Assembly: GCA_002951815.1 (NCBI GenBank)
Contig: CP019454.1
Location: 2,852,001 to 2,916,000, forward strand
From: Sulfobacillus thermotolerans
Lineage (GTDB): Bacteria > Bacillota > Sulfobacillia > Sulfobacillales > Sulfobacillaceae
DNA length: 64,000 bases
Direction: 5' to 3'
The position numbers and the translations under genes were made by a program. The notes under the pieces were generated by a model. It was not told where the DNA came from. It saw only the letters and a list, made by a program, of their open reading frames with translations, and ran no database searches. The stretch's first letter is position 1; each line of letters opens with the position of its first letter. Below are positions 1 to 64,000 of the stretch, piece by piece.

Positions 1-540
1 GCGATCGACAAGAACTATTGGTCGTCGATGGTTAGTGTGGTATCCCGTTCATTTACTCCCGGGGAGCTATCTAACGTGACCCCTGCACCGGGTTTATTCC
101 AAACACAACGGGTCACGATTCCCCCCAGTATTACCGTACAATTAGAGGTGCCATCGGGTTGGACAAAACAACGCTGGAATGCGGGAGATGCTAGCGGCTT
201 CGTATGGGTTAACCCATTGAATTCCACTGAATGGGTTCGGATGCTATTTAGTGGCAATGCTGGAGCCCTGTTAAATAACCAAGGGCACTATGACGTGACC
301 CAGTTTATTAATAACCCCGGTGTACAATGGCGTGTTATTCAGGCGAATCAACTCTCTGGCCAATTCACCATTCCGATCGGCAGCATTTCTATTCCCATCG
401 GGAACATCAATCTCAATAAATATGTTGTCTATGGCTATGCCGCAGTCATTACACGTCCAAGCCCTTTGGGCGTGGAAATTGATGCAGTCGCTCCGAAAAA
501 TGTGGCGAAAGTCATTTCGACTAGTGTGGTGATTCGTTGA
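1..540 (+). CDS. Hypothetical protein, 5'-truncated by the window edge
   Basis: The reading frame is open from base 1, and the first ATG at 28 is probably internal. I do not recognise the family. The visible 180 residues are rich in Asn, Ser, Val and Ile in alternating patterns that suggest beta structure, as in secreted or surface proteins, but no signal peptide or anchor can be judged because the N-terminus is missing. It ends with TGA at 538-540 and lies in the host flank outside the integrated element. The function is unknown. Confidence 0.6.
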   Translation, partial: AIDKNYWSSMVSVVSRSFTPGELSNVTPAPGLFQTQRVTIPPSITVQLEVPSGWTKQRWNAGDASGFVWVNPLNSTEWVRMLFSGNAGALLNNQGHYDVTQFINNPGVQWRVIQANQLSGQFTIPIGSISIPIGNINLNKYVVYGYAAVITRPSPLGVEIDAVAPKNVAKVISTSVVIR

Positions 541-643
541 CAAGTGCCGCATCAATTATCCATAAGTAAAATGGAGGGAGGTAGTGATCCCCCCTCCTCG
601 CGAAATTTAACCGGTAGTTCCACATCCACTAGGCTTCGACGCA

Positions 644-868
644 TTGGAAATCGTTGATGTTGATACAATGCCAGAAAATAAGTATTGTACCAATTCATTA
701 GGATGTTACCGGCGGTATTTAATTAGCCGAGTAAATGGGGAACAAAGAGACCGCCATCTGGATGTTAGTCTAAATTGTGGACACCTCACATTGAGACAGA
801 GTGATACAATCATTTTCACTGGAGATGAATCCGGTGGCCAATCCGTATATCGAACGTTTAAAGAATAA
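644..868 (+). CDS. Possible small hypothetical protein
   Basis: This is an open frame of 74 codons from a TTG at 644, with an in-frame ATG at 668. There is no convincing ribosome-binding site at either start and no recognisable domain. It has two Cys near residue 20 and ends in a polar tail. It is kept only because no better candidate fills this stretch, and it could be a chance ORF. Confidence 0.25.
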   Translation: MEIVDVDTMPENKYCTNSLGCYRRYLISRVNGEQRDRHLDVSLNCGHLTLRQSDTIIFTGDESGGQSVYRTFKE

Positions 869-1263
869 GCGGTTCAACTGCCCCACAAAAAAGTAGGGCC
901 CACGTGGCCCGCTCACGAGGTATTCCTCGTAAAACCTTATAGGGCTGAGGCGCCGCCTACAAAGCCGACCTGGCCGAACCCTTTGTGGGTAGCGGGCATT
1001 GGAAAGCGGAGGACCAATCTCTGCACGATTGGCCGCGGCGTATTCGGGATCTCACAAAAAGGCGCACCCGAATAAGGGAGCGCTTCGTATGAGCCAACGC
1101 CACAATTTTATCAAGATCAGGGAAAAAACATCCACGCCGCCCAGGCCTGCGCCGTGCGGAAATTGTGCGGAAGACCGCAGGAATTTCATGAGACTTGGAG
1201 AGATTTTACGACCTGCGATGGCCCGACCGAAACCCCGAAAAGTGAAGCAGGAAGGGAAAAACG
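869..1263. other. Intergenic stretch with several perfect hairpins, possible RNA
   Basis: No convincing gene is present. Inverted repeats are dense: ACGAGG/CCTCGT with a 4-nt loop near 916-931, CCAATC/GATTGG near 1013-1031, and TATTCGGG/CCCGAATA near 1040-1073. Read on the minus strand, a GGGCC/GGCCC stem near 895-909 is followed by a run of T, like a terminator. Before the element inserted, this stretch lay directly downstream of the tRNA-Lys operon on the same strand, so it may be a processed 3' region or a small RNA. An ORF at 999-1301 crosses the att repeat and is probably not real. Confidence 0.35.
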
Positions 1264-1309
1264 TGGTGGGCGCGCACAGATTCGAACTGTGGACCCGCTG
1301 ATTAAGAGT
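1264..1309 (+). repeat. attL: 46-bp duplicate of the tRNA-Lys 3' end
   Basis: The 46 bases are identical to 16321-16366, the 3' part (CCA end through the anticodon loop) of the intact tRNA-Lys gene. The flanking bases differ on both sides (g versus c before, t versus c after). Integrases that target tRNA genes leave this signature: one end keeps the whole tRNA and the other keeps only the duplicated 3' segment. Confidence 0.95.
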
Positions 1310-1448
1310 TATAACAACACCCTGCTTTGACGAGTTGTCATGAGTTTATGAAAACTTTCTATCGCTTATGCCCCAACGCTTTCCTGTTTTGTGTGAGTTG
1401 TCACAAGATTGTGGCAAAGGTCAGTTGTTGCCTAAAAATGCGCAACGC

Positions 1449-1471
1449 TTGGCAACTTTTTGGCAACATCG
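1449..1471 (+). promoter_or_regulatory. Putative integrase arm-type sites, left end
   Basis: Two direct copies of TTGGCAAC start 11 bp apart. The same pair occurs at 16225-16247 near the other end of the element, with 21 of 23 bases identical and in the same orientation. Paired repeats flanking both att cores are typical arm-binding sites for tyrosine integrases with an N-terminal arm-binding domain. The assignment is inference from position and symmetry. Confidence 0.6.
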
Positions 1472-1558
1472 CCACGCACTTTGCAGTGATTTGTCGCCAA
1501 TCAGCAACTTTTCAAAAATTTTTCGGATTTTCATAAGGATATGAAAATTTTTTAAAAG

Positions 1559-1576
1559 TTTTGTCGTATAATATTA
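1559..1576 (+). promoter_or_regulatory. Promoter-like box TTTTGTCGTATAAT upstream of the CopG-like gene
   Basis: A consensus TATAAT at 1567-1572 directly follows TTTTGTCG, with no good -35 hexamer 16-18 bp upstream. The same box recurs at 1893-1910 (minus strand), 5464-5478 and 11018-11034, and a shorter form occurs at 4953-4965. It lies about 45-75 bp before the start codons of plus-strand element genes. It could be an extended -10 promoter or an operator that overlaps the -10. Confidence 0.55.
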
Positions 1577-1619
1577 TGTTTAAAATATTATTCAATAATT
1601 ATATAAGGAGACACGTTTT

Positions 1620-1799
1620 ATGAGCGCTAAAACGATCAACAAAACCAGTACCAAAGGTAAAAAATATAAAAACACACAGCATACGATGATTATGTTTGAA
1701 GTTCCTGTGATCGAAAAAATTCGACAGCACGCTCAAGAAACGAATCAAACCATTTCTAGCATCGTTAATCAATTGGTGAAACAATCGATGAAGTTTTAA
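1620..1799 (+). CDS. CopG/Arc-like ribbon-helix-helix protein
   Basis: This 59-residue basic protein starts at an ATG preceded by AAGGAG about 8 bases upstream. After a Lys/Thr-rich N-terminal tail of about 22 residues comes a short beta strand (MIMFEVP) followed by two helices (VIEKIRQHAQETN, then TISSIVNQLVKQS), the ribbon-helix-helix layout. Small RHH proteins upstream of a plasmid rep gene usually repress the copG-rep promoter and so limit copy number. Here the rep gene follows 142 bp downstream with a probable antisense RNA between them. The target operator is not proven, but the TTTTGTCGTATAAT boxes are candidates. Confidence 0.7.
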   Translation: MSAKTINKTSTKGKKYKNTQHTMIMFEVPVIEKIRQHAQETNQTISSIVNQLVKQSMKF

Positions 1800-1888
1800 A
1801 AATAAAACAAGTCCCCGTCGGGCAACGGGGATAGTGCAATATTAGAGGACATGTGATATTGAGAGGATTTGTGAAAATAATTTTCCAC
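1800..1888 (-). ncRNA. Putative antisense (counter-transcript) RNA in the rep leader
   Basis: A minus-strand -10 (TATAAT, plus-strand 1895-1900) would start transcription near 1888. Reading leftward, a perfect 7-bp stem (TCCCCGT/ACGGGGA, 1812-1831) is followed by CTTGTTTTATTTTT, which is a terminator on the minus strand only. The product of about 85-90 nt would be antisense to the rep mRNA leader. The order of RHH gene, antisense RNA and rep matches the copG-rnaII-repB control module of pMV158-type plasmids. No -35 is evident, so the promoter call is tentative. Confidence 0.45.
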
Positions 1889-1892
1889 ATTG

Positions 1893-1910
1893 TTATTATA
1901 CGACAAAAAA
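1893..1910 (-). promoter_or_regulatory. TTTTGTCGTATAAT box on the minus strand
   Basis: This is a 14-base match to the box at 1559-1576, in the opposite orientation, between the CopG-like gene and rep. It would drive the antisense transcript or serve as a second binding site for a shared regulator. Confidence 0.5.
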
Positions 1911-1941
1911 TAAATTTACATAAATAAAAGGAGTAAATAAT

Positions 1942-3810
1942 ATGTCCATGTCAGAAGAAAAATTCCAACAAATTATCCACGAGCACCTACTAAAAATGAA
2001 CGGCTCCCTCGAAGATCGACGCCAACTTTTAATGGACAACGGCCAAGCATTATTAAACCAAGTTTGGAATGTTTTTCGGGACACCGGGAAACCAGAAGTA
2101 TTCTATGATACGAGTGTGATTCAAGCTTTGGCGCAAATCAAAGTCTCTGTCGATTCTGAAACTGCTTTCTATAAACATTTCGCACCGATTTTGCGGGAGT
2201 TGCAACAACGCAAAATGCCCATCAAACCCCTCAAGCAGGATATCCAAAATGCTGCCAAGCACCTTTGGAGCCTTACCAAAGAATCCTCCGACGTAGACAG
2301 TCTAACAAAAAACCCCCCGCTGGCATTGTGGAATGATGACGACGAGCAATTTGTGACCGCCACGATTCGTGCCAATTTTGTGCGTGACGAACAAATCTCC
2401 GAAGACGCGCAAAAAACCAAAACGGTTATCGAATTTACCAAAATTGCGCAATTTCTCATAGATCGGTATCATCTTATCTCTGCAAACGGCGAGATCTATG
2501 GACTTGTCAATCTACAAAATCTTTTTGGCAAAATCCTCGGATATGCCGATGAGGATACGGGCCGTCTCGGACGATTACTGATTCGTGTCTTTTCGACCCT
2601 CGACTTTCCTGACTCTGAAACCATCGCCAAAAAAATTCTCAAGCATATTCGAATGTTATTGCCTATTCCCAGTCGAAATGAAATTCCTGACATTAATACC
2701 TATCCCGATGTTCCGTGGGGCAACATTTCTTTTGACATCGACCACCACCAAACAACCACATTACGCGCACGTCACAAGGATGTCACTGCGCATGACCGAA
2801 CACTCGTTGATGCGATGTTTCATCGCTTTCCATTGTCCGATGATGCCATTTTCGCTATTAAAGTGTTCGTGGGGTATGCGCTATTCCCCACCCACCATCA
2901 ATGGCAACGGGCACTGATTCTCGCCGCACCGCAGGGCAGCAACGGAAAAAGTACGCTTCTTTCCATCATATCGCAAATTTTTCATCCCGAAGATGTCACC
3001 CACGTCACCTTTCAAGCCTTTGCTAAGAATCCACTCTACGCCGCCGCCGCCCTATCAACAGGCACAGTGAATATTGTGACAGATATGGCTGGTAGTTTTA
3101 TCAATGAAGATGCAATAGGATATGTCCGGCAGGCGATCTCCGGGGAAGCGATGGACGCTCGTGAAATTTATGGTCGGCCATTCTCCTTTGTTCCAAGGTC
3201 AAAATGGCTTATGGCCACCAATCGGCTACCCGGCACAACGGACTCCTCCAACGCTTTAAACCGTCGGCTCTATGTGGTGGCTATGCATTCTCAGACATTT
3301 GCCGAAGGCAAAAATCTTCTCGCAGAATATTCCACGCAAGAATTTATTGACGCCTTAGCGAATGTCTGTGTGGAAACCTATCTCAACTGGATCGCCCACC
3401 ACGAAACGCTCCCAGAAATCACATCCTCCAAGGAATTTCAAGAGGAACAACGCATCGCAAACGATGCCATTTATGCCCTGTTCGATGTAGACGGAATTTT
3501 TATCCGCGATGAACACGCTCAAATCAACGCAAAAGATGCCTATAAAAAATATAAAGAATATATCCTAGCTAACGAAGATTTGCTCCGATACGGCAATGTA
3601 AAAATCATTGGAGAAAAATCCTTTTCACGCCGCATCGAAGAATTGGGATTTCTTAAAAAGCGGGCATCCACGGGTTCACGACCTTACTATTTTGAAGGGT
3701 TCCGATTGCGAAAAGCCGAGGAATTTGACCGAGCTATCGTATATGAAGAAGAAGACGAACCCAACCCGCTAGACGTAATATCCGAAGATGATGATCTTGA
3801 TCTGTGCTAA
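1942..3810 (+). CDS. Replication protein with P4/D5-type SF3 helicase domain
   Basis: This 622-residue protein has AAAGGAG 8 bases before its ATG. The C-terminal half is a phage/plasmid primase-helicase of the D5/P4 alpha family. Walker A is GSNGKST at 332-338, an acidic Walker B-like segment lies near NIVTDMAGS (377-385), sensor 1 is in KWLMATNRLP (421-430), and an RR arginine-finger pair is at 441-442. A long N-terminal region (1-250) precedes it; I see no zinc finger or prim-pol DxD signature, so primase activity is uncertain. The C-terminus is very acidic. Proteins of this family bind origin iterons and unwind the origin of P4-like satellites and integrative plasmids. An iteron-rich region starts immediately downstream, and a terminator follows the stop codon. 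Confidence 0.8.
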   Translation: MSMSEEKFQQIIHEHLLKMNGSLEDRRQLLMDNGQALLNQVWNVFRDTGKPEVFYDTSVIQALAQIKVSVDSETAFYKHFAPILRELQQRKMPIKPLKQDIQNAAKHLWSLTKESSDVDSLTKNPPLALWNDDDEQFVTATIRANFVRDEQISEDAQKTKTVIEFTKIAQFLIDRYHLISANGEIYGLVNLQNLFGKILGYADEDTGRLGRLLIRVFSTLDFPDSETIAKKILKHIRMLLPIPSRNEIPDINTYPDVPWGNISFDIDHHQTTTLRARHKDVTAHDRTLVDAMFHRFPLSDDAIFAIKVFVGYALFPTHHQWQRALILAAPQGSNGKSTLLSIISQIFHPEDVTHVTFQAFAKNPLYAAAALSTGTVNIVTDMAGSFINEDAIGYVRQAISGEAMDAREIYGRPFSFVPRSKWLMATNRLPGTTDSSNALNRRLYVVAMHSQTFAEGKNLLAEYSTQEFIDALANVCVETYLNWIAHHETLPEITSSKEFQEEQRIANDAIYALFDVDGIFIRDEHAQINAKDAYKKYKEYILANEDLLRYGNVKIIGEKSFSRRIEELGFLKKRASTGSRPYYFEGFRLRKAEEFDRAIVYEEEDEPNPLDVISEDDDLDLC

Positions 3811-3860
3811 AAAGTGTTAAAAATCAACATCCTTAATCAATCGAATAAATCCTCATCGTG

Positions 3861-3889
3861 TCAGGTCTTCCGACCTGATTTTTTATTTT
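3861..3889 (+). terminator. Rho-independent terminator after rep
   Basis: The stem is TCAGGTC/GACCTGA with a short loop (TTCC), followed by TTTTTTATTTTT. It lies 50 bp after the rep stop codon. Its right arm and T-run are repeated at 4336-4365. Confidence 0.8.
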
Positions 3890-3901
3890 TATTGATGTTC
3901 G

Positions 3902-4253
3902 CCGTCCAATCCGTCCGATTTCCCCAATCCAAATCGGACGGCGGAAAGCGTTGGGCCATCAGCGTTTCCAGCATTCCGTCCGATTCCGTCCGATTTTTTT
4001 CCTAATGTTGCTCCCCCCAAATCACATTTTTTCTCTCCGCAAATACGAAAAAATGTGTATTGAACGGATAAGTTTTTATATAAAGGGATTAAAAATCGGA
4101 CGGAATCGCGAAAACACAAGCTCCGTGCGGTTTTCCGCCGTCCGATTTGAATATACACCAAAAACTTAAATCGGACGGAATCGCGGAAACGCAGACCCTC
4201 TGCGGTTTTTAGCCGTCCGATTTTTTCTGGAATCCGTCCGATTAATCGGACGG
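3902..4253. other. oriV: Putative replication origin with iterons CCGTCCGATT
   Basis: Ten perfect copies of CCGTCCGATT occur in about 345 bp in both orientations. Forward copies begin at 3911, 3976, 3986, 4138, 4213 and 4234; inverse copies (AATCGGACGG) begin at 3932, 4094, 4169 and 4244. A near-match begins at 3902. Two copies are in direct tandem (3976-3995) and two are back to back (4234-4253). An AT-rich stretch at 3990-4095 separates the groups and could be the unwinding element. Dense iterons just downstream of a P4/D5-type helicase gene fit a theta-type origin bound by that protein. No ORF occupies the region. Confidence 0.75.
4093..4225. repeat. Two related long hairpins within the origin
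   Basis: Units 4093-4148 and 4168-4225 each begin with AAATCGGACGGAATCGCG and end with CCGTCCGATTT. Each therefore folds into a stem with 11-bp outer arms plus inner pairing between GCGAAAAC-type and GGTTTTCCGC-type segments. The two units share most of their sequence and are direct duplicates of each other. They may be cruciform or single-strand signals within the origin. Confidence 0.65.
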
Positions 4254-4335
4254 CGACATCCTTCAACAAAATGTCCCATTTTAATGAGATGCGTCATTAC
4301 ATTTTTTCTTGACAATGTTAATGGTCGTGCGACTC

Positions 4336-4365
4336 TCCGACCTGATTTTTTATTTTTATTGATGT
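4336..4365. repeat. 30-bp direct repeat of the rep terminator arm
   Basis: The stretch is identical to 3869-3898 (right half of the terminator stem, T-run and TATTTTTATTGATGT). In this copy the left stem arm is missing, so it no longer terminates. The two copies flank the whole iteron region, which suggests that the origin segment arose or moved by recombination between short repeats. Confidence 0.8.
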
Positions 4366-4633
4366 ATGGATTTTAGACTGTTTCGTCAATCGTCCCATTT
4401 CGCTCCAGACGCTCTCTATTGAAAAAATATTACGAAGACGTAGGATGATAGCAATTTGACTCCCAAATCGCTCCAGAACGCTTGAAAACGTCTTGGGAGC
4501 GATGTGCGTTGGTAGATTATACCAACGCATCATTAAAAATAATTCACGCCGCTTTGCTCACTGGCCTTGCCATTCTCTCAAAACCGTCATAAAATCCCCC
4601 CAAAATTTACCATAGGCAAAGGAATGAGAAGAG
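4366..4633. other. Non-coding region with hairpin at 4505-4529
   Basis: No gene is evident. CGCTCCAGA occurs twice (near 4401 and 4470), and an inverse copy of ATCGCTCC/GGGAGCGAT brackets 4465-4502. A perfect 10-bp stem, TGCGTTGGTA/TACCAACGCA, with a 5-nt loop lies at 4505-4529 and has no T-run after it. It may be part of the origin or transfer locus, or a leader of the next gene. Confidence 0.45.
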
Positions 4634-4843
4634 ATGACAGAAATTTTCATCAATGACATTGAAAACTCACACATTAGCTATCAGACTATTTTTTCTTGTG
4701 ACGAGGATGACTGGAAAACTGATGGTTTATTCGAGGTGGTGCATCTGTTTGGTTACTTTGTGGTCCGGGCCGTGGAAGAAGGAAAAACATATATCGCCAT
4801 TGCGAAATCCTTGTCCAAAGCCAAAGAGGCCGTGTTTGATTGA
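4634..4843 (+). CDS. Small acidic protein of unknown function
   Basis: This 69-residue ORF has GAGAAGAG 4-10 bases before its ATG. It is acidic and begins MTEIF, echoing the MTEII start of the next gene, although similarity beyond that is weak. I do not recognise a family. Small acidic proteins beside the replication region of mobile elements are sometimes antirestriction or accessory replication factors, but nothing here proves either. Confidence 0.5.
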   Translation: MTEIFINDIENSHISYQTIFSCDEDDWKTDGLFEVVHLFGYFVVRAVEEGKTYIAIAKSLSKAKEAVFD

Positions 4844-4952
4844 GCGGGTATCAGGGATGATTGATGCTTAATCATTGAGAAACGTTTTCAATAACTAGTC
4901 GGGAAAAAATTTTTCATAACGCGTCACTCCTTGGCTATTTTTTAGAAAAACA

Positions 4953-4965
4953 TTCGAATAATAAA
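4953..4965 (+). promoter_or_regulatory. TTCGAATAATAAA box upstream of the 113-aa gene
   Basis: It shares the 12-mer TCGAATAATAAA with the box at 5467-5478 and resembles the TTTTGTCGTATAAT boxes. It lies about 50 bp before the ATG at 5015, the same distance as at the other genes. Confidence 0.4.
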
Positions 4966-5014
4966 GAAGAATTGATTCAGTCCATCGTGACGTTAAACAA
5001 CAGGAGAAAATAAT

Positions 5015-5356
5015 ATGACAGAAATTATTTTAGGAAGCTATACATCTTTAGAAAGTGGAACGTGGTTCATCTTACAGAATCGTGTGCCGAAAAGTGAATT
5101 TAAAAAACTTATTTCTTTGGGGTTGGAATATCATAGATCGAACGAAGCCGATGAGGATGACACGGAAGCTTGGTTTTCGGGATGGACGTTTGGACCCTAT
5201 GGCAATAGAGAAAAACTCACCGAATTATTAGAGCAAAATGGATTTGCAGTAAAATTTGTGGGAGAAGTATGTCACGACGACGAACAATGGGATCGATCCC
5301 AAGAACCCTACGATGCGTTTGATTTAGAACCCTACAATCCATTTGATTCATATTAA
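5015..5356 (+). CDS. Acidic 113-aa protein of unknown function
   Basis: It starts at an ATG with CAGGAGAAAATAAT upstream. Acidic residues dominate, especially at residues 46-54 (EADEDDTEAW) and in the C-terminal third (CHDDEQWDRSQEPYDAFD), giving a low predicted pI. I do not recognise a domain. Strong negative charge in a small protein of a mobile element is compatible with a DNA mimic such as an antirestriction protein, but this is only a suggestion from composition. A terminator follows at 5380. Confidence 0.6.
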   Translation: MTEIILGSYTSLESGTWFILQNRVPKSEFKKLISLGLEYHRSNEADEDDTEAWFSGWTFGPYGNREKLTELLEQNGFAVKFVGEVCHDDEQWDRSQEPYDAFDLEPYNPFDSY

Positions 5357-5379
5357 AGAGTATCGAATAACCGCTCGAC

Positions 5380-5412
5380 GCCCCCTTTTCATTGCGAAAG
5401 GGGGCCTTGTTA
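5380..5412 (+). terminator. Terminator after the acidic gene
   Basis: A GCCCCCTTT/AAAGGGGGC stem of 9 bp with an 8-nt loop is followed by CTTGTTATTT. Confidence 0.7.
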
Positions 5413-5463
5413 TTTGACACCATAAAAAAATTTTTTTGATTATTTTTATAAATATCACAATCT

Positions 5464-5478
5464 TTGTCGAATAATAAA
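5464..5478 (+). promoter_or_regulatory. TTGTCGAATAATAAA box upstream of the FtsK-like gene
   Basis: This is a variant of the TTTTGTCGTATAAT box, 44 bp before the ATG at 5522 and inside an AT-rich leader. It marks the likely promoter or operator of the translocase operon. Confidence 0.5.
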
Positions 5479-5521
5479 CAACAAACACAGCTTAATTAAT
5501 AAAAAACAGGAGGAAAAATAA

Positions 5522-8452
5522 ATGAATTACCACCGATCACAATTTTTTATGAAAGTTTTTCATCATTTTGGCCGCCGCTTCATTGTATTTTTCATTGTGA
5601 CAGCATTGTTTCAGATCATCGAACAAATTTTCTTTTTTTCGACCGACGGGATATTTTCTATGATTTCAATAGGATTGTTGTTCTTCTGGAACTTCTTACC
5701 GCCTCTGTCCTCGTTGTCCAATCTTCAACACAACCTGTGGCAACGTTTCCAAGCGCAGATGGACACGGTACGCAACGTCCATCAACCGCCGATCATTCTC
5801 ACAAACGACGATTGGCGACAAATCGTGAACAGTTTTCAATATAAAATGTCTGACAAGTACGCAGAAAATCATTTTTTTCGCAATTGGATCATCGCCTTGT
5901 TTGTCACGATCATCGGGACAGGTCTATTCGTGCATTCTGTGCTAGGCGACGTGCTGGTGGGCCTAGCATTTCTTTTTCTCACATATTTTTCACTTAACAA
6001 AACAAACCGAGCACGCACGGCATTGCAAGAAGCCTTTCCCGATCTGGATTGGGTTCAAGTCCATCACAATGAGAATGACCAGGCGCTTATTAATATTGCG
6101 ATTCAAGTGTTGATCAGCGAACAAACATTCGATCAACTTTTTCCGTGGACGACTCCCCAATATTTTCCGAAAGAGATTATGATCAAGGCTATCACTATGA
6201 TGATGCACTCTCAGTGGCATCGGATCATTTTTTCACAGACCCTTGCGTTAATGCACGATGTTCAGCGGATCTTCGATGAATCAGAAAAAAACATCATCAC
6301 GATTCGACGCACCGAGACACGGAAAAATTCCCAAGGAGAGGATGAAAAATATGAAGTGGAAGAACGGCAAAGGCTCATCACACTCAAAATGACCAACACA
6401 GGGTTTACCTATGAACTAAACCCGAAGGCTGAACCGGGCACAGTAGATCGCTTAATCAGGCAAATTCGCTCCGAACGCATCCAAGCCATTCTGTCACATT
6501 ACAATGAACAAAACAGCATCGTCAAATGGCATTTCGACCTAGGCTATGTCACAGTAGACACCGAGTTTCAACGGGAAGCGGTCTATGCCGATCTCGTGGG
6601 CCAAACTGAACCAGCCCCCACAGAGGAAGAACCCATCTTCGTTCCAGAAAATGACACACCAACGACACCCGTTTTTGACCCGCATCTCACGCTGTATCCT
6701 GGCGGACCCTCGCTGGCTCTACTTGCTCCACCAAAATCGGAAAAAAATGCAACGAATGAAGGCTTCACGATGAAAAAAGCCTTGGATGCCGCTTTGCGTG
6801 ACCAAGGATTGAGTGCTGTCGAGAGCCAGATCGTCGGTATTGGTGCGACAGTCGGTGTGTTCGATCTCATTCCCCCACCAAACTTCGACCCGACTGTCCT
6901 TGTGAAAAAGAGTGAAGCGATTCGCCTTGCTTCTCGTGGAAAGCTGGCAGGGCTTCGGATTTACGCTGGTGACGAAGGGCTTCGAGCCGAGATCCTTCGT
7001 CCGCATCGTGCGGCCGTTTCCTTCGCATCGATCCTTTTCGAAATTTCAAGAATGAAAAAGATGGCCTTGCCGATGTGCTTGGGCACGGATGCGGTCGGAA
7101 ACCCTGTGATCGTGGATCTGGCCGAAGCTCCGCATTTGCTAATCGCCGGAACGACTGGTTCTGGAAAATCCATAGCCGCCCACGCGATGCTCTTGTCCCT
7201 ACTTTTTTCATTGCCCACGGACGAAATCCAGCTTATCCTTATCGATCCGAAAAAAGTGGAACTGAGCATCTACAAAACCTTATCTAACGTCTCTTTTCTC
7301 TCCAATTCTCAAGACGTGGACGCTAAGTTGTCGGAAATCGTGGACGAAATGGAGAAACGAAACGAGGCATTTGAAACCGTGGGCGCACGAAACATTTCGT
7401 CCTACATCGCAAAAACTCATCAAAAATTGCAAAGGATTGTGATCTATATAGACGAGGCCAATGATTTGTTTCTTGGCGCAGAATCCGCCGTGCCTGACAA
7501 AAAAGAAGGCAAGGAACTGCGACAGAATATAGAAAATAGTCTGACCCGCTTAGCGCAAAAGGCAAGGTCCGCTGGCATCCATTTGATTGTTGCCACGCAA
7601 AAACCCTCTGTGGAATCCGTGCCATCGCTTCTTCGTGGGAATCTTCCATCTCGATTAGCGATGACAGTTGGTACGACTGCCGAAAGCCTTGTGGCGTTGG
7701 ACGAACCCGGGGCCGAAACCCTTGCCGGGAAAGGTGATGCACTGCTCAAGCTCATCGGAACTAAACCTCGACGAGTGCAGATCGCATTTATCACAGAGGA
7801 TGAAGTCGAAAACGTGGTAAACTGGTTCACGACGCATCAAGCTCTCCAAGCTCTCCAAGCTCCTCATTCCGAGGACAAAGAGGAAAAGAAGACCACGCCA
7901 GCCCCTTTTCAATCAAAGCTGGACGCTGTGGAAAATGAAATGGCACAAACGCAATACTCGTCAAATTTCGATCTGCGCAAAGCCGAACTCACTCAAAAAA
8001 TGCCCGATCCCAGTACTCGAAAGGTTTTTTCCATCTACGTGCGAAATGCCTTTTTTGATGCCCAGTATCACGAGATAAAAGCGATGTGCGAAAAACACCA
8101 CAATGATATAGACGCCGAGTCACCTGCTATTCAGGCGTGCCGCATTTTCGCTGCTTTGAAACTTTTAAAGGCCACCGAATCTGTCCCAGCAGACACAGAA
8201 AAAAATGTGTCCCAAGACGACGATAATCAGGAAATTTTTCGAAAAAATGTCGAATATTATCTTGAGTCGCTTCGAGAATTCGAAACGTATGCGAATATCG
8301 ACAAATATGAGCTAAAAAATCTCGCTTATTCGCTGGCCGAAGGAAAGGAAATCGATCTTGTGTATATCAGAAACTATGTGACGACAGATCGTGAACTTTC
8401 CGAAAAAATTTACGAAAAAATCAAGGAGATAAATAACCATGCAAACGACTAA
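5522..8452 (+). CDS. FtsK/SpoIIIE-type membrane DNA translocase (Tra candidate)
   Basis: This 976-residue protein has CAGGAGG 7 bases before its ATG. Four hydrophobic segments lie near residues 18-39, 42-60, 120-141 and 142-158, giving an N-terminal membrane anchor. The motor domain has Walker A GTTGSGKS at 543-550, Walker B RIVIYIDEAN with D644 and E645, and the FtsK-like GIHLIVATQKPS segment near 680-692. The C-terminal 220 residues are helical and charged, and I see no FtsK gamma-type winged helix in them. In AICEs one FtsK-like protein pumps double-stranded DNA between cells. It overlaps the next gene by 14 bases, so the two are probably co-translated. Chromosomal FtsK is an unlikely identity because of the element context and the unusual C-terminus. 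Confidence 0.85.
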   Translation: MNYHRSQFFMKVFHHFGRRFIVFFIVTALFQIIEQIFFFSTDGIFSMISIGLLFFWNFLPPLSSLSNLQHNLWQRFQAQMDTVRNVHQPPIILTNDDWRQIVNSFQYKMSDKYAENHFFRNWIIALFVTIIGTGLFVHSVLGDVLVGLAFLFLTYFSLNKTNRARTALQEAFPDLDWVQVHHNENDQALINIAIQVLISEQTFDQLFPWTTPQYFPKEIMIKAITMMMHSQWHRIIFSQTLALMHDVQRIFDESEKNIITIRRTETRKNSQGEDEKYEVEERQRLITLKMTNTGFTYELNPKAEPGTVDRLIRQIRSERIQAILSHYNEQNSIVKWHFDLGYVTVDTEFQREAVYADLVGQTEPAPTEEEPIFVPENDTPTTPVFDPHLTLYPGGPSLALLAPPKSEKNATNEGFTMKKALDAALRDQGLSAVESQIVGIGATVGVFDLIPPPNFDPTVLVKKSEAIRLASRGKLAGLRIYAGDEGLRAEILRPHRAAVSFASILFEISRMKKMALPMCLGTDAVGNPVIVDLAEAPHLLIAGTTGSGKSIAAHAMLLSLLFSLPTDEIQLILIDPKKVELSIYKTLSNVSFLSNSQDVDAKLSEIVDEMEKRNEAFETVGARNISSYIAKTHQKLQRIVIYIDEANDLFLGAESAVPDKKEGKELRQNIENSLTRLAQKARSAGIHLIVATQKPSVESVPSLLRGNLPSRLAMTVGTTAESLVALDEPGAETLAGKGDALLKLIGTKPRRVQIAFITEDEVENVVNWFTTHQALQALQAPHSEDKEEKKTTPAPFQSKLDAVENEMAQTQYSSNFDLRKAELTQKMPDPSTRKVFSIYVRNAFFDAQYHEIKAMCEKHHNDIDAESPAIQACRIFAALKLLKATESVPADTEKNVSQDDDNQEIFRKNVEYYLESLREFETYANIDKYELKNLAYSLAEGKEIDLVYIRNYVTTDRELSEKIYEKIKEINNHAND

Positions 8453-9035
8453 TGTACCCGAAAACACAACAACCCTGCTCAAGAAAAAATACCGTGCGTT
8501 GACCCCCGACGAGCTAGCCCGGCGTCGGCACATTGTGCTCGACGACATCCGAAACGCTCCCCTGTCGAGCTTTGACTTTTGGGATTTATTAAAACTTAAT
8601 GTACCCAAGGGCCTCATTTTAAAAAATGTGCGGTCGATCTCGATCAAAGAACCGCGGGACGACGGTAAAATCATCCGAAAGAACTATTGGAAGAAGGACG
8701 ATGTGTTGGCGTTTCTTGAAAATCGGGATGACTGGTATCCCCAAAACCTGATTAGTTCGACGGCGCAACAAGCACATCAACGAGCGAAACGCAAACAAGA
8801 TCAGCTGCCGATGGACATCGTTCCGCTCTCCCCAGGTCGTCTGCCGCTCGATGTGCGGGCACGCAAAGTCTATCGGGCATTGCGGGATGTGTTTCCCGAA
8901 GGCCATCCCATTACGACACGTATGATTGCCGTCGTGGGCAATGTCTCTCTTTCATATGCCCATCGTGTCGTGGAGTCGATGGTCAAACAACATCGGCTCG
9001 AAAAAGATCCCCAGGGTGTCTGGCGTCTACGATAA
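8439..9035 (+). CDS. DNA-binding protein with C-terminal winged helix, partner of the translocase
   Basis: This 198-residue protein overlaps the translocase gene by 14 bases; its AAGGAG lies 9 bases before the ATG. Residues 45-96 resemble an Xis/MerR-type helix-turn-helix ending in KKDDVLAFLENR. Residues 139-198 form a winged-helix pattern (RKVYRALRDVF, TTRMIAVVG, SLSYAHRVVESMVKQHRLEK, then a short wing). FtsK and streptomycete TraB carry such a winged helix fused to the motor to read directional DNA repeats. Here it may be a separate subunit that recognises the transfer locus. An alternative is a transcriptional or replication regulator. Confidence 0.6.
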   Translation: MQTTNVPENTTTLLKKKYRALTPDELARRRHIVLDDIRNAPLSSFDFWDLLKLNVPKGLILKNVRSISIKEPRDDGKIIRKNYWKKDDVLAFLENRDDWYPQNLISSTAQQAHQRAKRKQDQLPMDIVPLSPGRLPLDVRARKVYRALRDVFPEGHPITTRMIAVVGNVSLSYAHRVVESMVKQHRLEKDPQGVWRLR

Positions 9036-9068
9036 GAGGTCACGAGAACTCTGACACACAACAAAAAA

Positions 9069-9110
9069 ACACCACGGCCCTATCCTCGGTTGCGGGCCGT
9101 GGTGTTTTGT
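9069..9110. terminator. Bidirectional terminator between convergent genes
   Basis: A perfect 12-bp stem ACACCACGGCCC/GGGCCGTGGTGT is flanked by an A-run on the left and TTTTGT on the right. It can therefore end both the plus-strand translocase operon and the minus-strand secreted-protein gene. Confidence 0.9.
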
Positions 9111-9121
9111 CGTACTTCTCC

Positions 9122-10591
9122 TTAATCTGAGAAGGTCTCACTGATGGGGAGATTCGGCAACTGCGAGACGACGTGGATTGCCGACCACGTCCCCCCAAAA
9201 GCCACGAACTCTGCGGGATTCGGCACGTGATACAAGGTATTCCCTGGTGTCACAATGTATACAGGACTCGTACCGGCTACTCGATAAAAAGAACCGGGCG
9301 GATATTGTTGTGTGGTACTCATCGGCAAATTCGGTAATTCTGACACCACTTGGATAGCCGACCAATTCAAATGCAAGTCGTTAAACGCTAAGGCACTGGG
9401 GACGTGATACAACGTCTGACTACTTGTTACAATGTACACAGCCGGGTTATTCGGCGTTTTCCAGAGACTGCCAACCGCATATTGCGGAGGATTAATCGTT
9501 GGAATTGCTGGATCAGAGTTCGTTATGGGTAAATTTGGCAACTGCGACACAAAATGAATACTCGACCAACTTAACCCGGCGTGATTAAACGTAGCCCCGT
9601 TGGGAATGTGATATAATTCTTCGTTGCTCGTGACAATATACACTGCGGGATTATTATTCAAGCGCCATAAACTTCCCACAGGATATTGCGGTTGTGACGG
9701 GGTAGGATTGGGCGTTGGTGTGGGTGTGGGGTTGGATTGATTGGCCAACGGATTCCATCCACTTGCACTATTGGCTCCCGCCGCTAACGCTTGTTGCCAC
9801 GTATAAATATACGACGGTGGTGGTCCTCCAACAACTTGAGAAAAACTAAAGTTCAATGTCTTTGGATAAGGGGCGCCTTCAAAAGTATCATTGCCGTATC
9901 CAGCCCCGGCTACTAAAGGAGATTGACTGGTAACATCAAAAGGAGCATTATTTAATAACATAGCCCGTGCGTGCCAGTGACTATATCCCGTATTAACCGT
10001 ACTCGCTAAAATACCATAATTCGGGTCGATGGTGGCGTTGTTGTACATAATTTCATAAATAGCCATCAGTGGGGTTAAAACTTGCGTAGAGTTTAAGCCC
10101 GTGTTGCTAGAGTTTACAAAGAAGGATGCAACAGAAAACAAACCATCCCCAGCATCTAGTTCTGTGCCACCATTTAAACTACCAATATAATTCAATGGAG
10201 GTTCTCCGTTGGGAATCGAGAGTTGGGCGTTTTGATCCATTTGGGCATTCAGCCCGCTAATCGGTGTGATTCCGCGATCCACCCGGGCAATATCCACCAA
10301 GACAAACAACTGTTCTTGCTGTGTTAATTGATTCCAGTTGGTTGGCAACATAATGGGGCCTAACCCCACCTGTTGACGGGCATTATCTAACGCTTGCACC
10401 GTCGCCACGGTACACGCATTGGAATTACCCCCATCGGCCAAACAGACACTCGAAAAGTTTGGGTTAGCGGGAATGTTGTTTTGTGTTAAATACGGGGGTG
10501 TGCTGGCGGCAAAGCTCATTCCACTGGCAGCCAAAGCTAAAGCGCCACTGATGAAAATTCCTGGTATCATCCATTTCATTCCACGTATCAT
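9122..10591 (-). CDS. Secreted CAP-like protein with three C-terminal surface repeats
   Basis: The chosen start, ATG at 10591 (489 aa), has GGAG 10 bases upstream and puts a signal peptide at the N-terminus (hydrophobic core near residues 10-28). An upstream in-frame extension to 10792 is less likely. Residues 30-280 resemble secreted CAP-like/SCP-like proteins of actinobacteria (LTQQEQLFVLVDIARVDRG with conserved His and Asn further on). A Pro-Thr linker (about 283-299) leads to three repeats of about 57 residues (300-357, 368-424, 427-484). Each has the pattern Y-x-x-GS-h-(11)-PAVYIVT-x-LYH-hP-(8-10)-W-x-x-I-x-x-VSQLPNLPI. It is a single cargo gene on the opposite strand. A wall-binding, adhesion or lytic role during transfer is possible but unproven. 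Confidence 0.6.
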   Translation of the reverse strand: MIRGMKWMIPGIFISGALALAASGMSFAASTPPYLTQNNIPANPNFSSVCLADGGNSNACTVATVQALDNARQQVGLGPIMLPTNWNQLTQQEQLFVLVDIARVDRGITPISGLNAQMDQNAQLSIPNGEPPLNYIGSLNGGTELDAGDGLFSVASFFVNSSNTGLNSTQVLTPLMAIYEIMYNNATIDPNYGILASTVNTGYSHWHARAMLLNNAPFDVTSQSPLVAGAGYGNDTFEGAPYPKTLNFSFSQVVGGPPPSYIYTWQQALAAGANSASGWNPLANQSNPTPTPTPNPTPSQPQYPVGSLWRLNNNPAVYIVTSNEELYHIPNGATFNHAGLSWSSIHFVSQLPNLPITNSDPAIPTINPPQYAVGSLWKTPNNPAVYIVTSSQTLYHVPSALAFNDLHLNWSAIQVVSELPNLPMSTTQQYPPGSFYRVAGTSPVYIVTPGNTLYHVPNPAEFVAFGGTWSAIHVVSQLPNLPISETFSD

Positions 10592-10633
10592 GGCCTCATC
10601 ACTCCAATTCATTACGATTATTACTCTGCAATC

Positions 10634-10668
10634 AGCGTGATTGTAACACGCTTCCCCCGTGAAACCAA
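10634..10668 (-). promoter_or_regulatory. Putative promoter of the secreted-protein gene
   Basis: On the minus strand TTGGTT (plus 10663-10668) and TACAAT (plus 10640-10645) are 17 bp apart. An inverted repeat AGCGTG/CACGCT (10634-10652) is centred on the -10 and could be an operator. Confidence 0.4.
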
Positions 10669-10771
10669 AGAATAACAGGCGTTTTCGATTATGACCCGAA
10701 ACTTTTTGGATAAAAAAAACTCCCGCAGCGCTGTTCTTGTCCACATATACTTTCTTCTGTAATGCAACAAG

Positions 10772-10897
10772 CAAGCACAGGCGTTCCTTCAAAAAATTTT
10801 ATTAAATTTCGAGCACAGCCTCATTTAGAAAATCCCAAGCACAGCCCTGTACAGTAAAACGCAAGCACAGTAATTTTGATAATTTTTTCAAGCACAG
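10772..10897 (+). repeat. Array of five CAAGCACAG direct repeats, candidate transfer or replication locus
   Basis: Copies start at 10772, 10810 (CGAGCACAG, one mismatch), 10836, 10862 and 10889, giving spacings of 38, 26, 26 and 27 bp. All have the same orientation and the spacers are AT-rich and unrelated. The array sits in a 500-bp gap between divergent genes. Regular direct 9-mers are typical of iterons or of the clt repeats read by TraB-type translocases. The ORF that crosses it on the minus strand (10802-11344) conflicts with the better gene at 11093 and was rejected. Confidence 0.65.
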
Positions 10898-11017
10898 TCT
10901 TTCGTTTGGTCGTTGATCTGTTTCACCCTGAACAGTCCCCATTTTTTCCAACAACACCTCACACAGCATACGAAAAAAATTTTTTCCTAGACCAGCGGTT
11001 TTTGTGAAAACTTTTGA

Positions 11018-11034
11018 TTTTTTGTCGTATATTA
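11018..11034 (+). promoter_or_regulatory. TTTTTTGTCGTATATTA box upstream of the membrane-protein operon
   Basis: It matches the box at 1559-1576 over TTTTGTCGTAT, and the preceding bases (GTGAAAAC-TTTT) also resemble those upstream of 1559. It lies about 60 bp before the ATG at 11093 and probably starts the 11093-13864 operon. Confidence 0.55.
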
Positions 11035-11092
11035 TTACGTTCCAACCAAAAGCAGTGGGACACCAATACAAAATACTCAGGAGAGGATAAAT

Positions 11093-11611
11093 ATGACACA
11101 AGAAAATGATTTTATCATTCAAATTTGGGATGAAGAGACGGCGCAAGCCAACACCCAAGCAATAGAAAATGCAAAACAAGCAGACATCAACATCTGGGAG
11201 AGTACCGCAAGAAACTATCGTTTTGCGAAATATGTAGATCGTCGGGCCTATCATCGTCATCATCGTCACACCCAAACACCGAAAATTCATCGTCCACAAT
11301 GGAACGAAGACCCCTTTCGTCAACAAACACCTGTCACCCGCCAATGGCCGGTGACCGACCTGTCACCACACATTTCCCCAGTTTCAGAAATGCTCGTCGG
11401 CACATTGATTCTAGCCTTAATGATCATCGTCACAGCGTTTCATGTGATGATGGGCCTTGGTTCGATAGAACAAATGTTTGCGGCCAAGGTGTCTTTGTTC
11501 GAAAATGCCTCGCCCAGTGGACTTGTGATAAGTGGACCGTTGGCGGGCTTGGAACAATTTTTTCAAAATATTATCCACCGATTTGGCACAGTGTTCATAA
11601 ATTTGTTTTAA
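11093..11611 (+). CDS. Single-pass membrane protein, unknown
   Basis: This 172-residue protein has CAGGAGAGG 9 bases before its ATG. It has a polar, Gln/Asn-rich N-terminal region, a His/Arg-rich stretch near 51-60 (RAYHRHHRHT), one transmembrane helix at about 98-121 and a mildly hydrophobic C-terminal 50 residues. No family is recognised. It is first in a run of four genes encoding membrane or secreted proteins downstream of the translocase and repeat array. That position suggests a role in transfer or in the cell envelope. Confidence 0.65.
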   Translation: MTQENDFIIQIWDEETAQANTQAIENAKQADINIWESTARNYRFAKYVDRRAYHRHHRHTQTPKIHRPQWNEDPFRQQTPVTRQWPVTDLSPHISPVSEMLVGTLILALMIIVTAFHVMMGLGSIEQMFAAKVSLFENASPSGLVISGPLAGLEQFFQNIIHRFGTVFINLF

Positions 11612-11662
11612 TAAATGGGTTTTAATGGCAAATGTATATAAGACAACAGAAGGAGAAACACA

Positions 11663-12064
11663 ATGGGACAACACACTGAGGAATTTATTCAACGAATTAC
11701 TCCAGACGTTCAACATGTCAATGCGCTGTGGGAATTAAATCCACGAATGATTTCCCGGCAAGCGTTTACCGATGCACAACTCACAAGTTTTCTATTTTGG
11801 TTGCTTTATCAGGACATTATCACGCATGGCAGTATTCGCTATTATTATCCCCCAGTGTTGTTTGCGGCTGCAAACGCCGTTGCACAACAATTTGTGGATC
11901 GGGTTATCCGTCGCCAATTCATCGAATTTCTAGGTGATTTAGAGGATGTGCTCAACTGGACGATGATCAAATTTGCGACGAAAGTCCGCTATTTGCGATA
12001 TATATCAGCATATTGGCAGTGCATCTCGGACCAAGTCGCACAAGAATTAGAAAAAATGTTATGA
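11663..12064 (+). CDS. Hypothetical 133-aa helical protein
   Basis: AGAAGGAG precedes the ATG by 7 bases. The protein is predicted largely helical with many aromatic residues (FLFWLLYQDI near 42-51, RYYYPP near 59-64). It has amphipathic stretches but no clear transmembrane segment. No family is recognised. It lies 51 bp after the previous membrane gene and 83 bp before the next one, on the same strand, and is probably in the same transcript. Confidence 0.6.
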   Translation: MGQHTEEFIQRITPDVQHVNALWELNPRMISRQAFTDAQLTSFLFWLLYQDIITHGSIRYYYPPVLFAAANAVAQQFVDRVIRRQFIEFLGDLEDVLNWTMIKFATKVRYLRYISAYWQCISDQVAQELEKML

Positions 12065-12147
12065 AAAATATTTTCTCCCAAAAAATCCGTAAAAAAAAGC
12101 GAATAATACTGCATCAAAATAAAAAAACAGGCAAGGAGACGAAAAAT

Positions 12148-12351
12148 ATGATTGTGCGCACGATAAAAAATGTGATCGAAATGATGATTGAATTGATCTT
12201 GGTTATTCTGATCATTATGGTGCTGGCCATTTTTCTCGTAGAAATGTTGTCTGTTGCCACCCACGGATTTCATTCATCCCCAACCAATTTGGGACAAGCG
12301 GCACAGCACGCACTGTTAATGACAATTCAAGTCCTGAAAAAATTTTTCTAA
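12148..12351 (+). CDS. Small membrane protein, 67 aa
   Basis: The ATG at 12148 is chosen because AAGGAGAC lies 9 bases upstream. An in-frame extension to 12013 has no such site and overlaps the previous gene. One strong transmembrane helix (ELILVILIIMVLAIFLVEML) covers residues 13-32. A short C-terminal region ends in LKKFF. Its size and single helix recall small holin- or pilin-like accessory proteins, but no family is recognised. Confidence 0.6.
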   Translation: MIVRTIKNVIEMMIELILVILIIMVLAIFLVEMLSVATHGFHSSPTNLGQAAQHALLMTIQVLKKFF

Positions 12352-12389
12352 CAGTTATCGGAATTTTCAAAAATAAGGAGACGATCACT

Positions 12390-13229
12390 ATGAATAAAAC
12401 ATTACTTAGCTCATTAATTCTGTCTGCTAGTTTATCGTTTTCGGCCACCGCGCAAGCAGCTAATGTTTCATCCATCATACCGTCCGAGTCCCCACTTTTT
12501 GCGACCATTGTGACGACAACCCCCATAAAAACTCTCAACCAGCCCATTCTATTAAACCCAACACTTGTGGTCCGCCCAAATGAGACAGTTTATATTACGA
12601 CCATTCCAGAGCAGAAAACAAATCCTCGTGAAAATTTATTGTCCGTATGGGAGAAAGCAAACTCGTCTGCCACAGAGACTCTGTCCCCAGAACCCTTGGG
12701 CCACGGCAAATGGACAGTGGTCTCTGGTTTCGCACACACGGTGCCTTTTGCGTCGATCCTTGAAAGCAATCATATCGAATCAATGCCGTCAGCGCAGGTC
12801 GCGCAGACACATTTTTCTGTGGCTGTGGTAGGCAATGACCAATCGATTCCATTTCATATTCCTTCGACTATTACCTCTCACGATGTGCTGATGATTGAAA
12901 ATTTTACGATGAACAACGATCAAAGCTTCGACACACAACAATATCTAAGAGCACAAGAACAGGGCTGTACAAGCATTGCCAGTCCCACAATCGATCCGAT
13001 GTGCATTACGCCCGCGTCGGGACTCGTGACAAAATTAGTGGTGTCTCCATCACCACGTCCCAACCAACCTATAGTCCTGACGCATCTCCCAACGAAGCAA
13101 CGCAATAGCACAGGCTGGCCGCTTGTGTGGTGGTGGCTCATCGCACTTCTCGTATTACTGATCGTCGTGTGGTGGTGGGTGCGACGACACCGGCACCACA
13201 CACACCAAAACAAGGACAGTGAGAAATAA
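12390..13229 (+). CDS. Secreted, C-terminally anchored protein of unknown function
   Basis: This 279-residue protein has ATAAGGAG 9 bases before its ATG. A signal peptide (1-24, predicted cleavage after ATAQA) exports a Ser/Thr/Pro-rich domain of about 215 residues. A Trp-rich transmembrane helix (WWWLIALLVLLIVVWWW, about 247-264) and a His/Arg-rich tail (RRHRHHTHQ) then anchor it, giving type I topology. Two Cys (near 194 and 207) could form a disulfide. It overlaps the resolvase gene by one base (TAATG). As an exposed envelope protein of the element it could act in mating contact or surface exclusion. Confidence 0.6.
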   Translation: MNKTLLSSLILSASLSFSATAQAANVSSIIPSESPLFATIVTTTPIKTLNQPILLNPTLVVRPNETVYITTIPEQKTNPRENLLSVWEKANSSATETLSPEPLGHGKWTVVSGFAHTVPFASILESNHIESMPSAQVAQTHFSVAVVGNDQSIPFHIPSTITSHDVLMIENFTMNNDQSFDTQQYLRAQEQGCTSIASPTIDPMCITPASGLVTKLVVSPSPRPNQPIVLTHLPTKQRNSTGWPLVWWWLIALLVLLIVVWWWVRRHRHHTHQNKDSEK

Positions 13230-13864
13230 TGAAAGTGGCTCTGTACGCTCGCGTTTCAACACGGGACAAAGACCAGAACCCCGAAACGCAATTAATTCAG
13301 CTCAGAGAGTTTTGCCGGGCCAATGGCTGGGATAATGTCCAAGAATATGTGGATCAAGCTAGTGCCAAGGATTTCAAAAACCGCAAGGCTTGGCGGCAAT
13401 TGATGGAGGACGCCGCTAAGCGCAAAATCGATTATATTCTGGTGTGGAAGTTAGATCGTGCTTTTCGTTCGGTGGTGGACGCGGCCCATGCGCTAGAAAA
13501 TTTTAAGCATTGGAATGTGTCCTTTCGATCCTATCAGGAACAATGGATCGACACAACATCCCCGTTTGGTGAGGTGCTGTTTTACATCACCTCAGCGTTT
13601 GCACAACTGGAACGGTCTATGATCCAAGAAAGAGTCAAGGCCGGAATGGACAGAGCGCGGCGCGAAGGCAAAACCCTCGGACGGCCCCGTGTTGATCCGA
13701 AAAAACTGCAAAAACTCACACCGTTCCTCGAAAAAATTCAATGTGGCGCAATGAGCTACCGTCAGGTGAGTCGAGAAACAGGGATTTCCATTGGCACGAT
13801 TCAGCGACAAATGAAAGCGTATCAAAAAGGCCAAGAAAAATCCTCTTTCGGTTCAACCACCTAA
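13229..13864 (+). CDS. Serine recombinase of the resolvase/invertase family
   Basis: This 211-residue protein has the nucleophilic Ser in MKVALYARVSTRD (S10), the conserved VWKLDRAFRS segment near 75-84, a long E helix near 110-140 and a C-terminal helix-turn-helix (SYRQVSRETGISIGTIQRQM, about 173-192). The length fits small resolvases. It starts inside the stop of the preceding membrane gene, so the two are translationally coupled. The likely role is resolution of multimers of the excised element. Inversion of a DNA segment is possible, but no inverted crossover sites were found. Confidence 0.85.
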   Translation: MKVALYARVSTRDKDQNPETQLIQLREFCRANGWDNVQEYVDQASAKDFKNRKAWRQLMEDAAKRKIDYILVWKLDRAFRSVVDAAHALENFKHWNVSFRSYQEQWIDTTSPFGEVLFYITSAFAQLERSMIQERVKAGMDRARREGKTLGRPRVDPKKLQKLTPFLEKIQCGAMSYRQVSRETGISIGTIQRQMKAYQKGQEKSSFGSTT

Positions 13865-13903
13865 AAAGCTCGGAAGCCATTGCGGGACAACGACTTTCGA
13901 GCT
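13865..13903 (+). terminator. Weak terminator-like hairpin after the resolvase gene
   Basis: AAGCTCGGAAG can pair with CTTTCGAGCTT (11 bp with one G-T pair) across a long loop, and CTTC follows. There is no T-run, so termination is uncertain. Confidence 0.35.
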
Positions 13904-13974
13904 TCTTCAGAGGTTTTGGTGTTTATGAGGTTTTTTCCGTACCCAAAAGATGTCTTTGTGGTACATCATCTCCC

Positions 13975-14214
13975 TCAACATTCACACTTAGAAACATTCT
14001 TTAAACACTTATCAATACAAGGATCATTACATTCGAATACGCGTTGACATGTTCTTTTGTTCACAAGAACCCGTTTGCCTTGATCTGAACTGCCCCCAAA
14101 TCCACTTGACCTGTTGTCTGGCCGATCATAGCATAAATCCTCTTTATTATAGGACTGACCATCAATTGTTATCGTGGTCTCGTCACATGTAATGTTGTGT
14201 CCACAAATTTGCAT
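13975..14214 (-). CDS. Small Cys-rich protein, unknown
   Basis: This 79-residue protein has nine Cys, most of them in the last 25 residues. GGAGG lies 14 bases before the ATG, rather far. No signal peptide is evident. The Cys spacing could bind metal or, if exported, form disulfides. It is in the minus-strand pair opposite xis-int. No family is recognised. Confidence 0.5.
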   Translation of the reverse strand: MQICGHNITCDETTITIDGQSYNKEDLCYDRPDNRSSGFGGSSDQGKRVLVNKRTCQRVFECNDPCIDKCLKNVSKCEC

Positions 14215-14282
14215 GAACTGTCATGTCACCTCCTTTTCATTACTTAATCGTTATATTACCAGATAATTCTGATAAAATCCAC

Positions 14283-14549
14283 CTATTTTCTAGAGCTGTC
14301 CAATTCTGCCAGTTTCTTTTGCATTTTCTTGATCTCATATTCGGCATAGATCTTTTGCATGGTGCGCAAAAACTCTGCATCATCCCGCATTTTCTCATAA
14401 ATAGCCGTGAGAAAATCTGTGGCATTTTTTTCGAAGTGCTGGCGAATCATATCCCGAAGCCCCGCAGAGGTTTCATTTGTGACACGAAAAGCCAATACTG
14501 CTGTATCGTCATTTTCTGTTTGTTTTTTTCGACGTGGCATGGTCATCAT
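14283..14549 (-). CDS. Small basic/helical protein, possible regulator
   Basis: This 88-residue protein starts at ATG 14549 after AAAAGGAATG; two further Met codons follow within six residues. A basic N-terminus (PRRKKQ) precedes a segment VLAFRVTNETSAGLRDMIRQHF that resembles a ribbon-helix-helix. It ends in a charged coiled-coil-like helix (about 55-88). It diverges from xis across a 166-bp region with repeated TACTATTA motifs. It may be the repressor of the xis-int promoter. Confidence 0.5.
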   Translation of the reverse strand: MMTMPRRKKQTENDDTAVLAFRVTNETSAGLRDMIRQHFEKNATDFLTAIYEKMRDDAEFLRTMQKIYAEYEIKKMQKKLAELDSSRK

Positions 14550-14593
14550 TCCTTTTTTTCAGATTTTTTGCTTGAAGTTTTTTATTTATTACA

Positions 14594-14690
14594 TACTATT
14601 ACTGACTTTAACAGATTTTAATAGTCTTGACAAGTTCTACAACTTTTGTTATATTTTTTGTAGATTTTTTAATACTATCAAGTACTATTA
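14594..14690 (+). promoter_or_regulatory. xis-int promoter with TACTATTA operators
   Basis: A near-canonical promoter, TTGACA (14627-14632), 17 bp, TATATT (14650-14655), lies 60 bp before the xis ATG. TACTATTA occurs at 14594-14601 and 14683-14690, TACTATCA at 14673-14680, and an inverse TAATAGT at 14619-14625 abuts the -35. These half-sites bracket the promoter and are likely operators for Xis or for the divergent small protein. Confidence 0.65.
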
Positions 14691-14715
14691 ATCCCAATGA
14701 AAGGAATCGATTTCT

Positions 14716-14970
14716 ATGAATCAAATAACTCCAATCAATCGCAATGACAAATCCACTTGGCCTGAGATCCTCTCTGTAAAAGACGTGTGCTATATTTTGT
14801 CCACTTCACGAAATACGGTCTACGACCTTATTGCCATAGGGCATCTCCATTCATTACCGAGTATGGGCAAAATTCATCGAATCACCAAAGATTCGTTGCT
14901 AGCCTTTTTACAGGCTAAAAATCCCTATAATCCTCCTGTACCGCTTAAAAAATTCACAGGAGGCCGATAA
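14716..14970 (+). CDS. xis: Excisionase-type (MerR-like) DNA-binding protein
   Basis: This 84-residue protein carries the excisionase-family helix-turn-helix: ILSVKDVCYILSTSRNTVYD followed by a wing and SLLAFLQAKN (about residues 16-70). Upstream is AAAGGA, 9 bases before the ATG. It ends two bases before the integrase start codon, so the two are transcribed together from the promoter at 14627. Xis proteins bend the att DNA and bias the integrase towards excision. Confidence 0.8.
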   Translation: MNQITPINRNDKSTWPEILSVKDVCYILSTSRNTVYDLIAIGHLHSLPSMGKIHRITKDSLLAFLQAKNPYNPPVPLKKFTGGR

Positions 14971-14972
14971 AA

Positions 14973-16154
14973 ATGGCAGATAAAAGAAAAGTCAGCGAAA
15001 CGCATCTGGGAACAGTCCGTGGCATGATTTATGCCACGGACACTCAAAAAAAATGGCTCGTGAAATGGACCTATCACGAAACAGGAAAGAAATGGCCTAT
15101 CCGTGAACAAAAAATCGTGTATGGGCTAAAAATCAACGCTGAACAGTTCCTCGAAAACATCATGAGAGAAATAGACAGTGGCAAGCACACGAAAAAAGCG
15201 CAAAAAATGACCGTGGAACAATGGCTAGAACAATGGCTCGATGCGAAAAAAAATGGGATTTACGGCAAAAGTATCAAAGACAAAACACTTGTGACGTATC
15301 AACAACGTATTCAATACATTTGTAAATTCCTCGGTCAACACACTGTGCAAGACCTCACAACACAAGACGTGCAAAAATTTGTCAATAATGCCATGCGTGA
15401 TAACACCATTTCGCTCCGCACAAAACAGTACACGTTTCGTGTGCTGAAAATGTCCTTGAACGACGCTGAAGCATGGGAAATCATCGGAAGAAACCCTGCC
15501 GCCAAATTAAAAATTGGCCAGAACGCCAGTCCCAAACGCATACCGCTCAACATCGAGCAGCTTCAGCAGGTCATGACACAACTGCAACACGAACAGTATG
15601 GACTCCCCCTTGAGTTCATCGCTGTGACAGGTGTGCGCGTGGGCGAATGTTTAGGACTGACTTGGGATTGTATTGACTTCGAGAAAGGCAATGTGGAAAT
15701 TAAGCAACAACTCACGGAAATTGGCAACAAAATCATTTTGGAACAAACCACAAAAACCGCTTCCAGCCAACGTTTCGTAGCCTTGCCCACAACATTTGTG
15801 GCAAAATTGAAGGCCCATCGTCGCACGCAACTGCAAATGCGGTTGAAAAATCCAAGCGATGCTTGGCAAAACGATTTTGTGTTTGCAACCCAAAATGGAA
15901 CGCCTATCAGCCCGAACAATCTTCGGCGCACATTCCGACGTGTTTTAAAAAAATGTGGATTGCCTCCGTATCATGTTCACGATCTACGACATACCTACGC
16001 CACTTTGCTGTACGATACCACGAAAAATATTAAGCTTGTTTCGGAAATGCTTGGTCATACCTCCACACAAATCACTATTGACACGTATACCCACACCACA
16101 GACCACGCAAAAGAAGAAATCGCCCATATCGTGGACGATCTCTTTTATCAGTGA
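14973..16154 (+). CDS. int: Tyrosine integrase
   Basis: This 393-residue protein has AGGAGG in the last codons of xis. It has an N-terminal arm-binding domain (about 10-75, Trp/Lys-rich), a SAM-like core-binding domain (about 80-180) and a catalytic domain with R222 (TGVRVGE), H336-x-x-R339 (HDLRHTYATLLYD), H362 (LGHTSTQ) and the nucleophile Y372 (TYTH). All catalytic residues are present. It lies 166 bp from the tRNA-Lys gene it uses as attachment site. The 46-bp duplicated tRNA end is the product of its reaction. Confidence 0.95.
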   Translation: MADKRKVSETHLGTVRGMIYATDTQKKWLVKWTYHETGKKWPIREQKIVYGLKINAEQFLENIMREIDSGKHTKKAQKMTVEQWLEQWLDAKKNGIYGKSIKDKTLVTYQQRIQYICKFLGQHTVQDLTTQDVQKFVNNAMRDNTISLRTKQYTFRVLKMSLNDAEAWEIIGRNPAAKLKIGQNASPKRIPLNIEQLQQVMTQLQHEQYGLPLEFIAVTGVRVGECLGLTWDCIDFEKGNVEIKQQLTEIGNKIILEQTTKTASSQRFVALPTTFVAKLKAHRRTQLQMRLKNPSDAWQNDFVFATQNGTPISPNNLRRTFRRVLKKCGLPPYHVHDLRHTYATLLYDTTKNIKLVSEMLGHTSTQITIDTYTHTTDHAKEEIAHIVDDLFYQ

Positions 16155-16171
16155 ATGTGTTCTAGTTCATA

Positions 16172-16209
16172 TCGCCGTGCGGTCACACGGCGAATTTTTA
16201 TTTTTATGA
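16172..16209 (+). terminator. Terminator after int
   Basis: A CGCCGTG/CACGGCG stem of 7 bp with a 6-nt loop is followed by AATTTTTATTTTTAT. It shields the integrase operon from the minus-strand tRNA operon. Confidence 0.8.
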
Positions 16210-16224
16210 TGCGTTTCATTTCTC

Positions 16225-16247
16225 CTGGCAACATTTTGGCAACATCG
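16225..16247 (+). promoter_or_regulatory. Putative integrase arm-type sites, right end
   Basis: Two TGGCAAC repeats 11 bp apart match 21 of 23 bases of 1449-1471 at the other end of the element. They lie between int and the attR core. Confidence 0.6.
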
Positions 16248-16320
16248 AGGAATTTTTACCATTTTATGTTATCGTTGTCTTTTTTGAAGTCTGGAAAACG
16301 TTGATTTTATAAGGTTTTTC

Positions 16321-16396
<76 letters not shown>

Positions 16397-16409
16397 GCAT
16401 TATATGATA

Positions 16410-16486
16410 TGGTAGCGGCGGGTGGACTCGAACCACCGACATCACGGGTATGAACCGTGTGCTCTAACCAACTGAGCTACGCCGCC
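16410..16486 (-). tRNA. tRNA-Met (CAT), elongator
   Basis: The gene is 77 nt with an encoded CCA. The anticodon loop TTCATAC gives CAT. The overall sequence, including a G1-U72 pair, closely follows the Bacillus elongator methionine tRNA. It lies 13 bp from tRNA-Lys. Confidence 0.9.
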
Positions 16487-16487
16487 A

Positions 16488-16564
<77 letters not shown>

Positions 16565-16592
16565 ATATTAAGTCTTCCCACGCACAAATGAT

Positions 16593-16621
16593 AGTATAGG
16601 AGCGTCATGATTATTTGTCAA
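16593..16621 (-). promoter_or_regulatory. tRNA operon promoter
   Basis: On the minus strand TTGACA (plus 16616-16621) and TATACT (plus 16593-16598) are exactly 17 bp apart, 29 bp before tRNA-fMet. It is a near-consensus sigma-A promoter. Confidence 0.9.
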
Positions 16622-16755
16622 GGAGCTTTTCTCGACAACTGACCACTCTTCCAATGACGATACACTTAAACACCGCTGTATTGGTCACCATTTTTTACGC
16701 GGTGTGATACACTATGTCATATCAACTACCGGACAGTGCACAAGGAGGCGCAGCG

Positions 16756-16971
16756 ATGGCGCGTAAAACAAGACTGGGTGGTTACGACATTAGTATTGAA
16801 AAAAACCAAGAAGGTATTCATCTTGCTGTCAAACCCACTCCGGGCCATGCCCAAGCACAGGCTGAAGTCTTCCAAATGTTTGACCAGTTTCGCAATACAG
16901 CCCGACAAGCAGGAGTAGGGGGCGCAGAAATTTTCGCCTACTGGCTCAAGAAACAGTTGCGGATAAAGTAA
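16756..16971 (+). CDS. Hypothetical 71-aa protein
   Basis: The ATG at 16756 is chosen because CAAGGAGG lies 8 bases upstream. An ORF start at 16714 has no such site. The short basic protein begins MARKTRLGGYDISIEKNQEG and has an amphipathic C-terminal helix. No family is recognised. A strong terminator follows directly, so it is a single-gene transcript. Confidence 0.6.
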   Translation: MARKTRLGGYDISIEKNQEGIHLAVKPTPGHAQAQAEVFQMFDQFRNTARQAGVGGAEIFAYWLKKQLRIK

Positions 16972-16987
16972 CATTTTTTTCCATAAA

Positions 16988-17033
16988 TACCACGATCTTG
17001 AATATCTTAAAGATCGTGGTATAATTTTTTTAT
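16988..17033 (+). terminator. Strong terminator
   Basis: A perfect 12-bp stem TACCACGATCTT/AAGATCGTGGTA is followed by TAATTTTTTTATT. It separates the 71-aa gene from the Spo0E-like gene. Confidence 0.9.
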
Positions 17034-17057
17034 TCAAATCCACAAAGGGAGGGCATC

Positions 17058-17255
17058 ATGAGCCCACTTAAGAGTGTTGCGGAATATCACCGTGCCATTG
17101 AACGCATTCGCATTCTGCAAGGAGTGCTCGATACTTTAGCTAAAATGAAGGGGAACATGGATCCCGACGTTCTCGCTGTGAGTCAAGAGATCGATTTGTA
17201 CATTGTACGAGTGCAACAGTATTGGCAATCGCAATGCCAAAAAGGTGCTATGTAA
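17058..17255 (+). CDS. Spo0E-like aspartyl-phosphate phosphatase
   Basis: This 65-residue protein has AAAGGGAGGGC 6 bases before its ATG. It is two helices, the second carrying the family signature S-x-x-(L/I)-D as LAVSQEIDLYI (about 40-50). Spo0E-type proteins remove phosphate from Spo0A~P and delay sporulation. The gene converges on a second Spo0E-like gene and overlaps it by 8 bases. The assignment rests on size and the SQEID motif. Confidence 0.65.
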   Translation: MSPLKSVAEYHRAIERIRILQGVLDTLAKMKGNMDPDVLAVSQEIDLYIVRVQQYWQSQCQKGAM

Positions 17256-17442
17256 TAGCATCCGATATGTCGGAGACTACACCTTGGCTTCGTAGATAGT
17301 GGACAAATAGTGCATCTAACTCGTGGCTTACAGCCGCTAAGGTGTCGTCTGACAAATCATTAGTCACTGCATAGATACGATCAAGTTCATTTTGTAGTTG
17401 CCGTATGGTTTCTAACATGGTGTTTGCATGGGAATTTGCCAT
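17248..17442 (-). CDS. Second Spo0E-like phosphatase
   Basis: This 64-residue protein has GGGGAG 11 bases before its ATG. The signature LAAVSHELDALFVHYL (about 36-51) matches the Spo0E S-x-x-L-D motif better than its neighbour does. It is tail-to-tail with the plus-strand paralogue, and the last 8 bases are shared. The convergent overlap could make their expression mutually inhibitory. Confidence 0.65.
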   Translation of the reverse strand: MANSHANTMLETIRQLQNELDRIYAVTNDLSDDTLAAVSHELDALFVHYLRSQGVVSDISDAIT

Positions 17443-17605
17443 TCTTTTTTTCTCCCCTTCTACAGTATGTCGGATAAAGAATGTGCCTAGACATTTCTAC
17501 ATTTTTTCCAAAAAATCCTTCCTCTTTTTGCAAAAACCGCAAAGAATTTTCGCTAAACCCGCCCTATTTTTCGTACTTTCGACAATCGTCTCGTACAATA
17601 AAAAT

Positions 17606-17998
17606 ATGGAAGCACAAAAAGTGTCGACGCGCTTGGCCCATACGACCTCTAGCTTGTCATCGCCACCCACTGCCCGTCAGCCGAAAGTTGATCTGACCAA
17701 GCAGTGGGAACGACTCGACCAACAAGAACATCGTGTGCTCACGCGCATGACACTGGAAGCCGTAGACGCTTATACGCGGACGGTTAAAGAGATGTTGCGC
17801 GGGGCGCTGGACGAGCAGCAAACGGAAATCGGAGGATATTTCTCTCCATCTGGGGGGTTTCGCTATATGGTCCGGATCAAATCGGTATCTACGGAACTGG
17901 AAAATCTGCGTCAGGCCATCCTTCATCACTCCCCCGCTAGTGTGGTCATGCAGCGGATGGATCTGATTCGCGGATTACTTTGTGATATTTTGCTATAG
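17606..17998 (+). CDS. yaaR: YaaR-family (DUF327) protein
   Basis: The start ATG at 17606 (130 aa) follows a TACAAT box by only 6 bases, so the mRNA may be leaderless; a longer frame to 17405 overlaps the opposite gene. The C-terminal half matches the YaaR pattern: a helix with EAVDAYTRTVKEMLRGAL, then RIKSVSTELENLRQAIL and MDLIRGLLCDILL. YaaR-like genes often lie beside flagellar genes in Clostridia and relatives. The molecular role is unknown. It is first in a plus-strand flagellar run. Confidence 0.65.
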   Translation: MEAQKVSTRLAHTTSSLSSPPTARQPKVDLTKQWERLDQQEHRVLTRMTLEAVDAYTRTVKEMLRGALDEQQTEIGGYFSPSGGFRYMVRIKSVSTELENLRQAILHHSPASVVMQRMDLIRGLLCDILL

Positions 17999-18020
17999 CG
18001 CACAGACCAAAGGAGAACTC

Positions 18021-18350
18021 ATGACTGTTTTTGAAACTATCATGGATGCCTTAACACAACTCGAGGAATTGACCGAACGAAAAATTGAAGCGGCCACCCA
18101 GAGAAATTCGACGGTGCTCTTGCAATTGCTTCAATCGGAATTGGATCCACTAACTCAAGTCAATCGGTATCTTTTTGACATTGCTCGCCTCACTGACGAA
18201 GAGCGAGACGTCTTGCGCCGTCATGCGGAACATTGGCAAGCACGATCCCAGCTTTTAAGTACGGTGCTACAAAGCCAATTAGGCTACTGTGATTTTGTCC
18301 TCACTCTACTCGGGCAGTCACAGCAACCATCCGTCAATGTTAATTTTTAG
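18021..18350 (+). CDS. flgN: FlgN-like chaperone for hook-filament junction proteins
   Basis: The ATG at 18021 (109 aa) has AAAGGAG 6 bases upstream. It is an all-helical protein with a Leu/Gln-rich first helix (FETIMDALTQLEELTERKIEAA) and a later AEHWQARSQLLSTVLQSQLGY. It lies just before flgK and flgL, the usual place of flgN. FlgN keeps FlgK and FlgL unfolded for export. The call rests on fold pattern and position. Confidence 0.65.
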   Translation: MTVFETIMDALTQLEELTERKIEAATQRNSTVLLQLLQSELDPLTQVNRYLFDIARLTDEERDVLRRHAEHWQARSQLLSTVLQSQLGYCDFVLTLLGQSQQPSVNVNF

Positions 18351-18376
18351 GACATTTCGTGAAGGAAGGTGATCGC

Positions 18377-19816
18377 ATGTCATTTATGATGTTGAATATT
18401 GCAGGCCGCAGCCTCTCTGCCCAGCAATTAGCGATGGAAGTAACCGGAAATAACCTGGCCAACGCCACGACCACCGGCTATCACAATGAAATAGCGAATC
18501 TCGTCGAAACACCACCTATCCCATCGTCTCAGCTCAATGGCTCCTTGCAAGGGCAAGGCGTCAGTGTCGATGCCATTACGCGGGCATCTAATGCGTTCTT
18601 GGCTCGCAGTGTACGGACCCAACTCGGAACTACCGGCTATTGGCAGAGCATGAACACCAGTTTGTCTCAAATCCAAAATGTCTTTCAAGAGCCTTCCGCC
18701 AGTGGGTTGTCTGAGGCGATGGGAGCCTTTTTTAATGCATGGCTGACGTTATCCCAGACCCCTTCAAGTTTGTCAGCGCGCCAAGCCGTCATTGACCAAG
18801 GAAAAAATTTAGCCAGTACGTTTAATAGCATGGCCAATCAAATCACCGGCGAAATACAAAATATCAATCAGAGCGTCGTCAATACGGTCCAAAAGATTAA
18901 TACCATTACCAGTCAAATCGCCCAACTGAATCAACAGATCAGCGCCGTCACGGGCGCAGGCGGATCGGCCAATACGCTTTTGGATCAACGCGGCACATTA
19001 ATGAACCAACTAAGCCAATTGGTCAATATCTCTTATACCGTGAATCCGGACCAAAGTGTCAATATCTATTTGGGCAGCAATGCCTTAGTCATCAATCAAA
19101 CGGCCCATAGCCTCATGACCAGTGCTCCGACCACAGCCAATAGCGTCGACCAAATAGCTTTTCATGATAATCCGTCACAAACCCTCAATGCCTCGAATGG
19201 GTTGCAAAATGGAGAATTGGCTGGCCTTTTAACGGCGGGGAATCAAAATTTACCTGGATATCTCACCTCTCTTGATGCCCTGGCTGGGGATCTCGCGTCT
19301 GCGGTCAATGCGCAACAAGAGGCCGGATACACGTTAAATAGCGCCACTAACGGTCCCATTTTCTTTACGTCCTCCTTGTCCTCGACAGCTCCCGTGACGG
19401 CGTCAACAATTCAAGTCTCTTCAACCTTGACATCACAAGACGTCGCTGCCGCACAAAACCCTAACGCCCCAGGCGATGGCAGCAACGCCTTGACTATTGC
19501 CAATATGATCTATCAACCCGAAATATCCCCCACTACAGGGACTTTAGACCCCACGTCAACGGGCGTTACGTTCAATCAGTTTTATACCAATTTAGTCGGG
19601 CAAGTGGGCAATGATGGTCAACAAGCCAGTAACCAATTCACAAGCGCCCAAAACACCTTGAACTCTTTGCAAAATGCTCAAGAGAGTGCCACCGGCGTCG
19701 ATGTCAACGAACAATCGGCACAACTCATTCAAGAACAGCAAAGTTACCAAGCCGCCACGCAATTGGTCAGTGTGGAACAGTCCACCATGGCCAGTTTGTT
19801 GGCCGCCGTCAGCTAA
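18377..19816 (+). CDS. flgK: Flagellar hook-associated protein 1
   Basis: The ATG at 18377 (479 aa) has AAGGAAGGTG 6 bases before it; a GTG at 18359 is less likely. The N-terminus MSFMMLNIAGRSLSAQQLAM with NNLANATTTGYHNE is the flagellar rod/hook signature, and the C-terminus QQSYQAATQLVSVEQSTMAS is the FlgK coiled-coil end. FlgK joins hook to filament. The next gene is flgL, 48 bp downstream. Confidence 0.93.
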   Translation: MSFMMLNIAGRSLSAQQLAMEVTGNNLANATTTGYHNEIANLVETPPIPSSQLNGSLQGQGVSVDAITRASNAFLARSVRTQLGTTGYWQSMNTSLSQIQNVFQEPSASGLSEAMGAFFNAWLTLSQTPSSLSARQAVIDQGKNLASTFNSMANQITGEIQNINQSVVNTVQKINTITSQIAQLNQQISAVTGAGGSANTLLDQRGTLMNQLSQLVNISYTVNPDQSVNIYLGSNALVINQTAHSLMTSAPTTANSVDQIAFHDNPSQTLNASNGLQNGELAGLLTAGNQNLPGYLTSLDALAGDLASAVNAQQEAGYTLNSATNGPIFFTSSLSSTAPVTASTIQVSSTLTSQDVAAAQNPNAPGDGSNALTIANMIYQPEISPTTGTLDPTSTGVTFNQFYTNLVGQVGNDGQQASNQFTSAQNTLNSLQNAQESATGVDVNEQSAQLIQEQQSYQAATQLVSVEQSTMASLLAAVS

Positions 19817-19864
19817 TCCTATCTCAGGCCAATGGGCCTTCATTCAATTCGTAGGAGGATCGCT

Positions 19865-20761
19865 ATGCAGATTACACCCCTTACCATTCGCAATAATCTT
19901 TTGGCCAACATGCAAACCCAATACCAAACCATTAATCAATTGCAAGAAGAAGCGTCGACCGGACAGAGCTTTCAAGTCCCATCGGACAATCCCGAAGCGG
20001 TTACGAGCACGATGAGCCTGAGTGCGGCCCTAACCGAAACCACGGCATATCAAAATTCGGCAACGGCCGCTCAAAATGTCCTAAACGTCACCAGTGGTGC
20101 ATTACAAAACATGCAACAACTCTGGCAAAAAATGATATCGGTTACGGTCCAAGCATCAAGCAATGCGCTGACGCCAACCGACCGTCAGGCCCTAGCCCAA
20201 GAAGTGGAACAGGCCCAAACCTCGCTCGGACAATTGCTCAATACCCGTTATGAAGGATCTTACATTTTCAACGGCTATAACCAAGACACGCCGCCGGTGA
20301 CCGCCTCTGGCGTCAGTCTACCGACCAGCACTCAGTCGAGCATCTATCAAATTGGTCAAAATGCTCAAGTCACCATCAATCTCACAGGTATGGAAAATGC
20401 GGGGCAACCCAGCGGCACAAACTACCTTGCTACCGTATATAACGACTTAAGCCAACTCGCCACGGCTGTAACCACGGGCGCCTCGGCCAGCCAAGCGATG
20501 CTTGGCACACTTCAAACCGATGAGGGCTACTTATCCACAGCACAGAGTATTGTGGGAGGCCGCATGCAGCGAGTGACCCAAGCTCAAACGCAGTTGACCA
20601 CATTGGCCCAGAACCTTAATCAAACCATAGCGCAAGTATCTGGTGCCAACATGACAGCCGTTACGGTACAGCTGACGCAAGAAGAACAGGCCTACCAAGC
20701 CGCCTTACAAAGTGGTGCCCAAATTCTCTCCATATCTTTACTCAATTACATTCATCCATAG
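19865..20761 (+). CDS. flgL: Flagellar hook-associated protein 3
   Basis: The ATG at 19865 (298 aa) has AGGAGG 6 bases upstream. The flagellin-like N-terminus MQITPLTIRNNLLANMQTQ and the EASTGQSFQVPSDNPEAV segment (FlgL signature with conserved PSDNP) are clear. The end LTQEEQAYQAALQSGAQI is the matching C-terminal helix. It is the second junction protein between FlgK and the filament. Confidence 0.93.
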   Translation: MQITPLTIRNNLLANMQTQYQTINQLQEEASTGQSFQVPSDNPEAVTSTMSLSAALTETTAYQNSATAAQNVLNVTSGALQNMQQLWQKMISVTVQASSNALTPTDRQALAQEVEQAQTSLGQLLNTRYEGSYIFNGYNQDTPPVTASGVSLPTSTQSSIYQIGQNAQVTINLTGMENAGQPSGTNYLATVYNDLSQLATAVTTGASASQAMLGTLQTDEGYLSTAQSIVGGRMQRVTQAQTQLTTLAQNLNQTIAQVSGANMTAVTVQLTQEEQAYQAALQSGAQILSISLLNYIHP

Positions 20762-20804
20762 AGGCCGCCATAGCGGGATATCATGCAAGGGAGAGATTGA
20801 TAGG

Positions 20805-21272
20805 ATGATGACGCAAAATACCATTCGGACCCGTTTTCATGGGGAAATCACCATTGTCGACCACGATATTCTGGTCATGGATTATCCCATTTTAGGGTTT
20901 GCGAATCACAAGGAATTTATTTTACTCCCACACCGCAGCGACAGCCCATTTTTATATTTACAGTCCATCACTGATCCCACTCTCGCCTTTATTGTCATTG
21001 ATCCGTATACCTTTGATGCGACATATACGGTGCCCGCGAATGAATTGCCGGACTTGGGGAATCAGGAGACGTGGGCGATTTTATGCATTTGTACGGTCAC
21101 ACACTCCGCAACCGGCGCTCTAAGAGCCACGGTCAACCTCAAAAGTCCGCTAATCATTAACCGGGAGACGCGGCATGGCGGCCAATTTGTGTTATCCTTA
21201 CCCTATTCATATCAATATCCCTTAATAGGGGAGGACACCACAAATGCTGGTACTGAGCCGGAAAACCGATGA
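20805..21272 (+). CDS. fliW: Flagellar assembly factor FliW
   Basis: The ATG at 20805 (155 aa) follows GGGAGAG. The pattern is that of FliW: IRTRFHGEITIVDHDILVMDYPILGF near the start, then PFLYLQSITDPTLAFIVIDP and TVNLKSPLIINRETRHGGQFVL. FliW binds and inhibits CsrA, and flagellin displaces it. The gene overlaps csrA by 29 bases, so the antagonists are made together. Confidence 0.92.
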   Translation: MMTQNTIRTRFHGEITIVDHDILVMDYPILGFANHKEFILLPHRSDSPFLYLQSITDPTLAFIVIDPYTFDATYTVPANELPDLGNQETWAILCICTVTHSATGALRATVNLKSPLIINRETRHGGQFVLSLPYSYQYPLIGEDTTNAGTEPENR

Positions 21273-21507
21273 AGCTCTAATTATTGGCGAAGGCGAAATC
21301 CGCATCGTCATCTTAGGTGTGCAAGGCGATCAAGTCAAACTGGGCATTGAAGCTCCTCGCGCCGTCAGTGTCATGCGCGAAGAGCTTTTTCGTGCCCAGA
21401 AAGAAAATGCGCTGGCGGCTCACTCGGTGTCCCCAGATGACCTTAGTGATTTGAAGGCCCCGGCTCCGGTCCCGCCATCTCCTTCACCGAAGCCAAAATC
21501 TCCGTAA
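21244..21507 (+). CDS. csrA: Carbon storage regulator CsrA
   Basis: This 87-residue protein begins with the canonical MLVLSRKTDEALIIGEGEI and has VKLGIEAPRAVSVMREEL. GGGGAGG lies about 10 bases upstream, inside fliW. It binds GGA motifs in mRNA leaders and, in Bacillus, represses flagellin translation. It has a Pro/Ala-rich C-terminal tail of about 25 residues beyond the usual core. Its 3' end overlaps the convergent fliN-like gene by 65 bases. Confidence 0.95.
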   Translation: MLVLSRKTDEALIIGEGEIRIVILGVQGDQVKLGIEAPRAVSVMREELFRAQKENALAAHSVSPDDLSDLKAPAPVPPSPSPKPKSP

Positions 21508-21868
21508 TCTTAACCCCAAACTGTTCCCCCACAATCACCACCTCACCACGTGCCACAATGCGGCCGTTCAGAAAAACATCAACAGGTTCTCCGTAGGCTC
21601 GGTCAAGTTCCACCACGGACCCCGGTCCCATTTCTAGGACATCATGCACTGCTAATGCGCTTGTCCCCAAAACAACCTCGACGTCCATCGGTACATCCCA
21701 GAGAAAATCTACGCCCGCCGTTTGCCCAGGCCGCGGCACCGCGGGGCCGGTTAATTCGGCAAACTCTACGGGACGTGCTTCAATCTCTTCGGCACCGGAC
21801 GTATCAGACAACCCTTGCGTCAGCGCTGCCAGCTCCTCAGGCGTTAACCGACTATTGTTTTCCGCCAT
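21443..21868 (-). CDS. fliN: Flagellar switch protein FliN (first copy)
   Basis: The ATG at 21868 (141 aa) is supported by AAGGAGG 6 bases upstream. The N-terminal 50 residues (LTPEELAALTQGL) are followed by the SpoA/FliN domain: VPMDVEVVLGTSALAVHDVL, GSVVELDRAYGEPVDVFLNG, then RGEVVIVGEQFGVKITEI. It forms the lower C-ring with FliM, whose gene overlaps its start by 17 bases. A second FliN-like gene lies at 54412. Confidence 0.88.
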   Translation of the reverse strand: MAENNSRLTPEELAALTQGLSDTSGAEEIEARPVEFAELTGPAVPRPGQTAGVDFLWDVPMDVEVVLGTSALAVHDVLEMGPGSVVELDRAYGEPVDVFLNGRIVARGEVVIVGEQFGVKITEILASVKEMAGPEPGPSNH

Positions 21869-22772
21869 GTTCATCCTCCTTGTCGGCAATTCGTGCCGTA
21901 ATCCTGACGGCCAAATGTCCTCCCATACGGCCAGCCAGCACTTGAAATTTTTCTTGATGCGCGACAGTCATCACGAGCGGTTGATCGTAGCGGTTCTTTA
22001 AGATCACCACATCTCCTACCTTCAATTGATGGAACTCCCCCAAAGACAACGCCGTGCGCCCTAGAACGACTTGGGCCGGTACCTGGGTGTGATGCACATG
22101 TCGCACCATTTCCTGAGGCCGCGGCATAATCTCTTGATCATCTTCTCGCCCTAAAGCATGTCGGCCTAACAACATGGCAAATGGTTGAATGGCGGGATAC
22201 GGCCAGACCCAAGAGAGTTTCCCTTTGTGGCTATCAATGGTAATTTGCTGCTGTTGGACAACCACCAGATCTCCCTCCGAGGCAACCTGGGTGAAAGCAG
22301 GGTTATACTCAATCGCATCCACCGCGGCTTCAAACGGCATAAGCGAGGACCAGTTTTGACTGAGTAAGCTCAACAGCCGTTCCATAATGCGGCGGTAAAT
22401 AGTCTGCTCAATTTCTGTTAATTCGCGGTTGGGAAAGTGCCCTGTGCCTGGTCCCCCTAACGCGCGATCAATCATCGCGAGGGTGACTTCGGGCGAACTT
22501 TCAAAGAGACCAGAACCCGACTGATTAATGGTAAAAAGCGCTAACACACTCGGAATCGCCACGGTCTCCACATACTGCTCATAAGGCATCTGCTCGGTGC
22601 TCAAATGCTGGATTTGTACGGGCGTGCGCAGGTAGGTCGACAAGAAGTTTGACGCCATACGCAGATATGACTCCATCATCAACGTAATGGCATCCAACTG
22701 CAAGCGGCTGAGCTGATGCGGCCGTTGAAAATCATACGGCCTTACTTCTTTAAGATCTTTGACGAGTCCCAT
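21852..22772 (-). CDS. fliM: Flagellar motor switch protein FliM, lacking the CheY-binding N-terminus
   Basis: This 306-residue protein starts at ATG 22772 with GAGAGG upstream. It begins almost at the YDFQRPHQLSRLQLD segment of the middle domain. It has the RALGGPG loop and a C-terminal SpoA domain (QVVLGRTALSLGEFHQLKVGD). The usual N-terminal LSQ(D/E)EIDALL peptide that binds CheY~P is absent, and translation upstream in the same frame does not supply it. That motif occurs instead at the N-terminus of the FliN-like protein at 54412-54855. Confidence 0.9.
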   Translation of the reverse strand: MGLVKDLKEVRPYDFQRPHQLSRLQLDAITLMMESYLRMASNFLSTYLRTPVQIQHLSTEQMPYEQYVETVAIPSVLALFTINQSGSGLFESSPEVTLAMIDRALGGPGTGHFPNRELTEIEQTIYRRIMERLLSLLSQNWSSLMPFEAAVDAIEYNPAFTQVASEGDLVVVQQQQITIDSHKGKLSWVWPYPAIQPFAMLLGRHALGREDDQEIMPRPQEMVRHVHHTQVPAQVVLGRTALSLGEFHQLKVGDVVILKNRYDQPLVMTVAHQEKFQVLAGRMGGHLAVRITARIADKEDEHGGKQ

Positions 22773-22813
22773 CCTATTTCCTCTCTTTTCATCCGCCTCA
22801 TTTCCATCGCGAA

Positions 22814-23290
22814 TTACTGGGTCATAAGCGATGAGAAGTATATGGGGCCAATCGTATTCGGGCCAAAAATCGATTCCAAAACCGTTCGCACCTGCGTCTT
22901 AAATGTCGACAACCCTCCGGACGCCGTAAACTCATGGTAGGGAGTACTGCGGGCTAGATTAATCAAATCATTACGGATGCGCGCATCAAGAACCGGAGAA
23001 CCCGTTCCCGATCCCCCTTCAGCCCCTGCCTTGCTTCCCCCTTGGCTCGTTAAGGCCGCTAATGCTACATCAAATTCCACATTAAAGCTGACATAATGCC
23101 CAGAACTGCCTAAGTTGCTTTCAATACCGGATTCCGTAACCGAAACAGCTGTCAGAGGATTATACGGCAATGCTTCCACCACGGGTTTCGGCGCATGGCT
23201 CAACAAGGACGGATCCCCAAAAATCAAGCCAGCCGCACCAGCTCCTGCCCCCAACAAAAATACGAGAACAAACACCAAAAACTTTTTCAT
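22814..23290 (-). CDS. fliL: Flagellar basal body protein FliL
   Basis: This 158-residue protein has one N-terminal transmembrane helix (FLVFVLVFLLGAGAGAAGLI) and a periplasm-side domain with YVSFNVEFDVAL, ARIRNDLINLARSTPYHEF and TVLESIFGPNTIGPIYFSSL, as in FliL. FliL surrounds the stator and modulates torque. It lies directly upstream of fliM. A plus-strand transglycosylase gene diverges from it 87 bp away. Confidence 0.85.
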   Translation of the reverse strand: MKKFLVFVLVFLLGAGAGAAGLIFGDPSLLSHAPKPVVEALPYNPLTAVSVTESGIESNLGSSGHYVSFNVEFDVALAALTSQGGSKAGAEGGSGTGSPVLDARIRNDLINLARSTPYHEFTASGGLSTFKTQVRTVLESIFGPNTIGPIYFSSLMTQ

Positions 23291-23377
23291 CCTGAAAATC
23301 CTCCCTAAAATCCCCCTAATTGTTCCTCAATCGCGCACGGTGCCTGTACACTGAAATCGAGGAGGGTACCTTGAACA

Positions 23378-23914
23378 ATGGAACCATTACTGTTATGGGC
23401 GCTTGAAACCCTATTTTTCAATGAATTTACCCCACCAAGCACCTTGCCCAGCCCGTTTGCCACGGCGCTGTCAGAGGCCCAAAACAACGCAGCCACCCCA
23501 GAATCTTCGCAACCGTCCGCATCCATTGAAGCCTCTATTCAGCAAGCGGCCGCCAGCACGGGTTTGTCGCCCGCTTTGCTTCAGGCCGTAGCCACGGTTG
23601 AGTCGTCTTTGAATCCCGAAGCCGTCAGTTCGGCGGGCGCTGTTGGAGTCATGCAATTGATGCCAGGTACGGCGGCAGAGTTGGGCGTCAATCCCTATAA
23701 TGCTGAGCAAAACATCATGGGGGGTGCCGAATATCTGAAAAGCTTGTTCGACTCGTTTCATGGCAACCTCCCTTTAGCCATCGCGGCATACAATGCGGGT
23801 CCTGGTGCGGTAGACCATTTTGGTGGCATCCCGCCTTATGAACAAACGCAGCAATACGTACAAAAGGTGCTCGCTACCTATCAAGCGCTGGCGAATACGC
23901 CGTCACCGTCTTAA
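23378..23914 (+). CDS. Lytic transglycosylase (SLT domain)
   Basis: This 178-residue protein has its GAGGAGG 15 bases before the ATG. The domain at about 55-165 has the catalytic Glu in LLQAVATVESSLNPEAVS, GAVGVMQLMPGTAAELG, and AIAAYNAGPGAVDHFGGIPP, the soluble-lytic-transglycosylase signature. It has no clear signal peptide, so export may use the flagellar system, as for FlgJ-type enzymes that open peptidoglycan for the rod. It is the only plus-strand gene inside the minus-strand flagellar block, and it overlaps the facing flgG by 4 bases. Confidence 0.85.
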   Translation: MEPLLLWALETLFFNEFTPPSTLPSPFATALSEAQNNAATPESSQPSASIEASIQQAAASTGLSPALLQAVATVESSLNPEAVSSAGAVGVMQLMPGTAAELGVNPYNAEQNIMGGAEYLKSLFDSFHGNLPLAIAAYNAGPGAVDHFGGIPPYEQTQQYVQKVLATYQALANTPSPS

Positions 23915-24687
23915 GTCGTAATTTGTGTTAATCCGCGGCTCAGCGTTTCTTGGACGCTCATGACTTTAGCGCTTGCGGAATAGGCCGTTTGGGCCACAAT
24001 CATATCAACAAGCTGCGACGCGAGACTTACGCCGCTGCCATTGAGGGCTCCATCCTCCAGCGTTCCAGCCCCTTGGGTGCCGGGCGCTGCGAGGATAGCT
24101 GGGCCCGAAGCCAAAGAGGCTTGATAGAGGTTATGACCCACACTGATCAACCCTTCAGGATTAGCAAAAAGCGCCAAAGATATCTTGCCAATGGCTTTTA
24201 GTGGTTGCCCAGCTGGCCCCGCCATCACCGTTCCATTGGGCGCAATGGCCCATTGTTGACCAGGCGGCACCGTCACCGGGGGATCTAACAAACTGCCCCC
24301 TGGCAAAGTTAGCTGCCCCTGACCGTCTTCTTGCAGCGACCCATCGCGGGTATAGGCCACTGTCCCGTTAGCGGTTTTGACTTGAAAAAACCCTGAGCCA
24401 TTGATGGCCACATCATGGGGATTCGAGCTGGACATCATTTGGGTACCAAACAAGGCGACATCTTGACTCATAAACGCCCCCGCAGTATAGCCTAATTCCG
24501 GCTGCACCGTCTGGGACCCCACCATGCGGCCTGCTGCGCGACTCACCACATTGGGGCCGTTACTAAAAGCCGTGAGCCGCTCGCCATAGCCGGGAGTTTG
24601 GTTGTTGGCCACGTTGCTCGCAATCGCATTTAACCACAAATTACTAACCTCAATCCCACTTTGGGCTGCATGCAGCACACTAAACAT
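23911..24687 (-). CDS. flgG: Flagellar basal-body rod/hook protein, FlgG-like
   Basis: This 258-residue protein has GTAGGAGG 9 bases before its ATG. It has the N-terminal rod signature (LWLNAIASNVANNQTPGYGE), the central GSGFFQVKTANGTVAYTRDG hook motif and the C-terminal LVDMIVAQTAYSASAKVMSV helix. It forms the distal rod. Which of this gene and the next is FlgG or FlgF cannot be fixed by eye. Confidence 0.8.
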   Translation of the reverse strand: MFSVLHAAQSGIEVSNLWLNAIASNVANNQTPGYGERLTAFSNGPNVVSRAAGRMVGSQTVQPELGYTAGAFMSQDVALFGTQMMSSSNPHDVAINGSGFFQVKTANGTVAYTRDGSLQEDGQGQLTLPGGSLLDPPVTVPPGQQWAIAPNGTVMAGPAGQPLKAIGKISLALFANPEGLISVGHNLYQASLASGPAILAAPGTQGAGTLEDGALNGSGVSLASQLVDMIVAQTAYSASAKVMSVQETLSRGLTQITT

Positions 24688-24727
24688 CTCTAACGCCTCC
24701 TACCTTGTCATTTGCCATGCTGGTCAC

Positions 24728-25456
24728 TTACCCAAGAACCCCCAAGGCTCCAGCCGTCTTCAGCCGAGTGCTTTCTTCATTCACCAAGGACGTCAGGGAC
24801 TGATAGGTTTCTTCGGCTTGCATCAAATCCACGGTCTCTCCCGTTAGACTGCCATTTGAGGTGTTGACCGCGCCTTGAATGACGTTTCCCGTAAAGGCTT
24901 GCGGTGTCTTGGACTGATACAAACCTCCCCCCAGACTGGTTAATCCCGCTGCGGGTAAATCGACCAATCCTAACGTGCCAAGCGTGACGTTATTTTGGGA
25001 CAGCACCCCAGTAATACTGACGGTAAAGGGTCCTGGAGCCAGATGCACCGGCTTTCCTGATGACAACAAAACCAGATCGCCATTGGCAGTTGCCAACTGT
25101 CCTTGAGAAGTCTGATGAAACCGCCCATCTTGGGTATAGGCGACGCCACCACTTGGCGTTCGCACGGCAAAAAAGCCGTTTCCAGAAATGGCCATATCGG
25201 AAAACACCCCCGTGGAACGGATGGCACCCGGGGCCACATCGTATTGCGAGATGACGGCTTGTGCGGAAATCACTTGGCCAATGGCCTGGGTGGATTGTGG
25301 CCCTACCGCCAGCACCGTCTGGGGTAAAAATCCCACCACCTGCGTCTTTTGAGCCAGGTAGCCCAAGGAGTTTTGGTTGGCTATATTACCCGCTGTCGCT
25401 TGAAGAATTTGATGTTGCGCTAACAAGCCTGATGCCGCGGTATATAAAGCATTCAT
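24728..25456 (-). CDS. flgF: Flagellar basal-body rod/hook protein, FlgF-like
   Basis: This 242-residue protein has AAAGGAGACACC upstream. Its N-terminus MNALYTAASGLLAQHQILQA and QATAGNIANQNSLGYLAQ, the central GNGFFAVRTPSGGVAYTQDG and the C-terminal TVDLMQAEETYQSLTSLV are rod-protein motifs. It lies 16 bp downstream of flhG and 40 bp before the flgG-like gene. Proximal or distal rod identity is uncertain. Confidence 0.78.
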   Translation of the reverse strand: MNALYTAASGLLAQHQILQATAGNIANQNSLGYLAQKTQVVGFLPQTVLAVGPQSTQAIGQVISAQAVISQYDVAPGAIRSTGVFSDMAISGNGFFAVRTPSGGVAYTQDGRFHQTSQGQLATANGDLVLLSSGKPVHLAPGPFTVSITGVLSQNNVTLGTLGLVDLPAAGLTSLGGGLYQSKTPQAFTGNVIQGAVNTSNGSLTGETVDLMQAEETYQSLTSLVNEESTRLKTAGALGVLG

Positions 25457-25472
25457 GCAAGGTGTCTCCTTT

Positions 25473-26372
25473 CTATGACGGTAACGTAGGCCATAAGGCG
25501 GTCATTCGGGCAACAAACTGTCCAAAGCGCCCGCGCTTTGGCGGCTGAATGCGGTGAATCAGACGGTCGGCTAAGTGTCCAATATCCGTAGCCGCTGGAG
25601 ACGCGGGATACAACAGCAACAACGGTTCTTGTCGGCTTATTGCCCGCTTCGCATGCGGATCCTCATGCACAGTCCCCATAAACTCGACTTTCTGGTCCAA
25701 GACCTTCATCGCCAAGGTGACAATGCGCATCGCCATCTCCTCTCCGCTCTGAGCGGTGGTGCTGCGGTTCATGACCAACTTCAACGCGACGTGGCCTTTA
25801 GCCTCCCAAACGGCTTTAATCAATCCATAAGCATCCGCTAACGCAGGCGGCTCAGGATTGGACACGACCAGCGCCTCGTCGGCCGCCAACACAAAGGCCA
25901 GCACGTTGGCGGCAATGCCCGCACCGGTATCGACCAATAACCAATCACATTCGCTCTCCAACTCCTGAAATCCTTCTATAATCCCCGAGATTTCGACAGG
26001 GTCTAGGCTCGCCAATGCACTAATCCCCGACGCCCCAGGAATGATGCGAATCCCCAAGGGACCTTTTTGCATCACATCGGTTAAAGTCGCCGCACCTTGA
26101 ACGACATCCCACAAGGTAAAGCTGGGCTCATACCCCATTAAGATGTTGATGTTGGCCAAACCAAGGTCGGCATCTAAGATAACCACCCGCTGTCCTCTCT
26201 GCGCTAACGCAAGGGCCAAGTTTAAGGTCAACTGGCTTTTGCCTACGCCGCCCTTCCCTGACGTCACCGCGACCACACGGCTGCCTTGCGCGCGTTCCTC
26301 TAACACCGTTTCTTGGGCCTTAAGACTTTTCTCGCGAATCCACTGACGCAACCTTTGGGCTTGATCAGCCAT
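25473..26372 (-). CDS. flhG: MinD-like flagellar number regulator FlhG
   Basis: This 299-residue ParA/MinD ATPase has the deviant Walker A GKGGVGKS (39-46), VVILDADLGLANINILMGY and the switch segment CDWLLVDTGAGIA. The N-terminal 28 residues contain the short Gln/Arg-rich helix that activates FlhF. The C-terminus has a basic amphipathic end as in membrane-bound MinD proteins. It overlaps flhF by 8 bases, and the pair sets flagellar position and number. Confidence 0.92.
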   Translation of the reverse strand: MADQAQRLRQWIREKSLKAQETVLEERAQGSRVVAVTSGKGGVGKSQLTLNLALALAQRGQRVVILDADLGLANINILMGYEPSFTLWDVVQGAATLTDVMQKGPLGIRIIPGASGISALASLDPVEISGIIEGFQELESECDWLLVDTGAGIAANVLAFVLAADEALVVSNPEPPALADAYGLIKAVWEAKGHVALKLVMNRSTTAQSGEEMAMRIVTLAMKVLDQKVEFMGTVHEDPHAKRAISRQEPLLLLYPASPAATDIGHLADRLIHRIQPPKRGRFGQFVARMTALWPTLPS

Positions 26373-27474
26373 GATATGCCCCGCCTCTCATCAGCCACTG
26401 GGCCAAGCCATCGGCTGACGCCGGTCCGATATCTTCCGGCACATTTTGACCATGCGCGATATACGCCAAGGGCCATTGCAGATCCATCAACGCGCCGAGG
26501 ACCGTACCTGGTGAGAGCACTTCATCCACTTTCGTCAGACATAAACTCACCGCGTGATCCCCTGCTAGCGTCTGGGCGGTCTTAACGAATAGGGACCGAG
26601 ACGCGGTAGCCGGCATACACAAAAGGACGTCTGTAGCGTGAGCGTACTTCATGACACTTTGACTCTGCCGAATTTGCATGGGCTGGCTCAGGCTATGACC
26701 TGGAGTATCCACAAACACCACTTCGGGACTGTGTTCCCGAATGATGGCCGGCAGATCCTGCGGCCGGTTGGCCACGGCAACCGGCACATCTAAAATGCCG
26801 CCAAATGTCTTGAGTTGCTCGACAGCAGCGACCCGGTAGGTATCTGTGGTCACAAGCAGTACAGACCGCCCCAATTCCAAACGCGCATAAGTAGCGAGCT
26901 TGGCAATTGTCGTGGTCTTGCCGGCGCCGGTCGGTCCGATCACAACGATAACCGCTTGTGGCCTTGTCAAGGGCAACACGGGCTGGATCATCAAATGTTC
27001 CGCAGCCGAACGCTGGAGCGCTTCTTGCTGGCTCTCTTTGGTCCCCTCACTAGGCACGCCTTGGGCTAACCGGCGTGCCCACTCTGGAGGAAGTTCTCGC
27101 TCCAGCAAAAAGTCATACCATTCCCCGGCCCCCGGTGCCACGGGCACCGCCTGATCAATCTTGCGGTCGACCTGCGACAACAGTTTTAACACCGCATCCC
27201 AGCGCTCATCTTGAGTTGTCTGGATTCTCTCCACCATTTGAGACTGACCCGCCGCTACTTCATGGGCACTATGAGGCTCGTCTAAAGTCCCGCGTGAATT
27301 TTTGCTCACGGGGTAATCGGTAGCTGCCAAGACGTGATAGCCTTTTTCCCACACTTTCCACCATCGATCTTTCGCCGGGCCCGAGGATAGTAATACCGCT
27401 TCATCCCCGAGTTCCCACTTCGCCCGAATCAAAGCCTCTTCCACCGTCTGACCACTGAATCGTTTGACAATCAT
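26365..27474 (-). CDS. flhF: SRP-type GTPase FlhF
   Basis: This 369-residue protein has the typical FlhF N-terminus (MIVKRFSGQTVEEALIRAKW), a linker of about 90 residues and an NG domain. The P-loop is GPTGAGKT at 180-187, followed by TTDTYRVAAVEQL (DTYR from 211), VVFVDTPGHS and LCLTKVDE. It recruits the first flagellar export components to the membrane. It overlaps flhA by 4 bases (ATGA) and flhG by 8. Confidence 0.94.
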   Translation of the reverse strand: MIVKRFSGQTVEEALIRAKWELGDEAVLLSSGPAKDRWWKVWEKGYHVLAATDYPVSKNSRGTLDEPHSAHEVAAGQSQMVERIQTTQDERWDAVLKLLSQVDRKIDQAVPVAPGAGEWYDFLLERELPPEWARRLAQGVPSEGTKESQQEALQRSAAEHLMIQPVLPLTRPQAVIVVIGPTGAGKTTTIAKLATYARLELGRSVLLVTTDTYRVAAVEQLKTFGGILDVPVAVANRPQDLPAIIREHSPEVVFVDTPGHSLSQPMQIRQSQSVMKYAHATDVLLCMPATASRSLFVKTAQTLAGDHAVSLCLTKVDEVLSPGTVLGALMDLQWPLAYIAHGQNVPEDIGPASADGLAQWLMRGGAYHG

Positions 27475-29507
27475 ATTTCAACCACTCCCATCGTCTTGAT
27501 TCCCACATCACTTTGAATTTCGGCATAAGACAGCACCGACAAATCCTTGAAAAGCCTTTCTGTCAAGCGCTTAAAATACAGCCGCACAAAAGGCGACGTA
27601 ATCACCACTTTAGGAAGCCCTGCCGGCATTTGCTTAAGTTGGGTGTTTAAAGCCCCTACCACGTCTTGAGCCACTTTGGGATCGAGATTTAAATAGGTGC
27701 CAGTATCGGTTGTCTCCATCGCATCCTTCATGGCCTGTTCAATGCGCGGCGACAAGACCACCGCATGCAAGAAGCCTTGCTTAATCAAGGGCTCTGTAAT
27801 GTGACGAGACAACTGTTGTCTTACGGCTTCAGTGAGGAGATCAGGATCGCGTGTCGTGCGGGCGCGGTCCGCCAAGGCCTCTAAAATCGTTGGCATATCG
27901 CGAATCGAGATTTTCTCTCGCAGCAAATTGGCTAACACGCGTTGGACCTCGCCTAACGTTAGCAAGTCGGGCACGAGTTCAGCCACGACCACCGGATGCG
28001 TGAGTTTCACATGGTCGAGTAATTTTTTGACATCCTCACGCCCTAAGATTTCATAGGCATGAGAACGAATGACTTCGGCCAAGTGCGTCACCAAAATGGA
28101 CCCGGCATCAATCACGGTGGCCCCCGCTAATTCGGCCCGGTCTCGCGAGTCTTCGCGAATCCAATAGGCGGGCAAACCAAACACGGGGTCTTTGGTTAGA
28201 ATGGCACTCTCTATCCCCAAGTCTTGTCCCCCCATCGCCAAAAAACGGTCCGGACGCACTTCCGCTACGGCGATACTGGCGCCACGAACGCGAATGCGGT
28301 ATTGATTGAGACTTAAGTCCAAACTGTCACGTACCCGCACGGGAGGAATAACCAAGCCCAGCTCTGTCGTAATTTGCCGCCGCAAAGCGACAATGCGGTC
28401 GCGCAAATCCTGCCCCGCTTGTCCTCCCACTAAGGGCACCAACCCAACACCCACCTCCAACTCCACGGTGTCAAATCCAATCAACTGCATCACCGCTTCG
28501 GGACGCTTGTTGAGATTTTCGGCTTCTTGGCTTTGGCGGCGTGCCTCCAATGCCTTCTGCACTTTTTGACGCTGTTCGATGCGCCAGCCGAGGTAAAAAA
28601 CACCTGCTCCCAAAACCATAGGCACAAACGGCGGAATGCCCAGTAAAGCCAATAAAAAGAGCACAATCGCCACAATGTAGAGAACACGGGGTAATTGCGT
28701 TAATTGGGACAGGACATCATCGTTCAACGTTCCGGTGGCGCCCGAGCGCGTCACTAAAATACCGGTCGCGGTCGACAGCAACAAGGCAGGGATTTGCGTG
28801 GTGATACCTTCGCCAATGGTGAGAATCGTGTACGTATTCAGCGCAACGCCTATCGCCAAATGCCGTTCAGACAGCCCAATAATTAAGCCACCCACGATAT
28901 TAATCAGCACGATAATAATGCCCGCAATCGCATCGCCGCGCACAAATTTGGATGCCCCATCCATTGCTCCATAAAAGTCCGCTTCGCGCTCAATGTCGGC
29001 GCGCCGTTGTTTCGCTTCGGCTTCTCGTATCATCCCGCTATTGAGTTCCGCGTCCACGGCCATCTGTTTTCCGGGCATCGCATCTAAGGTAAACCGCGCT
29101 GCCACCTCACTGACCCGTTCCGCGCCACGCGTGATCACCATAAACTGAATGACGATCAAAATAATGAAAATGATAATCCCCACGACGACATTGTCGCCCA
29201 CAACCATGCGCCCAAAGGTCTGAATGACCGAGCCAGGATTGCCTTCTAGTAAAATCAGACGCGTCGCCGTCACTTCGAGCGCCAACCGGAATAACGTCGT
29301 TAACAGCAAGAGTGATGGAAAGACGGACAACTCGAGCACTTGGTTGATAAACATCGTGGATACCAAGACCGCAATCGACAAGCCAATATTAATGAGCAAA
29401 AAGAAATCTAAGAGCCAAGGAGGAATCGGGATCACGAGCATTAAAATCGCAATGACGGCGGCGACAGGAACAAAGGCTTCTTTGAGGATCGCTCGACTGA
29501 ACTTCAT
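27471..29507 (-). CDS. flhA: Flagellar export gate protein FlhA
   Basis: This 678-residue protein has about eight transmembrane helices in the first 320 residues. It includes the FHIPEP-family signature (SVFPSLLLLTTLFRLALEVT with ATRLILLEGNPG) and a cytoplasmic C-terminal domain that docks chaperones. Its start overlaps the flhB stop and its stop overlaps flhF, each by 4 bases, so translation is coupled. The length is normal for the family. Confidence 0.97.
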   Translation of the reverse strand: MKFSRAILKEAFVPVAAVIAILMLVIPIPPWLLDFFLLINIGLSIAVLVSTMFINQVLELSVFPSLLLLTTLFRLALEVTATRLILLEGNPGSVIQTFGRMVVGDNVVVGIIIFIILIVIQFMVITRGAERVSEVAARFTLDAMPGKQMAVDAELNSGMIREAEAKQRRADIEREADFYGAMDGASKFVRGDAIAGIIIVLINIVGGLIIGLSERHLAIGVALNTYTILTIGEGITTQIPALLLSTATGILVTRSGATGTLNDDVLSQLTQLPRVLYIVAIVLFLLALLGIPPFVPMVLGAGVFYLGWRIEQRQKVQKALEARRQSQEAENLNKRPEAVMQLIGFDTVELEVGVGLVPLVGGQAGQDLRDRIVALRRQITTELGLVIPPVRVRDSLDLSLNQYRIRVRGASIAVAEVRPDRFLAMGGQDLGIESAILTKDPVFGLPAYWIREDSRDRAELAGATVIDAGSILVTHLAEVIRSHAYEILGREDVKKLLDHVKLTHPVVVAELVPDLLTLGEVQRVLANLLREKISIRDMPTILEALADRARTTRDPDLLTEAVRQQLSRHITEPLIKQGFLHAVVLSPRIEQAMKDAMETTDTGTYLNLDPKVAQDVVGALNTQLKQMPAGLPKVVITSPFVRLYFKRLTERLFKDLSVLSYAEIQSDVGIKTMGVVEI

Positions 29508-30595
29508 GGCTCACGCCTCCTTATGGGACGCCCCTGACGCTTGCGTATCAAAAACGCTAAAATATCTGCCACGGCTTGGTAATGCTCTTCCAAAATCGCC
29601 TGCCCAATGGGCAATTCGTAGAGGGAACGCGCCAGCGGAGGATTTTCAACAATAGGCACTTCATAGCGCATGGCCATGTCGCGAATATTTTTGGCGGTGC
29701 CATCAACCCCTTTAGCCACGACGATAGGGGCTGCCATCTTTTTTTCGTCCCATTGCAAAGCCACTGCATAATGCGTGGGATTTGTCACGACCACTTGCGC
29801 ATTTTTTACCTGACGCACGCCCGACCGCCAAATCCGCCGCGCCAGTTCTCGGCGTTTGCCTTTGACACGAGGATCCCCCTCGGTATTCTTGAACTCGTCC
29901 CGAACCTCTTGGGTCGTCATGCGAATCTTTTGCTGAAACGCATAAGACTGATATCCCATATCCGCAATGCCAATGATAAAAAACGCTAAAGACATTAACA
30001 GCAATACTTGCCCCATCATACTTAAAGCCGAATGTAAGGCGCCTCCTAAAGATTCAGCCATCAAGCCCGCATAATCCGCCACTTGGCGGTGGATCAACCA
30101 CGCCGCAAGCGAACCCATGATGGCAATTTTTAAGACGCCCTTGCCGAGCTGCCACATACTGTCTTGGGAAAAGAGGCGCTTTAAACCTTCCACGGGATTA
30201 ATCTTCGTAAAATCCGCCTTCAAACCACTAAACGACAGACGAAAGCCTTTCTCCAAACTGCTCGCAAAGAGCCCCGCGATAACCAGCGGTAGAGTGATGG
30301 GCAGCAAAATGCGAATCATGATGGCAAAAGCTTCAAGCCACGCTTGCCCTAACGCATTGGTGGGGTTTGCCGACAACTGCAACACCATGGACTCTAGAAA
30401 TCCTAATTGGGATCCTGCCCATGGCAAATAATGGCCGATCATCAAGAACCCGACAAACAAGCCTAAAGCCGCTTGAAAATCCGGGCTTTTCCAACTCTGG
30501 CCTTGTTTTTGTATTTCTTGCTTTTTATGGGGTGTCGCTTGGTGGCTCTTCTCTCCCGCCGACGCATAATAAATACGCCCAGCTATTGCTGTCAC
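29504..30595 (-). CDS. flhB: Flagellar export switch protein FlhB
   Basis: The start chosen is GTG 30595 (363 aa): it has GGAGGG 6 bases upstream and overlaps the fliR stop as GTGA. The longer frame to 30652 lies inside fliR. The typical GEKSHQATPHKKQEIQKQGQ start, four transmembrane helices and the autocleavage motif NPTH (in VVTNPTHYAVAL) are present. Cleavage at N-P switches export from hook to filament substrates. Confidence 0.95.
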   Translation of the reverse strand: MTAIAGRIYYASAGEKSHQATPHKKQEIQKQGQSWKSPDFQAALGLFVGFLMIGHYLPWAGSQLGFLESMVLQLSANPTNALGQAWLEAFAIMIRILLPITLPLVIAGLFASSLEKGFRLSFSGLKADFTKINPVEGLKRLFSQDSMWQLGKGVLKIAIMGSLAAWLIHRQVADYAGLMAESLGGALHSALSMMGQVLLLMSLAFFIIGIADMGYQSYAFQQKIRMTTQEVRDEFKNTEGDPRVKGKRRELARRIWRSGVRQVKNAQVVVTNPTHYAVALQWDEKKMAAPIVVAKGVDGTAKNIRDMAMRYEVPIVENPPLARSLYELPIGQAILEEHYQAVADILAFLIRKRQGRPIRRREP

Positions 30596-31371
30596 GGCTT
30601 TCCCTCCAATAACGCTAAAAGCCGACTCACATCGGTAAACGCCTGGTCCCAAAAACTTGGTAAGATTCCCATCAACAACGGCAACATGGCCGCAAACACC
30701 AAGAGGCTAACGCCAAAATTGACCGGCAATGAAAGATAGTAGGCATTCATTTGTGGAAACGCCCGCGACATAATGCCGACCGCCATGTTGACAATAAAGC
30801 CCGCCAATAGCAAAGGAAACGCGACTAATAACGTCATCGTCAACGCGCTCGTCATGAGTCCCGTGACAAACGATAAAGCGGGTAGAGGAAGTGCCATAAT
30901 ATTGAGCCCAATGGCCCGAAAGCTTGCATGCAACGCGATCACCGAGAGTTCCAGCCCCCCAGTCGCCACAAAGACGAAGAGGGCTAAGAGACTTTGCCAT
31001 TCCGAGAGAAAAGAGCCATTTTCGTCGAGCCCAGGATTTGACGCAATCGCCAAGCCCAGACCCAATTCATACGTGACCACCTGACCAGCCATATCTAAAA
31101 CCGCCAAAAACAAGGACAAAATCAAGCCAATCAGCATACCCACGGCGAAATTAACAATTAAATCGAGTCCCCAGGCAAGTCCCGAGATAGAGGCGCTGAC
31201 CTGCACAGAAGGTGACAAAGCCCCCGCTAGGGCCAGAATTAAGGCTACTTTCAGCATGCGAGGCAAGTACGCAGAACTGAGCACCGGGGCGCTGAACACT
31301 AATCCCGCCAACCGGGATGCTACCAAAAAGAATGTTTCCGTTAACTGCGTTGACACCAAACTGACGGTCAT
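30592..31371 (-). CDS. fliR: Flagellar export protein FliR
   Basis: The ATG at 31371 (259 aa) has GAGGAGCC upstream; the frame extends to 31440 but without support. Six hydrophobic segments and the LAGLVFSAPVLSSAYLPRML start are as in FliR. With FliP and FliQ it forms the export gate core. It overlaps flhB by 4 bases and is 28 bp from fliQ. Confidence 0.93.
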   Translation of the reverse strand: MTVSLVSTQLTETFFLVASRLAGLVFSAPVLSSAYLPRMLKVALILALAGALSPSVQVSASISGLAWGLDLIVNFAVGMLIGLILSLFLAVLDMAGQVVTYELGLGLAIASNPGLDENGSFLSEWQSLLALFVFVATGGLELSVIALHASFRAIGLNIMALPLPALSFVTGLMTSALTMTLLVAFPLLLAGFIVNMAVGIMSRAFPQMNAYYLSLPVNFGVSLLVFAAMLPLLMGILPSFWDQAFTDVSRLLALLEGKP

Positions 31372-31399
31372 AGGCTCCTCACACGACTCCCATTGGGTC

Positions 31400-31672
31400 T
31401 CATGGCAGGTACGTAACATGCCAAAAGCTCGATAAGTCATTCTGCGTAAAGGTAATCAATAGCCGCAAAAACCATGGCCCCGCTAAATAAATCATGACAC
31501 CCACCACAATTAACTTAGGCATAAAAGATAGCGTCATATCTTGAATGGAGGTGGTCGCTTGAAAGAGCCCCACCAACAGTCCCACCAATAGCGACGCCAC
31601 GAGAACGGGCCCCAAAATGATGCCCGTAGTGAGCATCGCCGACTGACTCAATGCAATGGCATGATCAAACAT
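31400..31672 (-). CDS. fliQ: Flagellar export protein FliQ
   Basis: This 90-residue protein has two transmembrane helices. The family pattern is ALSQSAMLTTGIILGPVLVA, then LVGLFQATTSIQDMTLSFMP with the conserved Q-x-x-T-x-I-x-(E/D)-x-T-L segment. It immediately follows fliP. Confidence 0.95.
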   Translation of the reverse strand: MFDHAIALSQSAMLTTGIILGPVLVASLLVGLLVGLFQATTSIQDMTLSFMPKLIVVGVMIYLAGPWFLRLLITFTQNDLSSFWHVTYLP

Positions 31673-32443
31673 TTATCGCACCCCATGAAAGGACAACACT
31701 AAGGACTGCACCACTAAGCTCCAGCCATTAGCAAGAACAAACAGCAACAATTTCAAAGGCAAAGAAATCAATGTCGGCGGCACCATCATCATTCCGAGTG
31801 ACATGAGTACCGTGGAAACAACCAAATCCACAATGACAAACGGAATAAAGATATAGACTCCAATTTCAAACGCTGTTTTCAGCTCCGAAATGATAAACGC
31901 CGGAATCAATGCCACAGTCGGCACCTGACTAAGACTTTTGGGGGGAGGCAGATGATCGAGTCGCAAGAATAAGGCGATATCCGTCGGACGCGTTTGTTGA
32001 TACATGAAAAGACGCAAAGGGCCGAGAGCTTTATTGGAGGCCTGAATAAGACCCATATGGCCATGCATATAGGGGATCAGGGCTTGGTGGTCAATTTGTT
32101 GAAAGGTAGGCGCCATAATGAAAAAAGTGAGAAACAACGCCAACCCGATCAGCACCTGATTAGGGGGCGTCTGTTGCAACCCCAGCGCACTGCGTACAAA
32201 AGCCAAGACGGTAATGACACGCGTAAATGCGGTCATTGTCAAGAGCAAGGCAGGCACGAATGACAACAACGTTAATAAGGCTAAAATACTGATGACTTGA
32301 GAGGGAGAGCTTCCTCCATGCGTGTTAAGCGTCACTGAGGGAATCGACAGACTACTTTGGGCAAAGGCCTGTGGACCCGTCGAGATAAGGATGAGGACAG
32401 CCCCCATGCCTCCCCACCAACGCGACAAACGGCGGCTTCTCAC
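31673..32443 (-). CDS. fliP: Flagellar export protein FliP
   Basis: This 256-residue protein has a cleavable signal (about 1-28, ending PQAFAQ), as is usual for FliP. Conserved segments are LTLLSFVPALLLTMTAFTRV, RSALGLQQTPPNQVLIGLAL, PTFQQ, and the C-terminal IPFVIVDLVVSTVLMSLGMM and PPTLISLPLKLLLFVLANGW. It is a core export-gate subunit. Its start overlaps the fliO stop by 4 bases. Confidence 0.97.
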   Translation of the reverse strand: MRSRRLSRWWGGMGAVLILISTGPQAFAQSSLSIPSVTLNTHGGSSPSQVISILALLTLLSFVPALLLTMTAFTRVITVLAFVRSALGLQQTPPNQVLIGLALFLTFFIMAPTFQQIDHQALIPYMHGHMGLIQASNKALGPLRLFMYQQTRPTDIALFLRLDHLPPPKSLSQVPTVALIPAFIISELKTAFEIGVYIFIPFVIVDLVVSTVLMSLGMMMVPPTLISLPLKLLLFVLANGWSLVVQSLVLSFHGVR

Positions 32444-32799
32444 GACTTGCCCTCACCTCGGCGCAACTTGCGCCACAGCTCCTCGGCAAATGGCGGCAAA
32501 GTGGTTGAGACGACACGACTCGCCGTGGGCGCTTGCCTCGTAATCGCGTCCGCGTCCACTTCCATCAATAAAGAGATCGTTTGTTCCGTGACACCGAGTG
32601 CCACCGTCTTATCCGCGATTTGCACCAGCGCAATGCCGCGTTTAGGCCCTAATGGGAGATAATCTATTTGCTCCAAGTACTGGGCATGGCTAACCTTGCC
32701 CCAGCCCATCTTCTTTAGTAGGCGGGCAGCAACATACGCCAAGCCAACCACTAAAATCATCGCCCATAAAAAATTAAAAAACAGGCCTAACGAATTCAA
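32440..32799 (-). CDS. fliO: FliO/FliZ-like flagellar export chaperone
   Basis: This 119-residue protein starts at TTG 32799 after a GGGGGG tract. It has an N-terminal transmembrane helix (FFNFLWAMILVVGLAYVAAR) and a small cytosolic domain with YLEQIDYLPLGPKRGIALVQ and ADKTVALGVTEQTISLL, as in FliO. FliO helps assemble FliP. It is the first gene of the second flagellar block. Confidence 0.82.
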   Translation of the reverse strand: MNSLGLFFNFLWAMILVVGLAYVAARLLKKMGWGKVSHAQYLEQIDYLPLGPKRGIALVQIADKTVALGVTEQTISLLMEVDADAITRQAPTASRVVSTTLPPFAEELWRKLRRGEGKS

Positions 32800-33099
32800 A
32801 GAATGCCCCCCTAGCTAGGGCATATTATATAAAGAACCAAATCTCGACACGAAACAACAAGACGCATTTAATCGAAAAAATTTTCGACAGCATTCCCTAG
32901 GCCCCAAGCCATATATATTTAGAAGATTTCGTGCGTAGTCTTGAGGTCACTCTCTTCCGCCAAATCCCCGCCCATCGTCTCGCCCATTCATTGAATGTCT
33001 TGCAATCCCTCGCATACGTTCTCTGATTCCCGTATACCAACCGTTCTGATGGACTTATCCAAGTCTGATCATCGTTAATCAATTGATCAAACGGAGCCA
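32800..33099 (-). promoter_or_regulatory. Leader of the second flagellar block and IS607 flank
   Basis: A minus-strand TATAAT (plus 32824-32829) lies 25 bases before the fliO start, without a clear -35. A perfect 12-bp palindrome CCCTAGCTAGGG sits at 32809-32820, over the expected transcription start. Between 32897 and 33100 a 67-codon minus-strand ORF with a GTG start after AGGAAG could be a small protein or the remnant of an interrupted gene. Nothing else is seen. Confidence 0.4.
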
Positions 33100-33119
33100 C
33101 CTTCCTGTGTCATCATGCC

Positions 33120-33225
33120 ACCGCTTCTTAGGGCCATTGGCCGGTCGTCCACGGGCGGGCACTCCACAGGCTGTCACCGAGCAGGTCTGCCGTCAGGCAG
33201 ACACGGGTGAGGAGCCCCTCACCGA
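33120..33225 (-). ncRNA. Putative omega/reRNA scaffold at the tnpB 3' end
   Basis: Two adjacent stem-loops, GTCTGCC/GGCAGAC (33185-33202) and GGTGAGG/CCTCACC (33206-33222), span the tnpB stop codon. A GGCCATTGGCC inverted repeat follows near 33132. TnpB-associated guide RNAs lie exactly here, with the guide reading into the flank beyond the element end. The guide boundary is unknown. Confidence 0.4.
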
Positions 33226-34381
33226 ACTCTCGGCCACGGTTCGCAAATTGATCGCCGCATTGATGTCGCGGTCGTGGTGTGTGTGACATTCTGGGCACGT
33301 CCACTCCCGCATAGCGAGCGGCATTTTCGGCATTTTGTATCCACACGCGGAACACGTTTTGCTGCTCGGATACCAACGGCTCACGATGACCACCGTTTTC
33401 CCGCATTGGGCCGCTTTGTATGCGAGTTGCCGACGGAATTCCCCAAAGCCCATATCAGCAATCGCCCGGGCGAGAGGATGATTTTTGAGCATCCCGGCGA
33501 CGTTCAGGTCCTCGATGGCCATGACATCGAAGCGCTGCACGAGATCGGTGGTCAGTTGGTGTAACGCATCCGCCCGGATATTCGCAATCCGCGCATGGCG
33601 TCGGGCCATGCGCCGCTGCGTCTTTCGCATATTCTGGGACAAGGGCATGGGCATCCCTTTCGGGGTGGGCTGGCCGGGCTGAAGCCCGGCGCGGACTTTG
33701 GCGACTTCCATCTGGCGACTGAATTGTTTCGATAACCGCCGAAGCTGTGCCAAAGGCGTCCGCATAGGCTTTCGGTCCCACGATCTTCTCTCCGGTCGAG
33801 AGCGTCGCCAACGCCGACACGCCCAAATCCACGCCGACTACCGCTTGGCGTTCGCGGCGGACACTGGGGGGATCGGGAAGTTCGACGGTGACGCTCAAAA
33901 ACCAGCGATCAGCGGTCCGCGACACGGTGCCTGCTACCACTGTGCCGAGAAATCGCAACGGTTCGTGCATGCGCACCCAGCCTAATTTGGGAATATGCAC
34001 TTTTTGCCCTTTGACCGTGAATGGGTCGTTGGTGAGCGTAAAGCTGTCGTGTCGGCCCTTTTTCTTAAACGTGGGATACTCGGCGATCCCCGCAAAGAAA
34101 TTCTTGAACGCTTGACCCAAGTGCATAATCGCCATCTGGGGGGCGTTCTTGGTAACCTCCAGCATCCAGGGGAAGGCGTCGCGCTTAAGGGCATTGAGTT
34201 GACGCCGCAGAGCGGCTTCGGTCGGCTTGGGCAACGTAGGATCGGCTTTCCATGCGTCGAACTGTTGTTGCCACTGATCCAAGGCCCCATTGTACGCGAA
34301 ACGGGCCGTCCCGGCGGCCTTGCGGAAATACGTCTCTTGAACGTTATTCGGGTCGAGCGCAATCTTATGGGCCAGAATCAT
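33193..34381 (-). pseudogene. tnpB: TnpB (OrfB) RNA-guided nuclease, split by a frameshift
   Basis: The N-terminal frame (from ATG 34381) holds the helix-turn-helix region, KNFFAGIAEYPTFKKKGRHD and the first RuvC Asp in GVDLGVSALATLS. It loses homology after KAYADA near 33755. A second frame (stop at 33193) continues with LAQLRRLSKQFSRQ and holds the RuvC Glu (VMAIEDLNV), the zinc ribbon CSAC/CPEC and the last Asp (HHDRDINAAIN). Together they give about 395 residues with all catalytic positions intact. A single-base shift near 33750-33760 either inactivates the gene or is bypassed by ribosomal frameshifting. It overlaps tnpA by 4 bases. Confidence 0.85.
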
Positions 34382-35007
34382 GATGACGCCTCCTCCAGGG
34401 CGTGTCTCACGCCGTCGAGCAATTTTTGGTTCTTGCGGGAGCGGCTGCCGTAGAGCCGAGCCGAAAACACGGTGATTATTTCGAGGACGTCTTGAGCCAG
34501 CTCTTCCTCAAAGGTCGTGTCCTCGCCTTGATTGAGAATCACCACCTCCACCTGCTTGGCTTCGCAGATCGCAAAGACGAGCTCCGCCCCAAAGCGCACG
34601 AGACGGTCCTTATGGGTCACAACCAGCCGACCGACCCGGTCGGCGAGGATGTCATTTAAGAGGCGCTTGAGACCCTTTTTGTGATAATTCATCCCGGATC
34701 CGAGATCCGCCACGACCTCAAAGGTCCACCCTTGACGGGCACAATAGATCTCCAGCACGTGCTTTTGCCGCTCCAGATCGTCTTTCTGGTCGTGGCTCGA
34801 TACGCGGGCATAGGCGACGGTTTTGCGACGCGGGCTGCGTCGGTGAAACTGGTCAGGTCGCAACCGGGCCAAGTCGTAACGCCGATACCCACCCGCTGTG
34901 CGTTCATCGGGCAACAACGTTCCTTCGTGGTCCCATCGACGTAACGTCGATGGGGTCACACCTAAAAATTCCGCCGCTTCACGAATGCCGACAAGTTTTC
35001 TATGCAT
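34378..35007 (-). CDS. tnpA: IS607-type serine transposase TnpA
   Basis: The ATG at 35007 (209 aa) lies only 5 bases after a TATAAT, so the message may be leaderless; a TTG at 35022 is the alternative. A MerR-like helix-turn-helix (IREAAEFLGVTPSTLRRWDH) precedes the catalytic domain with AYARVSSHDQKDDLERQ, whose first Ser after ARV is the nucleophile. Other conserved segments are GSGMNYHKKGLKRLLND and VVTHKDRLVRFG. It looks complete and catalyses excision and insertion of the element. Confidence 0.92.
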   Translation of the reverse strand: MHRKLVGIREAAEFLGVTPSTLRRWDHEGTLLPDERTAGGYRRYDLARLRPDQFHRRSPRRKTVAYARVSSHDQKDDLERQKHVLEIYCARQGWTFEVVADLGSGMNYHKKGLKRLLNDILADRVGRLVVTHKDRLVRFGAELVFAICEAKQVEVVILNQGEDTTFEEELAQDVLEIITVFSARLYGSRSRKNQKLLDGVRHALEEASS

Positions 35008-35130
35008 ACCTAAATTATACAATAATGGGTAACCATAGGTAAACTTTTAGCAAACTGTTAAAACCTTACCGCCTTGGTGTCTATATACGGCAAAACCTCC
35101 AAATATTTTTGCAAAAACCAACAAAATCTC

Positions 35131-35161
35131 TTGCATTTTTCGTCAGTAAAGGCGTTATAAT
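35131..35161 (+). promoter_or_regulatory. Putative promoter of the gntR-ABC operon
   Basis: TTGCAT (35131-35136) and TATAAT (35156-35161) are 19 bp apart, a little long. They lie 37 bp before the start. GTCGTAAAACGTCTTAC just downstream is a possible site for autoregulation. Confidence 0.5.
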
Positions 35162-35197
35162 CGAGTCGTAAAACGTCTTACCTTAGGAGGGTTGTCA

Positions 35198-35938
35198 TTG
35201 ACCAGTCGCTTCGTTCCCCGCCAGCGTCTCGCTCGGGAAAGCATTGAAGCACTGCTATCAACCATGAGCGCTGGCAGCAAGCTCCCTTCCGAGGAACAAC
35301 TGGCCAAGCAACTAGGCATTAGTCGACCGACCATTCGTTCAGCGCTCAGCGCGCTGGAACAAGAGGGTCTCATTGTTCGTCGCCATGGCGTTGGAACGTT
35401 TGCCTCCACGCCTCACACCGACATGGACGCTTCGTTACAGGTGTTAAACAGCGTGGCGGATATTGTCCGCAACAACGGTTATACACCCGCCGTGACCGAC
35501 GTCCATATCACCTCGGTGTCCCTGCCGACCGCGGTCTGTGATGCCTTGTTGCTCCCGACAGCCTCCCCGGGATTTCGCGTCGTGCGGACAGTGACAGCCG
35601 ATGGCCAACCCGCGGTGTTTCTAGTGGACTATCTGCCAGAAACGATTGGGAAAATTTCGGTAGACTTATCTGTTTTTTCTGATAAAATGATCGCCGCTTT
35701 AGCGCATTTGGGTGTTTTCATCTTATATGCGCGCACCCATCTCAGTATTCAACGGAGTACAGCCGAAGCGGCTGAAGCGCTGAATATCGCCACAGGCGAT
35801 CCCGTCTTGTATCTTCAGCAAGTAGCTTATACAACGGACCACACACCAGCGATATACAGCATTGGCTATCACCGTGAAGGCGTTATCACGTATACCTTAA
35901 CCCGGTACGCGGACGTATCAGAAAGGGCCGAGCCGTGA
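35198..35938 (+). CDS. GntR-family (HutC/UTRA) transcriptional regulator
   Basis: The TTG at 35198 is preferred over the TTG at 35192 because AGGAGG (35185-35190) is 7 bases away. An N-terminal winged helix (EEQLAKQLGISRPTIRSALS then EQEGLIVRRHGVGTF, about 28-70) is followed by a UTRA ligand domain (about 80-245, with GFRVVRTVTADGQPAVFLVD and PVLYLQQVAYTTDHTPA). UTRA proteins sense sugars or their phosphates. It probably regulates the downstream importer; its last bases overlap the first permease start (GTGA). Confidence 0.88.
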   Translation: MTSRFVPRQRLARESIEALLSTMSAGSKLPSEEQLAKQLGISRPTIRSALSALEQEGLIVRRHGVGTFASTPHTDMDASLQVLNSVADIVRNNGYTPAVTDVHITSVSLPTAVCDALLLPTASPGFRVVRTVTADGQPAVFLVDYLPETIGKISVDLSVFSDKMIAALAHLGVFILYARTHLSIQRSTAEAAEALNIATGDPVLYLQQVAYTTDHTPAIYSIGYHREGVITYTLTRYADVSERAEP

Positions 35939-36819
35939 AAACCATCAAACATTCGCCGCCGCATAAAGGATTATGGTATCTATTGCCAGCGCTAATTATT
36001 TTGGGTGTCTTCTGGATGATCCCATTGGTGATGGTTTTTGGTTATAGCTTCTTTCATTTTATCTATGGCACACATCCTCACTTTGTTGGCTTGTCACAAT
36101 ATCAACAATTATTCACCTCCAGTCTTTTTTGGTTGTCATTACGCACCACCTTGATTTTCGCGGCAGCGGTTGTAATCGGGGGGAGTGCCATTTCTTTGCT
36201 GTTCGCGGTTCTCTTGTTTCGCGGCATCCGTGCCGTAGGCCTTTTTCGCGCCTTGTTTTTTCTGCCCTATGTGATGCCAGTGGTTGCCACGTCAACGGTA
36301 TGGCTCTGGATGTACCAGCCCTCGGTTGGCGTCATTGACCGTATCTTCGCAATGGTAGGACTGCCAGGCAATATTGGCTGGGTGAATGAGCCGCGGTTGG
36401 CGCTGATCAGCTTGATTATCTATACCATCTGGTTCAGTTTTGGATTTACCATGCTTCTTTTCATGGCGGGACTGACAAATATCTCTAGGGAATTGTTAGA
36501 GGCTGCAGAGGTGGATGGCGCGAATTCGTGGCGGCAATTTTGGAGCATTACGTGGCCTCTATTGTCTCCAACGACTCTGTTTGTGGTAGTCATCAATACG
36601 ATTAACGCCTTCCAAACCTTTACGCAAATCTACGCCCTGACACGAGGCGGACCCGTAAATGGCACCACCACGCTGACGTATTTGATTTATGAAACAGCTT
36701 TTAATTACTTTCACTTTGGCGGGGCCTCGGCGACTGCCGTGGTATTCTTCCTGTTGATTCTGGCGCTGACCGGGTTGCAGTTCTGGGTATCCCGCAAAGC
36801 GGTCTATTACGGAGGCTAA
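35935..36819 (+). CDS. Sugar ABC transporter permease, MalF/UgpA type
   Basis: This 294-residue protein starts at GTG 35935, overlapping gntR by 4 bases. It has six transmembrane helices and the EAA loop ELLEAAEVDGANSWRQFWSI near 185-205 that docks the ATPase. It pairs with the next gene to form the channel of a carbohydrate (CUT1-type) importer. The substrate cannot be read from sequence. Confidence 0.9.
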   Translation: MKTIKHSPPHKGLWYLLPALIILGVFWMIPLVMVFGYSFFHFIYGTHPHFVGLSQYQQLFTSSLFWLSLRTTLIFAAAVVIGGSAISLLFAVLLFRGIRAVGLFRALFFLPYVMPVVATSTVWLWMYQPSVGVIDRIFAMVGLPGNIGWVNEPRLALISLIIYTIWFSFGFTMLLFMAGLTNISRELLEAAEVDGANSWRQFWSITWPLLSPTTLFVVVINTINAFQTFTQIYALTRGGPVNGTTTLTYLIYETAFNYFHFGGASATAVVFFLLILALTGLQFWVSRKAVYYGG

Positions 36820-36823
36820 AAAC

Positions 36824-37642
36824 ATGGTTCACGGCCGTCGCCTGCTTGTTTATGCGTTCTTGATTATCAGTGCGGTCATCACCTTGTTTCCGATTTGGTG
36901 GATATTCGCCACGTCTTTAGAAACCGCCGCGCGTGCCTATTCGTTTCCTGGAGCGCTCATTCCGCAAGGGATTTTGTCGAACTACCAAGCCGCCTGGCGT
37001 CTTGCCCCATGGCTCCGGTTTCTATTGAACTCGCTTGGCATTGGCATCGCCACTACCGTACTCGCTTTGGGCACGTCATTACTGGCCGCGTATGGCATTG
37101 TGTATCTGCCGGGACGCTTTAGTAAAGTCGTGCTCGGGCTGATTCTGGCCACTATGATGATCCCGTTTTACTCCATATTAGTCCCTGACTACTTAATCGT
37201 TCGCGACCTCGGTTGGCTCAATACCTATGCGGCTCAAATCGTTCCGTTCGCAGCCAATGGCTTTGCCGTCTTTATGTTAGTGCAATTTATGCGCCAGCTG
37301 CCCAAAGAACTCCGCGATGCGGCTCGGATTGACGGCATTGGTGATTGGGGCTATCTGTGGCAGATTGTGGTTCCCAACTTAGGCCCGGCGTTAGCGACCG
37401 TTAGCATCTATTTATTTCTCTTGAGCTGGAATGCCTTTCTCTGGCCGCTCATTGTTACGACCGGCCCGAGCGTCCAACCTATCCAAGTTGGCCTCGCCGA
37501 TTTTCTGTCCACCGCCAACGGTACCGATTGGACGGTGTTGTCGGCCGCGGCCGCCATCACGACCTTGCCTGTATTGATTTTGTACATCATCGCACAGCGT
37601 CAAATTGTGGAATCTGTCAGTCAAACAGGTATTAAGGGATAG
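36824..37642 (+). CDS. Sugar ABC transporter permease, MalG/UgpE type
   Basis: This 272-residue protein starts four bases after the previous gene, with GGAGG in its end. It has six transmembrane helices, and the EAA loop is ELRDAARIDGIGDWGYLWQI. It is the second half of the importer channel. No ATPase gene follows, so a shared MsmX-like ATPase is expected elsewhere in the genome. Confidence 0.9.
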   Translation: MVHGRRLLVYAFLIISAVITLFPIWWIFATSLETAARAYSFPGALIPQGILSNYQAAWRLAPWLRFLLNSLGIGIATTVLALGTSLLAAYGIVYLPGRFSKVVLGLILATMMIPFYSILVPDYLIVRDLGWLNTYAAQIVPFAANGFAVFMLVQFMRQLPKELRDAARIDGIGDWGYLWQIVVPNLGPALATVSIYLFLLSWNAFLWPLIVTTGPSVQPIQVGLADFLSTANGTDWTVLSAAAAITTLPVLILYIIAQRQIVESVSQTGIKG

Positions 37643-37685
37643 AACTTCGAACACAATCGATAGAGACGATATGAGGAGGGTTTTT

Positions 37686-38996
37686 ATGAAACCGAATACC
37701 AAAATCCGCTGGACCGCGTCCGCTGCGGGAGCCGCTGTCCTTGCGGCAGGATTGGCGGGATGTGGCCAATCGACAGCCACCCCGTCCACGCCCAAAAACA
37801 ATGCTCCGGTCACCATCACATTTTGGAACGAAATGACGGGCCCCTATGAGACAGCCTTAGCCGGCGAAATTCAGCAATTTCACAAGCTTCACCCTAACAT
37901 TACCGTCAAAGATGTGGTCGTCCCCAACGACGCCGCCTTAGAGCCTAAGCTCCTCTCTGCTGTCGTCGGGCAAAATCCTCCGACAATCTCCCAAATGAAT
38001 CCTCCCTGGGCGACCGGCTTTATCCAGACCGGCAGCTTGGTGAACTTAAGCCCACTGATTGCCGGATCGCATGGCTTCTCGTTATCGCCTTTTTATCCCA
38101 ACATGCTCAAACCCGGCAAATGGCCAGGCGGCCAGCAATATCTGATGCCGTTCAATCTGGGTGCTGCCATTATGTACTATAATAAGGCCGCTTTTCAGGC
38201 TGCCGGCATTACCCATCCCCCGACCACTTGGGCTGAATTTGCCCAAGACAGCGCAAAATTATCTGGCCCGGGCAAGCAAGCGTTTGCCATCACCCTCGTG
38301 CATACCTATCCATGGTTGGCGTTCTTTGACCAAGCGGGTGGCAATTTTGTTGGTAAGAATGGCGAACCCAATCCTGCCGCATTCGCTGCCAATGGGCCTG
38401 CGGTCAAAGCGCTTACGCTTTGGAGCAATATGGTCAAGAACGGCTCGGCCGTGCTGACCCACGGATACGCCTCACAAACCGATTTTGCCAATGAAACCAG
38501 TTCGATATTGATTGGCACCACGGGCTTTTACCCCTATTTAGACCAAGCTGTCGCCAACAAATTCCCAATTGGTGAGGCTCCGCTGCCGGCTGATAAGATC
38601 GCAGCGACAAGCTTATTTGGTGGTTACCTCGGCATGTTTTCCAAAGCGACCCCAGCACAGCAATCGGCGGCATTTGCGTTCATTAAATACCTCACATCCA
38701 AAGCGGGGCAATTATACTGGATGGAGAAAAGCGAAGGATACCTCCCGGTTCGTAGCGACGTGGCACAGGCCGCGCAGTCCTTCTTAAACACCCATCCAGC
38801 CCAGCAAGTATCCTTAAGCGTGCTCCCCAACGCCATCGCTGAACCCAAGGTCGCTTGGTGGGACGAGTTCTCCCATGAGGTCTTGCTCAATGCCATTACG
38901 GCCGTATTAATCAACAAAGAAACGCCTCAAGCCGCCATGCACAGCGCATATCAGCAAGCGGTGGCCCTAGCGCAAAAAGACGGAACGTACCAGTAA
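37686..38996 (+). CDS. Sugar ABC transporter substrate-binding lipoprotein
   Basis: The ATG at 37686 (436 aa) has GAGGAGGG 6 bases upstream. A lipoprotein signal peptide with lipobox LAGC (Cys about residue 23) is followed by an extracytoplasmic solute-binding domain 1 (VTITFWNEMTGPYETAL near the start; YNKAAFQAAGITHPPTTWAE in the hinge region). It delivers sugar to the two permeases. A terminator follows. Confidence 0.92.
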   Translation: MKPNTKIRWTASAAGAAVLAAGLAGCGQSTATPSTPKNNAPVTITFWNEMTGPYETALAGEIQQFHKLHPNITVKDVVVPNDAALEPKLLSAVVGQNPPTISQMNPPWATGFIQTGSLVNLSPLIAGSHGFSLSPFYPNMLKPGKWPGGQQYLMPFNLGAAIMYYNKAAFQAAGITHPPTTWAEFAQDSAKLSGPGKQAFAITLVHTYPWLAFFDQAGGNFVGKNGEPNPAAFAANGPAVKALTLWSNMVKNGSAVLTHGYASQTDFANETSSILIGTTGFYPYLDQAVANKFPIGEAPLPADKIAATSLFGGYLGMFSKATPAQQSAAFAFIKYLTSKAGQLYWMEKSEGYLPVRSDVAQAAQSFLNTHPAQQVSLSVLPNAIAEPKVAWWDEFSHEVLLNAITAVLINKETPQAAMHSAYQQAVALAQKDGTYQ

Positions 38997-39052
38997 TCCC
39001 GACACCTACATCAAGCACCGAACGGGTAATATTTCTCGTTCCTGGTCGGTCT

Positions 39053-39089
39053 AAAAAGCCCGTGGCACTATGCCATGGGCTTTTTTTCT
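39053..39089 (+). terminator. Terminator of the ABC operon
   Basis: AAAAAGCCCGTGGCA pairs with TGCCATGGGCTTTTT (one mismatch), loop CTA, followed by TTT. It is a strong rho-independent terminator. Confidence 0.92.
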
Positions 39090-39245
39090 AGCACATGACC
39101 AACCCTTTCGTATCTCGGTCAGTTGGGACTCGTATTGCTCTACAATAATTGGGAAAAATTCGGAGGAAATTTGGTGCAGATGAAAAGCTCGACAATAGAT
39201 CCTTCAAATAATCCCCTCATAAAAAGCGGCGAAGACAGTAACCCA

Positions 39246-39431
39246 TTATCGCCGTAAGACGGACCACGCAATGGAGATGAGTATCAAGGCCGTTAACCCC
39301 CACCGCACAATCCATGGCCACCCAGGCCCCGTAGACTTCCAGCTCCCACGATGATTACGCATAGCTGGCCACACGCCCGCGCCTAAAATCGCAACGAAAA
39401 GTACTATGACGCCTATCACGCTAGCCCCCAT
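39246..39431 (-). CDS. Small two-helix membrane protein
   Basis: This 61-residue protein has AGAGGAGAC 4-12 bases before its ATG. There are transmembrane helices at about 4-22 and 39-58 with a short basic loop between. No family is recognised. It stands alone between the ABC operon and the surface-protein gene. Confidence 0.55.
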   Translation of the reverse strand: MGASVIGVIVLFVAILGAGVWPAMRNHRGSWKSTGPGWPWIVRWGLTALILISIAWSVLRR

Positions 39432-39736
39432 ACGTTGTCTCCTCTATTTTCTGAGCTCGACCCCCCGAGATCTCTCCAAGACAAATCGTGACGTCGAGGA
39501 GCTGTATCGACGCCCTGTTTCTGCCTCGGGTTGAAAGCCTCGCCGTTAATCGATACCGATGACCTAACAAAAAATAGTCGACGCAAAATGATAGCCCACA
39601 TGCGACGAAGGTGGAAAGATAATAAGATCTTAGCACAACACAGGGCCCAACAGCGCATCACGACAGCAAGCATAGCCTTTCTGAACCGCACTGTTATAGC
39701 GGTTCAAAAAGGCTATGCCGATAAAGGTACTATATA
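39432..39736. repeat. Intergenic region with a 20-bp inverted repeat
   Basis: No gene is seen. Arms 39670-39689 and 39699-39718 (GCATAGCCTTTCTGAACCGC and its inverse, one mismatch in 20) with a 9-nt loop form a long hairpin. There is no T-run on either side. It lies just 3' of the minus-strand surface-protein gene and may stabilise that mRNA, or it may be a small repeat element. Confidence 0.6.
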
Positions 39737-40513
39737 TTACTGCAAACGAGTGCGGTTGCGAAGCCAAAAGGCACCAAGGCCCAATATGGCCACGGCAGGC
39801 AACACAGCAGCATAGGGCACCTCTGGGAGTTGCCCAGTCGGAATCATCATTGTTGCCGTGCCCGAAACAATATCGTCGTTCCACGAATTGTCATCTACTG
39901 GTCCCATACGAAAGGTTTGCGTTTGAGCTCTATTCAAGGTAGTTAAGCCTGGTAAAGGTCCATTTTCATCGGGGCTGACAATCGCCAAGTTCTGCCCTGA
40001 GGTCAAAGACAACGACGACGGCAACACCACTTGGTACGTGGCGGTTGCGGATTGGTCACCCGTTTCTCCTTTCAAGTACGTGATGCCAGGATTGCCTGGT
40101 GTCGTTAATGATGCGGCAAACGCGGTAGATTCAACTGTTCCGGAGTTATTAATAACGTCCACATAGATGGTCTGAGGAAACGCATGAAACTCTTTATTAC
40201 TGGTGTTAGGTGGCGTGCCAAAGTCGCTGCCGTCGGGTGAGGTCTGCGTTACGGTGACCGTTAGATTATACGTGTGAGAAGAACCCGAGACCGGCGATGC
40301 GCTAAAGCCTGTTAACACGAAATTTGACGGAGGCGGCGAAGTCGGTGTTGAAGGGGGTGGCGAAACGGGCCCTCCTGAAGCAAATGCCGCAGACGAAGCG
40401 GCACCCATTAATAGCAAAGCTCCTCCTATACTTGCTGCAAACACACCAAGACGACCAACGCTTGGCCCTATCTTCCAGGCATCTCTCACTGAATTCACGC
40501 TCCTATGGTCCAA
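39737..40513 (-). CDS. Secreted surface protein with sorting-signal-like C-terminus
   Basis: This 258-residue protein has a twin-hydrophobic signal region (VFAASIGGALLLMGAASSAA, about 24-45), a Pro-rich linker, a beta-rich domain of about 170 residues and a tripartite end. That end is LPEVPY, a hydrophobic helix (AAVLPAVAILGLGAFWL) and a basic tail (RNRTRLQ). It resembles LPXTG- or CTERM-type sorting signals without being a standard LPXTG. No enzyme motif is seen. It lies between the sugar importer and flgE. Confidence 0.6.
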   Translation of the reverse strand: MDHRSVNSVRDAWKIGPSVGRLGVFAASIGGALLLMGAASSAAFASGGPVSPPPSTPTSPPPSNFVLTGFSASPVSGSSHTYNLTVTVTQTSPDGSDFGTPPNTSNKEFHAFPQTIYVDVINNSGTVESTAFAASLTTPGNPGITYLKGETGDQSATATYQVVLPSSLSLTSGQNLAIVSPDENGPLPGLTTLNRAQTQTFRMGPVDDNSWNDDIVSGTATMMIPTGQLPEVPYAAVLPAVAILGLGAFWLRNRTRLQ

Positions 40514-40692
40514 TTAAGACCACGGTTCTCTTATAACGTCAAAACATTGATGCATTGGCCAATGGTCTTGGCTAAGCATAGCCATCGCGCGGCCTCTCGT
40601 CAGTATAGAGAACCGTCTCGTATTGCGTTCCAAAATGGCTATCACAAGGAGCTTCCGAAAATCATCGTGATGTTTCCCCGAACCCATAATTG

Positions 40693-40726
40693 CGAAAAAG
40701 CCCGGCTTATCGCCAGGCTTTTTTCG
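40693..40726 (-). terminator. Terminator of the first flagellar block
   Basis: AAAAAGCC-GGC pairs with GCC-GGCTTTTT (one internal mismatch) with loop TTATC. The T-run lies on the minus strand, 24 bp after flgE. It shows that the flgE transcript ends here and does not reach fliO. Confidence 0.85.
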
Positions 40727-40749
40727 GGAACCATGTTTGCCCTTAAGCG

Positions 40750-42009
40750 TTACGGCGCGATGGTATTGACCAATGTCGTATCCAGGGCTTGTGCGACCGA
40801 TATCACCTTGGCATTCGCTTGATAGCCTTGTTGCGCCATAATCATATTGACAAACTGGTTGGCCAAACTCACATTTGATTCTTCGACGGATCCGCCCGCA
40901 ATGGAACCAAAGTTCCCAGACGCGGGCTGACCTACCTGCGGCGTACCTGAGTTCGCTGATTGCTGCCACATCGTGTTCCCGACATTGACCAGACCCGCGT
41001 TATTGCTAAAGTTGGCCAAAGCCACTTGCGCAATAGGCTGCGTTTGCCCATTCGAAAAGGTTCCGGTAATGACGCCATCGGAGCCAACCGTATAGTTGGA
41101 GAGGCTGCCTTGGGGATAGCCATTGGCACTAGCTGTCAATTGCGTGCTGGCGGCGTCCCCGGTCATTCCGCTTAAGTTGATGTTAAACGTCTGCGGACTC
41201 GTCGAACCATCCGTCGTGGTTAATGATACCGCCAAGGTCTGCCCCGATGTGATGGCGCCGGTCGGACCAAAGGTGACCGTGCCGCTTCCGAGCGACGTCG
41301 TACTAGGCGGTGCGGTAACCGTTGCTGTCCAGCTGGTCCCATTTCCCGAGGAGACCGTTGGATTGCTAAAGTTGATGTCCAGCGTCACCGGATTGCCCAG
41401 TGAATCGTAAACGGTCAAAGGCACTGTGCGTTCGGTATTCGTTCCAGCTGGTGCCGATGCTAACGCCGCATTGAGGTTTCCTGTCACCGTCGCACTACTC
41501 GTAGCGCTTGGTGGCATCGTCATGCCGGGTTGAATCACGATCGCACCAATATTTCCCGCCGATTCACCGGTGAGCTTGCCATTCACCGCGGTCCATCCCT
41601 GGACTAATCCCCCTTGGGGATTGACCAACTGGCCTTGAGCATCGAGCGTAAAGTCTCCCGCGCGGGTGTATTGAATGCCTTGAGGAGACCTGACCACAAA
41701 AAAGCCGTTGCCTTGAATGGCCATATTTGTCGCAATGCCTGTTGTTTGCAAACTTCCTTGGCTCATGTTGACATTGACACCATCAACCCCAACCGCGGCC
41801 CCCGCCGAAATCTGCTCAGGATTGGTTCCCCCCAGCGTAGCCGTCGGAGCAGTTCCTCCCGACAGCGTCTCCTCCATCGCCTGTCCAAACGTGACATGAC
41901 TGCTCTTGTAACCGGTAGTGTTAGCGTTCGCAATATTTTCAGACACCACGCCTAATAAGGCCTGTTCCGCGTTAAGACCCGATATCGCTGCGTAAAGACT
42001 GCCTGACAT
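40750..42009 (-). CDS. flgE: Flagellar hook protein FlgE
   Basis: This 419-residue protein has GGAGGAGATATT before its ATG. The N-terminus MSGSLYAAISGLNAEQALLG with SENIANANTTGYKSSHVTFG, the GNGFFVVRSPQGIQYTRAGD motif, and the C-terminal NQFVNMIMAQQGYQANAKVI are diagnostic. It is the last gene of the first flagellar block, followed by a terminator. Confidence 0.95.
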   Translation of the reverse strand: MSGSLYAAISGLNAEQALLGVVSENIANANTTGYKSSHVTFGQAMEETLSGGTAPTATLGGTNPEQISAGAAVGVDGVNVNMSQGSLQTTGIATNMAIQGNGFFVVRSPQGIQYTRAGDFTLDAQGQLVNPQGGLVQGWTAVNGKLTGESAGNIGAIVIQPGMTMPPSATSSATVTGNLNAALASAPAGTNTERTVPLTVYDSLGNPVTLDINFSNPTVSSGNGTSWTATVTAPPSTTSLGSGTVTFGPTGAITSGQTLAVSLTTTDGSTSPQTFNINLSGMTGDAASTQLTASANGYPQGSLSNYTVGSDGVITGTFSNGQTQPIAQVALANFSNNAGLVNVGNTMWQQSANSGTPQVGQPASGNFGSIAGGSVEESNVSLANQFVNMIMAQQGYQANAKVISVAQALDTTLVNTIAP

Positions 42010-42053
42010 AATATCTCCTCCATTGTCCTATAACGAGTCGCCGTTCTTCTCCA

Positions 42054-42524
42054 TCACGTTTCAGGATTTGTAATTAAACTCCAATGCGGCGCGGCGGCGG
42101 TTCCGTCAGTCGTTCGGGAACCCGAAGCTTCCTCTATCTCTTGGTGCGAGGTCCGGCTTATATAGACCACTGCGTCGACTTGCGTAATCACTTTCATTCC
42201 GTCGGTGGGCGGGTGAATGCTGGTAATGACGGTTCGCGCCGGCGGTGAGACAATATAAATATCGTTTCCCAAGATAATAGCTGCTTGCTTCGATCCTTTG
42301 CTGTCGACAGCAGTCATCGCTTCACCCAAGCGCTTTGTATCCGCTTCTGATAAGGTCATGTGCCGTGCCTGCATCCGGGACTGGGCATGCTGACTCAACG
42401 TCACGCGTTCTTGCACCAGTGCTTGAAAGTTAACACCAGTTGCCGAGGCACGGCCTGGTCCACCTTCTTGGGGAACAGCCGTGGCAGAGGGCCCCAAGAT
42501 GGCACTGGGGTGATGAATCCCCAT
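42054..42524 (-). CDS. Flagellar operon protein (flg_new/TIGR02530-like)
   Basis: This 156-residue protein has the core LSQHAQSRMQARHMTLSEAD, then ILGNDIYIVSPPARTVITSI. It matches the small protein found between flgD and flgE in Firmicutes flagellar operons. The precise function is not established. Its start codon overlaps the flgD stop by one base. Confidence 0.75.
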   Translation of the reverse strand: MGIHHPSAILGPSATAVPQEGGPGRASATGVNFQALVQERVTLSQHAQSRMQARHMTLSEADTKRLGEAMTAVDSKGSKQAAIILGNDIYIVSPPARTVITSIHPPTDGMKVITQVDAVVYISRTSHQEIEEASGSRTTDGTAAAPHWSLITNPET

Positions 42525-42961
42525 TAGTTCTGCACCTCTGTAATGTCTGAAATCGGCACAGTTCCCACACCGTTGATATCGGCCATCAAGCTTTGTCCTT
42601 GTTGGGATACCGCGCTCACGGTGCCAGAGCCTTGAGTGGTCGTGACCGTTTTGCCAATTAATTGAGCCATAGCCACGACAGGGTTTTGTTGCTGCAAGGT
42701 GGAGAGAATGCTATTTAACGTGGATGTTTGGGTTGTGGTTGCCGCCAATGCCGAAAATTGGGCAAGCTGCGCCACAAACTGCGTATTATCCATCGGTTGC
42801 AAAGGATTTTGATACTGCAGTTCGGCCGACAACAGTGTCAAAAAAGCCGATTCCCCCAAGTTGCTGGAGGGCGACGAAGAAGGCGACGTAGCTGAACCGG
42901 TCGCTTGTGACGATGCCTGTGGGGTAAGCAGAGACGAAAGGCTATTCACCGTTGAAGACAT
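42524..42961 (-). CDS. flgD: Flagellar hook-cap scaffold FlgD (short form)
   Basis: This 145-residue protein has a Ser-rich N-terminus, then the FlgD core ESAFLTLLSAELQYQNPLQP, MDNTQFVAQLAQFSALAAT. The C-terminal part is short, and no full Ig-like domain is present, as in some Gram-positive FlgD proteins. It caps the growing hook and follows fliK. Confidence 0.9.
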   Translation of the reverse strand: MSSTVNSLSSLLTPQASSQATGSATSPSSSPSSNLGESAFLTLLSAELQYQNPLQPMDNTQFVAQLAQFSALAATTTQTSTLNSILSTLQQQNPVVAMAQLIGKTVTTTQGSGTVSAVSQQGQSLMADINGVGTVPISDITEVQN

Positions 42962-42999
42962 TCTTTAAACCACTCCTCTCACAATATTTCTTTGACCAA

Positions 43000-44223
43000 T
43001 CATGCGCGGTAATCAATGCCGTCTAAGCTCATCGCGGCCGGCCCCCAGGGCGACGCGGCACCAACCGACGGGCTTCGTCGCACGAGGTCATATCCATCCC
43101 GTCCCTGTGTCTCGGATCCGCTCTGACTCCCACTTTGTCCGGTGCTCGATTGGCCCAAAAATACAGACACTTGCTGCACCGGTACCGCATTGGCCGTCAC
43201 GGTTTGCCCTGGTGAGAAAGCTTGGGCAATAGTGCCTGCCCAATTGGGCGACGCCACTTGAAAATCCACTTTCCACGCATTATGCAAGGCGGTCAGCGTT
43301 ATGACTAAGGGCTCGGGATTTTTCGGTACCGTCACCAACCATTTGCTGCTAGAGGCTCCAGCACCTTTCCAATGAATAGGCCGAATCACCCAGCCCTTAG
43401 CTGGATGCGGCTCCAAGGCCCCTTGGTTGACAGCCCTGTGCACGGCTTGAAACGTAGACGGTTTGGCCACCACATGTTTTGCAAAGGACTCCATTCCGAG
43501 CACAATGGGACTCGTCAAATCTTTCCCCGACGGCGCTTCTTGTTTTGATACCGTGCGAGACGCACCGTGGCTGACAACGGTATGATTGCCGCCCTTGGTT
43601 TGGGCACGATAAATCAAGCGTCCGGGGGTCTGCGGCATGCTAATAGCCTCGTCGGAACTTTGCTTCTGACCCCGGGTCACTTGCATATGCAATGGTAGCG
43701 ACTCACGCCTTAACGGGGTCGTGGTCGTCTTGGCTTGCATAGGCGATGACGCCGCAACCGTGTCAAGACGGTTTGGCTCCTTTGTGCGGTGGCCTGGGAT
43801 ATTCGCATCAGAAGGACCCCCGCATGGTAAGGGGAGCGTGGGCACCGGAAGACTCATTGTGAAGTCTTGCGCCTTCTTCGTCTTAGGATGCTTATTCTTC
43901 GTATCGTCTGAGCTTAAGGAAGACGTTTTGGGCGATGCCTTCGAAGAATGGGGATGAGACGACGCATTAGACGTGGCTTTAGGCCTTTTCTCATGGCTAA
44001 TCCCAACTCGAGCACTATAATCCTCTTTCACCATTTTCACCAGCACTCGTTTGGCTTTGACGTCCACGGCGACCGGCACATGAAAAGCCGCGGCCTTTTT
44101 TTGAGGCGCCTTGTTTGTGCGCACCATTTGGGCAAATCGCCCCGGACTCCTATCCTTATGCACAGGGCCTTCCTTTCCCTGACGCGTAGGTACCTCGGGC
44201 AATTCAGGAACCATGTTAATCAT
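43000..44223 (-). CDS. fliK: Flagellar hook-length control protein FliK
   Basis: This 407-residue protein has AGGAGGTGAGTCC before its ATG. It has a long, low-complexity, Lys/Ser/Pro/Thr-rich region (about 1-260) that fits a molecular ruler. A C-terminal domain (about 270-360, with LVITLTALHNAWKVDFQVAS) resembles the FliK export-switch domain. Its place between pilZ and flgD supports the call. Similarity is weaker than for its neighbours, as is common for FliK. Confidence 0.75.
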   Translation of the reverse strand: MINMVPELPEVPTRQGKEGPVHKDRSPGRFAQMVRTNKAPQKKAAAFHVPVAVDVKAKRVLVKMVKEDYSARVGISHEKRPKATSNASSHPHSSKASPKTSSLSSDDTKNKHPKTKKAQDFTMSLPVPTLPLPCGGPSDANIPGHRTKEPNRLDTVAASSPMQAKTTTTPLRRESLPLHMQVTRGQKQSSDEAISMPQTPGRLIYRAQTKGGNHTVVSHGASRTVSKQEAPSGKDLTSPIVLGMESFAKHVVAKPSTFQAVHRAVNQGALEPHPAKGWVIRPIHWKGAGASSSKWLVTVPKNPEPLVITLTALHNAWKVDFQVASPNWAGTIAQAFSPGQTVTANAVPVQQVSVFLGQSSTGQSGSQSGSETQGRDGYDLVRRSPSVGAASPWGPAAMSLDGIDYRA

Positions 44224-44239
44224 TTGGACTCACCTCCTT

Positions 44240-44884
44240 TCATTCACTACGCGGGCGAGCGCCTTTCTTGTGTTGTTGCCGCTGATACTGGGCTCGTACA
44301 AAATTTTCCAAGGTCTGGCGGTCTTGTGGTTTGACTTGGAGAAATGTCACAGCCGTTTCCCACGTTTTATGGCCCCGAATCTCGCGCGGCTTAGCCGATA
44401 CGCGGTTGACTTGGCCCACGACCTCGACGGCATTGTTATCCACGAGCAAACGCATTTTCAAATGCAAGCCATTCCATACCCGCACAGAGCTCGGAAATCG
44501 CAAACCACTCGCAGACAAATCGAACGTGGTCGTCATCCACACCTCAGAACCCGCCCGCAACAGCCCATACTCTAAGGGAACGGTAACCTTCACCCGCAAG
44601 CTCCCACGTTGCTCAATCATGTGCACATCCCCAATGAGTTTGAGCACAATCATAGGAATAGGATCGAGCACTTCCGTAATTTCAGCTGGCTGCTCAAAGA
44701 GACAGTCATCAGAGATCCAACGCACCTGGACCGTTTGACCTGGCAAAGGCGTCAATTCAAGGTCGTGGTCTTTTAAGGCTTCAAGATAAATCTCCTGCTT
44801 CACGCTCCGAATAACCCGAGTGGGCACTACCCGTCCGGGGCGTACCACGAGAAAGACGGATTGATGGGATTCGAGCACAGCCAC
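44240..44884 (-). CDS. PilZ-domain (YcgR-like) c-di-GMP effector
   Basis: This 214-residue protein starts at GTG 44884 with GGAGG 13 bases upstream. An N-terminal YcgR-N-like domain (about 1-90) precedes a PilZ domain with the RGSLR (R-x-x-x-R) and DLSASG (D-x-S-x-x-G) c-di-GMP-binding motifs. Such proteins act as a brake on the flagellar motor. Its 5' end overlaps the fliJ 3' end by 104 bases in another frame. Confidence 0.82.
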   Translation of the reverse strand: MAVLESHQSVFLVVRPGRVVPTRVIRSVKQEIYLEALKDHDLELTPLPGQTVQVRWISDDCLFEQPAEITEVLDPIPMIVLKLIGDVHMIEQRGSLRVKVTVPLEYGLLRAGSEVWMTTTFDLSASGLRFPSSVRVWNGLHLKMRLLVDNNAVEVVGQVNRVSAKPREIRGHKTWETAVTFLQVKPQDRQTLENFVRAQYQRQQHKKGARPRSE

Positions 44885-45311
44885 CAGTCTTTACAGCCTC
44901 CCTGCCTATCTGCTGCCGGGTCATGCTGAGGGAAACCATCTCGTCATTCCAAAGCCTTTGGCGCCTGCGTTCCGCAACCGCCTCTTGACGCGCTTGAAAA
45001 CGTTCCAGCTGTCTTTGGGCCTGGCGAATGGCCATAAGTTCCTCCCGACATTCTAAAATTCGCTGCGCTACGACAAATTCCTCTTTTTGGGCCCGCTCTA
45101 ATCGGGCTTTTTGGAATAGGCTGTCGGTAAAATAATCGGCAATGTCAAATGCCGTCATTTCGGCTCCCAGGTTAATAACTTGAGGCACAATCCCGCGCGC
45201 AATCTCCTTTTGCAAGGCCTTTTGCTGTTCCGACCAATGCTGATATGCAGCCTGGCTCTCACGCTCCCTCCGCCGCAAATGGTTCATCAACCGTTGCCAC
45301 GTCATGGACAT
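44781..45311 (-). CDS. fliJ: Flagellar export chaperone FliJ
   Basis: This 176-residue protein is almost entirely a charged coiled coil (RRRERESQAAYQHWSEQQKA through RQLERFQARQEAVAERRRQR), as in FliJ, and directly follows fliI. Its last 35 residues, in the overlap with the PilZ gene, are not helical and look like read-through of a lost stop. The expected end is near residue 142. It overlaps the fliI 3' end by 53 bases. Confidence 0.78.
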   Translation of the reverse strand: MSMTWQRLMNHLRRRERESQAAYQHWSEQQKALQKEIARGIVPQVINLGAEMTAFDIADYFTDSLFQKARLERAQKEEFVVAQRILECREELMAIRQAQRQLERFQARQEAVAERRRQRLWNDEMVSLSMTRQQIGREAVKTGGCARIPSIRLSRGTPRTGSAHSGYSEREAGDLS

Positions 45312-46593
45312 CCTCTTCCTTTCCTGCTAATCCCTCAAGGGCCTGCTGCATCACATGCGGCTGCACAATGTCGCCTACCTCCTGATCGAGGAAGGCACGA
45401 ATGTGCGGATAACGCGCCAACGCTTCATCCAAAGCGGCATCCCGTCCTGGCACATAGGCCCCCACCGCGCGCAAGTCTTCCGAGTCCATAACGTGAGAGA
45501 CGTACCGGCGAATCCGCGCGGCCGCCCGAAGATGATCCGCGCTCACCAAGTCGGGCATCAAACGACTGAGACTCTTCACCACATCGATGGCCGGAAAATG
45601 GTGCTGTTCGGCTAAATCCCGTGACAACAAGATATGCCCATCAATCAAGCCTCGCACGCTATCGCCCAACGGATCTTCGCGCGCGTCGACACCGTCCACT
45701 AGCACCGTGTAAATTCCTGTCAACGACCCGCGCTGATAAGCGCCGGGTCTCTCCAATAGACGTGGTAGAAGATGAAATACAGAGGGTGTGTACCCCCGTG
45801 AAGCGGGCAACTCGCCCGTCTCCAACCCAATCTCACGCTGAGCCATTGCCACACGGGTGAGGGAGTCCATGACCAGCAGCACATCTAGGCCTTGTTTGCG
45901 AAACGTCTCGGCCACAACCGTAGCCGACCAAGCCGCTTTGAGGCGCAAAATGGCAGGCATATCAGATGTGGCGGCAATAAGCACCGTGCGTTGTCTGGTT
46001 GCCATATCCATTTCCCGATAAAATTCTGCAACCTCTTTGCCGCGCTCGCCAATGAGCGCAACCACCATCACATCGGCCTGCACTCCTTGCAAAATCAGTT
46101 GCAGAAGCGTAGTTTTCCCGTAGCCAGCCCCCGCAAAAATTCCCGTCCGCTGACCCTTACCCAGCGTTAGCAATCCATCGATCGCTTTAATGCCAGTCCA
46201 CAGTGGCGTATGCACCCTTGTGCGGCTTAAGGGGGGAACAGGCCCCACCCGCAATGATTGTCTCGGGCCCATGGGTGCGGGCCCCCCATCCAGGGGCTGG
46301 CCCAATCCATCCAGCAACCGTCCTAGCACCGCAGGTCCGGTGACCACACTCGCGCTATGGCCGGTCGCTTTAACCCACAGACCCGGCCTCAGCCCCTCGA
46401 CGTCGTGATAGGGGGTCAGCAACACTTCTTCACCGGGTAAAAACCCGACACACTCCACGGCTAATGAAGCGCCTCCTGCTAAGGCCACTGTCCCCATCTC
46501 GCCCACGGCCATGCGCACGCCTCGCGCGATTAAGCTTGCCCCCCGCAGAGCGACAATGCGGCCGGCTGGAATAAAGCGATGCGCATCAGACAT
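45259..46593 (-). CDS. fliI: Flagellum-specific ATPase FliI
   Basis: The ATG at 46593 (444 aa) has GAGG 9 bases upstream; a frame to 46632 lies within fliH. Walker A is GAGYGKT (155-161), with VVALIGERGKEVAEF and the ATP-synthase-like VLLVMDSLTRVAMAQREIGL, ASRGYTPSVFHLLPRLLERP segments. It powers substrate delivery to the export gate together with FliH and FliJ, its neighbours. Confidence 0.96.
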   Translation of the reverse strand: MSDAHRFIPAGRIVALRGASLIARGVRMAVGEMGTVALAGGASLAVECVGFLPGEEVLLTPYHDVEGLRPGLWVKATGHSASVVTGPAVLGRLLDGLGQPLDGGPAPMGPRQSLRVGPVPPLSRTRVHTPLWTGIKAIDGLLTLGKGQRTGIFAGAGYGKTTLLQLILQGVQADVMVVALIGERGKEVAEFYREMDMATRQRTVLIAATSDMPAILRLKAAWSATVVAETFRKQGLDVLLVMDSLTRVAMAQREIGLETGELPASRGYTPSVFHLLPRLLERPGAYQRGSLTGIYTVLVDGVDAREDPLGDSVRGLIDGHILLSRDLAEQHHFPAIDVVKSLSRLMPDLVSADHLRAAARIRRYVSHVMDSEDLRAVGAYVPGRDAALDEALARYPHIRAFLDQEVGDIVQPHVMQQALEGLAGKEEDVHDVATVDEPFAAEGA

Positions 46594-46597
46594 CTTT

Positions 46598-47317
46598 TCA
46601 ATCCTCGTGGTAATCCCCATATAGCACCTCATCTAATACTGCCGTCAGCGTGGTAATGGGGCCTGCTAAAAAACTTTGCCCACCAGGTTCCCCTTGGACC
46701 CGGCATTCCAGCGCATCCAACTCACGGTCGACTGCCACGCGCACATGCTGCCAGGGGCCCGCCCACTCTTTCGCTAGCGATTCCACGGTGGCTTTAAAAG
46801 ACGGGGAGACGAATAGGACCACCTCGTCGTCACCAACGGTTCCGAGCAACGCCGTCAAATATTCTTTCAGCGCTTGGGGATTTTCTCGCGCTTGCTGACT
46901 AAAAAATTTTGCACTTAAAGCCGCAGCTTGGGCTAACACGACCTCGGGCTCAAGCCGGTCTGCATAATGCTGCAGACGCTGGGTCCGCTCTAGAACGCCT
47001 TGCACTGCCTCCTGAATCTTAAGCCATTCCTTGTGCGCTGCTTGTTTTCCGGCTACGACGCCCTCCGCGTGGCCCGCCTGATATCCCTCAGCATGGGCGG
47101 CTTGGTGAATTTGCTGACGCTCCTCGCGCGCCTCATCCAAAATGGCTTGCGCTTCGGCTTTAGCCCGCTCAATGATTTCTTCAGCGGCGTTCATTGCCTC
47201 ATGCATCGTCCCATCCATCGACGACACCCACTTTACATCGACTGCGCTCCCTAGTTGGACAGGTTCATCCCCGTGTCGTATATGCCCCGCTTTAATCACT
47301 TTAGACGACAAAGTCAT
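46598..47317 (-). CDS. fliH: Flagellar assembly protein FliH
   Basis: The ATG at 47317 is preferred to the adjacent GTG at 47320, with GAGGGG upstream (239 aa). The central helix is rich in Ala/Glu/Gln (AEAQAILDEAREERQQIHQA) with a GYQAGHAEGVVAGK repeat, and a C-terminal ATPase-binding domain follows. FliH anchors FliI to the C-ring. It overlaps fliG by 17 bases. Confidence 0.88.
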   Translation of the reverse strand: MTLSSKVIKAGHIRHGDEPVQLGSAVDVKWVSSMDGTMHEAMNAAEEIIERAKAEAQAILDEAREERQQIHQAAHAEGYQAGHAEGVVAGKQAAHKEWLKIQEAVQGVLERTQRLQHYADRLEPEVVLAQAAALSAKFFSQQARENPQALKEYLTALLGTVGDDEVVLFVSPSFKATVESLAKEWAGPWQHVRVAVDRELDALECRVQGEPGGQSFLAGPITTLTAVLDEVLYGDYHED

Positions 47318-48299
47318 CACGTTCCCCTCGTGAAATCACCAATTCCCCTTGGTCTTCCAACTGACGGATCGCATTGACAATCTCTCGTTGCGCCTGCTCC
47401 ACGTCACGAATACGAACCGGCCCTAACACATCGATATCTTCTTTTAAAAGCTCGGCAGCCTTTTGGGAAAGATTTTTCATGACTTTCTGCGACACTTCGG
47501 CAGGGGTCCCCTTAAGTGCCAAGGCCAAGGTCTTATTGTCTACCCGCCGCAGCACTTTTTGCATCGCCCGGTCATCAATCTGCACAATGTTCTCAAACAC
47601 AAACATGCGGTTTCGAATTTCATCCGCCAATTCCGGATCAAACTCTTCTAAGCGCTGTAAAATCAACCGCTCAGAAGTACGATCGGTGTTGTTTAAAATC
47701 GGTACAATGGCATTGATTCCGCCAGCCCCTGAAATTTCCTCAGCGGCTAAGTTGGTGAGCTTTTTTTCCATCAACGCCTCAATTTCTTTAATGACTTCCG
47801 GCGCCGCTCGCCCCATAATTGCGATACGCCGGGCCACATCGCTTTGCAAATCAGGCTCCAACGAGGACAAGACCTGGGACGCTTGGGTGGGATCCATATA
47901 GGCCAATACGACGGCAATCGTCTGCGGGTGCTCATTCATCATCAGCGTCATGACTTGACTGGGATCTGCCTTGCGCAAGGCTTCAAAAGGCCGCCGCTGT
48001 AATAGTCCGGTCAGCCGTGTAAGAATTTCTTGAGCCCTTGGTCCATCAAACGCTTTTTCGAGCATGTCCCGGGCCATGTCCATGCCGCCTTCAGCCAATT
48101 GCGAATCTGCCCGCGACATTTGGTAGAACTCACTGAGGACATCATCCATCAATTGGGAGTCAACCCGCTTCATGTTGGCAATTTCCATGGTGATCGTTTC
48201 GACTTCTGAGCGCCGCAAATAACGTAAAAGCGTCGCGGCCTGCTCTGCTCCCAAACTCATTAAGAGGATAGCTGCTTTTTTAGAACCCGAGAGCTTCAT
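47301..48299 (-). CDS. fliG: Flagellar motor switch protein FliG
   Basis: This 332-residue protein has all three FliG domains. The N-terminal SGSKKAAILLMSLGAEQAAT is typical. The middle EHPQTIAVVLAYMDPTQASQ is the EHPQ motif. The C-terminal torque helix is present (IVQIDDRAMQKVLRRVDNKT). It couples the stator to the rotor. It overlaps fliF by one base and fliH by 17. Confidence 0.97.
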   Translation of the reverse strand: MKLSGSKKAAILLMSLGAEQAATLLRYLRRSEVETITMEIANMKRVDSQLMDDVLSEFYQMSRADSQLAEGGMDMARDMLEKAFDGPRAQEILTRLTGLLQRRPFEALRKADPSQVMTLMMNEHPQTIAVVLAYMDPTQASQVLSSLEPDLQSDVARRIAIMGRAAPEVIKEIEALMEKKLTNLAAEEISGAGGINAIVPILNNTDRTSERLILQRLEEFDPELADEIRNRMFVFENIVQIDDRAMQKVLRRVDNKTLALALKGTPAEVSQKVMKNLSQKAAELLKEDIDVLGPVRIRDVEQAQREIVNAIRQLEDQGELVISRGERDDFVV

Positions 48300-49873
48300 C
48301 AGTCATCCTCCTGAATCCATGCCCTGATAAGACGCGCGGCACTTTCAGGGTCTTTTTGCAGCAACTCCTGTAAATGACTTTTGGCCACATCGGTCAAACT
48401 AGGCTCCTTGGTCTGCCGCATCTCATTAAGCAAATCGGTCACCGACAAGCTGCCCGAACCACCCGTTGCCAACTGGGGTTCAAGACGTGGTTGCAAAGCC
48501 GCTTGCTGCCCAGCCTTTTTGGCCCAGCGCCAGACGATGACACCGGCCGCTAAAATGCCCAAAAGAATGAGCCCGTCCATGATATCTTGGCGAATCTGAG
48601 CAGCCCGGGCCGCTTGGGCCATTTGCTTTTCTGCTAAGTTCACTTGACTACGGTTAAAGGGCTGTCCCAAAATGGTCACCACATCCCCCCGCGCTTTATC
48701 CACTCCCGCTGCCGCAGCCACTAAGTTTTTCAAGGACGCGCTCTGCGCCGCCGTTAACGGCTTGTCGACCGCCACGGCCACCGTCATGCGATTAATACTG
48801 CCCGCAGGAATCACTTGGTGCGTACTTTGCGTATCCACCAACCAATGGCTAATGGTGCTGTTGCTGGTAGATTTGCTGGGGCCTGTCCCTGACGTGGTCA
48901 CGGGATACGTGGGCGTATTGCCACCCGCTCCCGCCGTCTGGGTCGTGGCGCCGGCAGCTTGCGTGCTGGTATTCGTCGTCACTTGCTGAGACGACAACAC
49001 CGCCTTGCCATAATTGGTAGAGCTTACCGTGGATTGGTCAAAATTGAGCGTCGCATTCACCCGCACCACCGCAGCCCCTGGTCCCAGTACCTGGTCCAGC
49101 ATGGAGGTCACGTTCTGCGCAATTTGACTATCCACTTGGTCTTCCGCGGCCAATTCCGCTTGGTTCGTCCCAGTAATCTGGGAGGAGGGTTGATTGTTTA
49201 ACGCGTTTTGGGATAACAACGCCCCGGTTTGATCCACGACGGTCACCTGCGCGGGAGACAAGCCTGAAACGGAATGGGCTACCAAATTCATAATGCCTTT
49301 GACCTGGGCCCCACTTAAATTAGCTCCCGGATTTAGATCTAAAAATACCGACGCCGTGGGCTGTGCCGTGCTCTCCCCAAAGAGGGCAGGAGACGGCTCA
49401 TTAATGAGCACACGGGAATCATGGACGCCATTAATCGAATTAATCGTCGCCTCGAGTTCCGCCTCGACATTCGCCAACTGGCTCAGCGTAATCTCTTGAT
49501 CCGTCTCCCCCAAACTAAAGGTCAGAGGTTGTGGCAAGCCCACCGTACCGGAGGGAATATTTTGGTCCGCCAAGTCCACTCGCACCTGGTCAACATCCTT
49601 TTTGGGAACGAGCACGGTACGACCTTGGTCTGCCAGTTCATACGGCACCTTCATCGACGTTAATTGCGTCGTAATTTGCCCGGCCGTTCGGGCACTGAGA
49701 TTGGTATAGAGCGGCTGCCAATCAGGACTGGTAACCCAATGCCCGACCACTACCAAGATGCTCGCCGCCATTGCCACAATCACTAAAAGGCGCAAGCGCT
49801 TGGTGGACGAAAGATTCTTCCACCAAGCGACGAGCCGTTGTCCCCATTGTTTAATTCGTTCGTTCATCGTCAA
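48299..49873 (-). CDS. fliF: Flagellar MS-ring protein FliF
   Basis: This 524-residue protein has transmembrane helices near 27-46 and 437-455, ring-building motifs between them (WQPLYTNLSARTAGQITTQL, ISHWLVDTQSTHQVIPAGSI), and a cytoplasmic tail that binds FliG. It is the base of the motor and directly precedes fliG. The length is normal. Confidence 0.96.
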   Translation of the reverse strand: MTMNERIKQWGQRLVAWWKNLSSTKRLRLLVIVAMAASILVVVGHWVTSPDWQPLYTNLSARTAGQITTQLTSMKVPYELADQGRTVLVPKKDVDQVRVDLADQNIPSGTVGLPQPLTFSLGETDQEITLSQLANVEAELEATINSINGVHDSRVLINEPSPALFGESTAQPTASVFLDLNPGANLSGAQVKGIMNLVAHSVSGLSPAQVTVVDQTGALLSQNALNNQPSSQITGTNQAELAAEDQVDSQIAQNVTSMLDQVLGPGAAVVRVNATLNFDQSTVSSTNYGKAVLSSQQVTTNTSTQAAGATTQTAGAGGNTPTYPVTTSGTGPSKSTSNSTISHWLVDTQSTHQVIPAGSINRMTVAVAVDKPLTAAQSASLKNLVAAAAGVDKARGDVVTILGQPFNRSQVNLAEKQMAQAARAAQIRQDIMDGLILLGILAAGVIVWRWAKKAGQQAALQPRLEPQLATGGSGSLSVTDLLNEMRQTKEPSLTDVAKSHLQELLQKDPESAARLIRAWIQEDD

Positions 49874-49884
49874 CCCCTAATCAG

Positions 49885-50172
49885 TTACACGGACATGTTC
49901 ATAATGGTCTGATACGCCTGTACCACATTGTTGCGAACGGCCGTTGCCACATCCAGCGTGCTCTGCGCTTCACTGACGGCCACCATCGCTTGGGTCACCG
50001 ATACTTGTCCCGTCATGGCCCCGGTAATTTGCTGGTTAGCTTGAGCCTGGCTCATTTCCAACTGACGCACCGCTCCATCTAGCAATGCGCCGAAGCTGGA
50101 ACTTGAAGATTTGGCGGCAGTAGAAGGCCCCAAAGCCGATACATTAGCAACGTTCAATCCTACCATGTTCAT
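49885..50172 (-). CDS. fliE: Flagellar rod-MS ring adaptor FliE
   Basis: This 95-residue protein has TTAGGAGCG before its ATG. The family pattern SFGALLDGAVRQLEMSQAQA, then QVSVTQAMVAVSEAQSTLDV and TAVRNNVVQAYQTIMNMSV, is clear. It joins the rod to FliF and lies between flgC and fliF. Confidence 0.95.
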   Translation of the reverse strand: MNMVGLNVANVSALGPSTAAKSSSSSFGALLDGAVRQLEMSQAQANQQITGAMTGQVSVTQAMVAVSEAQSTLDVATAVRNNVVQAYQTIMNMSV

Positions 50173-50175
50173 CGT

Positions 50176-50589
50176 TTACGCTCCTAACGTTAAGGCTTTT
50201 AAGACCATATTTTTGTCTGCGGTAAACGCATTCGCATTGGCTTGATAGGCCTGGGACGCTTCAGCCATATCGACCATCTGAGTGGACAAGTTGACATTGG
50301 GCTCGGCCACATATCCCGCCTTGTTCGCTAAAGGACTGGTCGGATCATACGTTTCAGGGAAAGGCGCTTGACTACTCAAAATGGCCGTCACCATCACGCC
50401 TTGTCCGACCCCTTGATTAGGCCCGCTGGTCGCTGCCGGCAAACTGGTCAGAACCGCCGACTCGCTTTGATAGGGGAAACCCGTAGATGTACGCGTTGTC
50501 GTGGCATTGGCCAAATTATTGGCCACTAAATCTAACCGCAAGCTTTCTGCGCTTAAGGCCGTTGAGGTGATTTGCATCGCATCAAACAT
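50176..50589 (-). CDS. flgC: Flagellar basal-body rod protein FlgC
   Basis: This 137-residue protein has the N-terminal rod motif LRLDLVANNLANATTTRTST and C-terminal YVAEPNVNLSTQMVDMAEAS with QAYQANANAFTADKNMVLKA. Its start overlaps the flgB stop by one base. The size fits the proximal rod protein FlgC. Confidence 0.95.
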   Translation of the reverse strand: MFDAMQITSTALSAESLRLDLVANNLANATTTRTSTGFPYQSESAVLTSLPAATSGPNQGVGQGVMVTAILSSQAPFPETYDPTSPLANKAGYVAEPNVNLSTQMVDMAEASQAYQANANAFTADKNMVLKALTLGA

Positions 50590-50951
50590 TACTGAGCCTG
50601 CCCTTCACTAACAATTTTTACTTCGGTCACTTTATAATTAAAGGCTTGGACCGCGGTCTCATAGAGCAACTGGGTCTTGGCCAAATCCGTCGTCTGCTGG
50701 GTCATCGACACACTGTTCAAGTCGGGCTGCAAGGCCATCGGATTGATTACGATCTGCCCTTTGACTTGAGCGACTTGGGCCGGCCCTTGCGCAATCGCCT
50801 GGGCCAGCTGCGATTGAAACGACAGGGTTTCCGTTTTATAGCCAGGGGTATCATAATTGGCCAAGTTGTTGGCGACTAAGGCTTCGGCTTTACGCGAAAG
50901 ATTGAGCGCCGTGACGACGGCTTGGTTGGTTACGGTATCGAACAACCCCAT
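50589..50951 (-). CDS. flgB: Flagellar basal-body rod protein FlgB
   Basis: This 120-residue protein has the signature EALVANNLANYDTPGYKTET and C-terminal DLNSVSMTQQTTDLAKTQLL. GAGGAGGAAGACATC precedes the ATG. It is the most proximal rod protein, first of the flgB-flgC-fliE set, and follows motB by 18 bp. Confidence 0.95.
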   Translation of the reverse strand: MGLFDTVTNQAVVTALNLSRKAEALVANNLANYDTPGYKTETLSFQSQLAQAIAQGPAQVAQVKGQIVINPMALQPDLNSVSMTQQTTDLAKTQLLYETAVQAFNYKVTEVKIVSEGQAQ

Positions 50952-50969
50952 GATGTCTTCCTCCTCCTA

Positions 50970-51716
50970 TTAGGGTCCATTGCCAATGGCCACTTGCGCC
51001 ACTTGCGAATAAAGCACCAAGATATTGACCCGCCGATTCTGTTGCCGTCCTTGGGCCGTCTGATTACTGGCCACGGGATGATATCGGCCAAATGCGGCAA
51101 TGGACAATCGCTGCGGCATAATCCCTGGCACATGCGCCAAAACATAGACGACATTGGCCGCGCGCGCTGCAGACAACTGCCAATTACTCGGATATTGCAC
51201 GGTCCGGATCGGTGTCGAATCCGTATATCCCGCAACCTCAATATCGTTCGGCACAGTTTTCAGGGCCTGGCCTAGCGTTTCTAATAAGGCTTGCGCTTGT
51301 AAAGAAATCCGCGCTGACCCTGGCGGGAACAACAAAGAAGCATTTAAACTGACCTCTACCCCTCGTCCATTGCTACCGACCGATACTTGGTTAGCGAGCC
51401 CCTTCGCAGCAATCGCCTGCTGCAACTCATTTTGCAAATGATTCATACTGGCTAATTCCGCATGTGTTCCGGACAGGCCGTTAATAATCGAAGGGCCAGG
51501 CGACGATCCGACCACACTTTTGGAATCAAATTGCTGGGCGAGCGCTTGCGAAACCATGGCGAATTTTACCTCTTGGTTTCGGCTCATGGCATAAAGAATG
51601 ATAAAAAAGGCCAACAGCAACGTAATCAAATCCGCATAGGTCAACAGCCAGCGCATCATCCCGCCGCCTTCGTTGCCAGCCCCTTCTTCGTCATCTTTCT
51701 CCCATAACGTGTTCAT
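50970..51716 (-). CDS. motB: Stator protein MotB
   Basis: This 248-residue protein has one transmembrane helix with the ion-binding Asp (RWLLTYADLITLLLAFFIIL, D29) and a C-terminal OmpA-like peptidoglycan-binding domain (VAGYTDSTPIRT and LSAARAANVVYVL). The helix resembles proton-type MotB more than MotS, which suits an acidophile, but ion choice cannot be settled by eye. It overlaps motA by 4 bases. Confidence 0.95.
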   Translation of the reverse strand: MNTLWEKDDEEGAGNEGGGMMRWLLTYADLITLLLAFFIILYAMSRNQEVKFAMVSQALAQQFDSKSVVGSSPGPSIINGLSGTHAELASMNHLQNELQQAIAAKGLANQVSVGSNGRGVEVSLNASLLFPPGSARISLQAQALLETLGQALKTVPNDIEVAGYTDSTPIRTVQYPSNWQLSAARAANVVYVLAHVPGIMPQRLSIAAFGRYHPVASNQTAQGRQQNRRVNILVLYSQVAQVAIGNGP

Positions 51717-52552
51717 GACGCTTGCGCCGCACCGTTCGCGGCTGACGCACCTTGAGCCCCTACATCGGCCGTGGTGCTAGGAGCCGTCTGTGGGGACCCG
51801 GAAGGACGAATAATGGACATCAGCTTGTCTTTCAGTAAACTGGGCGCCATGCCTTCTTGAATCGCCAAAAGACCTTCCAAACCAATTTGACGCATCAGCA
51901 AATCGTGCTTGGCCTTGTTCTTGAGATTGGTCGCTAACGGCAACCATAACAGATTGGCACTGGAGACGCCGTACAATGTTGCTACAAATGCAAGGCCAAT
52001 GGCACTGGCCAGGGCATTGGGATTCCCCGTCAATTCTCCTAAGACATGGACCAATCCCATGACCGTCCCCACAATCCCCATCGTCGGTGCATAACCCCCA
52101 GCTTGTTCAAAGATACTCGCCCCCATCTTTTGCTGAGAGTAGCGCGCATAAATATCAGACTCAAGCATTTGGCGCATCAAGACAGGGTCGGCATTATCCA
52201 CAATCAATTGCAATCCTTTGCTTAAGAACTCATCGTGGGTCAGCGCGATTTCCGGCTCCAAGGCCAAGGGCTGCTGTTTGCGGGCAATATCGGTATAGCC
52301 CGCCAACTGATCAATGAGGACGATGGGATCAAAATTGCTGCGCGTCATACCCATGCGGAACAACATGGGGACTTTTTTCAAATCATCAATCGAAAAAGAT
52401 ACCGCCGTCGCCCCCATTGTGCCGCCGATTACGATCAAAGCCGCGGTGCCTTGCAACAACGCGCCGGCCCGGCCGCCCTCCAAGACGAATCCCGTCACAA
52501 TGGCCAACACCCCAAAAATAATTCCGCCGATAGCCGTGATATCTAAGCGCAT
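51713..52552 (-). CDS. motA: Stator protein MotA
   Basis: The ATG at 52552 (279 aa) has AAAGGAGG 4 bases upstream; the frame to 52573 includes that site. It has four transmembrane helices. The MotA segments KGLQLIVDNADPVLMRQMLE, GGYAPTMGIVGTVMGLVHVL and FVATLYGVSSANLLWLPLAT are clear. It has a Ser/Thr/Ala-rich C-terminal tail of about 30 residues. Confidence 0.95.
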   Translation of the reverse strand: MRLDITAIGGIIFGVLAIVTGFVLEGGRAGALLQGTAALIVIGGTMGATAVSFSIDDLKKVPMLFRMGMTRSNFDPIVLIDQLAGYTDIARKQQPLALEPEIALTHDEFLSKGLQLIVDNADPVLMRQMLESDIYARYSQQKMGASIFEQAGGYAPTMGIVGTVMGLVHVLGELTGNPNALASAIGLAFVATLYGVSSANLLWLPLATNLKNKAKHDLLMRQIGLEGLLAIQEGMAPSLLKDKLMSIIRPSGSPQTAPSTTADVGAQGASAANGAAQAS

Positions 52553-52597
52553 AAATCCTCCTTTACTCCCCATCCGTCCAACACCGCGCGTTGACCT

Positions 52598-53179
52598 CTA
52601 CATCCAAATGCCGCGTTTAGCGCGGTCAATCGCCAGACGACGTACCGAAAGATAAGGGCTGGCAAACCATTCGTATTCTTCCGGCGTGGCAAATCCCCGG
52701 CGAATAATTTCCCGGCGCAAACGCACCGGATCCATTTCAATTCCATTAAGCTTCCCGACGCCAATAAAGTTGCCCGGTGACACGGTAATTTGGGGAAGCC
52801 ACACTCCATCTTCGGGAATGTACTCCGCATGAATATCAAACATCCGGCGATTGCCAATCACTTCCCAAACTCCCGTCCACGACGGCGGGCCCAGCACGAC
52901 GTGATACATGCTCTCCCGATTGCGCTCACGGTTGGGCTTAATGATGTGCTTGCAAAAAATTGGCCCCCCCAAGACGGGATCGATTTGGTAGAGAACATGT
53001 TTCAGAATGTATTGGATAAGCTCTTCCCGGCCTGGAATCAACTCGCCGCTGGGAAAATAACGGTCACTATCCCGGCGTCGACCTCGCGGACGGGACCGGG
53101 GCGTCTGAAAAATTGGTGTGGTCATTGGGACCGCTTGCCCATTCTCAAAAAATGCCAGCGACTTATTAACCAACGTCAT
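52598..53179 (-). CDS. Unknown protein of the flagellar operon
   Basis: This 193-residue protein has GGGGAGGG before its ATG. The N-terminus is basic and disordered (PRSRPRGRRRDSD). The middle resembles a compact alpha/beta domain (SMYHVVLGPPSWTGVWEVIG), and the end is helical. No family is recognised. It is fully embedded between the TPR gene and motA, so it is likely co-transcribed and linked to motility. Confidence 0.65.
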   Translation of the reverse strand: MTLVNKSLAFFENGQAVPMTTPIFQTPRSRPRGRRRDSDRYFPSGELIPGREELIQYILKHVLYQIDPVLGGPIFCKHIIKPNRERNRESMYHVVLGPPSWTGVWEVIGNRRMFDIHAEYIPEDGVWLPQITVSPGNFIGVGKLNGIEMDPVRLRREIIRRGFATPEEYEWFASPYLSVRRLAIDRAKRGIWM

Positions 53180-53253
53180 CCCTCCCCTCGTGCATTTCTA
53201 CGGTTTTTCGACACCATTTTGGTAACTCCTTCTTTTGCAGGAAGAAATATGTT

Positions 53254-54408
53254 CTACACACCCAACCAATGCCGAAAAATGTCTTCGGGTTCTGTGGGGT
53301 GCGTTAACCGGCTAAAAAACTCCCGAATTTTCGAAGGGGCGATACTATGCGTTAATAATGCATAAAGCTCTTTGGGTTCCGCGGCAGGGAGCAAACGAAA
53401 CATTTCCTGCCAAGCTTCGCGAAAAAAGGGATATTCCGACAAAATATGTATAAGAATGTCGAAACTATCTTTATCGCGGCGCATGGCACGAAAAGCCCTG
53501 GCCGCTCCTAACCACGCGCGATAAGAATCCGCGCCAGGCTCTTGAAATTGGCGTTTCCCATAAAGTCCCGAGCCAAGTTGCGTATAATAGGCCGCGGCTT
53601 CTTCAAATCGTTCTAAGCCCATAAGTGCTTGGGCTGCCGTATACACCGCATCAGCTGACGGATGGCGGGAGAGCAAGGAGACACAGAGTCTCCAGGTGTC
53701 CTTGAAGCGTTCTTGCCCCAAGAGCGCTTGCGCTTCAATCAACTGCAAAGCCACCTGGCTTTGGGACGAAGGCAAAGCACGCCGACCGAGGGCCCTTTTC
53801 GCCCAGTCCATGGCCACACTATATTGACGCATCTCCAAAGCAGCCCGCGCTTTTATCTCCCACGGCACCTTATCATCTCGAAGCAGGTCCTGCACCACAG
53901 GCGCCCAACTGCAAATCGCCTCCGAGGCGTCCACCTCGACATCGATATCCCCAATGGGCTCGCAAAACGCTAGCAGTTCAGGCCCTGAATTGGCCCGAAT
54001 CGCTCCACGAAATCCCACCGCGGCAGGCCTTTTCAACACGCGGATCTCCTGGTGTGTCGACTCCTTGTCTCGAGCCACTGGCAACGCCAACGCTTCAAAA
54101 GACCCCTGGGCCGCCTCTTCTAACTGGCGCCAGTCCATCCGGCGGACAATCTCGCCTCCCTCCAACAATAAGACCACATTACCGGTTGTTTGGGCGTAAG
54201 CGCGGTCATACTGCTCGGCAAAACTGCCTTGCCAGGCAGGACCCAGGCGACATTGAGGCGGCAACTCTACCTGACGATGCCAGGACCCTAACTCCATCCA
54301 GACGATGTCCTGCACGCTATCTGCTAGAGGTTCCAACGCCTGCCAAACCGCCTCCACACCCATGGCCCAACTATTTACCAAAATGGTCCACCGCAAAGGC
54401 TGTTCCAT
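53254..54408 (-). CDS. Degenerate GT2-like domain fused to TPR repeats
   Basis: This 384-residue protein starts 3 bases after the second fliN stop. The N-terminal 180 residues follow the glycosyltransferase family 2 layout (WTILVNSWAMGVEAVWQALE, YDRAYAQTTGNVVLLLEGGE). However, the metal-binding D-x-D is replaced by EGGE, so catalysis is doubtful. Residues 185-384 are helical repeats of TPR type (AVYTAAQALMGLERFEEAAA and neighbours). Such fusions often modify glycans, including flagellin glycans. This one may be a scaffold. The assignment is tentative. Confidence 0.55.
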   Translation of the reverse strand: MEQPLRWTILVNSWAMGVEAVWQALEPLADSVQDIVWMELGSWHRQVELPPQCRLGPAWQGSFAEQYDRAYAQTTGNVVLLLEGGEIVRRMDWRQLEEAAQGSFEALALPVARDKESTHQEIRVLKRPAAVGFRGAIRANSGPELLAFCEPIGDIDVEVDASEAICSWAPVVQDLLRDDKVPWEIKARAALEMRQYSVAMDWAKRALGRRALPSSQSQVALQLIEAQALLGQERFKDTWRLCVSLLSRHPSADAVYTAAQALMGLERFEEAAAYYTQLGSGLYGKRQFQEPGADSYRAWLGAARAFRAMRRDKDSFDILIHILSEYPFFREAWQEMFRLLPAAEPKELYALLTHSIAPSKIREFFSRLTHPTEPEDIFRHWLGV

Positions 54409-54411
54409 CCC

Positions 54412-54855
54412 CTACACCCGACCCCAATCCGTCACTTGTACGCCAAATTTGTTCCCTACCAACACCACTCGGCCGTGGCCCACGACCTTTCCATTGAGCT
54501 TAAGCTGCAAGGGTTCCGTCCAGCGACTTTTCAGCGCAATGCGTGACCCCACTCCAAATTGCATGACGTCCCCTACCACCAGCCGCGCTGTTCCAATTTC
54601 GACAGAAAAAGACAACTGCAAGTCCGCTAACGGAGCCCATTTCCCTAAATCGCGGGCCAGATGCCCTGAGTGCTCAACAAGGGGCTCGTTCTGGTAGGGC
54701 AGTTCGCTCGGTTCGTCCTTGGAGCCGGCCAAATCGGCCGCTTCAGCGGTCGGAGTCCCGACCGGTTCTGGCGCGGGTTCTTCTTGGGCTTCCTTAGAAA
54801 GCACCGCCTGCAGCAGTTTATCAATTTCTTCTTGAGAAAGCGGCTCATCACTCAT
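54412..54855 (-). CDS. fliN: FliN-like switch protein carrying a FliM-type CheY-binding motif
   Basis: This 147-residue protein begins MSDEPLSQEEIDKLLQAVL, the LSQ(E/D)EID(A/K)LL peptide that binds CheY~P in FliM and FliY. A Pro/Glu-rich linker (about 20-60) leads to a FliN-type SpoA domain (about 72-145, with VVGDVMQFGVGSRIALKSRW and GRVVLVGNKFGVQVTDWG). No CheC-like phosphatase domain is present, so it is not a full FliY. It is the first gene of the first flagellar block. Confidence 0.85.
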   Translation of the reverse strand: MSDEPLSQEEIDKLLQAVLSKEAQEEPAPEPVGTPTAEAADLAGSKDEPSELPYQNEPLVEHSGHLARDLGKWAPLADLQLSFSVEIGTARLVVGDVMQFGVGSRIALKSRWTEPLQLKLNGKVVGHGRVVLVGNKFGVQVTDWGRV

Positions 54856-55036
54856 TGTGTGCCTCGTCCTTCATGCGGTTGAAGACCATCATGGCTCCTC
54901 GCGCTGTGTATTTCCCTAAAAGCAATCCGGATATATTTTTCCTACTTCTCCCTGCTTCGACATAATTCCTCTTTTAATGGGAAAGAATTTAAGGCGTTGT
55001 TACACCCCTGTCGAAAATCCCTTAAGGAGGCTCGTT
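54856..55036. other. Divergent intergenic region upstream of the flagellar block
   Basis: It holds the start regions of the minus-strand flagellar operon and of the plus-strand SCO1 gene (AAGGAGG at 55024-55030). A CTAAA...CCGGATAT-like sequence near 54916-54933 recalls sigma-D elements, but its spacing is only 6 bp instead of about 15, so I do not call it a promoter. Confidence 0.35.
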
Positions 55037-55735
55037 ATGAAGTATCTAACGACTAAGCCTGTCTGGTCCCGCAAAGTCTCAGTGCGGCTCATGCTCCTGC
55101 TCATAATGGCAGGGGTTGTGGGCTGGACCTGGGGAAAATTGTCCTCAAAAGGCCCTGCCCTGTCGCCGCCGCCGTTTGCGGGACCCACACAAGGCGCTGC
55201 TCAAGAGGGCATCCTCACGCGGTTGCACGGCGAGAAAGCCCCAAATTGGTCGCTTATCGATCAACGCGGACAACGTCTCAGTCTGAGTCATTTTAAGGGG
55301 AAAGCCGTGATTTTAATTCCCATTGATCCCGTATGTACCACGGTCTGCCCAGTCGTCGCAGGGGAAATGAAAAACGCAGACCGCCTCCTCGGGTCTTTAT
55401 CCAAACACGTCGCGATTGTCGGTTTCAATGTCAATCCTTATTGGACCTCAGTTGGTGACATCAATGCCTTCGATGTTAAACACCATCTGACGTCCATGGC
55501 GAATTGGTATTTCCTGACAGGATCCGTCCCATCCCTCACGAAATTGTGGTCGCAGTACCACATCCTTGTGCAACAATTTCCCCAGACCCGCTCCGTTTAC
55601 CATACCACCTATTTTTACTTTATCGGTCCACACGGCCATGAACGATGGCTTTTAGGAGGATCGCCGAAAACGTCTTTAACCACATCCTATAGTACCCTCA
55701 TCGCTGATATCGTTCGCACCCTAATTGTCAAATGA
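55037..55735 (+). CDS. SCO1/SenC-type copper chaperone
   Basis: The ATG at 55037 (232 aa) has AAGGAGG 6 bases upstream. An N-terminal transmembrane anchor (about 17-36) is followed by a thioredoxin-like domain with the copper-binding CTTVCP (C100, C104) and H189 (SVYHTTYFYFIGPHG). SCO proteins deliver copper to the CuA site of terminal oxidases. The adjacent polytopic membrane protein may be a partner. Confidence 0.85.
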   Translation: MKYLTTKPVWSRKVSVRLMLLLIMAGVVGWTWGKLSSKGPALSPPPFAGPTQGAAQEGILTRLHGEKAPNWSLIDQRGQRLSLSHFKGKAVILIPIDPVCTTVCPVVAGEMKNADRLLGSLSKHVAIVGFNVNPYWTSVGDINAFDVKHHLTSMANWYFLTGSVPSLTKLWSQYHILVQQFPQTRSVYHTTYFYFIGPHGHERWLLGGSPKTSLTTSYSTLIADIVRTLIVK

Positions 55736-55788
55736 GAAGCGCGCGACCCCAATTCTAGGCTATACTCTACCAGAGGAAGGGACGAACC

Positions 55789-56715
55789 ATGGCCTTTAAT
55801 GCACGCCGAACGCTCACTTACGGCTTGGGCAGTTTATGGATTGTTGATGCCTTGCTCAAGCTGCAACCGGCCATGTACCATGCCTTTCTTATCAGCAATG
55901 TCTTGGCCCCCGCCGCAACAGATTCGCAGCCTGCGTGGCTTTACCACGTCATGCTCGCAGGAGCTAAGTGGTGGGTTCATCTCGGCATTTTATCCAACAT
56001 CGTCAACTTTGATATCGAACTGATCATTGGCATTCTCATTTTATGGGGCCCTGATAGGGTCATGGGCCGTACAGGCCTATGGCTATCGTGTGCTTGGGGA
56101 ATCGTTCTGTGGGTCTTTGCAGAAGGGCTGGGAGGACTTGTATCGGGCTCCCCTACCATCATTCAAGGATCTCCCGGTTCCATCCCGTTCTATCTTGTAG
56201 CGGCCGTCCTTTTATTGGCCCCCAAGACCCTTTGGACAAAAGAAAATCGCAGCCGTCTTGCACGTTGGGGGTTCGGCGGATTTTGGCTGCTCGGGTTATT
56301 GTGGCAAGTCTTACCAAGTTCGGGGTTTTGGACGGGTCCTGGACTGGCCGCACAATTTGGTGACGTCACGATGAACGGCCCCGAACCGGCTTGGCTGCAA
56401 ATGACCATCAACGCGCTCGTCATTAGCGCACAGACTCATCCGGTCTTGGATAATGCCATCTTTAGTCTGATAATGGCACTGATTGCCATCCTCAATTTTT
56501 GGAATCCCGAGGCTACGATAACTCACATCGTCGAATTCGCTTGGCTGCTCTTCCTTTGGGCGATTCCCCAAGCTTTTGGAACCCTTTTAACGGGCACCGG
56601 CACGGATCCTGGCATGATGTGGCCTTATGCTCTCCTTATCGTCGCCCTTGCCTGGCCTACACAGCCCATGAGCACGACCAAGCCTGTGAGCGTTACCGCC
56701 AAAAACGCTCCATAA
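55789..56715 (+). CDS. Polytopic membrane protein, unknown
   Basis: This 308-residue protein has AGAGGAAGGG 7 bases before its ATG and about eight transmembrane helices. The pattern recalls DoxX/DoxD-like membrane proteins (LWIVDALLKLQPAMYHAFLI near the start, repeated in the second half near WLLGLLWQVLPSSGFWTGPG, suggesting an internal duplication). It lies 53 bp after the SCO gene. DoxX-like function in quinone or sulfur redox is only a guess. Confidence 0.55.
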   Translation: MAFNARRTLTYGLGSLWIVDALLKLQPAMYHAFLISNVLAPAATDSQPAWLYHVMLAGAKWWVHLGILSNIVNFDIELIIGILILWGPDRVMGRTGLWLSCAWGIVLWVFAEGLGGLVSGSPTIIQGSPGSIPFYLVAAVLLLAPKTLWTKENRSRLARWGFGGFWLLGLLWQVLPSSGFWTGPGLAAQFGDVTMNGPEPAWLQMTINALVISAQTHPVLDNAIFSLIMALIAILNFWNPEATITHIVEFAWLLFLWAIPQAFGTLLTGTGTDPGMMWPYALLIVALAWPTQPMSTTKPVSVTAKNAP

Positions 56716-57073
56716 AGCGTCTAGATGCCCATCGCCCAATCATGCGCGCTGCACTTGTGCGTACCTTGGGAATCATAAACAGTAGCCCAATCACACCGGT
56801 GAGCGGTCCGGGCGTAATCATAAACGCCATCGAAATTAACAGTAAAGCTCCTTCTCCCAACCGGTGCACAGGAAATCCCTCAGAGGCCCATTCCCGTTGT
56901 ACAGTTTCCCACCACTGCTTCCCACTGACCCGGGCTAAATACGCGCCCAATAGCGATGACGCCAAGGTAATCGCAATGGTCCATCCCCATCCCAAGAAAT
57001 GGGCGATCAGGAACAATAACAGTAATTCTGTTAGGGGAACAATGAAAAAGATTGCCAGCAGCCGTTTGAGCAT
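56693..57073 (-). CDS. fxsA: FxsA-family membrane protein
   Basis: This 126-residue protein has the FxsA pattern: FIVPLTELLLLFLIAHFLGW, SSLLGAYLARVSGKQWWETV, then EGALLLISMAFMITPGPLTG and LLFMIPKVRTSAARMIG. In E. coli FxsA relieves phage exclusion; its general role is unclear. It converges on the preceding gene and overlaps it by 23 bases. Confidence 0.88.
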   Translation of the reverse strand: MLKRLLAIFFIVPLTELLLLFLIAHFLGWGWTIAITLASSLLGAYLARVSGKQWWETVQREWASEGFPVHRLGEGALLLISMAFMITPGPLTGVIGLLFMIPKVRTSAARMIGRWASRRFMERFWR

Positions 57074-57118
57074 GAAGTGTCTCTCCCCTTCCCCGTCTTT
57101 TACCCTTAGTGTATCACG

Positions 57119-58297
57119 TTAGGGCGTGGTCACAGGGGGCGGAGGAATGGGGCGTCCGGGGAGACCATTGACGAGCCACCACGCGATAAGGCCTGTGAAA
57201 AATGCCGCGACTACGAGGGGGGCATAAGGCCAATGCGTATACAAAATGCCCCCGGGTAAAGGCGCCAAAGCGCCTGCGGTTTCGGTGACCAAGTTAAACA
57301 ATCCATAGGCTGTCCCCGCTTCTTCACGGCGTACCACCCGCCCTACCGCAACGCCCTGAAGACCACGCGCAGACTCGCCTCCTCCGCGGAAAACACCGGA
57401 GATAAAGGCCCACGTCACACTGCCAGGAGCCCACAAAATCGCAAGCCATCCCAGTGTCACCAGACCAAGACCCCAGCCTATGGTGGCCGTGATGCCATGT
57501 TTTTCTCCAATCTTTCCCCAAATCGGCCCTCCCACGGTGCCGCACAAGATGCCGACACTGCCCAAATAACCAATGGTTTGCAAGGAAAAATGTCCCACAG
57601 ATTTCCAAAACGGCACCACATAAGGAAATGCCATTCCCTGCACGACCGCTAAGACGGCAGCAAAAATCATCCACTGGAACAAACGGGGGCGCCCTTTAGG
57701 GGTCCACCGGGGACGATATGACGCCTTGCGCGCTACCGGAGGATGAGAATGGACAGGAAGCACGGTAAGGGTTGAGACGGTGTAGAGAATGCCACTGATG
57801 ACAAAGACCGTTTGATATGAATAATGCGAGGCCAGGTAGGCACCAACAGGAGGTGCTATGACCATCCCAGCACCAAAAACGCTCATGACAACATTATATG
57901 CGGTCGCAAGATGTTCTCCCGACGCTTCTTCCACAATCACCGCCTGCAAAGCGGGCGTCGAAAAAGCGGATCCAAAATATAGCAAAACTCCAGGAATTAA
58001 CCATTGCCAAGAAGGGGCCCAGGCAAATAAAAAGGGCACAGGCACGCCTAAAATCCATCCCCACAATACCAATGTACGGCGGTCAATGCGGTCCGCCAAG
58101 TACCCGCCGGGAAATACCACCAGAGCCGTCGCGATGCCTGCAATAGTAGACATAATGCCTACAGCGACGGCGCTTCCTCCTAACTTTTCAATATATAGCG
58201 GCCACAATATGCCGTAGAGCCCAAAGCCCATTCCCCATAGTCCCATTGACAGCGTCAGCCACCATAGGTCATGAGTCATTCCCAGTTTTTTTAACAT
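57119..58297 (-). CDS. Major facilitator superfamily exporter
   Basis: The ATG at 58297 (392 aa) has GGGAGGGATGAG upstream; the frame to 58333 lacks such a site. It has twelve transmembrane helices with the MFS motif A in the first loop (GGYLADRIDRRTLVLWG) and a repeat in the second half (GGPIWGKIGEKHGITAT). Drug or sugar efflux are possible, and the substrate is unknown. Confidence 0.85.
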   Translation of the reverse strand: MLKKLGMTHDLWWLTLSMGLWGMGFGLYGILWPLYIEKLGGSAVAVGIMSTIAGIATALVVFPGGYLADRIDRRTLVLWGWILGVPVPFLFAWAPSWQWLIPGVLLYFGSAFSTPALQAVIVEEASGEHLATAYNVVMSVFGAGMVIAPPVGAYLASHYSYQTVFVISGILYTVSTLTVLPVHSHPPVARKASYRPRWTPKGRPRLFQWMIFAAVLAVVQGMAFPYVVPFWKSVGHFSLQTIGYLGSVGILCGTVGGPIWGKIGEKHGITATIGWGLGLVTLGWLAILWAPGSVTWAFISGVFRGGGESARGLQGVAVGRVVRREEAGTAYGLFNLVTETAGALAPLPGGILYTHWPYAPLVVAAFFTGLIAWWLVNGLPGRPIPPPPVTTP

Positions 58298-58373
58298 CTC
58301 ATCCCTCCCGGCTGCGCGGACCTGCTTCTTCATTACGTCTACGCATTGGCACGTGGGACTAGACCTAATTCAC

Positions 58374-58685
58374 TTAAGGCTGATTGCGCTTCATAGGCTC
58401 TCCGAAAGCCGATTGCAGCATTTTTATGGGAACTCTCGCCATCCCCTCTGCGGCCCACAACATTTCATCTAAACTCTTAGCCCATCCTGACGAGCGTTGA
58501 CCGGTCGTGCGGCGCACGGCTCGAAAGGGAGTCGCCACCACGACATCCAAATATTTCAACTCTTGGCGAATGGCCTCATTAAGTGATTCCACAGTACCCG
58601 GATCGCCGGGATCCCCTGGGCCTTCCTTTTGTTTTCTTTCTGTGTCATCTGATCGGTGCTGCACATCCTTCCGCTCGTCTTCCAT
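58374..58685 (-). CDS. Hypothetical 103-aa protein
   Basis: AAGGGAGGAGC precedes the ATG. A charged, Lys/Asp/Gly-rich N-terminal 30 residues are followed by two amphipathic helices (VESLNEAIRQELKYLDVVVA and SLDEMLWAAEGMARVPIKML). No family is recognised. Confidence 0.55.
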   Translation of the reverse strand: MEDERKDVQHRSDDTERKQKEGPGDPGDPGTVESLNEAIRQELKYLDVVVATPFRAVRRTTGQRSSGWAKSLDEMLWAAEGMARVPIKMLQSAFGEPMKRNQP

Positions 58686-58960
58686 GTGCTCCCTCCTTTA
58701 GTGAACGTAGTATGCCCCATCAAGCATGCTGCGCATACAGATAGTCATGACCCAATTCTTCGCAGTTGTTGCCCCCTGGCTGCAGTAAATTCTAGGATCC
58801 ATAAGCGTTGTAACTGCGCCATCTGTGAGCACGCCTCCGCCACAAGACTTTGTCGCGGAGGACTTTTCCAGATGAAGAATTTCCCGTGATGAAAAATCCT
58901 CAAAACAGAAATCCTAGTGTTGGCTTACGTATTACCCCAGTAACGAGGAGGTCTTGCAAA

Positions 58961-59275
58961 ATGGCTGTAGCGGAAATTAAAATCTGGCCTGTTGGAACAT
59001 CCGACGCCAGTGTGGCGCCTTATATCCGCGAGTGCTTTCGCATCGCGGAAGACAGTCCTTTAGTGGATGCCGTCTTGACTCCGACGTCCACCGTCCTTGA
59101 TGGCCCGCTTAGCGCTATTTTGGCCCTTGCCGACCAAATGCATCATGCTCCTTTTACGCTAGGTGCCGATCGCGTCCTCACTACCATTACCATCGACGAA
59201 CGTCTTGATAAAGAGACAGACATGGAAGACATGGTGGACAGCGTCCTCAATGATGAGGCAGGAGTGGATCTGTAA
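58961..59275 (+). CDS. MTH1187/YkoF-type thiamine-binding family protein
   Basis: The ATG at 58961 (104 aa) has GAGGAGG 10 bases upstream. The pattern VAEIKIWPVGTSDASVAPYI, YTLTPTSTVLDG-like VLTPTSTVLDGPLSAILALA, and VLTTITIDERLD is that of the small DUF77 family (TIGR00106), ferredoxin-like folds that bind thiamine or HMP in homologues. A terminator follows. Confidence 0.78.
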   Translation: MAVAEIKIWPVGTSDASVAPYIRECFRIAEDSPLVDAVLTPTSTVLDGPLSAILALADQMHHAPFTLGADRVLTTITIDERLDKETDMEDMVDSVLNDEAGVDL

Positions 59276-59286
59276 AAGCTCTAAAG

Positions 59287-59316
59287 AGGCTGTCCCAATA
59301 GGGGCAGCCTTAATTT
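59287..59316 (+). terminator. Terminator after the MTH1187-like gene
   Basis: AGGCTGTCCC pairs with GGGGCAGCCT (9 of 10) around AATA, followed by TAATTT. Confidence 0.6.
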
Positions 59317-59359
59317 CAGAGAGTATTGAAAGCTTATAGTGAAAATTTTTGTGAAAGAA

Positions 59360-60496
59360 TTAAAGAGAGTGTTCCTTTCCCGTTGACGGTGCAGCCGGCA
59401 CTGACGAGCGGCTAACTACCGCCAAGGCAATAAGTCCCGCCGCCAACAGCAAGTTGCGAGCGGCAAAGATATACACAACCCACGGCATCATCCCAGGAAT
59501 AGCGTATCCAATAGGATAGCCCACGCTCGTCAACGCATATGACGCGACCAAAAAGCCATTGCCGCGACGCATGGCCAACAAGGGGGCTAGCCAAATCAGA
59601 TATTGGGCCGAAAAAACCTTGGTCGTCAGCAGTAATATTCCCAGTGTATACGTCACAGCCGGCACCAATTCAAGGCGGCCACGGTATTGTTGATAAAAGA
59701 CCGCCAGCCACGCGACGACGCCCGTTACGGTCAAAAATACGCCCACACCATGCGCTAAACCATGGGCTTCGACGTCAATCGATCCAAAGGCATAAAAGAG
59801 GTGAGGATGCGCTATCATCGCGGTGACACTCGCCGCCAACGAACCGATTTCGACCGGGCGATCTAACAGGTAACGATACGAGGTGAAGGCCTGATGAGCA
59901 GCACCTAGCGCCTGAAACCCAACGACAACAAGCCCAGTCCCGACACTGTAGGCTAAACGGTCCCAGCGCCAGCGCCCTGTCTGACGCCATTCTTGAATGA
60001 GGAACACGGGCCAAAATACGGCAGGAAACAGCTTCAATAAAAATCCTATCACCGAAAAGGCCCAAGCCAGACGCCACTTTTGACGCAGCGCATAATCGAT
60101 AGCCAAAAGCGCCGCCAACGCCGCAAAAATATCATAGCGTTGAGCGAACAGTCCGGTGGTTCCCACCGCTAGATATCCTAGGAGCCGTATCCCCCACACG
60201 GGACCGTGATGGCTCATGCCGCGCCATAGCATGACGCCCAAAGCCGCCAACGCCCATATAGCAAACGCGATCCGGTACCCCACGGGCAACAATAATGGCA
60301 ACAAGAAAATAAACAAGGACAACGCCGGATATTCGCGTGGCCAATGATGGAACCAAGGATAGGTCGTGGCGGCCACCGCATAGCGGTGATATTCTGCCAC
60401 ATCCGCCTCGGGAAAGTGAACACTCAGCCACAGTTCCGTTGCCACAAAGGCCAAATAGGCAATCCACACATGCCTCTTCGTCCACATCTGCGGCAT
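59360..60496 (-). CDS. Membrane glycosyltransferase, GT87/DUF2029-like
   Basis: The ATG at 60496 (378 aa) has GGAGG 7 bases upstream, within the dcd stop region. It has about ten transmembrane helices. An acidic motif lies in the first external loop (VHFPEADVAEYHRYAVAATT), a YPALSLFIF segment follows, and RYDIFAALAAL and FSAQYLIWLAPLLAM occur later, as in polyprenol-dependent mannosyltransferases. The substrate is unknown. It follows dcd with a one-base overlap. Confidence 0.7.
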   Translation of the reverse strand: MPQMWTKRHVWIAYLAFVATELWLSVHFPEADVAEYHRYAVAATTYPWFHHWPREYPALSLFIFLLPLLLPVGYRIAFAIWALAALGVMLWRGMSHHGPVWGIRLLGYLAVGTTGLFAQRYDIFAALAALLAIDYALRQKWRLAWAFSVIGFLLKLFPAVFWPVFLIQEWRQTGRWRWDRLAYSVGTGLVVVGFQALGAAHQAFTSYRYLLDRPVEIGSLAASVTAMIAHPHLFYAFGSIDVEAHGLAHGVGVFLTVTGVVAWLAVFYQQYRGRLELVPAVTYTLGILLLTTKVFSAQYLIWLAPLLAMRRGNGFLVASYALTSVGYPIGYAIPGMMPWVVYIFAARNLLLAAGLIALAVVSRSSVPAAPSTGKEHSL

Positions 60497-61104
60497 TACA
60501 TCTCCTCCGGCTGCATCCGCTGAATCGCCTGCCAATCCTCATCCCATGACAGTTTAGAGAACTCAGGACCTACGGGTCCGGTATACTTCCCTGCTCCCGC
60601 ATAAGCAGAACTGGCGCCGTCCACTTGATGAAAGACCAATTGCGCCACCCGAGTTCCTGGGTACAAGTAAACGGGCGTATCAGCAAGATTCGCTAGCTCC
60701 AACGTCAAACTACCACGGTACCCCGGAGACACCATCACCGCGGTCGCCACCATGAGTCCCAAACGCCCCCATGAAGATCGTCCTATGACATAGGCCATCA
60801 AATCTCTGGGCACCTGAATAAATTCCAAGGTCACACCCAAAACGAGTTGGTTCGGATGTAAAATCATCTTCTCCCCAACTTCGACGCGCGCGCGTTCTTG
60901 ATAATCGAGAACCCCTGTGCGCATCGCCATAGGGTCAATGGGACCCGCGGCGGACCGTTTCATGAGAATGAAATCGGTGCCTAGGCGGACATCGATAGAA
61001 GCGCCTTTAACCTGTGCATCACTGAGCAACGGGGTGACCACTAATCGTTCCTGGATCACGGGATGCTGCATTCGCTCTCTAAGCTGAGCTTCGCCCATTA
61101 CCAT
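60496..61104 (-). CDS. dcd: dCTP deaminase
   Basis: The ATG at 61104 (202 aa) has AAGGAGAG 9 bases upstream. A much longer frame to 61560 runs inside the next gene and is rejected. Conserved segments are ASIDVRLGTDFILMKR, MILHPNQLVLGVTLEFIQVP, the GRSSWGRLGL substrate loop, and YRGSLTLELANLADTPVYLY with the catalytic Glu. It makes dUTP (or dUMP) for dTTP synthesis. Confidence 0.9.
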   Translation of the reverse strand: MVMGEAQLRERMQHPVIQERLVVTPLLSDAQVKGASIDVRLGTDFILMKRSAAGPIDPMAMRTGVLDYQERARVEVGEKMILHPNQLVLGVTLEFIQVPRDLMAYVIGRSSWGRLGLMVATAVMVSPGYRGSLTLELANLADTPVYLYPGTRVAQLVFHQVDGASSAYAGAGKYTGPVGPEFSKLSWDEDWQAIQRMQPEEM

Positions 61105-61868
61105 TGTGTCTGCTCTCCTTCCTGGGGACCCGTCACAGCTCTGTGCCAAGCACGTGTCAACAAGTGTCCTTCTAACGCTTTGGTCGCCAAGTGCGACGCC
61201 ATGGAGCGCACCGGTGTCGGAACAAAGTGCAAAGCCAACAGCACCGCCGCAATATCGTGCGGACTGGCTCCCCCCGGATCGTGCGGGACGACGCCATAAC
61301 ACAATTGGTCGTAATAGGCCTGGTAATTCGGAAAATCTCCCCACGCAATCTGAGGCACGGGAACGTCTACGTGGGTCACAGAGGCGAAAAATTTCTGAAC
61401 GGGCGCATCCGTTCGGTTCTCGCCAAAATGCGCCACAAAGCTGCGCCATAAGCTGGCACCCACACGAACACTCATTTGGCCTTCCCACGCCGCCCATATT
61501 GCCGCCACACCGACTTTGTCGACAACATCTTGCAAACGCTCTGGGCGATTTTGCGCCCATAATAACCCAAGTCCTAGCATAGCCAAAGGATCATTTCCCA
61601 ACGGCGCAGGATAGGCCATGAACACAGCGCTTGGAACCTCTGCGATATCCCATGACAACCCTGGCGTGACAAGCCAAGGCGTGGCGCCACTGTGGATATA
61701 GCGGACCATTGTTCTCGCACACGCAGAGGATGGACGCCCCAAACGCTCAATCCACACAGCACGGCGTTCCTCATCCAAGAACTTCACAGCCTCTTGGATG
61801 AGCGAAGGCTGCGCCTCTAGCTGTTCTTTTTCCCAAGTCTTCCAAGCAATTTCATGCCACGTTTCCAC
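61098..61868 (-). CDS. Hypothetical 256-aa protein
   Basis: GTG at 61868 is chosen because AAGGGGG lies 6 bases upstream. The protein is soluble and Trp/Ala-rich, with no recognised domain. It overlaps the dcd start by 7 bases, so the two are probably coupled with the downstream glycosyltransferase in one operon. The overlap explains the long false N-terminal extension of dcd. Confidence 0.65.
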   Translation of the reverse strand: METWHEIAWKTWEKEQLEAQPSLIQEAVKFLDEERRAVWIERLGRPSSACARTMVRYIHSGATPWLVTPGLSWDIAEVPSAVFMAYPAPLGNDPLAMLGLGLLWAQNRPERLQDVVDKVGVAAIWAAWEGQMSVRVGASLWRSFVAHFGENRTDAPVQKFFASVTHVDVPVPQIAWGDFPNYQAYYDQLCYGVVPHDPGGASPHDIAAVLLALHFVPTPVRSMASHLATKALEGHLLTRAWHRAVTGPQEGEQTQW

Positions 61869-62056
61869 ATAAGTCCCCCTTCTCCTAGCCTTCCTTCCTG
61901 CATCGACACCCAATATTCGCCGCAGATTATGTCACAATGAGGCGTAATGTCGGGAACCATGGCAAACAACCGTGATACGCCAGCATTTGGTTAATCCTGT
62001 GCCAATATGCTACCATGAAAGACATACAATCTAGAAAATTGTAGAAAGGACAAACC

Positions 62057-62704
62057 ATGTATCAGTTCGCAGGATTCGCCCCGGATGATTTCAATATTTT
62101 TCTCATTCCCGAATTTCATGATCGCATGACCGCTGTCCGTACACATATTCGCCCCAAATTGGCCATGATTGGCGAAGATCTCGCGCCACAGCTCTCAGAT
62201 CTTCTACATCATCCGATCTTCCCCCATACCGCTTCTCACGCCCGTCGGCGGGTTAACCCGCCCGATGATACGTGGGTATCGTTTTCACGCAACGAGCGCG
62301 GTTATAAACGATTTGCCCATTTTGAGGTCGGCATTACTCTAAATTATGTGTTTGTCCGCTTTGTCGTCAAGCGAGAAGGCGAAGACGACAAGCCGCAGCT
62401 CATGCAACATCTCCGTAGTCATGGCATAGACGCCTTTCGGTTGTCGGACCCCGCCCCTATTTACTGGTACAAGGATGACCACGGGGTCGATCCCTTTCCG
62501 CTATCGGAAATCTCGCCGGCCAAAGTGCAAGAGATCATCCGGCATACGGACGTAAAAAGTCATGGCTTCACCGTAGGCGTCACATTCGACCGCACAGATC
62601 CCATAGTGGGCACAGCCGAACTGATTACGCGTACTTATAATGTCATCGCTCACTTGGCTCCTCTGTACACCGCAACGGTCCCCGTGGAGGCCCTAAGGCG
62701 ATGA
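62057..62704 (+). CDS. DUF1054 (YktB/UPF0637) family protein
   Basis: This 215-residue protein has AGAAAGGAC 5 bases before its ATG. It follows the family pattern throughout: FAGFAPDDFNIFLIPEFHDR near the start, FPHTASHARRRVNPPDDTWV, then RGYKRFAHFEVGITLNYVFV and a C-terminal IVGTAELITRTYNVIAHLAP. The function is not established; it is found in Firmicutes. The stop overlaps the next start (ATGA). Confidence 0.85.
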   Translation: MYQFAGFAPDDFNIFLIPEFHDRMTAVRTHIRPKLAMIGEDLAPQLSDLLHHPIFPHTASHARRRVNPPDDTWVSFSRNERGYKRFAHFEVGITLNYVFVRFVVKREGEDDKPQLMQHLRSHGIDAFRLSDPAPIYWYKDDHGVDPFPLSEISPAKVQEIIRHTDVKSHGFTVGVTFDRTDPIVGTAELITRTYNVIAHLAPLYTATVPVEALRR

Positions 62705-63120
62705 CCTGTGCGCTTGAACATATTCCATCCCAACTGCGTCATACGATTCGGCGTATGGTAACCGAATCGATGACTGCCATCGCCGTGGGCAACCCCACGG
62801 CCGTGCCCGTACTGGGCACCCCCATCGTTCTGGGGTGGTTCGAGGTGGCCGCTGCGGAAGCGTTGGCCCCGTTTCTAGACGCCTCGTGCGTCATTGTCGG
62901 TGCCCACGTGACGCTAAATCATACCAGTCCCACCCCTGTCGGCTTCGCTGTCGAGATCACCGCTCAGCTGCAAGCACGACATGGCAACAAGTTTACATGG
63001 GACATTGTTGCGACCGATAGTCAAGGCGAAGCAGCGCATGGCACGCTCATCTCGGCCGTTATTCCCAAAGAAGCCTTGAACCGCCGCATTCGCCAAAAAG
63101 AAGAAGCCAGGTCTTCTTAA
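62701..63120 (+). CDS. Hot-dog thioesterase, FlK-like
   Basis: This 139-residue protein overlaps the previous gene by 4 bases. It has the fluoroacetyl-CoA thioesterase-like pattern VPVLGTPIVLGWFEVAAAEA, VGAHVTLNHTSPTPVGFAVE and ITAQLQARHGNKFTWDIVAT. It is likely a small acyl-CoA thioesterase, and the substrate is unknown. Its end overlaps the convergent LysR gene by 4 bases. Confidence 0.78.
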   Translation: MTCALEHIPSQLRHTIRRMVTESMTAIAVGNPTAVPVLGTPIVLGWFEVAAAEALAPFLDASCVIVGAHVTLNHTSPTPVGFAVEITAQLQARHGNKFTWDIVATDSQGEAAHGTLISAVIPKEALNRRIRQKEEARSS

Positions 63121-64000
63121 CTATGCGTGGATGGATGCCGGGCCGTCGAGCGAGGAGCACTCCATGGCAAGGCAGACTCTTCGGCCCGAGTCTCCCAATA
63201 CCATCCCGGCCACAACCGGGGCTCCACTTGATAATGGTCAAAAAATGTGGCCAGAAGCGCCATCAGGCCCCCGGTCCGCGGGGGATCCTTGGACAAAATC
63301 AAGGAGGTGGTACGCGCCAATGGCGGCAATTCGGGTACTTCGATAGCTGTCAAAGTTCCATTGGCGAGATCTTCGGCCACCACTGAATCTGGGACAAAAG
63401 CCACTCCCAATCCGACTTTGACCATACTTTTGACTAAGTCATGGCTGTTGAATTCCATTAATACGTGGGGGATAATCCCATGTTGCTCTAGCATCCCATC
63501 CATAAACGCGCGGAACCGGGACGGGGTTTGATATGAAATAAAATCCATATGGGCAAGCTCTTCCAAGCTGATCTGAGAGGGTAATTTTCGAGCCCGGTCA
63601 GGATTCACAACCAACCGTACCGTATCTTGAAACAAAGGAATGGAGTCGACTTGGGGATGGATAATCGGGACCGTAACCAATCCTACCGCTAGTTCTTGCC
63701 GGATAATGCCGTCCAATGTGGTTTGAATATCCCCGATGTGGACCCTAATCCGCAATCTAGGAAAATTGCGCGTAAAAATTGCCAGGACTTTGGGCAAAGA
63801 AAACACCGCTACCGTGGACACTGCACCGACATCAATTTCTCCTTGTCCAGGCCGTTCCACCTCTGCTACCGCTTCATACGCCTGTTCCGCCAATGACTGA
63901 ATTCGCTTGGCGTAATGATAAAGCACTTCTCCCGTCGCAGTGAGGCGCATACGCCGCCCTTGACGAATCAGCAAAGTAGTCTGAAATTCTTCTTCGAGCG
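63117..64000 (-). CDS. LysR-family regulator, N-terminus cut by the window edge
   Basis: The frame is open to base 64000. The first visible residues (LEEEFQTTLLIRQGRRMRLT then ATGEVLYHYA) are the end of the LysR helix-turn-helix domain, so the start lies beyond the window. A coiled linker and an effector domain follow (GEIDVGAVSTVAVFSLPKVL, VGLGVAFVPDSVV). The target genes are not visible. Confidence 0.9.
   Translation of the reverse strand, partial: LEEEFQTTLLIRQGRRMRLTATGEVLYHYAKRIQSLAEQAYEAVAEVERPGQGEIDVGAVSTVAVFSLPKVLAIFTRNFPRLRIRVHIGDIQTTLDGIIRQELAVGLVTVPIIHPQVDSIPLFQDTVRLVVNPDRARKLPSQISLEELAHMDFISYQTPSRFRAFMDGMLEQHGIIPHVLMEFNSHDLVKSMVKVGLGVAFVPDSVVAEDLANGTLTAIEVPELPPLARTTSLILSKDPPRTGGLMALLATFFDHYQVEPRLWPGWYWETRAEESALPWSAPRSTARHPSTHS

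Follow-up and report, generated by a model that had tools for sequence, protein, structure and literature searches.

The window, by which we mean the whole 64-kb stretch of chromosome that was analysed from the acidophilic bacterium Sulfobacillus thermotolerans, contains an integrated element of ∼15 kb bounded by perfect 46-bp att repeats lying 15,057 bp apart. The left repeat (1264–1309) duplicates the 3′ part of tRNA-Lys and the right repeat (16321–16366) lies inside the tRNA-Lys(CTT) gene itself (16321–16396), and the GC content of the element is 43.9%, compared with 52.8% outside it. Its plus strand encodes a small ribbon-helix-helix (CopG-like) protein that lies upstream of rep and is a candidate rep regulator (1620–1799, weak RHH_5 and DUF6364 matches), the replication helicase Rep (1942–3810), an FtsK/SpoIIIE-like DNA translocase that is probably a transfer protein (5522–8452; PF01580, E = 8.4e-39), an excisionase-like HTH_17 protein (14716–14970; PF12728, E = 9.4e-10) and, adjoining attR, a tyrosine integrase (14973–16154; PF00589, E = 8.8e-28). 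A serine resolvase is also encoded. Two further proteins are without a family match, namely a 198-aa protein (8439–9035) whose gene overlaps the end of the FtsK gene and whose C-terminal part looks winged-helix-like by eye, and a 556-aa protein on the minus strand (9122–10792) with an internal repeat of ∼60 residues (PVYIVT motifs).

Rep, 622 aa in length, is an SF3 helicase assigned to the P4/D5 family, the label that it had already been given in the first-pass annotation. It matches PF19263 above the cut-off of that family (E = 3.5e-11, 44.2 bits against 27.6) and TIGR01613 (phage/plasmid primase, P4 family) below the cut-off (E = 2.8e-23, 82.3 bits against 108.7), and a profile of eight Rep relatives finds PDB entry 7ola ("DNA primase"), which we take to be the SaPI5 primase-helicase, with an E-value of 2e-38. 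The SF3 motifs are kept, with a Walker A motif reading GSNGKST and N427 as the sensor, and G332, N334–K336, D381, N427 and R442 are invariant in the eight-relative alignment. The C-terminal winged helix is weakly recognised (best Pfam match Pox_D5, E = 0.15; hhalign probability of 38% to relatives), and a single-sequence structure model of Rep, which had a mean pLDDT of 35, was left unused. A fused or adjacent primase domain is common, not universal, in replication helicases of this family; scans of Rep as a whole, of its N-terminal 319 residues and of further element proteins recognised none. Searches by peptide pattern found no close Rep relatives in the genome contigs or viral contigs, and the alignment proved too diverged for pattern searching.

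Immediately 3′ of rep and its intrinsic terminator (3860–3892, plus strand; an 8-bp stem and then a T-rich tail) lies an iteron array whose sequence, position and symmetry can be read directly from the DNA. Pattern matching on both strands yields ten exact copies of CCGTCCGATT in 3911–4253, an interval of 343 bp, six of them on the plus strand and four on the minus strand, arranged as a left set (3911+, 3932–, 3976+, 3986+; 3911–3995) and a right set (4094–, 4138+, 4169–, 4213+, 4234+, 4244–; 4094–4253). Ten perfect copies in both orientations within ∼345 bp is what the first-pass annotation had described, and the tandem pair (3976/3986) and the back-to-back pair that it reported are likewise present, the latter (4234/4244) forming a perfect 20-bp palindrome. 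Its span of 3902–4253 holds at the end and needs correcting at the start, as 3902 is the first base of a degenerate plus-strand copy (CCGTCCAATC, 3902–3911) with two mismatches to CCGTCCGATT and the exact copies begin at 3911. The density is indeed far beyond chance: among 40 sequences of 64 kb generated by a first-order Markov model no 10-mer exceeded three copies per 360 bp, the window has no further exact copy, and only five others, all isolated and none clustered, exist in the entire 3,317,203-bp genome, a frequency that corresponds to 0.0005 copies expected per 345 bp. A 126-aa minus-strand ORF running across the array (3889–4269) was taken as spurious because it has a TTG start and no clear ribosome-binding site upstream.

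The two iteron sets flank an AT-rich core (3996–4093) that is, on the basis of duplex stability and GC content, a putative DNA unwinding element. The least stable 80 bp of the region 3701–4500 are found at 4017–4096, between both sets, and the GC content is 27% at 4040–4099, in agreement with the central AT-rich stretch noted before. A perfect 18-bp inverted repeat (arms 3981–3998 and 4091–4108) brackets the core. By inspection, the mirror pairs 3911+/4169– and 3986+/4094– share a common centre at 4044.5, with the centre of a third pair, 3932–/4138+, shifted to 4039.5, and through these pairings the left set, leaving out its tandem copy, is a mirror image of the inner right set. On the right the array is lengthened by the second copy of a 56-bp direct-repeat module (4093–4148 and 4168–4223; 84% identical, with a period of 75 bp). 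Steps from one iteron to its neighbour measure 10, 21, 31, 44 or 108 bp, of which 10, 21 and 31 bp come near to whole helical turns and 44 bp does not. No DnaA box was found at ≤1 mismatch in 3701–4500. A 22-nt inverted match (20/22) joins 1363–1384, near attL, with 3943–3964 in the left iteron set.

We gathered P4-family rep loci from related genomes and plasmids (19 loci including the Sulfobacillus thermotolerans element) and scored the 920 bp that follow every rep gene, or less at contig ends, by the 9-mer repeated most often within 350 bp, counting both strands and allowing one mismatch. A score of at least 8 was reached at nine of the 19 loci (S. thermotolerans element 12, L053 10, L049 8, L065 13, L072 9, L074 8, L075 9, L076 9 and L077 10), and phage P4, the positive control, scored 9 after the alpha gene, at crr. 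As L072 and L076 share both word and layout they are not independent, leaving about seven independent other loci. Control stretches of 920 bp reached 8 once in 159 in the same loci and never in 64 elsewhere in the window; the threshold was picked after the scores were known, and the contrast between arrays and controls is therefore descriptive, though large. The single control stretch is itself a second dense bidirectional array (ATTCCGGCAA / AATTCCGG) in L053, a locus of another species of the same genus, where it occupies 16740–17047, ∼6.5 kb from rep.

Recurrence of the layout is a direct observation, and the array words differ from locus to locus, which is what recognition of a separate iteron by each Rep would predict. 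At L053, L063 and L065 the iterons of the left set share one orientation and most of those in the right set have the other, with an AT-richer centre between them, and plasmid pAACI03 carries a two-set array 5′ of rep rather than 3′. The conservation of iterons in related elements, proposed as a check in the first-pass annotation, was examined in this way: arrays with different words stand behind eight of the 18 other rep genes, and ten loci, namely the closest Rep relative L048 and nine more that are more distant or have truncated flanks, are below threshold after rep. Elements with the same rep and no repeats, which it had named as evidence against an origin, were encountered only among distant relatives, even L048 being 31% identical over ∼260 residues. 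The origin DNA has no relatives in plasmids or, apart from the window's own genome, in 61 related genomes, and two iteron pairs searched in viral contigs gave no match.

The L048 locus, which has a Prim-Pol gene adjacent, carries no iteron array after rep. A long inverted repeat (5215–5259 and 5279–5323) begins 23 bp after the gene, in a region with a folding z-score of –5.1 over 220 bp, and the predicted large hairpin (L048:5215–5323) standing in place of iterons resembles the origin of pRN1, where a stem-loop 3′ of the ORF904 gene has been shown to be the origin (PMC4234260). Because of this resemblance, P4-family helicases may use either kind of origin, iterons or a hairpin, at this position, with one hairpin locus in our set. 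The pRN1 replicon is also comparable to the S. thermotolerans element in that its origin lies directly 3′ of the gene for an SF3 helicase, ORF904, which has a C-terminal winged helix such as is weakly recognised in Rep. It differs in its 100-bp stem-loop without iterons and in its fused prim-pol domain (PMC4234260).

Phage satellites, P4 and the PICIs among them, already provide examples of this layout. In PICIs the origin is located 3′ of rep, always has two iteron sets flanking an AT-rich region, is functional in a plasmid assay and, according to the authors of that work, has a layout found in no other known bacterial replicon (PMC6092414). Like PICIs of Gram-positive and Gram-negative hosts, the S. 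thermotolerans element is integrated and has rep followed directly by a probable ori with element-specific iterons, and two iteron sets around an AT-rich region are found directly 3′ of its rep. Unlike PICIs, it has an FtsK-like translocase, an unrelated iteron word and no recognised primase domain. No terminase, including its small subunit (terS), and no packaging or other phage-hijacking gene was recognised among the element proteins scanned, and because packaging genes such as terS were not recognised we do not class the element as a PICI. In SaPI Rep proteins it is the C-terminal domain that recognises the iterons downstream, and binding appears to involve two hexamers; Cch2, a relative of these proteins, binds and unwinds iteron DNA (PMC7581432). 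The putative SCCmec origin of Cch2 likewise has its repeats directly downstream of the gene for a helicase with a Primase_Cterm domain, but it comprises only three 5-nt iterons and is accompanied by a dedicated polymerase-type primase (PMC7581432).

We consider it very likely that 3902–4253 is the replication origin of the 15-kb integrative element and is bound by Rep. The first-pass annotation had proposed an origin beside the helicase gene, and the family of Rep, the position behind rep, which is that of P4 crr and of PICI origins, and the recurring arrays all support that reading. GC-skew mapping of the element, which it suggested, was uninformative, as the amplitude of the detrended minimum near 4.6 kb is within the size of a random walk. 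We infer a mechanism in which integrase and excisionase would release the element as a circle, Rep monomers would bind the decamers via their C-terminal domain, and two oppositely facing Rep hexamers would assemble, one per iteron set. After excision the hexamers would melt the AT-rich core and theta-type replication would start, probably bidirectionally. Priming would probably be provided by host enzymes, given that no primase was recognised in Rep or in the other element proteins scanned, and the resulting copies would serve re-integration, maintenance and FtsK-dependent transfer.

It is also conceivable, though improbable, that the array is a clt-like transfer locus read by the neighbouring FtsK-like translocase, in the manner in which TraB of Streptomyces plasmids recognises 8-bp TRS repeats (PMC4170104). 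The array has rep on one side and the FtsK gene on the other, the translocase is weakly TraB-like (NF041214, E = 1.7e-15) and TraB and clt provide a precedent. However, the FtsK gamma domain was not recognised in this protein, and tblastn detected no FtsK homologue, within the sequence available per locus, at the array loci L049, L053, L063, L065, L072 and L074–L077 or on pAACI03, while L048, L050, L051 and L052 carry an FtsK relative without a comparable array beside it. Across loci the arrays therefore go with Rep and not with FtsK, which argues against a transfer site of the TraB/clt type. Of these loci, L051 (G003:C1:2219000–2238000) is a sibling element in another species of the same genus, its integrase, excisionase and resolvase being 55%, 62% and 72% identical to those of the S. 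thermotolerans element. Its FtsK is 42% identical and contains several stop codons, no Rep or array was detected, and it is apparently a decayed copy. AICEs, the FtsK/TraB-type integrative elements of actinomycetes, are described as confined to Actinomycetales and as having mostly RepSA, RepAM or Prim-Pol modules (PMC3218068). The S. thermotolerans element shares with them a tyrosine integrase, a tRNA att site, a probable FtsK-like transfer protein and its own replication module, but we do not class it as an AICE because its host, Sulfobacillus, is not an actinomycete and its Rep is of the P4/D5 type.

Equally improbable in our view is that the array is an auxiliary cis element and that initiation takes place elsewhere in the element. 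Such an arrangement is known from phage P4 (X51522), in which crr, directly 3′ of the gene for alpha, a member of the same helicase superfamily as Rep, has its ten iterons spread over two 120-bp repeats, and a separate ori with six iterons is found ∼4.7 kb away. The array resembles crr in that both have ten short bidirectional iterons behind rep and a terminator, partly in two direct-repeat modules, and the 56-bp modules (4093–4223) are reminiscent of the 120-bp repeats. In contrast to P4, however, there is one iteron cluster with its own AT-rich core, no second decamer cluster exists in the element or the window, and the least stable DNA falls inside the array; alpha moreover carries a primase domain, whereas none is recognised in Rep. 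Least probable of all is that the array serves the CopG-like protein encoded at 1620–1799 as an operator array or as a centromere-like partition site. Ribbon-helix-helix proteins are able to bind short repeats, but none of the element proteins scanned was recognised as ParA-like, the array is 3′ of rep and away from the rep promoter, and P4-family rep genes of unrelated elements are accompanied by arrays at this position too.

Read as an origin, the array is of modest interest in two respects. Its Rep has no primase that was recognised, and the layout described for PICIs turns up beyond them, both in plasmids and in an FtsK-type element, which suggests that PICIs, plasmids and FtsK-type integrative elements have this origin layout in common. 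We propose, tentatively and with rather less than even confidence, that P4/D5-family helicases define a general replicon class whose origin lies just 3′ of rep and is exchangeable between mirror-image iteron sets around an AT-rich core (in the S. thermotolerans element, other elements, plasmids and phage-plasmids) and a large hairpin (in pRN1 and L048). The PICI layout would be its common form, working here in an FtsK-type integrative element whose Rep has no recognised primase. A simple rule for locating P4/D5-family origins would follow, which is to seek a short bidirectionally repeated word just behind rep. In addition, rep with ∼400 bp is a candidate minimal replicon for Sulfobacillus, a bioleaching genus that would benefit from replicating vectors.

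Finally, the iteron array is bracketed by a perfect 30-bp direct repeat, TCCGACCTGATTTTTTATTTTTATTGATGT, with copies at 3869–3898 and 4336–4365, 467 bp apart, the first of which belongs to the rep terminator. Such a flanking repeat could mean that the segment holding the probable origin was inserted, or duplicated, as a cassette.

Follow-up and report, generated by a model that had tools for sequence, protein, structure and literature searches.

AICEs combine a tyrosine or serine integrase and their own Rep with one Tra protein that carries an FtsK/SpoIIIE domain, and encode no relaxase or T4SS (PMC3218068); two of the surveyed AICEs add a Poxvirus_D5 or DNA_pol_A protein to Prim-Pol (PMC3218068). 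TraB transfers dsDNA as one hexameric motor, which has the Spd membrane proteins as partners (PMC12857230, PMC3218068), and a recent review of the T4SS presents such lone FtsK-type transfer for Streptomyces TraB (PMC12857230). The DNA of the Streptomyces plasmids is marked by 8-bp clt repeats, and in pIJ101 TraB, the recognition winged helix-turn-helix (wHTH) is fused to the motor as a MarR-like C-terminus. So far, transfer of dsDNA by a lone FtsK has been linked mainly to Streptomyces-type bacteria. Outside Actinobacteria, the TdtA protein encoded by the integrative element ICETh1 of Thermus, a lone hexamer of the FtsK-HerA superfamily, donates DNA in the process known as transjugation (PMC5365140). 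Motors of the FtsK/HerA superfamily are also present on integrative or conjugative elements of Bacillota, namely, Orf21 of Tn916 and TcpA of pCW3, but these act together with a relaxase and VirB4.

Here we describe an element encoded in a 64,000-nucleotide stretch of DNA (hereafter, the window) from the chromosome of Sulfobacillus thermotolerans Kr1, a member of the Bacillota (3,317,203 bp, PMC6803676). S. thermotolerans is an acid-loving bacterium of industrial biomining. The original prediction, an AICE-like conjugative system outside Actinobacteria, covered positions 5522–13229; these genes indeed lie inside an integrative element, but the element itself is larger. In common with AICEs, it has a tyrosine integrase, a 46-bp att duplication at tRNA-Lys, its own rep gene and a single PF01580 motor without a relaxase, VirB4, T4CP or T4SS; it differs from them in the host, which is not an actinomycete, in the type of Rep and, in the best tree, in the position of the motor outside TraB.

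Boundaries and gene content of the element

The element spans positions 1264–16366 (15,057 bp), and its ends are marked by a perfect direct repeat of 46 bp, with the left copy (attL, 1264–1309) reproducing the 3' end of tRNA-Lys and the right copy (attR, 16321–16366) located within the tRNA-Lys(CTT) gene (16321–16396, minus strand). Judging from the sequence, a perfect repeat of this length with one copy in a tRNA gene is not due to chance, and the element is complete. The tyrosine integrase gene (14973–16154; genes are on the plus strand unless indicated otherwise) adjoins attR and the tRNA end of the element, and its product matches PF00589 (E 9e-28) and PHROG_1 (E 8e-70). Immediately ahead of it lies the gene for an Xis-like HTH protein (14716–14970) with matches to HTH_17 (PF12728, E 9e-10, above the cut-off) and excise (TIGR01764, E 3e-6, just below the cut-off). 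The G+C content is lower across the element, 37–49% compared to about 49–59% for most of the window to the right. To the left of the element, ordinary chromosome appears to extend for as far as 19 kb, with no conjugation genes apparent among the ORFs judged by eye. No clean empty site was found, as the relatives match at the tRNA-Lys and on the right-hand side, without the left flank.

The left part of the element encodes a ribbon-helix-helix, Arc-like small regulator (59 aa, 1620–1799; RHH_5 E 6e-4, below the cut-off, and an Arc-like PHROG), followed by Rep (622 aa, 1942–3810) with a C-terminal domain of the SF3/P4-type primase-helicases, which is recognized by DUF5906 (E 3.5e-11, above the cut-off), primase_Cterm (E 3e-23) and PHROG 864 (E 3e-30); P4-type Reps from phages and small plasmids match at 20–26% identity. 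Unlike AICE Reps, this protein matches the DUF5906/P4 families only, and not RepAM (PF12307) or Prim-Pol (PF09250), RepSA being without a public model. Between rep and ftsK, 10 exact copies of the 10-bp sequence CCGTCCGATT occur on both strands (3911–4253; 0.12 copies expected in the window), flanked by AT-rich 30-bp direct repeats (3869–3898 and 4336–4365); two hairpins are predicted in this region of about 500 bp (DNA fold z -5.65). In its sequence features, the region 3869–4365 looks like a replication origin, and a role in transfer as a cis-locus is possible; the array near the motor gene can be compared with the shorter clt repeats of Streptomyces plasmids. Two small genes separate this region from ftsK, one encoding a 69-aa protein (4634–4843) with a weak homologue in the related element described below (tblastn E 1e-4), and the other a 113-aa acidic protein (5015–5356) with an AGGAG-type ribosome-binding site and no family match.

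The motor gene, ftsK (5522–8452), overlaps by 14 bp with a gene for a 198-aa HTH-like protein (8439–9035). This protein corresponds to the winged-helix partner of the original prediction; it has no family match in profile scans, and a winged-helix topology is seen only in the C-terminal part of a low-confidence single-sequence structure model (pLDDT 60.7). Comparison of this protein with the wHTH of FtsK gamma and TraB using hhalign gave no signal, and neither did a control pair. The string of new membrane proteins that was also predicted holds for three genes, those for a 172-aa protein with one TM segment (11093–11611), a single-TM protein of about 96 aa (12061–12351), both assigned by hydropathy, and a surface protein (12390–13229) with an N-terminal signal-like segment, a C-terminal TM segment (residues 246–264) and a basic tail (the structure model, at pLDDT 40, is too poor for use). 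It does not hold for the 133-aa soluble protein (11663–12064), which contains no TM segment and the gene of which is ATGA-coupled to the next one, nor for the minus-strand gene 9122–10792. The latter encodes a secreted, host-type protein with three repeats of about 55 aa and a signal peptide starting around residue 71; both halves of this protein have many homologues across the bacterial family, so it is probably cargo. Among the 33 other genomes of the family, the four genes in 11093–13229 have no relatives, except for a weak counterpart of the surface protein in the related element. The surface protein gene is TAATG-coupled to that of a serine resolvase (211 aa, 13229–13864; PF00239 E 9e-39), which is followed on the minus strand by a 79-aa ORF (13975–14214) and a possible repressor (88 aa, 14283–14549; weak match to PHROG 357, E 0.012).

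In scans of the main ORFs of the element against Pfam, NCBIfam, PHROGs and PADLOC, no meaningful match was obtained for a relaxase, VirB4, VirD4/TraG, terminase, portal or capsid protein, and no structural PHROG (tail, portal, major capsid) was detected in the element. Faint matches of the motor to TraD and terminase reflect the shared P-loop, and the HTH of the resolvase gave a faint TerS match. Nor could any of the accessory genes of AICEs, such as Spd or GntR, be recognized in the element. The gene set of the original prediction, which combined a membrane-anchored FtsK-type motor, integrase, Xis and Rep with the lack of a relaxase, VirB4 and T4SS coupling protein, is confirmed, and the element yielded neither the relaxase nor the packaging genes that would have spoken against that prediction.

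The FtsK-type motor and its relatives

The motor is a 976-aa protein that matches PF01580 with 133.7 bits (E 8e-39; cut-off 24) and consists of about four N-terminal hydrophobic segments, as identified by hydropathy, a long middle region, the motor proper (approximately residues 395–770) and, at the C-terminus, an extension some 200 residues long. Residues 395–769 can be aligned, across both the alpha and the beta domain, to FtsK proteins of known structure (E 2e-49), and the Walker A (GTTGSGKS) and Walker B (IYIDE) motifs are readily visible. Pfam FtsK_alpha and FtsK_gamma were not detected in this protein, whereas the same scan found both domains in the FtsK of Listeria and Actinomadura; the C-terminal DNA-recognition domain that is typical of TraB and FtsK is absent in the domain scan, in contrast to pIJ101 TraB, where it is fused, and the element has the separate HTH-like gene. 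The motor also differs from TdtA, which is a HerA-like protein of 568 aa partnered by the NurA nuclease rather than an FtsK with TM segments at the N-terminus; the relaxase and VirB4 with which Orf21 and TcpA act are both missing from the element. Comparable gene content is found in pAGRA3207_1, an 18.7-kb circle of Actinomadura graeca (NZ_CP059573) that encodes a tyrosine integrase, a long FtsK (907 aa) and no annotated relaxase; unlike the element, this circle belongs to an actinomycete, its FtsK has the full alpha-beta-gamma architecture, it carries ParA and GntR genes, and its record documents no transfer.

The only other FtsK-domain gene above the Pfam cut-off in the same genome is the host chromosomal ftsK. 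Chromosomal FtsK is the closest in sequence to the element motor, at about 37% identity; identity to pIJ101 TraB is 28%, and that to Orf21 about 20%. In the best tree of about 40 motors, three of them TraB, the Kr1 motor and its counterpart from another species of the genus (genome G019) branch deeply together on the FtsK side, and their lineage belongs neither within chromosomal FtsK nor with TraB, EssC or Orf21. Placement of the element motor within chromosomal FtsK, which would have contradicted the original prediction, was rejected by the AU test (p=0.0136); thus, capture of the host FtsK is rejected by the tree together with the domain content, that is, the lack of the gamma domain, and the element motor probably has a role unlike that of the host's own FtsK. 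A constraint that united the element motor with TraB was not rejected (p=0.114), although the best tree does not contain this grouping, and neither was a grouping with FtsK-type proteins from other loci in the family (p=0.31), at least one of which (L026) sits next to a VirB4/TraG-type ATPase. With the motor placed outside TraB in the best tree, the designation AICE-like appears, in our analysis, to be right as an analogy of design and unsupported as a family assignment: Int, Xis, Rep and one motor without MOB or T4SS, in a member of the Bacillota, conform to the design, but kinship with TraB, and with it AICE membership of the element, is unproven and the Rep type differs.

A single full-length relative of the motor was identified, in G019 (42% identity), where the element adjoins tRNA-Arg. 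The two elements share the integrase (55% identity), Xis (62%) and resolvase (71–72%), and the G019 surface protein, encoded between ftsK and the resolvase gene, has the same layout, with the TM segment and tail 46% identical over 24 aa. The order of the int, xis, ftsK, surface-protein and resolvase genes is the same at both tRNA sites, which implies that the motor is part of the element backbone (int-xis-ftsK-surface protein-resolvase, as read from the sequences) and that the lineage has moved, using two tRNA sites. The G019 copy is decayed, with stops and frameshifts in ftsK and the resolvase gene, and contains no match to Rep and no iterons; the 10-bp repeats are not conserved. Beyond G019, no full-length relatives of the motor were found in 34 genomes of the family, 398 genomes of the phylum, and phage, plasmid, viral and GTDB collections, the contig scans reaching close relatives only. 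At the same close-relative range, the FtsK queries had no relatives in GTDB contigs, and IMG/VR contained none of FtsK (whole or N-terminal), Rep, the HTH-like protein or the surface protein. The N-terminal part of the motor matched the window alone among the 398 phylum genomes and the G019 element alone within the family. The resolvase was tried as a marker for related elements and was rejected, given that it occurs in unrelated elements, one of them with a TrwC relaxase and TraG.

A candidate dsDNA transfer route and its alternatives

The most likely reading of these observations, which we put forward tentatively, is a self-replicating integrative element that would move dsDNA by an independently derived FtsK motor. 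Int and Xis would excise a 15-kb circle, Rep would replicate it from the CCGTCCGATT array, and the resolvase would reduce multimers. The FtsK-type protein would act as a hexameric dsDNA pump at the membrane, and the HTH-like protein (or Rep) could mark the element DNA, taking the place of the recognition domain missing from the C-terminus of the pump. The surface proteins with signal or TM segments might aid cell contact or passage through the envelope, and the element would be transferred as dsDNA, much as Streptomyces plasmids are by TraB; its motor would have arisen separately. The likeness to TraB/Spd consists in a membrane motor with small membrane proteins, and dsDNA pumping is assigned to the element's motor by analogy. 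Several points speak against this reading: the motor lies outside TraB in the best tree, the Kr1 element is the only intact copy known, the HTH partner is assigned from a poor model, and no AICE accessory genes were recognized. In addition, Streptomyces transfer takes place in mycelium, whereas the host of the element is a unicellular rod, so that two Gram-positive walls would have to be crossed.

The more far-reaching proposition, namely, that relaxase-free dsDNA conjugation arose a second time, in Bacillota, from a motor lineage that belongs to neither TraB nor chromosomal FtsK and with DNA recognition shifted to an HTH protein encoded on its own and to an array of 10-bp repeats, is less likely than not. 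If true, a minimal one-pump route that does not involve a T4SS arose more than once, and relaxase-based surveys can miss such elements. The Kr1 genome paper used ICEfinder, and in the portion of it available to us, only an integrated 83-kb region with a T4SS, relaxase and VirB4, located elsewhere in the chromosome, is reported, with no mention of the 15-kb element (PMC6803676).

Several other explanations have to be weighed against dsDNA transfer by an independent motor. It is rather unlikely that the motor is an intracellular pump for maintenance that moves or resolves the excised plasmid at septa or into the forespore, together with the resolvase. The closest sequence similarity is, indeed, to chromosomal FtsK, a septal DNA transporter, the element encodes a serine resolvase, and the genus forms spores; however, origin from chromosomal FtsK is rejected, the orientation-reading gamma domain is absent, and the linked surface proteins would be unneeded for such a role. 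To our knowledge, it is not usual for small plasmids to carry an FtsK of their own.

The FtsK-type protein, combined with the size of 15 kb, the integrase, P4-type Rep, small TM proteins and a spike-like protein with signal and TM segments, would also be compatible with a membrane-enveloped provirus, in which the product of 12390–13229 would be the spike, the small TM proteins would belong to the envelope, and FtsK would package or extrude the genome. Some membrane-containing viruses package DNA with FtsK/HerA motors, but the packaging ATPases that we know of are far smaller than 976 aa, and with no capsid, portal, terminase or tail family in the element and no close relatives in IMG/VR, we consider a provirus improbable. 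Quite improbable, too, is a mobilizable satellite, the motor of which would serve as a coupling protein feeding the element to the T4SS encoded elsewhere in the Kr1 chromosome. The existence of that region, the location of L026 next to a VirB4/TraG-type ATPase and the lack of rejection of the respective grouping are consistent with this possibility, which is nevertheless weakened by the absence of a relaxase from the element and of oriT-like DNA shared between the element and the T4SS region (blastn matches of at most 27 bp, best E 0.036), and, among the phylum and family genomes sampled, the N-terminal half of the motor finds its sole counterpart in the G019 sister. Finally, the visible decay of the only known relative could suggest an immobile remnant, once mobile and now fixed, the functions of which are not under selection. 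This appears to be the least probable explanation: the backbone ORFs of the Kr1 element are all intact, most of them with clear ribosome-binding sites, and the two att copies are identical over the entire 46 bp.

Decayed relative and repeats of the element

The only relative of the element that was found is a decayed sister element integrated at a tRNA-Arg in another species of the genus (G019:C1, L022 10411-18001 and the start of L023), in which int, xis, a broken resolvase gene, a surface-protein gene and ftsK were identified. The iteron-hairpin array located beside the SF3-type Rep gene (window 3869-4365), which is bounded on both sides by identical AT-rich 30-mers, is not conserved in this sister element. 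Another gene of the element encodes a secreted protein containing three repeats of about 55 aa (window 9122-10792, minus strand); this repeat recurs throughout the family in proteins of about 1,100 aa, and a gene immediately to the left of the window contains it too.

The tRNA-Lys site and its surroundings

The tRNA-Lys site is probably an integration hotspot. In a different species (G017:C82, L112 1963-17433), the same tRNA-Lys adjoins several very large genes resembling a BREX-type defence island, and additional solitary copies of the tRNA end are present in that genome. Immediately to the right of the tRNAs in the window, FlgK/FlgL-like, CsrA-like and FliM-like genes (window 17058-22772) comprise what looks like an ordinary flagellar gene cluster.

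FtsK-type proteins and a relaxase element in the family

Other FtsK-type proteins, of 684-745 aa, are encoded in L024, L025, L026 and L027. In L026 (372-11610, genome G020), the FtsK-type protein belongs to a large gene cluster that also encodes a VirB4/TraG-like ATPase; this cluster may be a T4SS that uses an FtsK-type coupling protein. The same genome contains an element (L079 148-10271) that carries a TrwC relaxase, TraG and a resolvase of the same family as that of the window element (window 13229-13864), together with a reverse transcriptase-HNH ORF that is likely a group II intron.
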